In this document: one piece after another, positions 1 to 64,000 of the stretch
How positions within the stretch are numbered: position 1 is the first letter of the stretch
Layout: every line of letters begins with the position of its first letter
Assembly: GCA_030141605.1 (NCBI GenBank)
Contig: JAQGDQ010000001.1
Coordinates: forward strand, 62,001 to 126,000
Direction: 5' to 3'
Origin: Tubiluchus corallicola
Lineage: Eukaryota > Priapulida > Priapulimorpha > Priapulimorphida > Tubiluchidae
DNA length: 64,000 bases
Program-made: the position numbers and the translations under genes
Notes under the pieces: model-generated
Told to the model about the DNA's origin: nothing
Seen by the model: only the letters and a program-made list of their open reading frames with translations
Database searches by the model: none

Positions 1-690
1 CTTCAAATGCACTAGACTGACTGGCAGCATGTTGTTTGTAATTTATACTTGTGGGAAACTGAGGTTAAACGAACTTAAATTACATTCACTGATTAAAAGA
101 TAACCAAAAAGATAACCAATGTAGAGGTCATGTAATTGCTACTTTACATTTGAAATAAATTACATTAGGAGTTAATAAAAATGTACGCAATGGTAGTACG
201 AAACACGCTTAATAAGAAAAAAATATCTGGGTCCCGTGAAAATCGTATTACCGGGATTCGACTGTATTTAGCTTAACACAATGCAATACAATATAATATT
301 ATTTGTGGCTTCCATCTGCAGCAAGTAAGATACGAAACCTGAATACGAATACTTTATTACTATACGTTTTTACATATTAGTACTTAGATTCATAACCAAC
401 ATCATTATCATCACTATTCTGCCATTAGGGACTAGTGATTCTGTTATTTTCTGGTGAAAAATTTAGATGTAGCATTTCGCTTTTTGACAGTACATAGTGC
501 TATTCCAATTAAGTTTATAAAATTAAAATACAGGAGTAACAGGACCCATACTTTCTGACATTCTTTCATTAAATAAAAGGTTTAGTAGTGATATAATATC
601 ATTCATGTCTGCTTACATTAGGTAGGTTAATAATCACAAATGCAGTGAATGCATTGATGAGGCCAAAGTAGCTGTCGAATTAATAACAAC
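1..690. other. AT-rich sequence beyond the last visible ASCC2 exon
   Basis: I see no further coding exon here. It is probably intron or 3' sequence of the minus-strand ASCC2 gene, whose C-terminal part is missing from the window. If the last visible exon were read through its splice site, the frame would stay open for 21 more codons and then stop. Confidence 0.4.
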
Positions 691-3212
691 CTTTTCATTT
701 GTCTGTCTAACTTCTGCAAGTCTTCTGGCAAGGAATCACACAGCAAGATGTTTAAAACTTTTTCAACTTCAAAATTATAATGCTCCAGACACTTCTGAAA
801 TTAAAAAACGAAGAATACCTACAATTTTAAGGTTAAAATTTACATTTCCAATAAACATGATATAATTTGTCTTTTGACCACATAATGCATACATTAAAAA
901 GAAACATTTAAACAACAGCCTATTGAAAACATTAGCTATTATGCATGTTTTATGAAATACATTAGCGACTTTTAATAATTCTACATACAATAGTAACTTA
1001 TATATGTTACATATATTGACATATTATATTGTCAATTTTGCCAATAATCTTTTACTTAGATCTAAACAACTTTTAACATATAGTAACCATCATGTACAGT
1101 ACTAACGTTTATATCAAAACCATTTTCGTGTAGGATAATATTTTAACACTTACCACAATAAATCCTTCTCCAAAATCAGGTAAAATGTCTTTTACCTGGG
1201 TAACTAAACTTTCAAGTTCCACTGCTGATGGTACCACAGAAGCTGTTGCTCCAAGCTCACTGTGCAATAAACTATCCTGTAAGCAAACTTTGTAATTTAG
1301 GTGATTGGCACATAAAGGTATTTCTGAACTAAAATAAAAAGGAAATAAAAAATAAAAGAACATTTTTAAAATAGAAAAATATTCTAAAATGCATTTCTGC
1401 TCTAAACAGTTTTTCCTAGTTATTTTATTTTATTGAACTTCCTGTTAACAAATTATGGTACAATTAGCATCCTGTTTAATTATCTAGCATTTGCCTGGAA
1501 CTCAATATCCACCATTGTCAATTAACAACTAGCATTCCACCTTCATTGTAATATAAGCAAGCTCACGAGAGATTGGAACAATGTTGAACAACAACACTCT
1601 TTCGTAAACAACACGATAACAAATGTCTAATCAGCAGATAAACCGAATGTTTTTTGTAAACAAAAATTTGTAGAGCAGCAGTTATTTTTATGCGAAATTA
1701 AAACTTCAAGTACCCAATAAATGGCTTCACAATTTAAGCAGAAAAAGGAGCGACAGTTTCATTGAACTACAAAATGCATAGATGTGAGTGCCTTACTGGG
1801 TCATTATCATAAAGGAACTGAGCCAGTAAGCTTAGCTTTAAGACAACTGGCAACAAAAATATTTACTGAAGTCTCTCTTGCCGTTGAACAATTTGAACAT
1901 ATGAACTCATTATAACTTGGATATATTTGCAAGCCTTTATCCACTTTTTGTATCTTTCTAACAGTTTGTTATGCCATGGAAATGGAATGATTGTTCCATT
2001 CCACAAACGATCCTTATATCGACTGTCGGAGTTGCATACACCCCACTATTACATACTAGTGTCCTAACTACAATTATATAAACTTAATAAGGGAAAGAGA
2101 GAACTTTATAGGTTCTGACAAACTAATTTACTAATGCGAAGACATTTCGTACATACATTATTTTTTAGATAGATTAAATTTTCAAAAATTCTCTCAAATA
2201 ACACAAAAATCATTATGTCCAGCTGACGAACCTCAGCCGTAATAGTGCAATTTGGGTCCATTTCCTTCTCAGTTTGGTAATCCTCTTCATCTTCAGTATC
2301 ATGAGATCCATGTAAAGCATCTAGAATGTATTCAACTTGCACAGAACCGAGGAAGCATCCTGCCTGTTTCAATAGTTCCAAGTCCTCATTAAAAGGGTAC
2401 AAACTTTCATAATCCATGATAAAATTATGCTCTGACAAGCATTCGGATATCACTTGCAAAAACTCCTCAGCTAAAGCTACACTAGCTTGTGACCTGTAAT
2501 TGTGTAAGAAATCAGTAATGTGCATTTAAATATGTTAGCTGAGTTTAGTTATTACAAGCATGTTATCTAACACATGAAAATACTTTTCATTTTTCAATAA
2601 TAGTGAACATCAACTCTAATTTTTAAACAGCAGTTAACATAGAAAAACAAATGTTACTAAACTAACCTGTTTTCTAATATGGGATTCAAGCAGCTTGTGG
2701 AAACAATGTTACGAAACAGTTTAACGAAGCTCAGGCGCGAAAATGACAAGTGCTTTTTCAACTCTGTGACCAAACTATAAACAGAGAAACCTAGAAGTAA
2801 TTGAGTATTAGAAGTGATGTAAAAACTAACCCGGAAAGCAAAGCATTGGGTTACTCGCTTATTGAGTCTTTTCTGTCTTGATCTGCATTGACTGCAAAGT
2901 GTTAAGTACTACTATGATAAAGTGTTCTTGTACCAAATTTCAGCTTCCTAGCTACTTTATAACCTGGGCCCGATTCACTAAAGTTCTTACAAACAATTTA
3001 CTCCATAAGTTTATGAGTGCCAACTTTTTGGCGCTAAGCATGAATTTACTAAATCAGTCTTCGTAAAAATCTTATAAAATTTGTTTGTTAGTTTATGCAA
3101 GGATAATAGAAATTTTATACATACAGAACATATTTTTTGCAATAGATTAGAATTAAATCTTTCAAAAGAATGTGATAAACGAACTACAGTCCATGCAGCA
3201 GACTACAAGGAT

Positions 3213-3252
<40 letters not shown>

Positions 3253-6200
3253 ATGCACACTCTCCAACTCTCTCTCTCTCTCTCTGCCTGTCTGTTTATC
3301 TATCAATCCGTCTGTCTGTCTATCTATCCATGCATTTATATCTACTACTACTACCTGCCTACCTAACCTAGCTATCTGCCAACTGACTGGCCAATGGACC
3401 GGTTGACTGACCTGACTGCCTATCTATCTATCTGCCTACCAACCAACCTATCTACTAACCAGCTTACCTACCTACCTACTTACCTATCCACATACCTACC
3501 TACCTGAATATTTATTAATCTACATTTTTGTCTTGTTTTTGATTCTATTTTTAGTTTCATTGGCAATTTGAAATGAGAGCAGTTTCATAACATTCAGGAA
3601 AACAGAGCAAAATAAACTTGTCCTAAACTTAGTAACATGAGCCTAGAAATGTTTGCTTGCGGGCAAGTAAGAGAATGATACGTCTAGTACTAAATAACCT
3701 ACTACCTAATGTTTATAATGTGTTCACAGTATCTGAGACAGTATTTATGTCTGCACCTCTAATACTAAACTCTATTAAATGGTCCCCCAAAGTTAGTATA
3801 GGCTGGCAAAAGAGTCAAGAGAGTGTTACTTGTACTGTAGTGCTATAATTACGTATCAAAAGTGGAGCCGATAAAACCTCTTGTGCCCATGAAGATTTTG
3901 GCCTTGGCTAATTTTTAGCAGCATAAGTTTTTGTATTAACAAAATAGATAAGAACTTCGTTCGAAGTTTCTCTGATTACAACTTGCGAAAGTTCGTATGC
4001 ACTTCTTAAATATTTTCGCACAAAAGCTCTTATGAACTTTCTTACAAACATTTTAGTGAATCCCAGCTCTGAGCTACAGTCCTTTGTTAAAATTAATTTA
4101 TCTAAAAGCCAAGCCTGCTCTATTGGCCACACATGTACACAGGTATGTAAGTACATACTGTGTAGTACCTTCTGCTCGATCGCATTTATAAAATGTACGA
4201 GCTACAGTAGCATACTATGTTTCGGATGCCACTCTCCAGTCAGTTCCTTTAAGCCACTTAACAGTATTTCAGCAACAGTGCTTTACTGTGACATCACAAT
4301 ATTAAAAAGCATGTACACCACACGGCACCATCCACACCTGTTCATGTCACTGCAACTGTAACACAAAAACATTTTGCGCAATGTTGAAACTGCGTGAGAT
4401 GACACATGCTAATAAATCCATCCACTTATGGTCAATAATGTGCAAACATATCAACATAACCTTTACTTTCTGATCTGGTGATTATGGCAATAATGCACGA
4501 ACATTCTACATAGTCCTTTTTGTCATAGATTCAAATTTTTTTGAAAATTAGTACGTGGATAAAATAAACTAAAATTATAATTTTTGTTGGTGATAAAAAT
4601 GCAGTAATGTTTTCTCGCTGATAAATGTATTTAACTCAGTTAAAATGAGAAGTTGAAAATGATGACAACTACATTTGTGGTGAAGGTTTAAGAGCATGTT
4701 CACATAAACCAGGCAAACTAACTCGTAAGGATATAGGTAATTTTTTTAACACTTTCAAATGTGCACTAAGTCTGGCAGCCTGCAAGGTATCAGGATCTAA
4801 TGGTAAAGCCAACTTCAGGCAGATGATTGCAACAGGATTAAACACTGCTCATTATAAAGATAATTTTCTAAAATTAGATAATGAACTAACGGAGGTGCTT
4901 GCATCAAAGTTTAGATGCACACATGTGCTTTCTCAACTAAGGAAATAGCCAGGAATAATATACTGTAGTGCAGCTATAAGGAGAGGGGAGCAGTGTGCCT
5001 CAGGCAGCAGTTTTGGTTCAGTGACTGAAAGAATTGTTATTAAGCCGAGACAGTAGAAGAGCATAAAAAGCCCAACAATATAATTTTTCAATGAAAATGC
5101 TGCTTATTTCCGAATATAAAGGTTGTATAAAAGACAATATGAAATATGAAGATGGCATTTGTGATTACCACATATATTTAAGCATTTAGTTCTACTGTAA
5201 ATGTGTTTATTTAATAAAAAGAGAAACAATAAACGGGCTGCACAACTTCTAGTTATGTCATTGACCAGACAAAGCGCTGCTTAACTTTCCGTCTAAGTAC
5301 AGCCTGACCACCCAGATATACAGGTATTTTCACGTTTATTTATATTACAAAGCACAAGCTCTATTGATAGTGACACTAAAAATTGCCACGTGATTAATAA
5401 ACTCAATGTTTAAACAAGTTAAAGCTTTAGAAAAGAAATCACAGTGCCTAAAAATAATTTGCAGCTTACCTAGGATCTTTACTTTCATAGTTCTTGCATT
5501 CACTCAATAATGCCGTTAGAGTATTTTCCACAAAATTTGCGATTTTTAAAGGAAGCAGGTTCCAGAATGATTCAGCAGCTGGGGGAAATATTTCTGTCAA
5601 CCAAAATAATGTTGCACTGCTGTCGACTACATACATAACCAAGTCAGCAAGTGAAAGTGAACAGCTTTGATCAAATTTATCTACCTGATGAACTGCAGTT
5701 TGGTTCAATGCAGACACTTTTTGATGTATATTATCCAACACCTGAAAAGACAAAAAGTGAGTAAATCTCATTTATCATTGCAATTAAAGTACTGCTGCTT
5801 AATTAACGATTAAATTATGCTTCAAGCTGTATGTATCACAAAATACATAATAAAAGGAAAAATTGGAAAACCAGTTTTTCTGACTAATGAATATGAAAAT
5901 TGATTCAGTGAAATTTGACAAAAATGTAAAATGGTCTCGTATCCATAAAACCAGCTTTTGTAAAATAATGCATAGACATTTCAGTATGAGGTGCCATTAT
6001 AGCTTTTTACTGTTTAGAAATTTAACAAAAGGCACATAATGAACAAATAAATATTATCTTTGTGAGTTTAAACACACCTGTATTAATGTTGGGACAGCCG
6101 TGCAAAGATCGTCTAAGTATTTTGGCTGTTGTGTGAATATGTTAGTGATCATTTTGCGCAGTAACTCTTGATTGCCTTTGCCATACAAAACACATATATC

Positions 6201-9142
6201 CATAAGCTTTGGAATGTCAAATATAAACTTTTCGTATATGATCTCACCATACACTGTAGGTGTTATATAGGTATCCTGGAAAAAATGTCATTTTAACCAC
6301 ACATATAACTAAGAATATATACAATACAAAGATGAACTGATTCATCCCATCTAGTGTAAAGATTAAAGATATCACTAAGATAAATTTTGTCACTTTTTGC
6401 CAATATTAGTTATACTAATGAGAACCATACATTTTCAAAAAGTCACGAAGAAATCTTAGTTGCATCCTATTTGTGCCAAATGTTTTACATCATTAACTAA
6501 AGTCCTAAAATACACTTAAATTAATGCGACTGAAATAATCAACTGATTATTAGTAAGATGTTTTCCCGCGAGTGTACAGCACACAGATGACGTAATTACT
6601 GCTAGGTAATAGCAAATCTGTATTTATGTATATTTAGGTAGTGAAAGTTTCATTCCAGGGCCGTAACTTTATAGTTCAAAGCCCATGGCGCTATGATTCA
6701 TTAGGACCCCTACTAGCATTAGGAGCCTGTACCACACGGTCCTCGATTTTTGAAAACAGAGTCATTATATATTACAGTAATATAATTATACACAGTTATT
6801 TTTTGTCGTTTCGATAGCAGGATATATCGATAGCGATATATTATAATTAGTATAATACTACACAGTTTATTTGTTGTCATAGTAGACTTGTGTTTAAATA
6901 AATTTAGGAAACAATCACTTATCTTAACTTTTTTATTTTAAATTTAGTGATCAGGATCATAAACAAAACGTTTTATCATTGTATTCCGAGCAGTTCAGTT
7001 TGTTCAAACTGTAATAATCTGGGCAATTTAGGTAGATCTAATTCTCGCTGCTAATATTGGAATTGCATCAGAATATTCTTAGACTGGGGTTTTTTAACAT
7101 GATGGTAGTACATTGTTCGGTAATGCATGAACAACTGTCAAGAACTACCTAAATTGTATGGGCATAATCTGAATTAAAGTTTTTTGCAACTGGTCAACTA
7201 ATTCAAATTGAGTTAATATTAGAAGGAAAATTTTTTGTGCTTAGCTTGCAGCTTTTGAAATAATATTTGTTAATATCCTTTCCTTGGCCATTTCATTTCT
7301 AATAGATGTCATATCTAAATTATCAAGATAATCTTGGTGTAAATAGTTTTAGTTAACCTACAAATCTTTGAAAATTACATTTTTCATCATTTTATTATCA
7401 TTCCGAGAATAAAAAAAAATAAATAAAGCAACATTTGTTGCAGTTTGCACAGAAGTAGCCCTAGGCTTTGAAAATGGCACTCACTTCTTGCGATTTCAGC
7501 ATTAAAGTGTATTATTATCATAGCGAGAAAAGTGTGCCGATAGCAACCACCACCGCAAAGAAAAATGCAGGAAACTGTGCAGTCACAGATGCTTGGAGGC
7601 CCTCCCGATCTGCCAAGGGGCCGGCATGGTAGCTGTGGTCCTGTTCACGTCCTTAAGATGTAAACTTTCATAGTTTTGCATGCCAAAAAATAATAGCACT
7701 TTTTATGGCTGCAAAGAAGTCTTAATCTACTATGCTATCAAAAAGAAATTACTAAAATTTACACTGTATTGAGCAAGGGAATGCAATTATCAAAATTGCA
7801 CAGTTTGAACACTGTTAGAGAATTAGATGCGCATCAGTAAAAAATAATGTTATTCAAAGGAAACGAATCCCTCTTTTAACAGAAAACAACTTATGGGAAA
7901 ACAAAGTTAATTTACTCACCGCAGATTCTTTGTGAGTTGCTAATCGTAAATATGTCATGAAAACTTTTTTATGAATACTTTCCTCCAGCAAACTGACATT
8001 TTGGTTTGTTAAGCTCTGGTAGTGAGAATCATAGTACCTACAATAAAATAAAAAATAACAGCATAAAAACCTGTAAGCTGAGGAAACTTGGCAGTCGTTA
8101 CGGTGTTTATGCACTGAACAAAGCAATGCCAGTAAATAGGTGGGTGACAACTGAGAATATGTCTACAAATTTGATCATGCTCCACGGATATTCAGCAAAT
8201 TTTATGTCTTGCAAAATTGTATATAATAAGGTTCACTAGTTGAGGCAACAGTTGTTATTTTACCGTTTTTATTTAAAATGAAAACAATGTTGCACTCCGA
8301 ACTAGAAAAAATGCACAAAAATATCTGTAATTTTGGGACAACTGTCCAATGAAAATGTCCAATCACTGTTATTAAAACTAAAGGCTACGCTTAATAAAAA
8401 ACAAAACATAAGCATAAATAACCAAACTTCAAAATTAATATGATAACGTTTGGCTTGCATTATTGGTTGGTTAGTGAGTTCTCCATGCACCAACAAAATA
8501 ATTTCTTACGGAAGTAATCAAATAATGTCTTTGTTATTAAAACGAAAATTGTTTTTGCTGATATGCATTGCATTGTTTTTGCTAATATGCCATTAAGTGG
8601 CAACAATGTACTATGAAAAAATACCTGCCTTCGTGCATTTTGGAGGTAAGAAGTTAAACATTTGTGCACAGATCCTTCAAATACAGCTTGACACCAAAAC
8701 TCCTGATGAGACAAGTGCAGCAACCAATTCAAATCTTGCTCAATGTATGTAGTTCTTTGAACCCACTCCTCAATATTAGTTTGAACATTATCTCGAGGTG
8801 GAGGAACATAACTTATGAACTGCCTAGCTGGGCCAATGACAGTTGGCTGCTGCAAAAATTAAACAGCTATATACGCATTTATATGAATGAGATTATCCAA
8901 TTCACATAAAATATATTTAATAGTATTAAACAAGTATTAAAATTTCTAAATTTAATGTTATGAAAGGCAGACAACTTCTAAATCAGTTCTGATAAGCAAT
9001 AAGTGCAGTTCCACCGAGTAAAGGAAGTAAAAAATTTGCTTATCTTTATAGATATACTCACCGAATCATTCACCTTATGGTTGGTACAATGAGCAGCACT
9101 GTTCATTAAAATCTGATCCAATGGCAGATGATTTCCTTCCAT
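691..9142 (-). CDS. ASCC2: Activating signal cointegrator 1 complex subunit 2 (ASCC2), 3' partial, 9 exons
   Basis: ASCC2 is the ubiquitin-binding subunit of the nuclear ASCC complex (with the ASCC3 helicase), which acts in alkylation repair and in splitting of collided ribosomes. Coding exons, read downward: 9142-9062, 8849-8625, 8015-7920, 6275-6078, 5741-5470, 2774-2667, 2493-2232, 1276-1154 and 794-691. All have GT/AG borders and compatible phases (489 residues so far). Diagnostic stretches are YVPPPRDN with QDLNWLLHLSHQEFWCQ (exon 2), FMTYLRLATHKES (exon 3), and FIFDIPKLMDICVLYGKGN with NIFTQQP (exon 4). A CUE domain lies at about residues 434-476, with LVTQVKDILPDFGEGFIV then KCLEHYNFEVEKVLNILL. 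The start at 9142 is the first ATG and gives MEGNHLPLDQIL, like the family N-terminus. Family members continue about 250-300 residues past the CUE domain, so the C-terminus is probably off the left edge. Human ASCC2 was compared from memory. Confidence 0.93.
2967..4065. mobile_element. Putative non-autonomous DNA transposon with terminal inverted repeats, in ASCC2 intron
   Basis: The left end reads CCGATTCACTAAAGTTCTTA. The reverse complement of the right end reads GGATTCACTAAAATGTTTGT followed by AAGAAAGTTC, so the ends are similar in inverted orientation. The interior holds a long (TC)n and tetranucleotide tract and no transposase. The element lies in the large ASCC2 intron between 2775 and 5469. 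No clear target-site duplication was found. Confidence 0.5.
3214..3510. repeat. (TC)n microsatellite grading into degenerate CTGT/CTAC tetranucleotide array
   Basis: About 30 TC dinucleotides, briefly interrupted, are followed by roughly 200 bases of imperfect CTGT, TATC and CTAC repeats. They produce spurious Leu/Ser-rich open frames on the plus strand. Confidence 0.95.
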
Positions 9143-9739
9143 GTTATCTGTATAAAAACATTAATGTAATATCGCTACTAGTAAATACTGAAAATCATAG
9201 ACATGTCTTCACTGCTTTATTTATAGCTTAGTTTATCTAACATATATCCATTGTGCAGGATTGTAATTCCCCATAGCCACTAAGTCACATAAGTTTTCAA
9301 AGTGGTAATTGAAAAGTAATTATTAAAATACCCTATTTGTTGTATTGTCAACAACTAACAGAACAGCTCAACGACTGAAAGACTTGCAAAGTAACAGCAT
9401 AGATACCTAAATCATCCCATTTGCATAATGTAGCAGATGAACAGAATATTAGCAAAAGCTGGGTTATCAGTGAATCTGTACTCTACGTCTATGTTTAACA
9501 AGCGTATTTTTACCTTTACCTGATTCAAAGAAAATATCACTGAACAGAAACGTCCTGTCACTAGCAGATTAGCAATTGAAGATTAAAGGTTTTGAATACA
9601 GCCCGAAGAATTCTATTTCTTTGGACATGTATAATGTATTCATATTTTCACCTTTTTACTGTAGTACCATTTCAAAACATGTGAAACACATGCGTAAGCT
9701 GTAAATTGTAATATCAAAGTTTTTTTTAAATCATCAGGA
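9143..9739. promoter_or_regulatory. ASCC2 5' flank / presumed promoter region
   Basis: AT-rich sequence immediately upstream of the ASCC2 start codon. No TATA box, initiator or other promoter motif could be identified with confidence, and no plus-strand exon is seen. The promoter role is inferred only from position. Confidence 0.3.
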
Positions 9740-12700
9740 TTTGAAATATGCAAATTGCTGTTTCAGTAAGGTAATGCTGGATTGGGCATAATTTAAAGAA
9801 ACTAAGGAAAATAGCAGGAAATGGCAAAATCTACATTGCTCCAGACAAGAGAGAGAGGAGGATAAAGTACAAGGAAAGAAAGGGAAAACAGATAAAGCAA
9901 GGGTAAAAGCAACTTGAAAATTAAAAAAAAGGTCAAACAATTTTGCAGGAAGCAGAGGATGAATCTGGGAGTGTTGTTGGAAATAAGCGGAAAAGTAAAG
10001 TGACGACAAGGAGCCGAACTTGGAACAAACCAGCTCCAAAAAAACGGCAGTAACCTAGCAAAAAAAATGTAGATAGTGTAAATAGCATTGTTGATTGTTT
10101 TGGATCTACTAACACTCTAAATACTAGTTGGAGTGGAACTATTCAACACTTATGCGTGTTAAAATGTTTTTCTACTAATGCTTGCAGCATCGTAAATAAG
10201 ATGGATGAGATGGAGTGTTATGTAAAATGGTATAATCTAGACGTAATTATGATCACAGAAACTTGGGAACACGATTCAACTGAAGACGTTACCTCAATGT
10301 TAAATGATTATTCATTGTTCAGGACAGATAAGAGTGAAAGGCGTAGCAGTGGATGTATGATGTATTTTAAGAAAAAAATGCTGGTTACACTTGATGAGAA
10401 ATTAACAGCAACTGCTAATACTGAATCTGTTTGGTGCAATGTAAGAGCGAACTGCAGTAATATTTTGTTAGGTACTTGCTATTTTTGTCCACCCACGGCC
10501 ATGTCATGAACATGAAGCCGCTTTACATTCACTAATAAGAGAAGTGGTGAGAAATTTATTTGTGGTGATTTTAATCATAGAACAATTGACTGGAATACAC
10601 TGTATGCTGACGGTGAAGGTGAAGCTTTTGTTGATTTAGTGCAAGACTGTTTCTTAATCCAATTTGTTGACAGGCCTACTTGAGGGGAGAATGTATTAGA
10701 TCCAGTATTATCATCTAATGAAGCACTAGTGGGGAACAAAAGTAAAGGAACCGCTTGGTGCAAGTGACCACAAGATATACTGACATTTGATGTGTTAGTA
10801 CAAGTCTAGTTAAAAATTTGGAAAACTTAGTATCTAGAACTTTCATTATACTAGAATGCAGAAATTTTTAGCTGACTGTGAATGGAATCTGACACTGGTA
10901 GATATGGATGTGGAAGATCAATGGAAGGGTGTGAAATCTGAAATTAATTCAGCCATTAGTAAGTTTACACCTAGTAAAAGCACAGAGAAGAGGAAGTCTA
11001 CTACAGTAGGTGCCGCTTAATAGACTCACTTTAGGACGGAAGTGTTTTGACCAATTTAACCGACTGAACCTATTAACTGATCAGTGTAATATTACTGGTA
11101 TAGAAGTATGAGTCACCAGCTTACTATGCACTGCAAAGGTTTTTAATGAATTTTAGAAACAACGTAATGCCTAAATTGCTTTGTGCAGTTAAAAATGAAT
11201 AAAATATATTTTAAAATATTAATTTATATAAGTGAATTAGCAATAAATTAAAAAGTTTTCTAAATCACACAAGTCTGCTTATTTGCAAAAATTATGAAAA
11301 GTCGGCTGCTTCATTTCATCACGAAGAAGTTGGCTCACAAAATTCTCATAATGATAAAAACGTTGAAAATCTGTTGCATGATGCACAAATTCTTGTAAAA
11401 TACTTAGTGCCTGGCGTGCTTAAACTGTTGGTGGTGCCCGTGTTTCCGTGTAAGTGTAGCATCTGTTGTTTCACCCAAGCTCCCGCTTGCTATTATGACG
11501 CACTCACTGTACTGTACCTGCGTCCTTGGCATAACAGCAACATTTAGCTGATTAAACTTTCTAGCAAAGAAAGCCAGAGTTTCAAAAGCAAATGGCTAAG
11601 CAAGTGATTAAATGTTTAGCTTCCAGGAATTCTTGGGTAACGAGGTTAATTGCAGTGGACGGGCGGGTCAAAGCAAACCATTAGGCGAGCACATTAGCGT
11701 ATGATAAACATTCCTGCTTACAAACAAAAGCATGATTGTTTCTACGTATATTATAGGACAAAAGCCAACTAAGATGATATAAAAGTCATAAAAGCTAATT
11801 AGTCACACGAAAGTGTCTTATTGAAGCATGTGAAAAAAAAATATTGAATCAATTATGCAGAGTTATTTGAGTCAATTACCCACAGTTTTTATGTACAGTA
11901 ATATACCAGGCATTTTTTGAGTCAATTAAGCGATTGAGTCTATTAACCGTGAGTCTATTAAACGGCGTCTACTGTATTTGGTACAACTGGCATGTAGACA
12001 AAGCAAGAAAGTCTAAAGTCAATCATAGCAAAGGAAAAGTTGAGTAAACTGCAAAAGGCTTTTAAGAAATACAGAAGGCATACAAATGAAAGAAGATAAC
12101 CTGAGAAGGTTCATTTTCATTTTAACAATATGCATTATGATTACTTTATGGGAAGACATGAGATTGGAGAGTACTACCGAGGTCAAATATTTGGAAATGT
12201 TAATAAAGTCGAGCAGTCAATGTGCGGAAGCAGCTATGAAGGCTAACAGAATGTTGGGCATGATAAAAAGGTCTTTTATTAACAGAGGCAAAGATGTAAT
12301 TGTAAAACTGTACAATTTTGTTAAACCAAACTTGGATTGCTGCATGCAGGCATGGAGACCCTATGGTGGAAGATATTAGGTTGCTGGAAGGTGTACAAAA
12401 GAGAGCTATAAACTTGATTGAGTGTTCTAGCTTTTGCAGAGTTAACATATGAACAGAAACTGAAAAGATGCAGATTAATGACCCTCAGCTGAGAGGGAAG
12501 CTGACTGAAGTTTTTGGAATTGTGAATGAACTTGAGGGTCTGGAATGTAATGACTTTGTTGTTGTCAGTGATGACAGTAGAACAAGAGGTCACTCCAAAA
12601 AATTAGCAAAGAGAACGTCTACTGCTGATGTTAGATTTTTGTGTGATCTACTTATCTATAATTGTATTCTGCTCTTTACTATTTTATTGGATAAGTTTTT

Positions 12701-12790
12701 TGTTGAACTCAGTGACGAGCCTTTCCCAGAATTTAAGGTTCCTAAGGTGGGTAACTAGTTCTGGCCTCTTACCATTGACTGCCATTTTGA
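9740..12790 (+). mobile_element. Decayed CR1-like LINE (fragment A): endonuclease and reverse-transcriptase remnants
   Basis: After a Lys-rich stretch (9780-10060), the frame at 10156-10508 reads like an APE-type endonuclease: NACSIVNKMDEM, LDVIMITETW, then FICGDFNHRTIDW (10558-10600). At 12130-12610 the end of a CR1-type RT ORF is recognisable: SSQCAEAAMKANRMLGMIKR, KLYNFVKPNLDCCMQAWRP, and then DDSRTRGHSKKL. Stops and frameshifts are common, and the catalytic RT core between about 12070 and 12110 is deleted. A DNA transposon (11004-11974) sits between the EN and RT parts. The element is inactive. Confidence 0.85.
11004..11974. mobile_element. Non-autonomous Tc1/mariner- or pogo-type DNA transposon with ~26-bp TIRs, inserted in LINE A
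   Basis: The left end is CAGTAGGTGCCGCTTAATAG followed by ACTCAC. The right end, reverse-complemented, is CAGTAGACGCCGTTTAATAG followed by ACTCAC. TA dinucleotides flank both sides (11002-11003 and 11975-11976), the expected target duplication for the superfamily. The 971-bp interior is AT-rich and shows no transposase frame. The LINE reading frame resumes on the right side, which supports insertion into an existing LINE. Confidence 0.88.
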
Positions 12791-12999
12791 CTTTTGTTTT
12801 GCAGACTTAAATTACTTGTAGAATATCGACCAGGTAATTACTTTGTAGTGTTAGAAACATTGTTGTACTGGGAGTTAATGTTGATACGAGTAGTAACAAG
12901 CATAATTCCAGTACTGAGAGCAGTAAGCCTTCTCACAGTCGTAGCAATAGAAGTAGTAGTTCTCTGGCAATGTAACAACCTGTCTAGCTAATCCAAAAA

Positions 13000-14440
13000 A
13001 TAATAATCATCATGATGTTGATGCTGTCTAAAAAAAGCCTTGGTGAGGAAAAAGGTCCTATCAAAAGCCTGCCTGCAAAAAGGAACAAATAACAAAGTCA
13101 GCCATGCAGCCTTCTGTTTCTCTGATTAGCAAACATTGTCAGCTGTCTGCTAGTGATGAAATGATAAATAATAAATCAACTACTGATGACTATGATAGTT
13201 GTTGTGAAGTATATCGTTGCGTAATTTTCAGTAGTACCTGTGCCATGCAATCTGATTGATATCATCTTTGGTTTTGTACTTCTTGCCTTAATAAGGATGA
13301 TGCCACTTATCATGCCCACTGTACTCTAGACATGTCAAGGTCTTGGCTCTGTTCTGAGTGCCATCCCAAAGACCTCAAAGCTATTGCTACTGATAAGACC
13401 TTTGATGACAAAATGCAGGAGCTGTATAAAATGATCGATATTAAGTTTGAAGCTTTGAAATCTGATATCTCATCCAAAGCTTCTGCTGGTGAGGCTGCTG
13501 TTTTGAGTGCCAAAGTTGATCATCTACCCACAAATGTAGAAAAGAATGTCTTCATTGCAAAAAGGTCTTGTACCTATAGCAGAGAAGATTGAATCTCTGG
13601 TAAATGAGCCCAATGAGAAGCAAAGACTATCTAAGAATATTATTTTAAAGTGTGTACACAAATCCTCACCTGTTGACCCTTCTATTGCTGTCACAGACGA
13701 CAAAGCCAGACGTTTGCAAGTTCTGAATATGCTTGATTGTTCTACTGAACCTGTTGTAGTTAGACGCCTTGGGGCTAGAAAACCAGAAGTGATCCGACCC
13801 TTCTTCTTAGGATTTAACTCAGAATCTACAGTGTCTTAGCTGCTACAGAACAAGCAACATGTTCAACATGTTTCAAAAAGAAACAAGCAACAAGCAAAGA
13901 TGTTGGTTCCTGGTACAATGAAGTCTTGATTGGATGGCCAGAGAGTAAGTAAAAGCAGCTGCAGCTAGAAGTCTCCAAAATGCAATAATTTTGCAAATTG
14001 ATCTGTCAATACAACAGTGATCACAAGACCAGAATCACCCACTCTGTAGGTCAGTGTGATGACAGCCATATAATTGGGAGAAATGGTCGAGTCATCCCCA
14101 CACTAAGATGTAAGCACGGCATTACTATTAGCATCAGCAAACCTCCTAATCCCAACAGCTTGACTGATGTTGGTGTTGATGGCACTGAGAAGTCGTGTCT
14201 AGCGATGACATTAAGCAACACTTAGAAAAGGTGTTACGAGAAGGCTAACTGCTCTATATACCATACTATCAACCATCTTACTGTATAATCCTCTGTTCGT
14301 TCTTGCAGTGATGTTGTTTCCTGTAAACCAGTTAATGTTGCCATCAGTTCTAAAAACTCAGTGAGAGCAATCGAATAAATCAAGAATCATTGTAAAGGTG
14401 TATCAACTAGAAAACCAGTAGCACTGGACAATAAATGGTT
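13000..14440 (+). mobile_element. Decayed LINE ORF1 region (fragment B): PHD-like zinc finger, coiled coil, RRM-like segment and KH-like segment
   Basis: At 13200-13375 the translation shows Cys/His spacing of a PHD-like finger ending in WLCSEC, with one internal stop. A helical segment follows (13380-13530). Then NIILKCVHKSSPVDPSIAV...DDKARRLQVLNMLDCSTEP (13635-13760) resembles RNA-binding ORF1 proteins of CR1/L2-type LINEs. At 13998-14222 the frame reads HIIGRNGRVIPTLRCKHGIT, a KH-domain GxxG loop signature. Several stops make this a pseudogene remnant. Whether the KH segment belongs to the same element is uncertain. Confidence 0.65.
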
Positions 14441-14829
14441 TGGTTAATTGCCGTAATAAAGTAAAATCCAGTATGGCGGATACGGTCATTACTCGATGAA
14501 AAGAAGAGATATGGACAGGAAATTTTCTTTGACAGAACAAAAACAATTGAAATTCATAGAAAAGTGAAATGCTAACATCTTTCTAAAGGGAATTGGCTAT
14601 AATAGACAGGCAGTAGTAATAATACTTTTCTAAAATAGTATTTCACAGTAGAATAGTAATTGTGGAAAACAATAGTTAAATCGTGGAATCTAACATTGTT
14701 TAGACTAATTGATAGTATATAATTATAGAAAAAAGTAGCAAATAATTGGTAGCTGCCTAAATTGGCACATTTTTTTTAAGCTATAGGTTCAAGTACCCGG
14801 TGGTCGCAAAGTGTAAGGCTAGTTAGCAC

Positions 14830-17800
14830 GAGGGAAGTACTAATACTGCGAGGGAAGGTGCCAATCCAAATTAGAAGAGTCGACTATTAAGACAGCGTGG
14901 AAGAAGAGATAAGTAGGCTGATACAGTGTGGGGGACTGTATGAAATGGGTACACAAGAACTGTACAGGAATACCGGAACACCAAATGAAATTGCATGAAA
15001 AACAGAAAACAAGCAAGTATATCTGCAAGAAATTTGCTGTAGAGAAGTATAAGGTAGAATTAAAAGAGGTATCAAAAGAACAAGGAAAGGAAGAATTGAC
15101 AAAAAACGATGAGTATAGAAGTGAAAGAAGAAAACAGAGAGTTAGGTAAAAGGACTCAAAGTCAACAAGAAAAGAGAGCAGAACTGTCAAAGAAGAACAG
15201 AATGTTAGAAGCAGGAAAAGAGGAAACAGAGAAAAAGAATAAAATAGAAATACAAAAAAAATTTACGGAAGTGCTGAAACTAAAGATGGAAGTGGTTGAC
15301 TACAAAAAAAAATACGAAGAGGGACTAGCAAGCTTGCTGAAAATAAGAAAACATTAGGAAATCTTAATTCCTATTTAGCAAACTTAAAGGCAGTAAACAC
15401 AAGGCTAGAAACAAAAAATATCGAATATGAGGAAAACAGGAGAACTTTGAAACAGAAGGGTAGTATAATTACAATAGCAGTCGGATAGTGACAAAGAAGA
15501 AATGGCTGATAGAAATCACAGGTGAAAATGTGTTGGTCTATGGAGAAAACAGGTTTTTGTAAATTTGGGGATGTGTAAACTTGATCACGGAGTGGTAGGA
15601 GGAAAGGAAAAACAGCCACGACAGAAATAAAAAATACCTGAAAATTGCTGGAGTTTTGAAAGAGACGTTGAGTGCAGGTATGGGCCAAAGTGCAAATATG
15701 AACAATTGAACATAGAGTGAGAACTCTGTGTAGTAAATATGACAAAGAAAAGAAGTGCAAGTTTGGGGAACACTGCAAGTTCCGTCATTATTACAGTGAA
15801 AACGAAAAAAAGGTGTATAGTGAAGGGAAGTACAGGCCTGTCTACAGTACACAGAATTGGGGTGAACCTACAGAGATTAGGTAAAGATTATTTCAATCAA
15901 GGAGAGCAGAGGAACCAGATTTAGAAGACATAACTAGTAAGGTGGACATCTTACTAGAAAGAATAGGGGGAATGTCAACCTAGGATAGGAATAGATCTGA
16001 GAGCAAGTTATGCTTAGTATTATGGACACCAAAGCAGAAATGAGTATAAGACGGGCTACTCTGACAAGGAAGGAAATAGACAATGAATGTTAAAGAAAGG
16101 AAACAAAAAGGAAGCAAAGGAAATAAATAAATGTTTAAATAAAGAATGTGGCATAAAAACTGTTACAAATAAAAAAATAGGAAAAGAAAACAACTTGGTC
16201 AATTAAAGGAAGAAATAAATATAAAAATTTCCAAGTCCTGTATGTGAATGCAAGGGGAATCAAATCTATAAGTGACTTATTGAAGGAAATAATAAAAGAA
16301 GTAAATCCATTAATTATAGTAATAGTAAAAACACACTTAATAGGGCAAGAAGATGTTGATATACCAGGGTACATATCAATTTTTACAATAATAGAGAAGA
16401 AGGAAAAGGAGGTCTATTAATAGAAATAAGTAAACATAAGCCGGAAGAAAATTAATAAAATTAATGAAACAAGAAAAGTTAATACTAGTAAATAATTGCG
16501 AAAATACAACAGGGTTGTGGACAAGAGTGGAGGGAAATCAAAAATCTGTAACTGATTATGCATGGAAATATACGGAAACAATATTATGCAGTTCAAAAAA
16601 TGATAATCGATGAGAACAAGGTGTATGGTCTATATGGAATAAAAAACAAAGGAAATTAAAATCAAGAGATCACAATACTATATGGTTAACACTTAACTGG
16701 AGTGAAATGTATATAAAAATCAGGAACAAAAACCAAAAACGAAAAAATATTACTATACACCCAATGTGGATTAATCAAGCTTAACAGATTAACAGAAGAT
16801 AAACACTTTGTGAAGGTATGGGAGAAGAATAAAGAATTGATTGGCAAGAAGAAATTATGAATATAATGAAGAAATACTTTCAATCAAGGATGAGTAAAAA
16901 AAAAGAAAAACGAAACTAGAGAAATTAATAAATTATTAAAAAATGAAAAGAATGATAAGAAAAGAGAGGAAGCAAAGTGATAATTTAAGTCAAATAAAAT
17001 TGTTGAAAGTAAAAGAACAATTAATTGATGAAATAATATATAATAAGAAATAAGAAGACTGCAGAATACATATCGAAGAAAATATTCATAATATAAGAAG
17101 TGAAAAAGGTATTAGTGCAAATGCATTCTGGGAATTTAAAAAAAAGAATAGATAAAGGTATAAATATAGTGGTAATGAATAATGACTGAGGGGAAACAGT
17201 CGAATCATCAGAGAAATAAAAATATTTACAATGTATTACAAAGACTTGCTAAAGCCTAGAAATGCAGAATCTCAAACGGAGCAAGAAATTGAAGCAAGGG
17301 TTAATACCTTTATACGGCAATTACAAATAGTGGGTAAGGAATTTGAAACAGAATTAATAACGGAACAAGAAGTTAAAAAGGAAAGGATCAAAGAGCCCAT
17401 TCGTATTGAACAATTGTGAAACATGGACGAATATTAAAAAAGATGAATGGGAGAGTCTGGAAAATGTAGAAAAAGAGACTCTGAGAAAAATTCTGAATCA
17501 AAACAATTAGTACTCCATACTGGGGCAGGTTAGCACAAACAGGTTCGTGGCCTATGTAAAAGAGGTTGACCATAAAAAGACTATGTTTTATTATTCACTG
17601 ATGAACTCAGATGGAAACAAATTAGCAAAACAAGTAGTAACTGAGTAAGAAAAAAGAGCATGTAAAGATTGTTGGTATTCAGACATAAGTGAGATTATGC
17701 ATAAATCAAGCAAATAAAAAATGGAGAAATTACAAAATCAACATGGAAAAGAGAAGTGAAAAAAAGCTATAAACCAAGAAATATTACAAGAACATAAAGA

Positions 17801-18110
17801 TAAAGAACAGAGGATGACAAAATTAAGATTTCTTGATGGTGAAAGATATGAGAAACAATGATATTCAGAGAGTGTGATCTTGCAGACATAGTAAAATTAT
17901 ATAATGGAAATTAAGTTAACTACGGAAGAATTAAACTGCAATTACAAAACAAATAGACGGGAAGATTTATTATGTTCTAAGTGCAGGACTCAGGAGGATA
18001 CAACAGAACGTGCATTAAGTTATGAAAAATCGGAAAGAATAATAAATGAGTATAATGTAAGGACAGAGACTATTACTATATTTAGTACTATTAATTATTA
18101 TTAAAACAGC
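14830..18110 (+). mobile_element. Decayed LINE (fragment C) with PHD-like finger, coiled coil, tandem CCCH fingers, endonuclease and RT tail
   Basis: In order: a PHD-like finger at 14930-15040 (CMKWVHKNC ... YICKK); a very Lys/Glu-rich coiled coil at 15040-15480; two CCCH-type fingers at 15640-15800, the second with canonical C-x8-C-x5-C-x3-H spacing; and an APE-type endonuclease start at 16220-16440 (LYVNARGIKSISDLLKEIIK, then IPGY, then a +1 frameshift). An SRDHNTIWL-type motif lies near 16660. A linker at 17231-17420 (YYKDLLKP, ELITEQEVKK) is followed by C-terminal RT-tail motifs at 17520-18060. The RT catalytic core is missing. Many stops and frameshifts; not active. Confidence 0.7.
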
Positions 18111-18289
18111 AGAAATAGATACCCTTCAATGATTTGTAAGAGCATTTACAGAAATTATGGAATCAAGAGAAAATATATAGCTGTTACAAGGAAATGCAAT
18201 AAATGGGAAGGATGAGACTCGTACGCAGAACAAGGAATAAACATATGATGACGTCAGAAGAAACTAATCTGCTCTTGCATACTTAGGTT

Positions 18290-19650
18290 AAGCTGATTTT
18301 GGAAAAGGGAAAGCGAAACCAGTGAAGCAGTGAACCAGCAATGACATTAATTTTCAGAGTCTTTAGCTACGGAGACATTCCCAGTGATTGGAAGTTATCT
18401 CGCATTAGTCCGATTCATAAAAAGGGACCTAAAAATAAACCTGCAAACTATAGGCCAGTTGCAATTACAAGTACTGTTGGCAAACTGCCAGTGAGGCATG
18501 TTGTCAATACAATACTTGTCTATCTGCAGTCTAACAATTATTTAAAAAAGATCCCAACATGGGTTTCTCAAGAAACAGTCAGTGACAATCGAATATGTAT
18601 TCTCTACACTGGATCACGGCAGTCCTCTTGACTTAGTATACCTAGACCTAGCAAAAGCATTTGACAAAGTCCCACATAGAATATTGCTGCTCAAACTTGA
18701 GGCATATGGTATTCAAGGACAGCTGGTTAACTAGATAACAGCATGGCTAAGTGACAGTTTCCAATATGTCGAAGTCAAGGGTTGTGCATTTTCTACTGTC
18801 CCAGGTCTATCAGGAATGCCACAAGGACGTGTCCTCGGACCTCTGTTATTTCTCATCTCCATTGCCGACATGGATGATAATGTAGGTAGTCGGCTTCTCA
18901 AGTTTGCTGACGATACCACATTAGCTTATCCAATACGCTCTTCTATGCAAGTGAGACAGCTGCAAGAAGATTTGCACCAAACCTGTGCATGGGCTGACAA
19001 ATGGCAGATGGGATTTAACACACTTGATGGTAAATGTAAGGTGATGCATGTGGGTAATCAGACCAATCCAGCCACATACAGCTTTGGTGATGTCGATTTG
19101 CCTGTAGTCACTGAGGAGGTGGATCTTGGACTGTTAGTAGATAGCAAACTAAACTTTTGCAGTCATGTCTCTAAGAAAAATACGAACTGTAACAAGATCC
19201 TTGGATTAATCAGTAGAACCATAACTTCCAAAAGAGCTGAGATAATTCTCCCACTATACAAATCTCTTGTTCATTCTCATCTCGAAAATGTCAGTCAGGT
19301 ATGGGACCCTTACTATCGCAAGGACATCCGTGCTCTAGAACAGGTACAAGCACGAGCTGTGGACATGATCATAGGTCTTGAAGGATTCCCATACTTTCAA
19401 AAGCTGCAAAAGTTAGACCTGTATCAACTCTCTGCAAGAAGACGTAGGGGAAGACTAATTGAAATGTTCAAGATTCTTAAGGGATTTACTGACATCAATG
19501 CAAACCAGTTTTTTTACACTCAATAGAAGCATTACACGTGGGTATAGTGTTAAATTGTACAAGCGTAGGGTTAATACTGAAAAGTATCGGCATAGTTTGT
19601 CACAAGCCAAAGTAACTGTGGAACTCATTACCGGAATCATTAGTAAGTGA
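18290..19650 (+). mobile_element. CR1-like LINE reverse-transcriptase fragment (fragment D)
   Basis: The frame at 18341-18631 carries GDIPSDWKLSRISPIHKKGP and NYRPVAITS, the start of an RT domain. After a frameshift, LDLVYLDLAKAFDKVPH (18630-18675) is RT motif A. The long frame 18816-19526 holds GMPQGRVLGPLLF (family consensus PQGSVLGP) and the catalytic FADDT at about 18902-18916. It continues through the thumb region to CR1-type motifs such as KRAEIILPLYKSLVHSHLEN and LEQVQARAVDMI. A frameshift near 18630 and a stop near 18732 break the ORF. 236 residues remain uninterrupted. Confidence 0.92.
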
Positions 19651-19979
19651 GTGCAAATAATGTAAATAGTTTCAAACATAAACTTGATTCAGAACTCCGT
19701 GCGAGAAACTTCCTATTTTAATACCAGTCGGTATATTAAGAGGAGTAAATCAACAACGAACAACTGGACAATGATGTGCTTTGACAGCTATTCTGTGGAT
19801 GAGAGATCAGGGTTTACTCACCACGAAGGTGAGTTTAACCGCTGATTTGCGCAATATTCACCTTTTAAAGTAACCAACACTCAGAAACTCTCATAAAGGA
19901 TTGTGATTTCTCAAATCTCAACTCCCAGTCACAACGTTTATTACTATTAGCAAATCGCGATAAGTCAAATGCAATGTAA

Positions 19980-21055
19980 GCAATCTTTTACAGGCGTTTT
20001 TAGTGCGACAAAATATACTTAACTGATTACCCATCTTGCTCACAGCGATTTTAATCATATAGTGAACTGGCTTAGAAGTGTCTAGTTTTTTTGCTAGATT
20101 AACTCAATTCACCAGTTGGTGAGCACGTTATGTATTGATTACTGCTGTGGTTACTTGTCTTGAGGGCATATTTCTTTTATTTTATAGTTCTGCCTGCCCA
20201 ATATCTACAAAGTGACAAAATTATTAAATGAATAAATTATCTGAGTTAATGATATTCAAGCAATTGGTGAAACGTAATACTAGTAATAATAGGCATAATT
20301 TATGATAATGATGATGATTAGTGAATGATCACAATATCAGCCTTTCAGTTTTTACTCTTAGTATACGTGCAGTTGTGTATGTAAGGGGTTGAGACACTTC
20401 ATCTAAAGTAGGACATACTAGTTACTACTCAAGATTAATACGTAGTTATTGCTGTGTTTATTTGCCTGCACGGTTGCACCATCCATGTAGCTAATTATTT
20501 TAAGTAGCAACTCAATTCAATTTCGTTTATTGCTCAAATACATTACAAACACACTGGCAATCAAAGAAAAGTACTTAACACTAAAACTACAGTAGCAACT
20601 AAAAGGATATACATACTAATAACTGTTTACAAATAAACATGAAAGAAAGAAATAATGTAAAAATGAGGATTGAATATCTCATAATTAATATTATTTTTAA
20701 AACACTGATAAAGTAACCATATCAATATTTACAAAGAGAAGAAAAAGAAGCATTCTGTACATTTTTTGGCAACTACTGGACTTGGAAATTTTTGGCCATT
20801 GCTGAAGAGTCACAATTCTTCGCTTTTCCTTTCTTATTTAATTATATACTTATTAATCATGTCAAAGTAACTGACTGGGTTGCAGCAATACGGTCCTGAA
20901 CCCTCAAGCAGTGTTGAAAAAGCTAATTGTTTATGTTGATGCGTTCACTATAATAGTTGCCAAAATGTAAGGAATCATTTTCAAGAGTTTTTAGTGCAAT
21001 GAAATACGATAGTTAACCGATTACCAATCTTGCTCACAGTGATTTTAATAATTTT
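19980..21055. repeat. Direct repeat pair (~80 bp, ~1 kb apart)
   Basis: At 19980-20060 and 20968-21055 the sequence runs from a TTTTTAGTGC motif through ACTTAACTGATTACCCATCT (or its variant GTTAACCGATTACCAATCT) to TGCTCACAGCGATTTTAAT. By eye the copies are about 80% identical and in the same orientation. Confidence 0.7.
20078..20228 (+). repeat. Dispersed repeat family R1, copy 1
   Basis: Shares AAGTGTCTAGTTTTTTTGCT, ATTACTGCTG, and TTCTTTTATTTTATAGTTCT followed by GCCTGCCCAATATCTACAA with the copies at 62872-63020 and 37166-37260. It carries about 30 extra bases relative to copy 3. No coding capacity. Confidence 0.75.
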
Positions 21056-21526
21056 TGGTCCATGTTGAGGCGAATTTATGACAATTTTACTTTAGTCTAG
21101 ATAAGCTTTAGTGAGTTCACAAGTTTCATGACTCAAATGACAAACTTTAACTTTTTAAACTTTTTAAAACTGGATTGAAGTCAGCAAACTTTTGGCAACA
21201 ATGGTAAACACATGCATTTGCTTGGCAGCTATTTAGGAAAAACTTTTGGGGCATATATAGTGAAACTGGAACTTTCGGGGAGTTGTCATTGTCTCGTGAA
21301 GCCTACTCTTTAGCACCATTTGGAATTTGGTGTATAAATTTACACTTAAAATTCTGTGAATCAGTGTCAACTCATTATTAGTTGTTTCTGGTTTACTTTA
21401 TAAAATATAAAGACAATAAAGATATTATATGGAAATATTATGTATGTTAACAGTTAATTGAACATGACCACTGTCTCAGCACCATTACTTGGTCAGAATA
21501 TTGGCTCACTGTCTTGGTTATTAAAG

Positions 21527-24500
21527 ATGGGATGTTTATGTGGTAAAGACTTAATTACTGTGAATGGGAGGCAATTTCAAGTTCGAACTCAGCTTGGAGA
21601 AGGGTATGTACAATTATGAAATTTTTTGGAAATTTCTGAAAAGAGTTACTTTTGAATTATGTTTGCCTCTATTATTGTGAAACTATAAAACATAAAACGA
21701 TATATTGGTTCAGATAGTTCTAGAACTTGTGTGTGCTATTCTAAAAAATTACATGTGCAAATATATAGTTCATAATCTTGTTTTACATAATTTCGTTTCT
21801 AGTGTTGGGTAGTAATACCACTACTGTAGTTCTACTAGTAAAATTAGTAGCGCTCGATAAGTATCTCCACTTTGAAAATGAATAGTGTTAAACTAAATTG
21901 TAATTTCTCTGCTTTTTTAAGTAGCGCTATAATTGCATTACATTTAATTCTTTGGGTTGACAGTTAATGTCTGTGTAATGAACTGTGTTTGTCGTAGCAG
22001 CTGCAGACTCCTACAGGTTTTTTCAGCTGTGTAACTGTTTCTGTGGTTGTAATGATTTCAGCCACAGTGAAGCAAGACTTTTACTTAATTTAAACATACT
22101 TATTTTATAACCTTTGTACAAAACAGTAGAACTGATACAAAGTCCTTTGGTTACAGAGATAATACAAATACAATACATGGAAGACAAAGTGCAGAATTAA
22201 TATTTACGTAACATTTAAACAAGCTTATTAATTAATAAAAAAGACAGTCGCAATCTAATGAATATTAGGCAAATGCATAAACAGTAATATAACATTGTCA
22301 ACTTAACGTATTGAATTTAGCTTAGGTTAAAACATTTAATTTATCTAATATAATTGTGTACAGCAGTAAATATCCTACAGTTTAATGAGTCGTTATTGAC
22401 CTAAAGACCATTTTGACTTTATTTTTCAAGTTTTCAAAATTTTCAGGATCTTCATTGAAAAAGTTGCTCTTTAATGCACCCACTTGCTCCATTGGTCATT
22501 GTTATTAGTGAGTCTTTTGGAGGTTTTGGGTATTCTGCCCAAAAGCGAACAGTTGCTGCTTAGTAACAGCTACTTCAAAATATTAATATTTTAAGCAAAT
22601 AAACATGTTCAAAGTTGAACAGTAGTTTACCACATGGCATAAAATAACAGTGTCATGTGAATAATATTGTAATGAATAATTTACATACTATTATGTTATG
22701 ACTGACTTGTAAGTGTCTGTTTAAAATCATAAACAAACTGCTTAGTAAGACCCTTGATACAATTTGATGCAATTTGATGATGTGTTTGTACTAGGGTTTC
22801 TTTAGCTGCTTCTTAACGACTTGATTATCATTATTAGCAGGCTGTTCTAAAGTGCCACTTACATTTTGCAGTGTACTATATCAACGATTCTCAGAAATCA
22901 GAAGTCGTAGCCAAACTGAAAGTAGTGGCTATTGTTGTAACACTACTTTCATGCTATAATTGTCTTTGCAACAAGTATTTTTTTAAAGTAATTGTAGCAG
23001 TACTGCCACTATTTCTCAGGAGAGTAATTATACTTATAGTGATAATACGTTTTATAAGTAATTGACCCAGTACTGCAGTTGTTGGTTTTATCTATTTTCA
23101 AATCGTTTTTGCTAGTTTACTGGAGACCGATAAGTCAGTAAGGTGCTTCGTGTTTTTCTGTAGAGGCTTTAGCTACGTTGAACTTGTTGAAGACATCGGG
23201 ACACGTCGACTGTATGCACTGAAACGAATCTCTTGCCAAACTCCAGAGGATGAGATTAAGGCCCAAAAAGAGGTTGAAGTTCACGCTGCTGTTCAGCATA
23301 AGAATATAATTGCATGTGAGGACTGGACGTTAATACAAGTGAGAAATCCCGCTAAGAGCATCATAAGTGAACTGCTTCTTGTGCTGCCGTATTACCGCGT
23401 ATGTTGGACAAGTATATTTGGTTTACTTTTTTTTCAGTTGACTAGTAAATATTTTTTATAGACATATTTATTTTCCATAACCTTTGGTATACAGAAGAAA
23501 ACTGAATAATATACCTTGGGAATTGGTCTGTAATACAAAGTTGATACATTTACAATTAGATATCTATAGTTTAACAGTGACAGTGCATCAAGTGTAGTCT
23601 AATGGTGAAAAATGTTAAACTAACATTTACTGAATTGGCTAGAAGCTTTCGTAAATTCCTGCATTGTAGCAAAAATAGTTTTATTTTGGTCAAGATTGAA
23701 AAGTAAGTTACCATGTACTAAAGTATGGATTTTAGTTTCGGTGTTTAATTCATTAATTTTAACTGGGAGAAAGTTTGAATTATACAGGTTAAATAAACTT
23801 CACTCGAGCACCCACTGCTCCCAGCGTGCAATGGACATTCCAACATTCATAGTAAATATTCACACTGCATTTAAGGCCTTCTCTAATAAAATAGTTAAAA
23901 TTGTACCAACACGTAATGCACATTTTTTCAGGCATTTGGTGGATCATACCTTGCCTAAAATCTAGATGCAGAGCCCATTTAAGATGCACCAAATTAAGCA
24001 GATTCTGGAAGTTAAAATTAATTCCCTCTTACCACTTATGTAAGTGGAATACAGCTTGACCACTTCGAGACACTAATATATTGCGTTAATAAGTAATACA
24101 TCATCATTATGGCAGGTGTCATGGTTATAGTGATAAGCATAATATATATATACACACCCAAATTTCAATCTGCTGTATTTTTAGCATAGCGGTTTTGAAA
24201 AGGCTGCACTAGCTAGCAGTACTCAAAACTCTTGCCATACTTGCTGCTCCTAATGTGAGATAATTCTTCTTTCATATTATACTTTTTTAAGCTGGATCTC
24301 AAGATAAACAAATCAGAGATGAAAGTAGAATGTGGCTTTGCTCTCATTAAAATGATTTGAAATATTTGTGTTTAATTGGCAACCTTTCAGCAAGGAGAGA
24401 TAAGGAAGATGGAAAACTAAGGCATGCACACTTGCTCACTCTTGCTCTGGCTTTGAGTTTTTTGTTAAGAGACTTCTATAGGCAGTGATTATACATGTAC

Positions 24501-27500
24501 AGACAAACCACTTGCATTTTAACTATAGAACTAATTTGCAAATTTGAATGTGGATGCTAGCTCTTACCTGCTACAGTCATCTCAGTGATACTGTTGCAAG
24601 TTTTTTCAACAAGGCCACAAAAATTTCCTTCTAAAGAAAAATCACAATTTACAAAAGACTACTGCAGATTACAGCATGCTACTATAGTTTTTGGCATTGT
24701 TTCACTGTGTTTCACATTGATTAACTGTTAATCATTGTTAATTTTATAGAGGGGAACTTTAGCAGATGAACTAATGATGCGTGCTAAAACCAAAGCTTTT
24801 ATGGCCGAATACAGGATATACAAGCTTTTTCATGGTGTTTGTGATGGAGTGCGAGCCATGCACAGATGTAAACCAGTAGGCTTCACTCATAGGTATGTAG
24901 TGTAAGCTGAAACAAAATTTGAATTATAGTAGTTGTGCGTGACAATTTTTTCTCAGTAAGGAATGTCAAAGAATTTATAATCTGAAAAATAAAAAATTTA
25001 GTCATATAACTTTCCCAATTTCCAAAAACTATTACCTTCTTTCAGGTAAGCACCATCTTTTAGCCAGTAAATTATTTTAGTTTTACGGAAAGATATTAAA
25101 AATTATTAGTTTCAGTACACATACTAAGACATAATAATCATTAGTCAGCTATAATGAATTATTTACATTCAAATTTAAGTCATTAGTCAGCTATAATTAA
25201 GATTTTGCTCTAGCAGAATCCTACTGTTTTTCATTGAGTTATTATTTGTTTATTCTCCGCAACTTTAATGCTTAATAATTCCTAAGGCTTGTAAGCTAGG
25301 GTTACCAAACTGACAGGGTTGGTAGCCCTGGGCGGGGGACCTACAATAGTGTAGCAGCCAGTGACCATTGGTCAAGGGGGTAAGGGCAGTGGATGCCAGT
25401 CAGTTTTTCCTTTAGGTCGCATCTCCTCCTAGGGCTTTTGATTTATTTGCAAGTATTTGTGTACTGTGGGGTAGATGTGCATCTGGGGTTTTAAAAAGCT
25501 GGCAAGTTTTAAACGCCCGAGTGAGGGGCCAAAATGGAAAATTTTGGGGCCTCCAATTGGTGACCTTTTATATGCTGAAAGCTGGGGACACAAAGCTCAC
25601 AAGGTACACTTTCTGGACAAAGTTATCTATGCATACATGTGACCCGAGTTCCCGGGTCAAAGATCACGGAGCGGGCGGGTCTTCATTTATTTTTCTTTAG
25701 GATCCATCTGCTCCCATACTTTTTGAGCTAGGGTGACAATATTTGGTATGTGGTTAGATCGGTCAGGTTGTTGGATATGGCAGAATATTGGTCATTTGGA
25801 GGGGGGAAAAGTTTTCCGATATGAGGCAAAAACCAAAAAATGGGGGTTGGTAGCAGAAATGCATCAAGTGTCTTGGAATATTACCTTGGAGCATATCAAA
25901 TGAAAAGTCTCTATGAGCCAAGTCGAATGGCATAGGTTACAATGAGAATATCTAACCCATGACCCTGCTAGGGGCAAAAACCAAAAAATGGGAGTTGCGA
26001 ACTGAAGAGCACTGAGTATTGAGCAATGATCCTTGTAGCATATCAAATGAAAGATCTTGATGAGGCAGATCGAATGGCATGGGTTGCAACAAGAATGGCT
26101 AATCAGCGAGCCCGCTAGGGGGCAAAAACCGAAAAATGGGGGTCAGGAACAGAAATGCATCAAGTGTCTTGGAATAGTACCATGTAGCATATCAAAAGAA
26201 AGGTCTTGATGAGGCAAATTGAATGGTATAGGTTACAGTGTGAATCATTAACCTGTGACCCAGTTATTGGGCAAAATAGGGGTCGAGGAAACAAATACGT
26301 TCCAGGGTCTACCATATGTAGGTTGTTGTATATCAAATGAAAGGTCTCAATGTGACAAACTAAATGATATACGTTATGCCAAGATTGTTTACCTTTGATC
26401 CGTGGGTGGCGGGCTGAACAGTTAAATGCTGAGGTTTCATTGTGAAATGCACTTTCCATGTATTCACGCAATTCAATAAAAAAATAAGCATTTTCAAAAA
26501 AGGCAGTCGTCTCTTCATTTTTAAGACTGAATTTTACAACTATTGTTTGCAAAATCTTCAATTTCTCACCGCGTCAGAGACATTGTCAACTACTGAATTA
26601 TTTACATTCAAATTTAACAACAATTGGCATTTGTGTAGGTCTCTCTAATCTTAACAAGAAAAAATATTTGTTGTCTATTAGTAATAAGTGCTTTAGTAGT
26701 TCTAAGTATTTTTGTTTTGCATTTGCAGAGATATCAAAGCTGCTAATGTACTTCTCACGGATGATGATATCCCAGTATTAATGGATCTCGGTTCTGCAGG
26801 ACCGCTTAGTGTTGATGTACGGTCAGGGTCACAAGCACTTAGTTTACAGGTAAGATCATGGTACATGGGTTGTGTGGTCACTTTGATGATCACTTTGAAA
26901 ATTTCTGCTTAGTTAGCTTGCTGGGAGCATTATGAAAAAACTTATGTTGATTAATTGGTGTAAGTGTGATAATATTTTTCTTAATGTGTGTCTGGTTAAC
27001 CTTCAGAAAGGTGCAGTCAACTCCCACTGTTGAGTGTATTCATTATAGTGAGGTATCATTCGTTGGTTGTTCGGACTGTTTGTGTACTGTTAGGACGTGT
27101 CTTCAGATCAGCTTTGTTATGTTAAGTTAGTAGCTCAAATGGCAAATCATGTGCCCTGAAAGCACAAGCTTCTGGGTTCAAATCTTAGTCTACGCACAAT
27201 TTTTGAGTTCCTTCTTCAGTTAATTAGTTATTTAACTAATCGTTGTAAGCAGGATGTCTTTCTTAGTATGTGTCTGTGCGTGAAGGTGACTGCATGTGTG
27301 CAGTAATACGTCTTAATTACTTTACAGAAAGTGGTAGAGTTAAGTCAACTCCTGGTGATGAGTGCATTCAAAAGTGTGTGCTGTACCATTAGTACCAAAC
27401 AGTAGGGCTGTGTCGATACACTTAAAGCACAAGAAAACCTTCAGCTTACATAAAGCTTAAAAAATTTGTCTTGAAATTTTGTACCAGTTACGTACTGCCT

Positions 27501-30500
27501 TTTCGTATGTTAGACTTGCGTCGGCAATAATGCTGTATAAAACATGCAAATTTATACTTCAGCGATAACTTTTAAACGTAGTCATTTTGACGACAAGTCA
27601 CTTGAAACAAGTTTAGATAACTTTTCGTAAAGTTTGAAAAAATAATCAGAGCATTCGTAGTGCACACGTCACTAGCTAAGTAAAATTTAAAATTACTGTA
27701 TCTTGTCAATAAGATTAAAAATACGTTTTTGGTTAATGAGTGGTGCACCCTGGAAGGTGAGTTAGCGACAGTTTACCAATTGGTGAAAGCATTGTAATTA
27801 TTTAATAATTTTCTTTTCTAATTACATATTTCTTTCAAGCAGATAAGCGAAATGTTAGGTAATATAATTTTGCATGGAAAGTTTTTTGGGATATAGTTTA
27901 ACATGTACTTTTCTTCCTGTGATTTGCATTTGCGTAAGTGACGTCATGTAATGGTGCCGTCGTAAGAGTGTCGCGAGAAGTTTAAAATGAAAACAAACAA
28001 AAAATCCTTTCATCGCGAGTACGATATATGCATAAAATTGCTATCAAGTAATATAATTAATGCAATTTTTCTTAAACCAACTTTAGGCACCCCTTTGCTT
28101 ATGCTTTAAGTCCACGGTACGATGGTAACCTCACGATACATACTCGACAAACTGTTTGAGTTTTGTTTATTATTTATGCACTGTTTATATCGTAAGTCAG
28201 GAGAAAAGCAAACCAGTTCAATATTATTTAATTAAAAGTCGCTGCAACATTTTCTAGTTTACTAGTTTGTTGGTAGCCATTTCACATACTTTTATGCAAA
28301 AACCCGAAAATGTAGTTAGCCCACTACAGATTATTATGAACACATTGCAGTTTTAACCGCTTCGGTTGCTAGCAGGAAGTCTACCTGTACCAAGTTTGCT
28401 AATTAATAGTGCGTTCATTGTACTGTTTGTTACATATCTGCAGTACATTCTACAATTGCAACTTGAATAATTTTACACTGTTAGCACACTATCAAGTAAA
28501 TGCTAAATTATGCTGTTCAGGTTATTACGATACAGGTGCATTTTCATGATATGCGTTTCGTAATAAATGATATCGCGATGCATCGATGTATCATTATAGG
28601 CTTGCCATATAGGCAGCTCTGTTTGGATAGTGCATTATTACGATGAAATTTCAGACCTGATCTGCTGTCATGGGCAAATAGCTAAAATAGTACAAGTTGA
28701 AATTACAAAGTTCTAAGTTCAATTTCTGGTTGGTCTGCAGCACATTTTTTCAATTAATTAGACTGCGATTAATTGTTGTAAGAGTATGATGTCTCTTTTG
28801 CATGTGAATAAGTAAAATGCAAATATAAATATATATATAAATAAGTTGTGATATTTATGTATAAATGTATAATGTGTATATAGGTAAGAAAATAATGTAA
28901 TTTTATTTTTTTGGTTAATTTTCAATGCAATGCTGTCAACTTCATTTGTTTCCCCACAGTACTATTACTTGAAATAAACTAATGGTTTTTTAACTGGGCA
29001 AAATAATACAGACGACAAAATAATAACAGTAGCAATCTATTTGGTATTTGTTTCTGGTATTGGAAATCTAGTGGTAGTACCATGGTAACATCTATTATGT
29101 ATAATTAGTACTTACGAGTACCTCAAGTAGTAGTTTACTGTTATCTGTCTTTATACATTTTGGTTTAGGATGAAGCTGCAGAAAAATGTTCGATGCCATA
29201 TAGAGCCCCAGAACTTTTCCACGTTGAATATCAAACAATTGTGGATGAAAGAATAGATATTTGGGTAATCCATTATATGTATTTTTTAAAATTTCTAGGA
29301 GTGAAAACTGTTAGTGAAGTTAGGTCCTTGAGTAACCTTTGCCTAGGTTAGGAACCACTTTCCTAAGTTGTTTAGGAAAAGGGCAGATGGAGAATTATTT
29401 ACATTTCCCCTATGAGTCTGCTGATGAAAATTATACGATGTTTTAATTAGGAATTCTGACGTTTTAAATCTGTTAAGTCGAACATATAAAAATTAGTTTT
29501 CTTCTATTTAATTCTAATGTGTCTAAAACACAAATAAATGTACTGAATCTTGTTACAGTCGTTGGGTTGTTTGCTATTTGCAATGGCATTTTTCAAATCT
29601 CCGTTTGAAGAAATATATGAGAAGGGAGGTAGCATAGCTTTAGCTGCTGTTGGAGGAAAGATTAATATTCTGGAAGAACACCCGTAAGTGCTATTTTTAC
29701 ATACAGTTTGTCAGTTTAATTCTGTATAATAATTTATAAGTAGGTATTAGTTAGATTTTAAGCTACAGTGAAATTAATGAATAGTAAATTTAATGGAGGT
29801 AAATGATCTGAGAAGTATTTCCCAAACTATTTGTACATATCTAAATAATGTAGTGGCGCCTTTGGTGTGTGGTGTTGGTGTTATCTTTGTTTGTCTAGTA
29901 TAATGTGGTGCAAATACATTTATGTATTGTGGGTTCATAAGTAAGCCATTACAGCACATTATAGTGAGTTGTTGCGTGTGACCACAATTCAAAATCAGAG
30001 TTGCTTAAAAGCAGAGTCAGAAATAAATTTTACAGTTATATTTTTCATCCAAAAAGAACCATGATAGACAGTTATAACATGGCCATGTTTATTATCTACG
30101 AATGTTCACTTTGGTACACTTGATTTTGTGTCCTGGATACTAATACTGTGCAACTCAAAGTGGAGAGTTTTAACCATCTAAAAGATCTGTGTGTCATTTA
30201 CAGGTCACACAGGTGGTGGGTGTCTCTACATAAAAATTATTTTAAGCAATAAATGTGTTCTAAAATTATTTTAACATTTCACAAGTTTCTTTATAATGTT
30301 ATTGAGGAAGTAAAGTAATTCTTTACAGAAAATGCATGTTGTAGCTGTGGTTGTGGCAACATGCTTAAGATCTCTGTGCGGGCTGATTTGCAATTGTTTC
30401 TATAGTCTTTTTTCTGTGTTTCTATATACATAATGAACTCTTCTGTGTGTTAATACTTTTAATAAAGTTTGAATTTGCATTATCTTCAGATATTCCAGTT

Positions 30501-30673
30501 CATTAATCGAGCTTATCCGAGAGCTACTGAAAGTTGACCCACAAGAAAGGCCATTTATAGAGCAATTATTAGAAAGAATAAAACTGTTAGACATTCCAGA
30601 GGAAGGATCACCACCAAGTTGTTGTCCTGGTGATATAGAAGTTGAATTTAGACATCCAGAAAATAGAACGTAG
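21527..30673 (+). CDS. STK16: Serine/threonine kinase 16 (STK16/MPSK1/PKL12-type), 7 exons, 326 aa
   Basis: STK16 is an acylated, Golgi- and membrane-associated kinase of the NAK family. Exons: 21527-21603, 23164-23398, 24750-24892, 26729-26849, 29169-29264, 29559-29683 and 30490-30673, all with GT/AG borders and matching phases, ending in TAG. The N-terminus MGCLCGKD fits N-myristoylation at Gly2, with Cys3 and Cys5 as likely palmitoylation sites. The kinase motifs are all present: glycine loop LGEGGFSYV (23-31), YALKRI (Lys46), HRDIKAANVLL (Asp153, Asn158), DLGS at 171-174 (the family's variant of DFG), YRAPELF (APE), and DERIDIWSLGCLLFAM. Human STK16 is 305 aa; this one has a slightly longer tail. 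Identification rests on remembered family sequence and is very strong. Confidence 0.96.
21798..23075. mobile_element. Possible hAT-like element in STK16 intron 1
   Basis: The left end AGTGTTGGGTAGTAATACC resembles the reverse complement of the right end, AGTACTGGGTCAATTACTT (8 of the first 10 bases match). Such AGTGTTGGGT ends are typical of hAT elements. No transposase frame is intact, and no 8-bp target duplication could be confirmed. Confidence 0.3.
25740..26400 (+). repeat. Tandem array, ~147-bp unit, at least 4 copies (STK16 intron 3)
   Basis: The phrase CATATCAAATGAAAGGTCT, or a close variant, recurs at 25891, 26038, 26187 and 26328, a spacing of 147, 149 and 141 bases. Each unit continues with a GATGAGGCAAATCGAATGG-like stretch and then GGGCAAAAACCAAAAAATGG. 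The left end (25300-25740) is related GC-richer sequence, and the array decays on the right near 26400. Confidence 0.88.
26905..27085 (+). repeat. SINE, tail part (copy 1)
   Basis: GATTAATTGGTGTAAGTGTG ... TTCTTAATGTGTGTCTGG and AGAAAGGTGCAGTCAACTCC match the tail of the SINE at 27115-27400. The tRNA-like head is missing. Confidence 0.6.
27115..27400 (+). repeat. tRNA-derived SINE (copy 2)
   Basis: A box-like TTAGTAGCTCAAATGGC at about 27126 and a B box-like GGGTTCAAATC at about 27174 have pol III promoter spacing, as in tRNA-derived SINEs. The body includes AATTAGTTATTTAACTAATC and GTTGTAAGCAGGATGTCTTT. Part of the same body occurs at 26905 and 28640. Not a functional tRNA: no cloverleaf could be drawn. 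Confidence 0.68.
27395..28630 (+). mobile_element. hAT-like dispersed element (repeat family R2, copy 1), STK16 intron 4
   Basis: Begins CCAAACAGTAGGGCTGTGTC and ends GGCAGCTCTGTTTGG, giving a short terminal inverted repeat (CCAAACAG/CTGTTTGG). Just inside the right end lies GCGATGCATCGATGTATCA, pairing loosely with GTGTCGATACA near the left end. The interior about 27430-28100 is shared with 52805-53490. No transposase frame is intact. Classification as hAT is an inference from the ends. Confidence 0.5.
28636..28825 (+). repeat. tRNA-derived SINE (copy 3)
   Basis: A degenerate A box (AATAGCTAAAATAGTACAAG), a B box-like TAAGTTCAATTTC, and the shared body CAATTAATTAGACTGCGATT with TTGTTGTAAGAGTATGATGT match the SINE at 27115-27400. 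The degree of change suggests an old insertion. Confidence 0.6.
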
Positions 30674-30941
30674 CAATTATGCTGCGTCAGAAAAATGTAC
30701 ATACATGTATTTTATATTCCACTTTACCTATGTTACATAGTAAAGGCATGTGCATAGAAGCATTTAGTAAATTGTTTGGATAATTTATGGCTTGTTATGA
30801 TTAGATTTTCTTGATCACTTTACCAATGGTTACTTAATACAAGGCCACATATTAATTATTCCTTTATTTGTCCAGAGTATGAAAGCCTGCATTATCCTAT
30901 GAGATGTATTTTAGCCATAAATTTTTGTGTTCATGTTATAT

Positions 30942-31360
30942 AGGGTTGTCCAGAAAAAATATTCCTCTGCACGCACTAATTCGACCTAGTCGAAGCATTT
31001 CTAAGAGGGACCTTCATCACTTTTTCCCGGTTTCTCCTCTTTCCAAAATGCTAGGAATTTCCTCCAAAGAGCCACACTACGTCGAAGTACAGCTGCCGTT
31101 TTTTCTACATTTTTTCTACATGGAGTGCATCTTGGAAAGACGTATGGAAATCTCCAAAAATGGCAGTTTTTTGTCATTGCTAGAACACTTTGAATAAAAC
31201 AACGTCCTAGCAGCACTTGGAGTAGGTCTTGCAGAGAAATGTACCACTCTTTGGAAAGAGGGGAAACCATGTTACGTAATGATGTAAATCTCTTTTACAA
31301 AAGCCTCTATTGGGATAAAGGGTTACCAGCTTATTTGGGAACCTTTCTTTGGACGACCCT
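30942..31360. mobile_element. Foldback MITE with ~22-bp TIRs, downstream of STK16
   Basis: The left end is AGGGTTGTCCAGAAAAAATA and then TTCC. The right end, reverse-complemented, is AGGGTCGTCCAAAGAAAGGT and then TCCC. The two halves also pair internally: the left CCTCTTTCCAAAATGCTAGG corresponds to the right-arm reverse complement CCTCTTTCCAAAGAGTGGTA. No protein is encoded. It lies 269 bases past the STK16 stop codon. Confidence 0.85.
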
Positions 31361-34300
31361 GAAAATAGCATTGTGACGGGAACACAAAGAATTTCCTTCA
31401 TAGCATATGGTGTTCTCAGAAATCTTTATTTCTGTATATACAAAAAAAATGAAAATAATAAATTTGACTGCTTTTCACTGCTTACAAATGTGTAATAATC
31501 TGATTATTATAATTTAAGATAATAAAGTAAATGTTACTCACATCGTGCGGCTATAACAACTTAATAGATCCTTGAAACGTCATACAGGTTAACAGCAAAT
31601 CAGGTAGAGACGCTATACTTGAACATTTATCAAACATTACTTAACATTTGCTGAGCCTTGTGTGAGCGTGTTTAGCGAGGCACAACCCAATTTACAACTT
31701 CACAGGTAAAATTACAGGTAAGTTCACATAGGTGCTGCCACCTACATGTTAAGGCCAGAAACTGACCTTAACAAGCATGTTGCTATACATTTTACATTTT
31801 CTATATTTTTTAACAAACAAAACAAAATGTTTGAAGGTTAGTAGAAAAATCTAAAGCCTTGGCCAATTCTTTTAGTCAAATTAGACAAAGATCTTAAAAG
31901 AACTACTGCACTTGTCTGCTTTGCTATTTTCATTACCTTCTTCATGGACTTAAGAGCCTCAGAAACCAATCACATGGCAAGTTATGTGTATTATGTTGAG
32001 AAGACCTCTTGCAGCCCGTGAGTAGTGAGGAAGGGCTGCACCTTGTTGAAAACCTACATTTTTAACACTGAGAGAATATACTGTGGTCCATACGGTGCTC
32101 TGATTTTCCATTGTTGAGAACTACGCCAATATGGCATATCTCGAGTTAAAGTGTTTTTACTCTGTTTAAATGGATCTGCCCTTGCAAACTGGTTCTTGAA
32201 TGTAAGCATTCTGGCCACATAATTAGGTTTCTTTTACAGATCTATGTAAACTAATTTTTCTGTGCCAAATGGCCTAGCTAGCCAGGAGTCACATAGCACT
32301 GACAATTGTTATGCTGCTTCTTTGCTCATTATCGAGGATGATCATGGACACATTATAACAGGTATGTCTAAAGTCTTTTTGTATTAGACGTAACTTACAC
32401 ATTTAATGTAATCTTGTCATAGTATAGTTATATTTTCTCTTTACTAAAACATAGCATTAAAACGTGGGTCTCTTATAATAGACCAGTAACCTTTATTACT
32501 AAACATGTGCTAATTACTCTTGTTTCATTGTCATTGTAAAAATGTAATTTTGCATATATTTTGATTACTTGTTCTTGTTTTCGATATAAAAGTAAAAGTA
32601 CATACGTTTAGAACATTTCTACAAATTAAACTCATTTCAGAATTTGTTTGCGTCGATAATGCAAAAGTCATTGAATGCAGGCATTCGGTTGCCCATGTTT
32701 TGCTTTCCCACAAAAATTCAAATTCTTTACATAAAGTTGAAAACATTCGAATCATCGTAATAAAATTAGGCGTTTTCGACACCGTTAAACTTCACTTGGT
32801 GAATGATCAAGCGTTTTTCTTCACAATTGATTTTTTCCTCAGATGTTATTTTTGCGCAGCTTAATTAATTAACAGCTTATGATTTCTAGTATAAAATTTT
32901 ATGGTTATGGACTTATTGTATTGTAACCTGCCTGTAAATATTTTGTTAGTACACATATTTGCAATGTTTTATGTAAATTGATCAATCGTAGGAGTGTATT
33001 TGCCATGTAAGTGCTACTATTGACCTAAAAGTCTAAAAATCACCTTTTTCTCAGACAGCATGAGAAAGAAAGGAGTAAACATTTTAATTAAACCTGTCTT
33101 GAAATTTATAGCACTTGCTGTCTTATTGCACAAAGGCTTCGTGTTAGCAGTAACCCTGTATAAAACTTGCCTTTCCAAGCACTTGTGTCTTTGAATAGGT
33201 AAGCTCACCATATGGACAGTCACTAAGATACTTCTGTGGGTTCCTTAGCTTGTCTCATCTCAGAGGATTATCCCTAATGAAAGTTTTCTGGGACTTCCAG
33301 TCCCACATATCACACAGCCATCAACCTCTGGATTAAGCTAATGCATGTACACCAAGGTACAACAGTTAGTACAGTATTATACCTGTTATGACCGGGCAAT
33401 TGTATAATTATGACAGTTTTACGACATGTAGGTCTATACGGAGAAACCTGGAAACAATTTTAAATTGTTAAAAAATTAAAGATATTTCCAATGAAATTCT
33501 TGAGTTCAGCCGAATTCTGTTTAAGAAGATGTAATTAAAAGACATCAAAGCGAATACTTTCATTCTTTGACATTTTCCTACTGTGGCAGTTTCTCTCTCT
33601 CTCTCTCCTCTCTCTCTGCATACTGCTTCATTAACTAGTAGTAGTTACTTAGTACTGTAAGTCTATTGCATATTAAGCTGATAGCCACTGCGTGGCATTT
33701 TTGTACTGTGGTTTTAAACCATTGATGCGGATCCAAACGCTTGAAGATCACGTGTATTAGTATCAAAGATTGTGTCTTTGGTGCAGGGAGCAAGGGAAAC
33801 ACTAGCCGAACTAGGACAATAGGCCTACATGGGCTAGCTTAGTAGCAAAGAATATATACCACAGAAAGTAGGGAATATACTGCGCAGTAGTTCGCGCAGT
33901 TAGTGTCGCCCTAGCGGCAATTCAGTACGGACTGTTGTTGTCAGGTACGAAACAGCGCAAGCTGTGGGTACTGTAGCAGATGAATTGATGAGACCATCAA
34001 AACCAGGCCGGTTAACAGGCGCTCATAAATTGCTCAGCAGTGAGTTGCAAAAACACAAATAAAAATATCTTTTTAAATTTCGCAAGGATGCAGCCAGGTA
34101 ATTATAATAAAATGTTAATTATAAAACAGTTTTGTAACTTTTGTTACAAGTTAAATATTTTGTTCACTAAGCAAAGACTGCAAGGCCTACATCCCTCTTT
34201 GGCGATTTATAGCAGCTGTTATATTTTTGAATATTATTTAAAGCAAGCATAAGGCATTAAGAATAATTAGTAGTTTAAATAAAAATTATTATAATCATAT

Positions 34301-36009
34301 CTCATAAAAATTAATAGGCTTATTTACAAAAGTTAAGAAAGTTTATCAAAAAGAAAGTTTGCAAATACCTGGCTCATGTAGTATTCGATTTCTGGAGAAA
34401 TATTTTTTCTAAAAAACATTCCTATTTAATATGTTCTTTTCAGGAAATATAACTTGAAGAAATATTAGGCCTGAGTTTCATGTGTAATACCTTTCATAGA
34501 AAAAAATCGATTTTTTCAGAAGAGCAAATAATTTTCCAGAACAAAACTTAATCTAAGCATCTGCATGTTTTGTTAATTCCAGTTAAAAAATGTTTAAAAA
34601 GTGTATAATCATACATTGGCCTTTGTTATGAGTTGGAGTTGGCTATAAAATGACGTTGAACACACAGAGATGCATTTACGACATTACTCCTCTTTTTTAT
34701 TATCAGTGAACAAAAAATAACTGAACGAAACATCAGAGCTGTCATCCTAAGCAGCCGACATTACTTCCCCGTCTATAACAACCAACTAACTAGGTCAAAA
34801 TCTAGTTACAGAATTCAGGCGAGAAGCCAACCTGGCGCATAAATTAGAATCTGCACGCGTGTCATTACACCTTATATATCATGTGCAGACATTACTTATA
34901 TTTAGCCTAATTTTTTAAGATTCAGATAGGCTTACATCAAAATAAATGTTCATTAAATACAGTTTGCTTACGTGTAAAAAATGTACTTGTATAAACGTAC
35001 TAATAAAACACCTGTGGCTAAATCCACTGACAAGTCTTGATAAATATTATTTATTGATGGGCTTAAATCAATTGATTTTATACAGGCCTAGGTGCCAAGG
35101 GCAATCATTTTATATAGTTAAATATATAGGTGCAGCTTCATAGAATCTAATTTTCGGTATTTGACTCAAACTTAGCTGATCTTATTTGTTTTTCTTTTGT
35201 TTTGTTTATTAATCAGACTCTTTAGTTATTATTTTACTGCATGTATTTTGCAGCTTGGTTCAGTTCCCTATTTGAAAGTTTATTTAAATTTCTGTTTGGC
35301 TAGCTTGCTTTTCATTTTATTTAATTTGTTTTTTATTATTTTTTATTTAGTATCATTGTTGTTATTTTGCATGTTTTTCTCATATTGAGTTATGCATGAA
35401 CGATATGACAGCTTGAACTTTGATCATTTTTTATTCAATTGTACCACATTATTTGGCTTTTGCTTACCATTGCTTTTTGTTTATCATTTTCCTGTATGTT
35501 TAGATATCTTTGATTGCATTTTCATCCTTCAGTTATTTAAAGTTGATTACAGAATTTTAAACAGATCAAGTTGCTAAGTAAAATATTAATAATGTAATTT
35601 CACTACTATCCATGAGTGAAATAGTTACAGTGTCATCCCAATAATCACATACATCCATTGAAGGATGGCATGACTAGTTGACCCTCTTTGTCTTTCACCA
35701 TCGTATTTCCATTGTGAAAATTAAATACATTTACTTGCCTCAGTTATATCATGAATATGGAAATAAATGCACGTTTTGAATTGAATTGAATATATGGAGC
35801 ACTGTATCATGCAATTACTTGTTGTGTGCATGCGTGTGTGTGCGAATTATTTATATACAAACCTACAATATAATATATGTGTAATTATATAGATTAATTG
35901 CAGGGCACGTAAATGGGTGCAATTTTTAATGTGCCAAATTCATTACCTCGCATTGGAGTAAAATGACCAAGAAACAAATGGCAGAACCTTCAACAAAAGG
36001 AAAAGAAGG

Positions 36010-36165
36010 ATCTCTCTCTCTCTCTGTGTGTGTGTGTTTCTGTCTCTCTCCCTCTCCTCTCTCTGTCTCTCCCTTTCTTTCTCTTTCCCTCCCTTTCACC
36101 GTTTCTCTTCCTCTCCCTCTCTCTTTCTCTCTCTCCCTTCCTCTCTTTCTCTTTTAGAGAGGGAG
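36010..36165. repeat. CT-rich polypyrimidine tract
   Basis: About 150 bases of nearly pure C/T with a short (GT) run. It yields meaningless Ser/Leu-rich and Arg/Glu-rich frames on the two strands. Confidence 0.95.
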
Positions 36166-36344
36166 GGAGAGCAATCAATTAATCAATAAAAATGCATTAC
36201 TTTTTTACATAGTAGGCAGCCCATCACATAGTCAGCTAGCCTCTTTCCTTAGGAAAAACAATAAAATTTTACTTACAAGAAAACTGAAGAGGCATTTGCA
36301 AGTACATAATACAAACTTATTGCTACAATTTTTTTCCTTTTCGT

Positions 36345-36430
36345 GAAATGTTTTCAGTTGTTTTAAACTAATAATTACTTTTAATTGAGATGTTTTGAGT
36401 TCTTTTAAACTAATAATTGCTTTTAATTGA
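36345..36430. repeat. Two-copy tandem duplication, ~47-bp unit
   Basis: TTTTAAACTAATAATTACTT and then TTAATTGAGATGTTTTGAGT is followed by a second copy, TTTTAAACTAATAATTGCTT and then TTAATTGA. Confidence 0.8.
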
Positions 36431-36862
36431 AATATACTTTTTTTATTAAAAACGCAAAAGTGATTTTGGCTTATCAAAATTGAGCGTATGCCAACAATAT
36501 TGGTGAACTTAAGAATATTATTATTACAGTCAATGCGTCGCAAAATTTTTTTTTACTGATTCGCCGTTTGATGCCGCCAGCATAGCCGCTAATCGCAAAA
36601 ACGAAATATGTAACACTACTCGTTCGTCACTTCCTCTTTATACACTTTGCTAGTAGGATGCATTGTACATGGGCTGCCCAAGTAGGATATATTAGAGTAG
36701 AGACAAGTCACGAATTGAGTCGTTAGAAGTACTGGCAGCATCCGACGTCTTTGTTTATTTAATAATAATAATTGAAAAAGCCAATACACGTTCAATAATT
36801 CAACAATAAAAACTGAAGTTCGGTTCGATTCGAATTCGCTTTCTGGTAGAGAATGCTCACCT

Positions 36863-37033
36863 CTACACGGAACAGGTGATCAGTTTCACTACCTCTTGGA
36901 CAAATAATTGTTTTCTGCTGAGTAAACGGGCTAGCAAGCTATCCATCATTATTATGAAGTTACTTTTTTCTAGTTTTAGTTTTATTATATCATAATTCTC
37001 GACAGAAATCGTCAGTGTCTTACTTTTTCGCAA
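36863..37033 (-). CDS. Candidate first exon or uORF, head-to-head with LARP7 (uncertain)
   Basis: The minus-strand frame from an upstream ATG contains an internal start giving MDSLLARLLSRKQLFVQEVV and then KLITCSV before a stop. It starts close to the ETS-like promoter motifs shared with LARP7, which is why it is listed. I recognise no family, and no downstream exon could be linked in phase. It may be a short chance ORF. Confidence 0.15.
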   Translation of the reverse strand: MRKSKTLTISVENYDIIKLKLEKSNFIIMMDSLLARLLSRKQLFVQEVVKLITCSV

Positions 37034-37054
37034 ATTTAGCACATGCACACTTTA

Positions 37055-37092
37055 GCGGAAGTGTCGTACTTCGGCTAGTGGCGTACTTCCGC
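37055..37092. promoter_or_regulatory. Inverted pair of ETS-like sites, probable LARP7 (bidirectional) promoter
   Basis: GCGGAAGTG (37055-37063) and GTACTTCCGC (37083-37092) form an inverted pair, with a further GTACTTCGG between them. GGAAGT cores next to CpG are typical ETS/GABP sites of animal housekeeping promoters. They lie about 275 bases before the LARP7 start codon. The promoter role is inferred. Confidence 0.45.
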
Positions 37093-37165
37093 CCTACATT
37101 GGTTATTGTTTAACGTCGAAAACACATTTTCAGGTTTTCATAAATGGAGTATGTACGGAAATTGT

Positions 37166-37265
37166 GTTACAAGCCACTCGCGTAGCAGTGTTTAATTTTT
37201 TGTTGGATTAGTAATTGTGTTTACCCTTTCTTTTTATTTTAGACGTAATGGGTATATAATAATGA
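37166..37265 (+). repeat. Dispersed repeat family R1, copy 2, overlapping the LARP7 leader
   Basis: CACTCGCGTAGCAGTGTTTA, then ATTTTTTGTTGGATTAGTAA and TTTCTTTTTATTTTAG, then ACGTAATGGG, match the R1 copy at 62872-63020 (CACTGGCGTAGCAGTGTCTA and so on). It sits 100-200 bases before the LARP7 ATG and includes an acceptor-like TTTTATTTTAG. Confidence 0.72.
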
Positions 37266-37365
37266 AATAGGCTGATTGAAAAGTGGAATTTTATAATAAT
37301 TGCACATGGTCAAGTCTTAAGTTAAATGAAATGTGACTCCTAAACAATCAACTGATAAGGGCAAA

Positions 37366-39144
37366 ATGGAGGACACAGCTGATAACGATCTCGAACTTAA
37401 AAGCTCGAAAACGAAAGAAGACGATGGCGTCGATGCAATAGCTGCAGAGGTCGAGATTCAAAAGTCTAGTCTTGTTAGTAGTAAGAAGCAGCGAAATCGT
37501 AAAAGAAAATTACTGAAAGACATACGTGAGCAAATGGAGTTTTACTTTAGTGATTCTAATCTACACAGGGATAAATACTTGAATGAGAAATTAAAAGAAT
37601 CAAGCGATGGATTCATTCCTTTATCAGTTTTTGCTAAATTTAACAAGATAAGTGCTTTAACAACCGATGTTTCGGTTCTTGCAATTGCTTTACAGGCATC
37701 ATCTTTTCTGCAAGTTAATTCAGAACACAAAGTTAGACGCATTTCAGAAATAAAAGAACTCACCAATGCAGATGACTGCACTGTGTATGTAGAAAATTTA
37801 CCGAAACATGTAACCCATAATTGGGTTAAGAAGATTTTTAAGCGCTGTGGAAAGGTGACTTATGTTAGTTTGCCAAAGTACAAAAAAAGTGGTGACTTCA
37901 AAGGATTTGGATTTGTGGAATTCAGTTGTCCTGAAGCAGTAACCACAGCATGCATGGAACTGAACATGCCAAGCACTTCGAGAGATGATTCTGAATTGTA
38001 CAGTGAACATTCTACTGATGATGAAGAAGTACAAGAATACCACGAATCTCTTTTGAATCGTCGTAGTCACAGCTATCGAAACAACATGATGGGCAAAAAA
38101 CAAGATTGTAAGGATCACACAGTCAATAGCCATGAATCAGGCAATCACAAAAACCATCATAACAGTCATTCTGTGCATTATGAGAGTTCTAGTAAAGACC
38201 AAAATAAAGCAGAAATACATCATTTGCGTGGCCGCCACTATAACGACCATCGCATTCAACATATTGATGGACAGAAGTGTGACACTGACAATGAAAATAG
38301 TAAAAAAGACCAAACAGAAGCTGCAAAATTGGTTGTTTCGCCAGTTAAACGTAAAGTTGATGAAGATGGCGATACTAATCTGACAAATCCACTTTTCAAG
38401 AAACTTAAAACTGATCATGATGACAGCAATCAAACAAAAGAGCCAGAACAGGATAAAAAAACAGTGGGTATTTCTATAATGTCTAATAGTAATGACAATG
38501 TTACACTTGATTCTAAAGCCAAAAGAAAGCCAATGCGAAAAAGGCGAAGACATCGTAGAGACAATGTGGCAAGTTTGCATCCACTTCATGTAATGCCAAA
38601 AAAACAATGGTTAGAATTGAAAGCGCAGTATAAAGCAATTCAAAAGGCACATGTAGCTGCTATAAAACAGAGTTTGTTACTTAGTGATGCTTCTTCCTCA
38701 AGTATGGTGCACAAAACCTTCCCTGTTATTCAAGAAGTTAAGCCATTGAAAGAAAATCAGACACATGTGTGCAGTCAAACAATGGTACCAGGAGTTATTA
38801 TAAAGGTATTTAGTAAGGAGCCAGTAAGTAATATCAGAAAATTGAAAGATAAACTTAAGGAAACAGGGTATGTTGCTTATCTTGATTTGAAAGATGGTGA
38901 CACTGCTGGCTTCGTTCGATGTAAAAATGCAGAAAGTGCTGAGAAACTGCTGAAAGTAGAAGCGCTAAAAATGTTTGATAATGATATTTTGTCTGGAGAG
39001 GCTGAGAAAGAGTACTGGAAAAAAATTGAAGAAGATCGCAAGGAGAGATATGCAAAAAAAAGCAAAAAGCGTGGGAAAGTGAAAGTTGTAGATCAAATTG
39101 ACAAGTTGGCCCAAGAAAAAAACAAGCATATCTTCTTCGATTGA
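37366..39144 (+). CDS. LARP7: La-related protein 7 (LARP7), single exon, 592 aa
   Basis: LARP7 binds the 3' end of 7SK snRNA and stabilises the 7SK RNP that holds P-TEFb; it also guides U6 modification. The La motif is at about residues 48-128 (REQMEFYFSDSNLHRDKYL, DGFIPLSVFAKFNKI). RRM1 is at about 138-205, with RNP2 VYVENL and RNP1 KGFGFVEF. A long acidic/His-rich low-complexity linker contains a basic NLS-like KRKPMRKRRRHRRDN. The C-terminal xRRM is at about 475-560 (VPGVIIKVFSK, GDTAGFVRCKNAESAEKLL, EYWKKIEEDR). The start chosen is the first in-frame ATG, 37366, in a good context (AAAATGG); the frame is open a little further upstream but without an ATG. Intronless, unlike the other host genes here. 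An AATAAA at about 39666 may be the polyadenylation signal. Confidence 0.96.
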   Translation: MEDTADNDLELKSSKTKEDDGVDAIAAEVEIQKSSLVSSKKQRNRKRKLLKDIREQMEFYFSDSNLHRDKYLNEKLKESSDGFIPLSVFAKFNKISALTTDVSVLAIALQASSFLQVNSEHKVRRISEIKELTNADDCTVYVENLPKHVTHNWVKKIFKRCGKVTYVSLPKYKKSGDFKGFGFVEFSCPEAVTTACMELNMPSTSRDDSELYSEHSTDDEEVQEYHESLLNRRSHSYRNNMMGKKQDCKDHTVNSHESGNHKNHHNSHSVHYESSSKDQNKAEIHHLRGRHYNDHRIQHIDGQKCDTDNENSKKDQTEAAKLVVSPVKRKVDEDGDTNLTNPLFKKLKTDHDDSNQTKEPEQDKKTVGISIMSNSNDNVTLDSKAKRKPMRKRRRHRRDNVASLHPLHVMPKKQWLELKAQYKAIQKAHVAAIKQSLLLSDASSSSMVHKTFPVIQEVKPLKENQTHVCSQTMVPGVIIKVFSKEPVSNIRKLKDKLKETGYVAYLDLKDGDTAGFVRCKNAESAEKLLKVEALKMFDNDILSGEAEKEYWKKIEEDRKERYAKKSKKRGKVKVVDQIDKLAQEKNKHIFFD

Positions 39145-42063
39145 AAATAATTAAATTTAAAATAAGATGGTCTGAAAAATTACCTTTTCGTCATTCAGTG
39201 GAAACTACATTCTCAGTTTTGCTATGCAGCAATCTTGACTCTTCATGTTTTATGTTTACTGATTTGCTATATATGTATATATATATATTGAACTTGCTAT
39301 GTGTTTACTTGACTCTTTCCTGACTATGAGTATTTAACCACGTTTGGGTGGCTGCATTTACTGTATAAGAATGTCAGTACCATCTTTATTTACTACATTA
39401 TTTAGCCAATGGAAGTAGTTTGTGAAAGGCAGTTAAATTTTCATTTTAGAGTTACTAATTGTATCAACCAGTGTTTTATTAATTGTGGCATACGACTAAG
39501 CCTGGTTAGTTTCCACGTAATACATTTTTTCGAACTCTGCTGCATAAAAATTGTAAATTATTCTTTTCTAAACAAATGCTAAAGGAATAGTTTAAAATGG
39601 ACAAATGTTACAACTTTTTTTAGCAGTTTTAATGTTAGCTCATCGTTGTCTTTCCTCTGTGAGTGAATAAAATGGTTGTTGCGTGTGCATCAAAACATGC
39701 AGATGGCAACTATACTTGCTAGCCTGTTTTGTAAACACTACAGTAGGACCCAACATTTTATCACACGAATCCGTAGTCAATATTGGTTATTAAAGAAAAA
39801 CCAGGCCTATTGTTAAACCATAGTTCAAAGTGATGTAACTTAGAAAATATTGATTTTTCAAAAATCACTTGCATGAAAGAATTATTACCATGGAAATTTA
39901 ATTTCTCACTTGCGCTGTTAGCTTTTGCTGTTACTTGCATTTCTCCATTTGCTAGTTAGTTGGACAACAGCGCCAGTGACTTGGAAACACAGTGCACAAA
40001 AATAGGTGCTGTATCTCTCAGTTCAATTCTGACAAGGCACACACTTGTGATGAAGTCAGATGTTGGCGCAATGATGAACTTGAAATTTAAATTTTAAACG
40101 TAAAATTTGTGGAGTTGGAGTAAATCATAGCTAGTGCTGTACAGTTTCACTATTTCAATTTTTGCTTTTGCAAGCATGTGCAACACGCTTGTGGCATGTT
40201 TGTGCCGTTTCAAAATTATGTTCTGTTGTGATGTCATAGCTTGCTGTTCTCTGTGCTCTCATTGCTTGCTGTTAATTAAATTTTAAGCTATTACTTAATT
40301 ACTGGAAACACTTTGGCATTTTTATAGGCACTAAAATGTATATTCTATAGCATACTTCAAAATGGGTATGATATGAAAAATCATCCAGTTTTCCTTTAAT
40401 TTTTATGATTAAAAAATGTCGTAAACAAGTTTATAATGTTTAAGAGTTTAATAAATACATAGTTCAATAAACTATGTATCAAAGGTAATGCAATATAGCC
40501 ATCAAGCAACGAAGTATAATGGAAATGGATGTCAAATTTTACAACTATGAAAATTGGCAAATACGTTTCATTAACATATAACTGAGAAGGAAGCTATCTA
40601 GCAGACAGTATTAAATAAGAAAGTGCACTATCTCGCACCTGAGAATATGCTTCATCTGGAAGTAGTCAATTATGTACAACATCAAACATACACTGTTTTG
40701 AGAACAAGCTTGGCATCGTAACACAACTGTACACATGTGATCATTAGTATGTAGTATGCGTTAAATCATGTATCACAGGATTCAAGCTTGTATACAAAAG
40801 TAAAACATATTTATTTCATGACAGCAAATACGACTTACAAATTTGAAAATGCACACGTGCGAGGATATTTTAGTTCATGATTTCCAGTACATGTAGAAAA
40901 TATGTGTGAATGGTGCCCTCTGACAGTGAAAAGCATGTACAATTACGTAACTTTCAACAAGATTAAGCGATGAATAACAATTATGCAACAGCTAGCAACT
41001 ACAATTATGTTTATAGTAACAACCATAACTTTCCATATACATTATAATCTACCCGGTACTTATAATGAATTTCAAGGGACCATGAAAAATTGCTCTCTAT
41101 AAGCGAGTCTCGTTATAGCCGAAGTTAACTGTTTGTGCGTACGTAGACGATAGAAATGAACCTATAAGGTGGATATGATGCAACAATTGAGAGCATTTTC
41201 TTTTGAGACAGGCAATTGTTTCTTACATGACTGCCACTGTTTAGCAACTATTTTATCACGAAGGGGTAAAAGTATTTTATACAATAAATTTCTGCATAAA
41301 ACGGACTCGCGATTTGCTTTTTCAAACCTGCTGTGATTCATTGTGACATTTGCTGATAGCCGAGTGTATTTTGCATGGGTACTGTAATCATTTAAATGCC
41401 TGCACAAGATCCTGGACGTCTGGTGGGGGGAAAACATGGCTGTGCGGTCGCATAATAATTTATTATAATGAGCATTGCACAACTTTATTCAAGCAGCTAT
41501 CAAGTTTTGAAAGCACATCATGAGAACACGCCATCATCAGTTGTTGGTGATGACTTAAAAATTGTTGAAGTTTAGCAATAGTTCAACAGCGTCATTTAAT
41601 CTAACTTGTTGACAAACTGGTTTTTTGTGTCCAACTCATCATACCGACTTTCGTAGAGCAATACACATAGCTGCAGACTCACCAGTACATCTGCATGTGT
41701 TGTACCTGATACATATTTTATGCACCGTCCACAGTGATCTTTTTGCCCTTACTGAATGATAGTCCTTTGCCTATTGTTTTAAAACACTCGTTATATACAG
41801 GGGAAGTACAGTCACGAGGGTGGCTAATTTCCTTGTAATAAAAGCAAAAACTCATAATATCGGACCTTGTTGTAAGCAAAATAGATTTGGCGAGATTTTC
41901 AAATTTCCTCGTGATAATGATAACCAGACGCTCATTATAACAGTTATAAATGGATTATACTGTAATGGGAAATAACCAGTATTGCACACACATGGACTAT
42001 CTACATTCTCGTGAAATATAACATATTTACTGATGCACATACATTCATCAGTCCATTCTGGTA
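39145..42063. other. Intergenic region between LARP7 and the zinc-finger gene
   Basis: LARP7 3' UTR at the left and the 3' flank of the minus-strand zinc-finger gene at the right. Around 41090-41160 and 41925-41960, CGTTATAGC- and CATTATAACAG-like motifs recall pogo/Tigger element ends, but I could not define an element. No gene found. Confidence 0.4.
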
Positions 42064-43303
42064 TTACAAGTTTTGTACAAAACTGTTAGCAGCTTGATCT
42101 TCTGGTGTATCTAATGCTATCTGTTCAGAGTCCATGCTTTGCTTGAGCAAAGATATGGTATTTAATGATTTGCCATTTCCAATGGTCAGATATTGTAACT
42201 CTTCTTGATGGTTGATTGGACTGTTGTGAGTTTTTGTGTGACTTTTCAGTTGATACAATCGTGAGAACGACTTTCCACATACCTCACAACTGTAAGGCTT
42301 TTCCCCAGTGTGAATTCTTATGTGTTGATTGAGTTCTACGGACTGGCGGAATGCTCTTCCACAAGTCCCACATGTGTATGGCTTTTCACCAGTATGTTTC
42401 AAAAAATGTCGCTTTAAGTCCCACGATCTGCGAAATGCCTCATCACAAACTGTACAATGATAAGGTTTCTCCCCAGTATGAATTTTTTGATGATCTTTGA
42501 ATAAACTGGATCGTGCGAATGCTGCATCACATACTAAGCACCTGTATGGTCTCTCACCTGTAAATGAAATAAAATAACTACAAAGGCAGTTGCAGCCTTT
42601 TAGTGCGAGAACTGAATAGCAGTCTCGACGAGCCAATTCCTAACAATTTCAAATAAGTGGTAGGGATTATTAGGGATCCAGATTTGAATGCCTATTTAGA
42701 CTGTACAGTGACCAGCTAGTTTCGGGTCTATAACAAATTTAAAAGCCACATTAAAAGATCATGCTGTTTGAAATGTCTAGATCAAGTCGAATATTACTTA
42801 GTACGTGACCAAGTCTTATAAGATCACACATCATTAAAAACTTACAATAAAATGCATAAACATTAAATTTATAAAGGCATTAAAAAGGCAAAAGTTGAAC
42901 GCTCATTAGGATTTACATTGAGATATGAATAGCAAAGTAATAACTTGTAATTAAATCTTGTTGAAACTTAAATTGCTAAACCAGGTTCAGGAACAGTCTC
43001 ATTATTTGTCCCTTATCGGCCTAAACTTGGTGTATAATCACAGTTTTAACAGTTAAGTCCACTACCTCATTTATACACCACTTATTACTCACCTGTGTGC
43101 ATCCGAATATGTTGTTTCAAATGTGATGACTGTGTAAATGCAGAATCACACTGGTCACATGTATAAGGACGCTCACCACTGTGAACTCTTTGATGGCTTC
43201 GTAGTTTACTTTTCGTTATAAATGCTGCATTACACTCGTTGCACTGATGAGTCTTTTTAGTGCTCATAGCGGTGTTGTTGTTAGGTAACACCTCAACGCT
43301 CAT
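42064..43303 (-). CDS. C2H2 zinc-finger protein, six fingers, at least two exons
   Basis: A putative DNA-binding transcription factor. Exons 43303-43093 and 42557-42064 join in phase 1 (GT/AG) inside the linker HTG|ERPY. With the ATG at 43303 the protein has 234 residues. There are six fingers, each C-x2-C-x12-H-x3-H, with HTGEKPY-type linkers: HQCNEC..., YTCDQC..., YRCLVC..., YHCTVC..., YTCGTC... and YSCEVC.... The C-terminal tail of about 55 residues is Ser/Gln/Asn-rich. The exon extends upstream to an acceptor at 43320 (TTTTCCACAG), so one or more 5' exons probably exist. If they are coding, the N-terminus would be longer than given here. No orthologue can be named from the fingers alone. 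Confidence 0.88.
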
Positions 43304-44284
43304 ACTAGCTTGTATAGTGACTGTGGAAAATAACACAAAATCTATCATTATGTAGTTCAAATCAAGTGGATCCTAATTTGTACTAATTCTCCATTGCCAC
43401 TGATTATGCTACATAAAATGAACACTGCACGCACATTACAACAAAAGTCCAAACCTCAGTAAAGTAAACTTGATTAAAACACATGACATAATTTTTTTAC
43501 TAAAGGAAGCACCTTTAATGAATCAATAACTTGTATAGGTTAGATTGTCATTTGAGTTATCCCAATTTATGGCTTTATTTAGTATGTGAATAGTTTTTAG
43601 CTTGGAATGGTTCAGCAATAATTAGACCATAATGAAGAGTGCCCATATTACAGTTTTTATCAGGTAGTTTTTATCACATTCTGATACCTTATCCAAAGAA
43701 ATAAGGACCTAGGTGGTAACTATCTATAAACGTTTCTCTCTCATATGCCTTTTGAAACTCAACTGATAAAGCAGTGATAGATGATGATGAAAGATGATTC
43801 CATGGTTGAACTACACTACCCAAAGTGCGATCTGATATTGGTTCTAGCTGGTTTCATAAATAACTTAGATTCATGACTACGAAGAACTCTGTGAGGCCTG
43901 AAAAAAGTCTGCCTCAGTCAGAACAGTATTTCCACTAATTATTTTGAAGCAGTTCACAAGGTTTACAGTTTCACACCTTTGTTCAAGAGTAGAAATTGAA
44001 GTGGGATCCAAATCAATAGCAAGACGAGTACATCAATCCTTTTTAGAGCATTCTTGAGAGTAGCGTACTAGGGTGACCATACAACGATGCATATTCCAGA
44101 ATGGGTCGAACAACAGTTTATAGAGAGAAACAATTACTGTTGCATTTCTCGATATCACACACTGCTTAATCATGCCAGTACAATGGTTTGCTTTTGTAAT
44201 GATAGGATTCACATAGGAATTCCATTTGAGGCATTAGAAATCATTACTTCCAAGTTTCTGATACAACTTTTTTCAGCTATTTGA

Positions 44285-44875
44285 GCATTATTTAAAAAGT
44301 AAGGTGAAATATAGGCTGCACTATCACTACATACAGTGTAACACTAATGTTAGAAAATTTTCTATTAAATACAATGGCCCTTACATATGGAATTCAATTG
44401 CTCCAGCTATTAAAAATGTCAACTCGCTTTCCATATTTAAAAAAATATATAAATTAAACTTACTCGAAACATATAACTGATGACTCAATCATGATTTGTT
44501 GTTTTCTTTTTCAAAAACTGTATAGTAAAATAAAATTTTTAATACTTCCCACCCGTATTTATATTTATATTTGTATATATTGTAATGTTGTATCTATGTT
44601 GTATATGTAATGTTGTATATTGTAATGTTGTATATTGTAATGTTGTATATTGTAATGTTGTAATGTTGTATATATTGCAATTTTTTTCGTAATTCTAGTG
44701 GCCTACCATAAGCTAGCTTCCTAGGTCTCTAGCGCAGTATACATGAATTTTATCATATTTTTGTATTAACAAAACCTGATGCACATGTAATGTAATGTGA
44801 TGTATATGTATATGTTTAATGCGAAATAAATCTATTAAAATCTAAAAAAATCTAAAAATCTAGATTTAGGGTGTA
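44285..44875 (+). mobile_element. 3' end of a second LINE (plus strand), inserted into the minus-strand LINE
   Basis: At 44305-44480 the plus strand encodes NVRKFSIKYNGPYIWNSIAP, then KNVNSLSIFKKIYKLNLLET and YN before a stop, a classic LINE ORF2 C-terminus. An untranslated tail with a 16-bp tandem repeat follows, ending in an AAATCTATTAAAATCTAAAA-like tail near 44860. It is 5'-truncated, as usual for LINEs. Confidence 0.82.
44575..44685. repeat. Tandem repeat, ~16-bp unit
   Basis: Several copies of TGTAATGTTGTATAT in a row, within the 3' tail of the plus-strand LINE. Confidence 0.85.
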
Positions 44876-47800
44876 TTCTAAGTAAAGCACATTTACTGGG
44901 TTTAAGTGTCATCACCCATTTACTGCACCAGTCTAAAATTTCATCCAAGTCGTGTTGTAAAATATAACGATCAAGATCGTCTCAAATTGGACGAAAGGGC
45001 TTTAAATCATCAACAAATAATGGGATGTTCGTCCCTGGGGAAATACAATTGGTAATATCATTTATAAAAATAAGGAAGCAGTATGGGCCACTCAAGGTTC
45101 CTTGAGGGATATCACTTATAACGGGGCACCATTCAGTGGTTATACCGTTAAGAACAATACGTTGAAAACGATGAGTAGAAAGTAACTGAACCACTTAAGA
45201 AGCTTACCTCTTATACCAGAATACATTTTTGAAATCAAGATAAAGTACATCGATACCAGGCAAAGCAGGATCATCCAAGAAACAAGTCCACTGATAAAAA
45301 CACGATAACAGATTAGAGACAACTAAACGTAGAGGAAGAGAACCATGTTGGGACTTACATATTTGTTCAGTTTGAATAAGAAAGACTAGAATCTAATTGG
45401 GAGTTAGAACGGTATTTTACTGCTTCATCCTGATCATTGCTACATGCCAACAAACTTGTGATTGCCGGCAAAAACTTGATGGTTATTTAATTATTAAATT
45501 GGTGTTTTGATTGTTTGTATCGTTGCTTAAAATACAACAAAAAGTTATAGATGGCCATTGCTGATAAGTTTCAATGCATTACTCCATGTGAATACTCCCA
45601 GAATTTTTTACATGTTGAATAGGTATTGTTAGATAAACTAAATGTCTAGAAACAATTAGGTTTCATTTACCCACTTGTTTGAAGCTCAATTCTGTAAAAT
45701 CAACTATAAAATATCACAGTAACCAGATGACTAGAAAATCAACCAGACCTAAAATTGTTTTTGCAGTAAAGAGCAAAAGAGATTTTTAGTGTTCTTACAC
45801 ACAAGCCATACTCATTAAGTTTTTTAGTTAATTATCTAATACTAAATTATAATACTTAATTAATAGTGAGTTAATAGAAAAAAATTAAATTCCAGTTTGA
45901 CATTGAAAAATGGAAATTCCCCAAAATGTGTAACACTGGCGAAAATAATAACAACGCAACGAGACAAACAACATTGCTGGTCTAAGCTGACAAACTTTGA
46001 AATTGGAAAATGCAAGTAATAATAAATAGTTACTAACTAGCCAAACTCTACAAAAGAAACTATCTTCCAGTAAGGGACACTATTTTTAAACATGATTTAA
46101 CACAGCGCATGGCTTAAATACCTTACAGCACAATGGAGTTATTTAGTGGAATAGTGTGCCCAAGACAACCATTTCCTCTCCTTTAAAAATAGCTACCAAG
46201 CAATATAAGATATTTTTAATTAGTAAATATTCAATGGCGTAGAAGACCCAGAGGTTTTTTCTCTTTTTTATGCTCGTGTGTCTTTTTGCACTAGGTATCT
46301 TTACGACTTTTGTTACTTTATTAATAAAAGGTATAAATCAATTAAAATGAAATTATTCATTCATCGCAGCTTATATCTGTATCTGTTTCCACTTGGAAAA
46401 TAAGCACTTGAATGCTCTTAGCTTATAACCAGAGTATTTGCTTCATTAGTTGACCAATTAATTTATGTGAGAAAAGTATCATTATCATTCACATAGTATA
46501 ATCGAATATATTATTTTAGTTTTAATTTCGATTACGAATCATACTTTGCCAATGAATGCTCCGCTCCCTTCGTTATACATAATATTATATGCATATTATA
46601 GTATTGCGATTGTTCCTAATAGCCATATTTATAAAATAATTTGGTTATAACGACTTATAATATAACCTCTCTTTGCCCACATATAATCAACATTATTTTC
46701 CTCATGATACAAAAAATTTTGAATGTATTATTGTAGCATTAATTTTGCTAATGAATCACTTATATTCTTATAATTTGCCCCCCTCCCCATAGCCCATCTT
46801 TAATGGTTATGATGGCTAAATTACTACCATCAATTATATTTAAATGTTCTATACAATTATAGTTATTACTACAAGTATAATATATAATTTAATCTCTTCT
46901 CCCCCACTTAAATTTGGGTACATATATGTGTATATGTATATCATTGTAATACAAGTAAGTGGTGCATTAACACATACTCACATAATTCAAATTCGTAACT
47001 ATTTAAACTTTTTTTTCAGTCTTTAAGGCTCACTCAAAATCGTAATTACATATTATGTTTTCCTTTCTCAACTTTCAGGTTTATAGCTCTTATACCATTG
47101 CTATTATTACATCGTTTACTTCATACTTATTTACATTAAGTTATCTACAGAAGCCTGCATAATTATAATCATTTTTTCATTTAAGCAAGGTGACTGTGTT
47201 AATGACCGTATGGTCGTACACTCACCTCGCACTACTCAAATTATTTTATTTAAAATTTATTAATGTGTTTGATATTTTGAAGTGTGAAATAAAATTCATA
47301 GTTCATAGTGTTCTACTAGGGCAGCTTATGTAGGACACGTACTACTTGGGCTAGCCCATGTACCCCAATTGTCCTACTTCGGCTCTAGCCGCTCCCAACT
47401 ACTCCGATAGCCTACTCCGCACCTAACAGGGCTATCGAACCATTACCAGCACTACCCTCGGCCAATTCCTGATCTCTAGAAATAAGAGGTATAAGATTTG
47501 CAAAAATAGGCGAGAACGGCCATTTTTGGAAGTTTTTTAGTCCCCCGTTTCTCCCGGTGGCCCCAATTCAAAAAATAAGCACCTAATGTTGAACGACTGG
47601 GTCGAGACTTTTTGTCTGATGCATAGATCGCGGAAAATTATGCCGTCCTCGAATCTTATATAATACCGAAATTAATATAATTTTTATAGAAATATCCGCG
47701 AAGATACGAAAACCTCCGAAGTTACAGCATTTTGTAATAGTTCACCCATTTATCACGCACGTCGGACTATAAATAACGACCGTGGAAACAACCATGAAAA

Positions 47801-48717
47801 GTTGGAAACAAGTAAGACTAGAACGGTAGATTAAGCAGGCATAGATACGATAGGCCAAAAACTTACAGAAGACTGCTCCTGCCATCTGCAGAGCGTTAGG
47901 CGAAAAAAATAGAAGCCGTTTCCCATAGATAACCGTTCCATATGGCCCGTACTACCGATGGTTCATTTTGTTTGTGTATGACTCTATACCCATACGAATA
48001 AGTCATCAGCCAACAAAAAATAAAATAATGAATAAATTGAATAGAGTGCAAAACAAAGAGTAATTAACCGTGCAAAACAATGTGGCAGCCTCGTGCACAT
48101 CGAGCTTGCTTTATTGGAGACTTGAAGGGATCTAATCTGGTTGCAGCCAAAGTGAGATTCACAAGGTTTTCACGCTGAGTATAAGTATCAAGAATTGGAT
48201 AGAGAAACTACTGATTTAGCAATACTTTGATATCAGAAATTGTCTTGCGCTGTAGACATGAAAAGCTTATAATTACACGTTATGGTATGCAATGTAGCCC
48301 ACGTGTAATCAGCATTTTTCCAACTTGACGAGAGAATATTGTTAATGATATTATTATGATTCACATAGTTTGTTAATAATTCTAAACGATTTTTTCTTGG
48401 GACTTTAAGGCACTGTGATACACACGCATGCGTGCGCACACGCACGCACAAACACCCCCCCCCCTACACACACACACCCTGGCAGGCTAGCATCACAGCT
48501 ACAAATTACAAACACAGAAATGTGAACCCATACTTTAAAAGAGGTGCTTGACTGTTATAAAAGTCAACAAAGAACAGTACACATTTTGATTATTGAGCAT
48601 CTCAAAGGCATTAGGCAGGGTAACTGTTTCAAACTTTTTCAAAGCCTTATCAATACTGGCCTACTAAAGGCAGTAATAAGACTAATAATAGGAACATTAT
48701 TATTGTCGTTGTCGTTA

Positions 48718-48765
48718 TCATTATTATTATTATTATTATTACTAGTGCTACTATTATTATTATAA
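48718..48765. repeat. (ATT)n microsatellite, interrupted
   Basis: Two runs of ATT/TTA triplets separated by ACTAGTGCTACT. Confidence 0.9.
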
Positions 48766-51282
48766 AATTAATAATAATAAGAAGAAGAATTTACTGATCA
48801 TTAAAAGTTACATTAAAAATCATACAGAAAATAGTTGCGCAATCTAAATCAAAGATGGTGTAACTAAAACACTTTCATGATAAAAAAAAATCATTAAATT
48901 AAATTACATTTATGTCTAGAGGTGAACTGTGAACGTAACTACTTGTTGAACTTTGCATCTTTTGAATAATTGCGAGAGATAATTAATGGTCCACGTAACA
49001 ATAGAACAATACAAATTAGAATTTATAAATGGATAATGAATTAGTATAAATCAAAACACTCCCTAATAAAGCTAGTCAACATTAGGATCACATTTAAACA
49101 AGTCACCAATTGATGTGAAATCGAGTGTTGGATGTTTACTTCTTAACTCCGCGGTTTAGGTACAACAACAGAAAACATGTTCCTCGCTTTGAATCGAGGA
49201 GTTATCACAACTGACGTCAAGCATATTAATTCTGTGAATTAATTAATGCAGTGCAAATTCTGTAAAAAAAAACATCACTAGGCAACTGCTTTAATAAGCG
49301 TATTAATAGATGTATAAACAATAAAAAAATAGGAAACAACTGGATAGAGAATTTTGTCTCATTCAAAAGTTTTGACGAGGGACGATAGCCTAACAGGCCC
49401 TAACTAATTCTTCCAAAAGTTTTTGACGAGGGACGAACAACATAAATTATGTTGATCAGATGGGGTAAATTTAACGCTGATAGTTTTACAGCTGGTAATG
49501 GGATTCGTCGAAATAGTAATAGGTAAGCTGGTAAGGTGGCAAAATTCTTCACTGTTATTCAAATTCTATTTTAAAAATCAGCGGTGAACTTGCCAACTCG
49601 GTGTAGGTTTTCATATTGCGGAAGATTGCATTAATCATTTGGTGTATACTGATGGCATAATAACAGTCTTTTGGCAACAACCACGACAGGTTTGCAGAGA
49701 TTGGTAGATATTTTTAATAAATTTTCTAACAATTGTGATATTTTTGTAAATGTGGATAAAACTAAACTTGCCACGTTTCTCTCTACCCATTTGGAGCAGT
49801 TTACCTTTGACGTAACCGATCTAAGGTTTAAATAGTGCAACGTGGGCGAGATCTTTGTCTACGTGGGCAAGGGGCAGGCATCACTTCGCGCTTCCTGAAG
49901 AGAATGCTGCAACAGGGAACCCACTGAGCGAAATCTCCAGCCACTGCTACCATACTTAGCTATTGGAATGTCTAGTCTGCTTTGTTGACATCAGCGCCTT
50001 TGCCATTTTTTTCGCCTTCGCTAAGGTAACGAGAAATTCAGAAAATGGACCATTAAACCCTGTCGCGTTTTGTATCGAGATTTGTCTAATAATACTTTCC
50101 CTATCATGTTACATGGCTTATTAAATATGGTACTGTATATGGCAATATATATTGAATATTGTATATGGCAATACACCAGTTACTGAGCAATCATACTTTT
50201 GTATAACTGATATGATGATGTACATTGATAAATATTGTTTCTGGTATCGCTTCTGTACTCTATGGGCTTTGTATATTTCAATTTTAAGTGTTAACTATTG
50301 AATTACTTGTGTTTATTTATGTGTTATGAACAAGTACAAATGTGACAATTGCAGCTAGACTTATACAATGCTGTAAAGTAACTTTGTTTGAATTTTATAT
50401 GCTTCAGTTTCGATTAACAGTTTACTATAGATGAGTGTTTAGCTAGTATTATGAATAGGTACTGTAAGTACTGCCGGATGGGAAAGCCATACACCTGCCC
50501 TTCAACAAGTGCATAAGTTGGAAAGTAGGTTGTCGAACTATTTTATTTCGACGGCTTCATTCGGTACGTTTTTGCTATGACGTAAAGACGTTTGCTCTGT
50601 ACGTTTCACCTGGGGACTATGTAATTTGCTACAATTTGGCATTTAGCATTTTTAGAAGTGGGATTAGAGTTAAAGGACAGCAACATTTCCGGGCAGTCCA
50701 GATATTTTATGATGCATTTTGTGTACTATCGGAATTTACAGCCAAATGGATACTTGGGACAGTTTGCTTAATCCGTTATGGCATTACTACTGTTCACGTG
50801 GAAGGTTGGACTGAATATCATTGCATAAATTTACCTGACTATGCCTCGTATTTATTTTTCTTCCATATCTGGTAAACAACACTATGTCTAAGAAGTTTTG
50901 CAATAATTTGAAAGTTTGTTGTCCAAAGTTATAACATGATATAGGTTTGTTTTATTTAAAAATAGCTACACTCTAAAGATTAAGTATAGTCTTGTTGTCT
51001 GAGAGACCGTCTTTAGAAGTACTTTTAATTTAAACCAAAACGTAGTGCAGCACTCTGTTTGATTTTGAAAATATCTTTTGATCATCACAAATTTGTTCAT
51101 TAAATTTTGATCGTTTCTATACCAAGAATGCGTCTTTGGTGTGCGTTTTTTTTGCGGAATAAAAAATATTATGAATAATTCATACTTTGTTTGCTAAACA
51201 CAATAACAGCAACTCAAAGCCGACACTTAAGATCCCACTCGTGATTCAAGCCCACATCATTTGTCTGAAGGTACGGTCCGTA

Positions 51283-51335
51283 GAGGTGTGGGTGTGTGGG
51301 TGTGTGTGTATATGTGTATATGTGTATATATGTGT
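51283..51335. repeat. (TG)n microsatellite
   Basis: Alternating GT/GTG and TATGTG units over about 50 bases, about 160 bases past the protease stop codon on the minus strand. Confidence 0.85.
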
Positions 51336-51493
51336 TGCATGGCTTTATCGGAATTAAAAAGATTTTCCTGGTATACAGCTCATTAAATTACTTTCACTAC
51401 ATGTATTATTATTCATTTTTCATGCATAGTACTCAGGTAGGTCAACTATTATACTTTTAATTTCCATGAATTTTAATAAGTCGAACTCAGAAT

Positions 51494-54400
51494 CTAAAGG
51501 TCGTTTATTATGCAATCGTCAGAATTGAACGTAAACACGTTAAGTTTCCCACATTTTCCCAAGTGATTGTTGGAGGCGTAAGGCGATATTCCTCCAGCAG
51601 ATCCAGTACAACTGATTTGATTCACGTCTTTTTCCCAGAATCCAATGGTCCCTCTCATTAACACACCCTGTTACAAAAGAAAATAATTTAATTCTCTAAT
51701 TCTCTAAATAAAATAATTCTCTAATAATTTAGCCTCATCGGTGATCGATTACTACACTTTTATTATGTATAATATGTACAAGTAATATTTTGGTTTATAC
51801 TACAACAAATGACAACAACAATGACAATAACTGTGACAGCGGTAGCTAGACAAAGGCTCTGAGTGGGACATCTACAAAGTAAACCACAAATGATACCGTA
51901 GCGGCCAAATAAGAAACTTTAAATTACCAGTTACTAGAATTAATAACAATTGCAAATACAAGAATCTCCTCTTTGTTCCGAGCTACCTATAGTGCGAAAG
52001 CACAGCTAACTCAAAAAGTCCTTTGGAAAGCAAGAGAGTAGCAGCGTACCACCTTTAATACGAGAAATATACACACAACACCTCAAACCCGACTTCTATC
52101 GTGACAAGTTAATTAATTGCTGAGTTTTGTCATTTAATTTTGTAATTGTAAAACCGGAAAACCCGTTCTGACTAATTTGCTACGATTGAAGATCCGAAGA
52201 TTTCAGTTAGCGAACTTAGTTGAGTGCTCATCAAACCTGGTGCGGCGAAGATAGTCTAAAGATAAAATTGTTAAGTTCGTACGCAGTGTTGCGGTATGTA
52301 ATATGTAGTACACCTTGGAATTACGGGCCTGGGCCAAACGCGCGAGCGATTCTAAACTAAAGACTTCGAATCATTTTACTTCGAATTTCTATTACGTCCG
52401 CCGCGTGTAGGCAGAGTGGCTGCATATAATTTTGTGATTCTGAGGTTTGTTGTCAGTTACCTGTCTGTTGGCAGATCTGGAGACATTGATCCTATTATTA
52501 AAAATAATCGAAATTCTGAACCAAAAACGCTAACCTAAGCGTATGGACTATCTGATAAATATACAATACCTAGCTGTAAGCATGGTCGGATTAGCACTTT
52601 GCGGGGCCCTATCTCAGCTGGGAGGTGCTACGATCCCTTCCCGCAATAATGTTCGGAAGTATAAGCCTGAAAGGCATTTCTGTTCTTTCATAACTTCATA
52701 ACTTCAACAAGTTATTGAAAATGTAGGGTGCATTAATTGTATGAGTGCAGGTACGGGCGCGGGGTCCTTCTAGAACGCCTGACCTAGTTGGCCTATTCAA
52801 TAATCCGCCTTTTAAAACACAAGAAAGCCCTCCACTTACATAAAGCTTAAAAATTCGTCTTGAAATTTTATAAAACTTAAACATTACCATTTTGCATGCA
52901 GGGCTTATGTCGACAGTAACGCTGTATAAAATTTGCGAATTTTGCGAAAACTCCCGCTGTGACCGTCAGGTGCAGCCATTTTAATGGTAGGTCGTTTGAA
53001 ACAAGTTTAGATATGTATTAATTGTATTGACATTGCGTGACGTTTGAAAAACATAATTAGCGCATTCGTAGAAGACACGTTACTATATAAGTAAAATTTT
53101 AAATTACTGTATCTTATCAATATGATCAAAAAAAAGTTTTTTGGTTAGTGAGTGGCTCACTCCGAGTGAATGATAGTTTACCAATTTGCATGAAAATTTT
53201 AAATTATTCTAGTAATATAAGTCTTTCAAGTAGACAAGCGAAATGCTATGTAATATAGATTTACGTGGATAGTTTTTTTGAGACATAATTTAACATCGTC
53301 TTTTCTTCCCTTGATTTACGTTTACGTAGCGACGTCATATAATGGCTCCCGCCGGAACAGTATTGCGTGACGTTTAAAATGAAGACAAGCAAAAATTCCC
53401 TTTAACGCGAGTATGATATATGCATAAAATTGCTGTAAAATAGCAACATTTTTAAGGCGAACTTTTTGAAACCTATTTCAGGTATCATTTTTCTTGTCCT
53501 TTAAGTACGCATCTTTATGCTGTTACCGTATAGGCCATTTACATAAACCAAAACTCTCCTGACTTCAATCTTTTAAATTCTAACCTTTACTTCAAACCAC
53601 CCATCTTCTGTTTTGCTACAGTCAATTTCTATTTCCAACATCCAGTAATGATCTCCGAATGAGTTCCAGATCTGGAAACCGTCGCTTAGGGGGTCATTTG
53701 TGGTCCACGCCAGTGGAGATCCAAGAGGATGTAAACCACTATAGCTGCCTACAAATATGTAAATAAAAACTGTAAACGTCTGTTGTACACATATACGGCC
53801 TAATTTTACTTCAGGTGCATAGTAAGCTTATAAAGCAGGATCGTTAAATACGTGAAAGCGCCAGCTTGTAGGAATCTATGCCCAATAAACATGTTTATAA
53901 TACTGGATTGCTTGTAATAATTTAATTTAAGCAATTTAATGCGTATGATTGATATCAACCAATACGCGTATACATGTAGACGTATATTGTACGTACACAG
54001 TTACTGTGAAGTAATTTAAAGTAGCGAGCGAGTTTTTTGATAGTTAACAAAATTTCAAGAGTTTATCAATTAGTTCAGTTAGAAAGCCGCTTATCATTTA
54101 TTCGCTTATCCTCTCATTGTTTGAGTGGATGAATGCTTTAGCTAAATGCGCCGCGTTAAGAATGTGTAGTGTAGATGAAAGATAGTTTGATGGTTTACAA
54201 ATGCGACTGCTACAATAGATGTGGTCGTAATTCAAAAAATGGATGGCTGAAATTTAGGGTTAGACCAGGGAGTTGCAAATTCAACAATGAATATAATCTA
54301 AACTATATACTGCTACTGCTACTACTACTGCTACTACAGCTACTACTGCTACTATCAGCTTTCACCCCCCCTCTCGGCCGCATTCTGATTGACTGATGTT

Positions 54401-57400
54401 AGTAATCTACCATGTCTGTTACATGTCATAAAACCTTGGCTTAATTAGATGTTCGCATGCAGGTATAAAGAAATCAATCACAATTGATTAGTACCACCTT
54501 GATTAGGCTCTGCTCCATACCAGTCTAGGTGATTGTCTTGATGCTTCCACGAATGATAGGACACGTAAGATGAATGGACGTCTCCAACGTGCTTGATTGG
54601 AATGGAACATTGGCTCGTATATGCATCATTTGTACAACCTGTTAGTAAGATTAATTTTTTAAGTCATTACAGAACATTTCGACGGTTATTAATTTATTAT
54701 CGGAGCTCGAGTTATATTGCATCTAGAATCGATCATGCTTATTGTGCACGTGTGGTGCACCAATGCTAACAAAAGAAATCGGCACTAAACAAGAAAACCA
54801 CTTGTATTTGTACAGAGCACAGCGCTTTTCTACTCTGCATTTCCTACGGTGTAATCAGCCATTCATTAGAAAAAAGAATACAGTGTTATTCATCCGTGTT
54901 CAATTTCAGAGCTTTTCCTGCTCAACATATTTTATGTCGCGATTATTAGTGATCTTTGGCTTGAGTTTGATCTCAGTCTAGGAACTTCGTTTTGTCTCGC
55001 AATATTAACTTTACATGCGTGATGGTATTTTTACATAAGAAGAAAGCTATAGATGAACTTGACCTCAAATAATCTGTCACATTGTATGTCCGTAAAACAG
55101 AGTCGAACCCATTGCCTCTCGGGTTATGTTTTTCATGCCTATTTTGGAGTAGTTTAAACTGGATCAAGAGTATCAAAGATATTTTAGTTTTAGTTGATCA
55201 ATGGAACCAAACTTCAACAATAATAATTATCAGAAATAAGTAATTTTTTTAGGGGGGGGAGTCAAAAAGCAGCAGATTTACCAAATAGGATAACTTCGTT
55301 ACTGGTAAATATTTGCTACAATGATAGCGGCCGAGGGTGTGCTGACACTTATAAATAATTTTGTAATTGATGAGAACACTTCAAGTAAAAATGTAAACTT
55401 AATAAAACTCGGCAATGTCCTCGGCAAAGGATTGTGTATTTTCAGGGACAAAGTCAATGATGTGGCAGCTCTAGGTAATATGATGCCCTAGGAAAGTATT
55501 TTTAGCATCCCCTTTTCAACGGGTATTAACTCTGCGATTCCATGCACCACACCCTCAAAACTGAATTTTTGTTGCATAGAATAATGCGTAATGGCACCTG
55601 TGTGCTAGACTTATAAGTGTACTAATTAACTGAAGTTAACTACCTATCTACGATTGATTTCATTCCAAATTGAATGTATGACCATATAGTACTGGGTCTT
55701 CAAGAGAAATAAGAATTTCTACAATGTCTGCTGTACACATTTCATCAGGTGCATACACTTGACTGGATTATCGCTCAACCTTTTCTTCAGAAAATTTTTG
55801 AAACACTAATTCTTTTTCGCGTACATCCATTTCACTACTTAGATCGTCTTTAAAACAACAACTTGCAAATAGTTCATTAGCGTATCTTTTTGTTGTTCAG
55901 TGTCCAACCGCATGCTTTTTTCATTTCGTTTTCTTTATTACGCTCCTGAGGGCTTCGATTGTTATAGGTTTGTCCGCTATAATTAGATAAATTATACACC
56001 TAGAAAACAACTTTTTATTAGCGGAAGGAATTACTTTCTCTGCTGTTTTTTGTGTACAATATAAACAGGATAGCGCGTTTAGATGAAATGATGTAATATT
56101 AGGAAGCCAGGTACAGTAAAACTAGATTGTTTATCTGAGGATGAGACATTCGTGTTAGCATTAACGAATCATACATTCTGACAGGCAAGAAATTCGTTTC
56201 GTTTCAGTTACCTGAAGTATTATGCACACATACAATTACACATAGACTATGTTATGTTAAACTTAAAAATGGATTACTTCTAGAATTTGGCGATCCCCCA
56301 AGTGGTAGAGCTAGCGTTTGACTCAAACGAAATGATTAAATTACCTGGTCGTATTGCATGATCAATTCCTCCACGTGCAAAAAGGTTCTCACCCGGAACA
56401 GATTCATATTTCATAAAGACTACAGTCCGTGTACCGAGCAATCTACAAAACAATGAAATTGCCGCAAGTTTTCGGATACTCGTTTGCGATATAACTCTCG
56501 TAATTTTGTATATTTTGACTAACTAGCTAGTAGCAGAATAGCAGTATACGGCATATAATTTTGATATACATGGTGACTGTTTTCGACATAGAGGTCTTAC
56601 TTCATTTAAAAGGTATACGTACAAGTCAGTGCTTGATTTAAGCCAGCTCAGATAATTGCTTATTCTAGTAAATACTGTAGGTTGACCTGGTGTTCCACAG
56701 CCGATACCCCAGGACACAACTCCAACCAACGTCGTCTTATCGTTGAATTCCACTGTTAATGGTCCACCCGAATCACCCTAGAATAATTCAGAATACATGT
56801 GTGACGGCGTAACGGGGTCGGTTCTTAGGGTGAGGAAGTACCCGAGACCTGACTACTAGCCGAGTGTGATAAGGGCTTATAGCTACGAGGGGTTCTCACG
56901 CTGCTACTCCTTTAGTCATCAGGCATCGATTACGTCTTCATACATAAATAGCAAAAGAGTTAAGCTTAGGTTCAACGATATATTTTGACATGACAATTTT
57001 AACAAATTAAGCTAGGTTGTAATACGATGCAAACACGTAAAATGCACATAACGTATAGCTACCTCATTAATATTAGTGCTCTAGCTAAATACTCATACCG
57101 TGGCGCCATGTAATGGGAGAAATAATGTACAGACGTCCGGTTGGCCGGCAGGTTTCTCAACAAGTCCTGTTCACCACAAAGAGTAAGAAAGGAGCTCCTG
57201 ACGACTGGTATCTGTCGCTCACCACCAGCGTACTCCCACCATTGGTCCTCGGAACTCCAAGCGTCACTTATGGCTGACTCGTATGGGAATCCTCTTAAGC
57301 AACGACTCTAATAACTCGAAGGCCGACTTCCATTACTACGATGGTCTCACCAGGTGTGGCTATCCACCAGTCCATCAAATACGGCCACTAATCACCATTT

Positions 57401-59918
57401 CACAGCGGGTGTACCCAGTTCCTCCATAACAATTACACTGCAACTAGTTCTTGCACCTAGCGCTTCATTCATTAGTGTAATTTGGAACAATAAAGGTTCA
57501 AAGCATTAAGCTGCTGATAATCATTCTACGTTTGTCTGGACTAGTTAAAAGGTGAAAGCATTTCAACCACTTCTGACATGTATGTAACTGAGCGTCGTAT
57601 AGCCCATGCTGACTGTCTATTTCCACACAGGTAACGGCGATCAGAAAATAGGTCAGTGTCAAGCAAGTGCTTCATAGAATAAGCGATTACCACTGTAAGG
57701 GGGAAAGAGCTAGAACAAACTAAATACCTATTACTATCTATGCTCAAACGAGGTAGCTATAAACAGTAGGCTACTATGAGGTAGTTATGAGCAATAACAG
57801 TAATAACAATAGTGGTGCAAGGGCAAATATAGCTCAAACTAATGCCGGTATTGAATTGAGGCACCATAGACCTATGGGGCCGTCACAACATACAACATGT
57901 GTGAGCCATCTGTAGCGGTCTTTTGTATATTGTTAAGCTATAATTAACATAGTCAGATATAAAATTAAAATAACGCGGAATCATCAAGCTTTTATTCACT
58001 AGAGTCAAGCAATGCTAATTCATTGTTGTAGTTAAGCCCATATACTACACGAAATTCGTAATTCTAATTTCTTACCCCACAAGCAGCGACTCCACCACTG
58101 ACGTCGCCAGCGCAGATCCACACGTCGGCATCAACTGGAGCATAACCTGGTGCATCATTACATGCTTTTGCTGTCCATATAGGCATATTAACCATTTTCA
58201 AATTCACAGATGTGGAACATCCTGTATATGAAGAAGTCGTTATCTTTATAAATTAGTATAAGACTGAACAGTTTGAGTGAGTAGTTTTGAAAGCATTGTT
58301 TATATTTAATGCAACTATAATTACCATGACCAATTAATTTTCAAAAAATTGCTGGCTTAACAAACTCGTTGTCATATTGCTCTTAGACAGTAACAGTTCA
58401 CAAAGGTAAATGTATCACGTTACCATTAGGTTAACATTTATTTCATGATAGTAAGTCCTTCTAAATCGCGGTGTACCGCGCGAAAACGTGTATCCGAAAA
58501 ATGTAAAATGTATTATTCCGATAACAAAGGCCAAGAAAGGTGATGTTGAAATAAAATATTCAAGTATATAAGTATTAGCAGTTAATTGTGACCAAACTGC
58601 ATTTTTATACGATCATATAGAAAAGTGACGGCACGTGTTCCATTTATTATATACTTTTTTGACGACTTTTCCAGCTATGCGTCTCTTATCTTGCGTGACT
58701 TTCAGCATCAGCAGAATCTGACAGATACCAAGAGAACACAACAATCGTAAACTTCAGTGTTTGCACTATGTTTATTACCGAAATGTTTATGCTGTCGATT
58801 CAGTGCGAAGAGCTTCTCGTTTTCATCTTGTATGTACAGTATATTCAAACTGACGAATTTCACTTTGTAATTAAGTGTACTTTTTAAAATGATTTGAGAA
58901 ACTTATCGGGCTACTACTAGAACTATATCTGTTTTTTATGCTTGAGTAATAGTGATAAATTTATTCTGTTGATGGGCAGCAGTGATTACAAAATTGTTAA
59001 AATAATCGTTAGCTATGTTGATAAAACCTATAGCAATTAACGTTTCAAATACTTGACTAATAGTTGTTTTATGATGTATTAAATTACTAATGGGAACTAG
59101 TTTGAACCATAGAATGTTTTAAATTTACTATTAATTTTTTAGTATGTCTCATTCTTTGTTTCCATGTGTTGATCATATTTCATGAATTGAAATTATAAAT
59201 TTGTATGTATTTGTTTATGTTTAATTGGCATAGTAAAGGTTACTAAAAGATATTATTTAGATTAATATTAGCAAAACTGTAGCTAAAATAGCTGCATGGC
59301 ACTGGCTATGTTATACCCTCACAGGTGGCGCCCCATCCTGACGTTGTCCCAATGTAAGTATCAAAGTTTTCTTCGTGATTATCCGGTAGCTCAACCGGTT
59401 CAATAGACTCAAGGTGCGTGTTCGCTTCTCCATTCATTTCAATAACAGCTAGATCGTGGTAGCCAGTTGAAGAAGTGTACAGTGGGTGTATTATGATTCG
59501 TGATACCACCAGTTCCTGGACAGGGCTAGTCAGCCGATCGAGTTGACCCAGTTGCACAGTAAATCGTGATGGATACATGTCAATGCTAAAATTAACATTA
59601 TTATGATAAGGAAAAGATTTCAGAATAGTTTCTAATTGGTTATATTAACGTAAATATGTCGTGCACAAGGCTATGTTTGATTTAACCAAAGGTTGTATGA
59701 TTTATACATGCGTAAAGTAGGTCACATTGTTCATTGCTCTTTAAATTTGATGACAGACAATTTTGACTCTGAACTAATACAGAAATGTTTTAACTAATAC
59801 ATGTTTGTACTACTTAACAGAAAAGAAAACTGACTGAAGTCAAACTAAAATCAAAGCAAAAGAGTAATAGATTTTAGTACCTTTAATTTAACGAGAGGCG
59901 TTTTGTGTAACCAAATAA

Positions 59919-59961
<43 letters not shown>

Positions 59962-61157
59962 ATACCTTTATATGCGCATTTTTATACAGGTACAATAAAA
60001 ATGTATAACAACACGTCAAGACAACATGAACGCTGTTCGCAATAATAAATTGTATAAGACAGAGGCTTACTTTCTAACGCAGTGCGCCGCAGTTAAAGCA
60101 TATCGTTTACTTAACAAAACGCCACCACATAACTGTCCTCCCAGATAGGTGACAGCAACGGTATGAGGAACGTCTCCAAGTTTCGCATTTGTGCCTCCTA
60201 CAATTCGAGATGTCGCCTCATAAGCTGAAAAATAATAAGCTGCACACTTGTAAACTTTATCTTGCGTTATACATCATTAAGTTATCTCTCGTTATACATT
60301 TTCAATTACGTTTAAATTAATGAATGAAGTACATGTAATAATTAATTGCATGCCCCATTAAGCAATTTTGCCAGTACATAAACGCAACCATTTTACCTAA
60401 ACGTGATTATGACACCTGACTATAATATCACATGATGTACATCGTTGGCGTTATTATAGGGTTCGCCCTTTAAAATTTTCGCAGAATATTTTCTAATTTA
60501 CAGAAGTTCGCTCATACAAGCGTGTGATCTAAACACGGATTAAACGCAATCAGTTTGTTATGCCTGTCTCCTACTGTAATAATAAATATTGAATATTAGC
60601 TCAGAATACTGAAGCAAGTTTATGATTAAATTTAATGAGAAAAACAGAATGTAGTAGTTCAGCAAGTGTTTCAATAATTTGGTACTTCAATATCAGGGGT
60701 TAGGCAACTCAATAGCCGAATTACTTACAGACAAGCACTTGAAAGGAATTCGTTACTGATTATAAGACTATTTAAGAGCAAAATCTTTGAGGAGTTTTCG
60801 CTACTAATAAATAATATTTATGCTTTAACATACTCCATAAAGTCATTATAGTTCATGCATGTAATTATTAAACATGTTCAGATTCGAATGTACAACGAGA
60901 GATCGCCGTTGAATGATATATTTCTGTACATTAAATTTCTGTACATTTCTGTACATTTCTGTACATTAAAATCTGCTGTTTGTTAGCATCTCTTTAAAAA
61001 ATATGTCATAAATAGGCTAAAAATAGCACATTATTTGAAATAAAAAAACGGCTAAATTACAATTATTTTTGCAATTTGTAGACCAAGTGTACCTGTAATA
61101 CTTACCGCACAGAGATCCCAATAAAGTCCACAAATATAGGAGCAAATAAAAATTCAT
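51494..61157 (-). CDS. Secreted chymotrypsin-family (S1) serine protease with novel Cys/Trp-rich C-terminal domain, 9 exons, 450 aa
   Basis: Exons, read downward: 61157-61106, 60224-60071, 59585-59317, 58221-58076, 56777-56623, 56442-56345, 54638-54498, 53748-53585 and 51667-51494 (TAG stop). All phases agree. A signal peptide (MNFYLLLYLWTLLGSLCA) and a very short propeptide precede R24|IVGG, a tryptic activation site. The triad is intact: TAAHC (His65), YHDLAV (Asp113), CGGDSGGP (Ser210). The S1 pocket has Ala at the 189 position, Gly at 216 and Thr at 226, so trypsin specificity is unlikely; elastase- or chymotrypsin-like is possible. Residues about 259-450 form a separate domain with six cysteines and many Trp/Tyr (RTVVFMKYESVPGENLFARG, HLDWYGAEPN, DHYWMLEIEIDCS, SNNHLGKCGKLNVF). 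From memory this resembles an accessory domain of some invertebrate alpha-amylases, but I cannot verify that. The donor of exon 5 (GTACGT) is the weakest splice call. Confidence 0.88.
52805..53530 (+). repeat. Dispersed repeat family R2, copy 2, in protease intron 8
   Basis: Shares, in the same order and orientation, CTTACATAAAGCTTAAAAA, GTCTTGAAATTTTATA, GCTGTATAAAA, TGAAACAAGTTTAGATA, AAATTACTGTATCTTATCAA, GTTTACCAATTTG, AAGCGAAATG, GACGTCAT and GCATAAAATTGCT with 27430-28100. About 70% identical by eye, truncated at both ends. Confidence 0.85.
54306..54353. repeat. (CTA/CTG)n trinucleotide repeat
   Basis: CTACTG and CTACTA units repeated over about 48 bases within protease intron 7. Confidence 0.9.
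56795..58075. other. Protease intron 4, containing a GC-richer block
   Basis: The stretch 57100-57480 is clearly less AT-rich than its surroundings and contains ACCGTGGCGCCATGTAATGG, which recalls sequence near LTR retrotransposon ends. No LTR pair, gag or pol sequence was found, so no element is called. Confidence 0.3.
59922..59957. repeat. (AT)n microsatellite
   Basis: About 17 AT dinucleotides within protease intron 2. Confidence 0.95.
60928..60970. repeat. Short tandem repeat TTTCTGTACA
   Basis: Four copies of a 10-base unit, partly separated by TTAAA, within protease intron 1. Confidence 0.85.
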
Positions 61158-61784
61158 AATTTAGTAAGAGAAAAGCTCTAAATTTCCAAGAGCACCCAAC
61201 ACTTGTGACGTCTTTTTAGATGTCAAAAAGCTGTACAAAAATAATTTAGTGTGAATGTCAACATCTGTTCTGTGCGCAGAATATGTGAGGCGGATGCAGT
61301 ATTTATTATCATATAAACCCTTTCCGTAGCTGAACTTTGCTGTACACAACTCTGATGGTCCTGCCTTGCGCCGGGGTTTATCACCCTTGATCTTATCTTT
61401 TTTTAACTAAATAAAATGAACTTCTTGCCCGGTGTCCTACACTGCTTGCTTGTAGCCGAAATTTACGTTTATCCAAAAGGTTACTTCGATCAGTTTGATG
61501 GGGTCTGCCAGCGTTTGAAAGATATTTCTGTATAAAAGACGGTCGTTCTGTTAAATTTAGAGTAAGGCAACGCATCAGTTTCTACGTTTCATGGCGAATC
61601 CAATGATATATGACATGCCTTTGTACGGCTTATGGCTTGTTTCACAAAGCGTTTAAAAATTATATTGTCCCATATATTAAGTATAGGATCGACGTAGGTA
61701 TGAAAAACGAAATATAGCCATCATACATATATATATATATATAAATTTAATTGTATGTTGTAGTATTTTTAATAACTACTGGCG

Positions 61785-62110
61785 AAACGATAGACTGTCG
61801 AAATGAAGTACGGGTGAAAAGATACACTGTTGAAGTGATGCACTGGCGAAGTATACTACTATTTAAATATTTTTTGCACTATTACTTATATCAACTGGCG
61901 AAATATTAGATTGGCTAAATGACGCATGGCGAAAAGGTAATCTGACAAAGTATGCTACTATCTAAATACTTTTTGCAATATTTCTAATATTAACTGGCGA
62001 AAAATTAGGCTGGCGAAGTGTACTACTATTTAAATACTTTTTGCACCATTTCTATCATGAACTGGCGAATTGTGCCCTGGCGAAACATTATGCAATCGCC
62101 ACGCTACGGC
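61785..62110. repeat. Degenerate tandem array with CTGGCGAA motifs
   Basis: ACTGGCGAA, or one-base variants, recurs about ten times. A longer phrase, TACTACTATTTAAATACTTT followed by TTGCA, recurs at about 61853, 61950 and 62021, so the unit is about 70-100 bp. Confidence 0.75.
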
Positions 62111-62871
62111 TTTTTTTCGGTCACGGGTTAGCTTATACTTAATGGCGTCAACATGACAATATGTCCACAAGTCCATGTTCTGAAAGTAATTATTCATATA
62201 AAAATCGCTAATCATCCAAACTGCCAAGAACAAGTAAAATATTACGTTTTGGCTATTTGACCCTGTTATAACCGATAATGTAATAGCAAAAAATTAACTG
62301 ATAATGTAATAAAAAACTTAACGTATGATATGAAACGTCCAAAACGTATAATGTAATAACTAGCAAAATAGATGTTACTCGGTACAATTTATTGTACATT
62401 GTAGAATAATTGTTGATTTTTTTGGAATATGAATATAAATACTTTTATACTGAAGACTTAGTGAGCATTAGCGTGCTCACTGGCATCACAGCCCTTCTCA
62501 ACGCATTTTCATCAGCTCAATGAGTCAATGACGAATGAAGGTAAAGGTGACACTGGCAAAAATGACACAGAAAAAATGCAAAGTAAAAATGGTACGGAAA
62601 AAGGGCACAAATAGAGAGTTGGGAAAATGGCGCATATCTAAAACTAAAATGCACTCAGTAGGAGACAGATACCCGCCAAAGCCGAACAATTCTGGGCAAT
62701 ATCATGTTAGTCTGATTTCTTTGATAGAAAAAATAAAACAAAGATGAGCAGGCAAACATATAAACATATATAAACCACTAATTTTTGCTCAGGCTAGCAA
62801 AAAAAACAACAAAATAATTTGTTCCTAAAACAGAATTATAATTTACCCTGCACGAATATTTAAGGGAAGTG

Positions 62872-63020
62872 GTGCTGACAAGTCACTGGCGTAGCAGTGT
62901 CTAGTTTTTTGCTGGATTACTGCTGCGTTTACCTGTCTGAAGGCAGATTTCTTTTATTTTAGAATTCTGCCTGCCCAATGTCTACAATAGACGTGACGGG
63001 CGTATGATGATGATGATACA
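62872..63020 (+). repeat. Dispersed repeat family R1, copy 3
   Basis: The best-preserved copy: CACTGGCGTAGCAGTGTCTA, GTTTTTTGCTGGATTACTGC, then TTTCTTTTATTTTAGAATTC and TGCCTGCCCAATGTCTACA, ending in ATGATGATGAT. It can form a small hairpin (CACTG...CAGTG). Confidence 0.8.
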
Positions 63021-63442
63021 TGCAAAAATAAATATGACAGCGAGCGAAATGGAATCAGGAACTAATTCGTAAAAATTTGTCCTGGCGGAGGTATTTATTA
63101 CCTTACTCTATATCTTACCTCTATCTTATGGCCAAGTTCTTCCTCTTTCCAAAAAGCTATAAGATTAAATAATTATTCCTAGGAGTACATAGGACTAAAT
63201 AACCCGAACTCATATTTTATTAAGTACCATTTTTCCTATTTTCCCATTTACAACTTTTTATTGTGCCATTTCTACCGTTCACCGACACATCCAATTATGG
63301 CTCACTTGCCCAACTAACCTCTTTGCTGCGTATGTTGTGATGATATTGTTTTTTTCCGTTTAGTTGTGTTTCTTCTCTTTGTTTTGTTGATTGTTAATAA
63401 TCAATTATTACTGATTCACTGACGTATCAAGTACTTAACCCA

Positions 63443-63540
<98 letters not shown>
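63443..63540. repeat. (ATT)n microsatellite, ~33 units
   Basis: Uninterrupted ATT triplets over about 98 bases. Confidence 0.98.
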
Positions 63541-64000
63541 CTCTAGCCAAACAAGATTTCTGCCACTAAAATTTGTCTAGCAGTAATACAGAGATGTTAT
63601 AGTGGTGAAACATTGTGCGTAGGTAATAGTTGTGTTGTAGAGCAGCGGCTGGAAAAGTTAGAAAGAGTGAAATTTATAAGTTTCTGCAAGCCAAAAAACT
63701 CAAACAAACCTGTCACTGGATGAAATCTCTCCCAGCTTGGGAGACAACACGAATTGAACTTTTTCACTTTAACAAAAACCTTTCCGACCCTAGATAATTA
63801 GTTTCCCATTTTTTAAATTGAAGTTTTTGTACTGTTACAAGAGATTGCCAAATACTCTACAGCATAAAATGACATTAACTGTTGAAGTTGAACGTCCAGT
63901 ATTTGGCAGACCTCTTAATTACTATCACACTGTTTATCTGGGGTAATTAACTTTTATTGTTTAAACATATATTGCTTACATAAGTCTTTTAGATTGGTTA

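Follow-up and report, generated by a model that had tools for sequence, protein, structure and literature searches.

The window, a 64,000-nucleotide stretch of the Tubiluchus corallicola contig JAQGDQ010000001.1, carries on its minus strand a nine-exon gene, predicted from the genomic sequence, that runs from 61157 to 51494 with GT and AG at all introns and the exons in phase (Table 1). The coding sequence of 1353 nt translates to 450 amino acids and a stop. The product consists of a signal peptide, an S1 protease domain, a linker of about ten residues and a tail of 192 residues (259-450) with cysteines at 293, 302, 382, 413, 432 and 445. A sequence-only reading of this DNA had described a serine protease with about 190 extra residues and six cysteines, and both counts agree with ours. 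It had also placed four tail exons in consistent phase exactly where we find them: each has an AG acceptor, the first three have a GT donor, the last ends in the stop codon, and the entry phases are 2-1-1-0. The interval it gave, 51494..56777, holds exons 5-9 and is too short, as the gene begins at 61157. Scans of the window with Rfam and for tRNA gave no match.

Table 1. Exons of the protease-tail gene and its fifth intron, in window positions.
Feature	Position	Strand	Evidence
Exon 1: start codon; signal peptide MNFYLLLYLWTLLGSLC, read by eye	61106..61157	-	GT donor; joins exon 2 in phase 1
Exon 2: activation site TSR/IVGG, catalytic His65 (TAAHC)	60071..60224	-	AG/GT; Pfam Trypsin
Exon 3: catalytic Asp114 (HDLAVIEM)	59317..59585	-	AG/GT; alignment to PDB 2f91
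Exon 4: residues 159-207, with Ala204 at the trypsin Asp189 position	58076..58221	-	Gene model; alignment to 2f91
Exon 5: Ser210 in GDSGGP; S1 domain ends, short linker begins	56623..56777	-	Gene model; Pfam
Intron 5, 180 nt	56443..56622	-	No polyA signal; four ATGs, each reaching a stop before the tail
Exon 6: end of linker and start of tail (RTVVFMKYESVPGENLFARGGIDHAIRPG)	56345..56442	-	End position and phase 1 as in both amylase genes of this genome
Exon 7: tail, Cys293/Cys302, W322, LDWYG W331	54498..54638	-	Both ends common to the amylases of this genome, phase 1
Exon 8: tail, W353, GDHYW W374, Cys382, WFE W389	53585..53748	-	Gene model; residue-column counts
Exon 9: tail end, W404, Cys413, Cys432, Cys445, stop codon	51494..51667	-	Gene model; residue-column counts

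Judged from its sequence, the gene codes for a secreted S1 serine protease with an elastase- or chymotrypsin-like pocket. The Pfam Trypsin model covers residues 25-253 (E 7e-48, 163.7 bits against a cut-off of 20.6), and His65, Asp114 and Ser210 lie in the TAAHC, DLA and GDSGGP motifs. A short propeptide is predicted to end at Arg24-Ile25, the putative zymogen cleavage site. The triad and the pocket were read from an alignment to crayfish trypsin (2f91), in which Ala204 takes the place of Asp189 and Thr240 that of Gly226. With Ala189/Gly216/Thr226 (position 216 counted by hand) rather than the Asp189 that marks trypsin specificity, the pocket is therefore elastase- or chymotrypsin-like. The nearest tail-less protease paralogue (C84), 56-59% identical, is encoded mainly in one exon; about 6 kb downstream of it showed no domain match above chance.

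The tail is homologous, on sequence comparison, to the C-terminal domain of the animal's own GH13 alpha-amylases, as the sequence-only reading had supposed. Two amylase genes of this genome, which a GH13 query of 480 residues matches over its positions 13-474 and 7-473, carry domains that are 56-57% identical to the tail over 188 aligned positions, with six cysteines each. The tail scored 241 bits against the C166 amylase domain, for which 1000 shuffles reached at most 26.6 bits; the other amylase was outside this control. The first two tail introns have the same position and phase (both 1) in the protease and both amylases, while the phase-0 intron before exon 9 is absent from the amylase tails. 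The homology runs over the full length of the domain, but the domain does not follow a GH13 enzyme here: no GH13 match lies within the protein, and its partner is the S1 protease. Three more genes of the genome, two of them adjoining, look like a signal peptide followed by the domain alone. These stand-alone copies are 36-39% identical to the protease tail; among the bacterial domains, the seven with the highest scores reach 38-45%.

Could protease and tail be two genes run together by prediction or misassembly, the protease stopping in exon 5? An unspliced reading of exon 5 does meet a stop after a short extension. However, intron 5 is short, has neither AATAAA nor ATTAAA, and none of its ATGs leads into the tail. 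On contig C1874, about 12.8 kb upstream, lies a degenerate tandem copy that repeats the order and strand of the intact gene and matches the window at 61567-61122 (87%), 60713-58852 (73%) and 51688-51330 (85%). Although its frame is broken and exons 4-8 were not found, the copy keeps protease and tail exons together, which argues against an assembly chimera, and its order and strand show that the two parts were joined before the duplication. Given the content of intron 5 and the order in the copy, we reject the two-gene artefact as extremely improbable.

No family model describes the tail. It had no match above chance or cut-off in Pfam, NCBIfam, PHROGs or the PDB, in keeping with the earlier remark that its pattern fits none of the standard accessory domains of proteases. 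Among 17 members of alignment A4 searched against Pfam, the best values were E 0.02 for one member and 0.22 for another, both under the cut-off. The tail and two bacterial domains were without a match in NCBIfam at E up to 1, and PHROGs gave none at 0.01. The PDB gave none with profile A4 at E up to 10 and one, at E 1.2, with the tail alone. We took the sub-threshold matches, DUF3997 (E 0.02), DUF4815 (E 0.22-0.24) and PDB 7l7z (E 1.2), as chance. A viral or phage origin was discarded: a pattern scan of IMG/VR found no relative, and of two tblastn searches of phages one gave a single record at E 3 and the other none. Scanning genome contigs with a single sequence found no relative; an alignment including two plasmid homologues found ten loci.

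The bacterial relatives were found at 69 places, in groups of 6, 9 and 54, of which we read 6, 9 and 24, the last being 20 loci and four picked for odd frame length, a biased choice that supplied the M4 case below. L007-L010 were left out of the scan, and L005, with its frame broken upstream of the domain, is outside the resulting 39. These 39 comprise 26 GH13 and eight GH14 enzymes, one protein with a CBM21 pair in which no enzyme was found, and four proteases. The partner was assigned by Pfam in 16 (L053 as L003, L054 as L011, L055 as L012, L056 as L091, L060-L064, L071, L078, L084 and L092-L095) and, in the other 23, by blastp against a single GH13 or a single GH14 reference. Thus 34 of 39 bacterial places, and the two GH13 genes of the animal, join the domain to a carbohydrate-active enzyme, which the protease gene itself does not; 35 of 39 are alpha-glucan hydrolases or carry starch-binding modules. 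The four proteases are of three types, S8 (L063, L091), M12 (L011) and M4 (L093). Like the protease described here they bear the domain at the C-terminus, but their catalytic domains belong to other families, so these fusions arose separately from the S1 fusion, and three of the four have extra PKD, FG-GAP or sub-threshold CBM48-like stretches, the last in one of the two S8 carriers.

The tail has been kept rather than eroded, since it retains 49 of the 58 columns conserved in at least 95% of 43 other rows (41 bacterial and the two amylases; the three stand-alone rows, whose exons were joined by eye and may lack one, are omitted) and shares the family's six tryptophans. It departs at the other nine columns. 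The tryptophans are present in all six rows from this genome and in at least 40 of the 41 bacterial rows. Trp366 of the protease tail is missing from all other 46 rows. The tree and column counts used 47 rows, 41 of them bacterial, after duplicates (L052-L055, L072) and L001, L002 and L092-L095 had been left out. In the tree the protease tail sits on a long branch (0.61) and groups with the two amylase tails, though support for this group is mixed (93/45).

By its title, a 2017 study by Da Lage reportedly concerns an optional C-terminal domain of bilaterian alpha-amylases. The amylase tails of this genome match that domain by description, and we infer that they are the same. The protease differs from it in its S1 partner, its extra phase-0 intron, its Trp366 and a linker shorter than the Thr-rich spacers of the animal's amylases. 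An extra C-terminal domain on the alpha-amylases of some species is also mentioned in the available part of PMC3096672. Among papers listed by literature searches on such a fusion or on the amylase domain, no title or abstract opening mentions a protease fused to this tail, and the accessible portions of PMC7003070, PMC11239784, PMC3820357 and PMC2275215 contain nothing on the function of the domain. The domain is thus known from amylases, and the S1 fusion is new within what was searched, which among animals was this genome.

The domain has been studied experimentally in one case, the Pseudoalteromonas haloplanktis amylase AHA. A 99%-identical orthologue of it, L078, departs from the mature AHA chain (PDB 1aqh) at five of 453 positions as counted on the printed alignment, and carries this same domain after that chain as its C-terminal propeptide. 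In alignment A4 this copy and the window tail are 41% identical; like the domain in all 41 bacterial rows the copy has four cysteines and lacks the Cys413/Cys445 pair. According to PMC1766363, a secreted protease cuts the AHA propeptide off outside the cell, within a spacer, and secretion can proceed without the propeptide. Neither point demonstrates binding. Two further systems are comparable by description or analogy. The CBM69 of AmyP, a demonstrated starch binder (residues 497-639, with two flanking cysteines, in the excerpt of PMC5355875), is also a C-terminal domain on an alpha-amylase of marine origin. Cgt of Actinoplanes, a small secreted protein with a single CBM20 (PMC7275007, in part), is an earlier example of a starch-binding module secreted on its own and so an analogue of the three stand-alone genes of this genome, although CBM20 is a different family.

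Fusion to an amylase tail suggests, short of proof, that the protease is directed to a carbohydrate surface. Binding of starch or another glycan, the role proposed in the sequence-only reading, is the best-supported one for the tail, from context and conservation, though the conserved tryptophans could be core instead of surface residues. The account we favour, and consider somewhat more probable than not as a whole, is of a secreted S1 protease held on a polysaccharide surface by an amylase-derived, carbohydrate-binding tail. The gene model, the homology, the shared introns and the spread of the family are observed, and from these we infer the rest. An ancestor would have taken the domain over from an amylase gene, and the tail would act as a disulfide-stapled binding module. 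It may hold the enzyme on an alpha-glucan-rich or other polysaccharide surface, such as a food particle, a starch or glycogen granule or a microbial matrix, where proteins embedded in that surface would be digested alongside the work of the amylases. The ligand need not be an alpha-glucan, because four of the 39 bacterial carriers are proteases in which no glycoside hydrolase was found.

The tail might instead be a C-terminal propeptide that helps the protease to fold, keeps it silent or aids its secretion, and is later cut off. The position of the L078 domain and the fate of the AHA propeptide fit this, and the host protein, itself a protease, could cut itself. We nevertheless think it unlikely: the AHA propeptide can be dispensed with for secretion (PMC1766363), and the linker is shorter than the spacers of the amylases. 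A maturation aid would also have no need of the varied partners seen in bacteria, which include unrelated enzymes and a CBM21 protein. The three genes whose apparent product is a signal peptide followed by nothing but the domain also favour a binding module over a maturation aid. Slightly less probable is a tail that acts like a lectin on microbial or host glycans; the enzyme would then be a protease of immunity or mucus, not of digestion. Secreted-type stand-alone copies, two side by side, are consistent with this, as are the bacterial versions on proteases, including the M12 carrier, whose top NCBIfam match is a biofilm-associated metzincin far below the cut-off. The closest relatives in the genome are, however, amylase tails, and the bacterial places are predominantly alpha-glucan related. 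That the tail was fused by accident and is functionally idle seems very improbable. The degenerate neighbouring copy points to an unstable locus and the tail has a long branch, but the conserved columns, the shared tryptophans and all six cysteines are retained and the splice sites are intact across four exons. The identity to the amylase tails suggests that they parted long ago, yet the frame is open.

Under the favoured reading of the tail as a binding module, a wider picture can be offered tentatively, at rather less than even confidence. The tail may be an ancient and mobile module for binding polysaccharides that no family model covers, common to animals and to bacteria related to Pseudoalteromonas, Reinekea and Microbulbifer. 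It would have been joined separately to at least four protease families (S1, and bacterial S8, M12 and M4), to amylases and to stand-alone secreted proteins, making proteolysis on polysaccharide surfaces a recurrent and unnoticed strategy. In the literature consulted the animal domain is described as optional, and that of a model cold-adapted bacterial enzyme as a propeptide. The occurrence of the domain on a protease, as apparently stand-alone secreted proteins in the same genome, on unrelated bacterial proteases and on a CBM21 protein favours a general role in binding, which is testable with small soluble constructs. If the tail does bind, it would define a new CBM-type family, and the S1 fusion would be a protease targeted to carbohydrate.

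The protease gene has nine exons on the minus strand, bounded by AG acceptors and GT donors, which join into a single open frame of 450 codons plus stop. The four tail exons proposed in the sequence-only reading have exactly the coordinates of the new model, and the six cysteines it claimed for the tail were all counted in the translated domain. The catalytic residues His65, Asp114 and Ser210 are present. In alignment with crayfish trypsin (2f91), Ala204 takes the Asp189 position and Thr240 the Gly226 position, so trypsin specificity would not be expected.

Features of the protease gene, its product and the rest of the window
Feature	Position	Strand	Basis or content
Exon 1	61157-61106	-	splice sites and open frame
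Exon 2	60224-60071	-	splice sites and open frame
Exon 3	59585-59317	-	splice sites and open frame
Exon 4	58221-58076	-	splice sites and open frame
Exon 5	56777-56623	-	splice sites and open frame
Exon 6 (tail)	56442-56345	-	splice sites and open frame
Exon 7 (tail)	54638-54498	-	splice sites and open frame
Exon 8 (tail)	53748-53585	-	splice sites and open frame
Exon 9 (tail)	51667-51494	-	splice sites and open frame
Predicted signal peptide	residues 1-17		by eye
Pfam Trypsin	residues 25-253		E 7.2e-48
Tail domain	residues 264-450		six Cys, seven Trp
La domain and two RNA-binding motifs, long ORF	37330-39141	+	domain matches
Reverse transcriptase fragment	18735-19523	+	
C2H2 zinc-finger exon	42067-42639	-	
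C2H2-like frame	43088-43372		by eye

Elsewhere in the window, we take the frame with the La domain to be LARP7-like, and the reverse transcriptase fragment probably belongs to a retrotransposon. Positions 14001-18000 show a strong purine skew on the plus strand (GC skew 0.26-0.33, AT skew 0.28-0.36).

Intron 5, which separates the protease from the tail, is just 180 nt long and contains no AATAAA or ATTAAA polyA signal, and each of its four ATGs meets a stop before reaching the tail. A degenerate copy of the gene lies outside the window on the same contig (G000:C1874, about 135970-142067), some 12.8 kb upstream. It matches the exon 1 region at 87%, the exons 2-3 region at 73%, with frame breaks, and exon 9 with its 3' flank at 85%; exons 4-8 have no match in it. 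As the copy keeps protease and tail parts in the same order and on the same strand, the two were a single unit before the duplication. Exon 9 differs from its copy at 5/4/7 sites by codon position, with 6 codons changed silently and 9 non-silently, which is weak evidence on constraint.

The tail matched nothing above cut-off in Pfam and nothing in NCBIfam, and gave one chance-level match in PDB (E 1.2). A profile of the domain, run against PDB to E 10, had no match there, and none of its 17 members matched a Pfam family above cut-off or anything in PHROGs. The source genome, 343.5 Mb and intron-bearing, has amylase, S1 and zinc-finger genes of animal type, which points to an animal. Searching this genome with the tail gave 18 places: four in the fused gene, one in the degenerate copy, three in each of two GH13 alpha-amylase genes, and seven in three stand-alone genes, of which two are on C1477 and one on C2279. 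The amylases were assigned not by Pfam but by matching a 480-residue GH13 from Pseudoalteromonas, one over residues 13-474 and the other over 7-473. In the stand-alone genes, whose exons were joined by eye and may lack one, a signal peptide leads straight into the domain with no enzyme seen. The protease tail shares 56-57% identity with the amylase tails (which share 73% with each other), 38-45% with the seven highest-scoring bacterial domains and 36-39% with the stand-alone domains. The amylase tails have two introns, both in phase 1 and both placed exactly as in the protease tail, which has one extra intron, in phase 0. A simple exon swap at a common boundary intron is not shown, because the first tail exon of both amylases runs on from the catalytic exon.

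The nearest tail-less protease paralogue (on G000:C84; positions 7621-7992 of locus L057) has a low-complexity extension ending LTTLLG, followed by a possible GT donor. The window gene's linker also reads LLG, a likeness that is possibly coincidence. At G000:C2247:247813-260850, S1 protease matches stand in a tandem row of eight. Every one fits in a single open frame, 272-301 codons long; unlike the window gene, these appear intronless.

The first bacterial relative was on a Pseudoalteromonas plasmid (43%, E 3e-38), and a search of genome contigs found ten loci with the domain. It occurs in 9 of 22 genomes of the Reinekea family, 51 of 295 sampled from the Pseudoalteromonas family and 4 of 144 from that of Microbulbifer harenosus, in whose class it was found in 1 of 369 sampled genomes, M. 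harenosus itself. These family surveys gave 69 places; the 39 read for partner domains, four of them chosen for odd frame length, comprised animal-type GH13 (20), maltotetraose-type GH13 (6), GH14 (8), S8 protease (2, one also with a sub-threshold CBM48-like stretch), M12 metalloprotease with PKD (1), M4 metalloprotease (1), and one protein with two CBM21 stretches and a sub-threshold CBM53 stretch, in which neither Pfam nor NCBIfam found a catalytic domain. The S8, M12 and M4 fusions show that the module has joined proteases more than once. In M. harenosus the domain is attached both to an S8 subtilase that has FG-GAP repeats (L091, on G002:C9) and to an M12 metalloprotease with PKD (L011), two proteases unrelated to each other.

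All 41 bacterial rows of the alignment have exactly four cysteines; an extra pair (413, 445) is present in 6/6 own-genome rows and no bacterial row. Cysteines 293 and 302 are jointly absent from the three stand-alone models, which are approximate, and this hints at a 293-302 disulfide. Six tryptophans occur in each of the six own-genome rows and in 40 or more of the 41 bacterial ones; Trp366 is found in the protease tail only. Of the 58 columns with 95% conservation or more across the 43 other rows, the protease tail matches 49, departing at E277, N295, S318, one gap, W366, I378, I380, F403 and G430; the N295 departure is a cysteine shift also present in the animal's amylases. In a tree whose program flags long branches, the protease tail groups with the two amylase tails (support 93/45), and own-genome and bacterial domains split (99/96).

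That animal amylases can carry an extra C-terminal domain is already in the literature (title of Da Lage 2017; PMC3096672). In a search of mainly open papers and no animal sequence collection, we found no published report of it on a protease, so priority for the fusion is not established.

A bacterial locus (L078) encodes a chain differing from the Pseudoalteromonas haloplanktis alpha-amylase (AHA; PDB 1aqh) at 5 of 453 positions, counted manually, with the domain coming next. We conclude, through this locus rather than the AHA strain's own gene, that the AHA 'C-terminal propeptide' corresponds to this domain, there following an amylase chain and here an S1 protease. That propeptide is described as structurally independent and removed extracellularly, with secretion possible without it (PMC1766363). 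These data favour a propeptide role in that one bacterium but explain neither the stand-alone copies nor the unrelated partner enzymes, and for the protease tail we consider such a role unlikely. That the tail is a lectin or immune module seems to us unlikely too.

Homology, architecture and conservation of the tail are evident from sequence, and it may bind carbohydrate. An alpha-glucan is favoured as the putative ligand, because starch enzymes or starch-binding modules account for 35 of the 39 bacterial places read and for the tail's nearest relatives in its own genome; room for other glycans is left by the stand-alone copies and by the four bacterial proteases, which have no amylase domain. 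On balance we lean towards a tail that would target the protease to polysaccharide.
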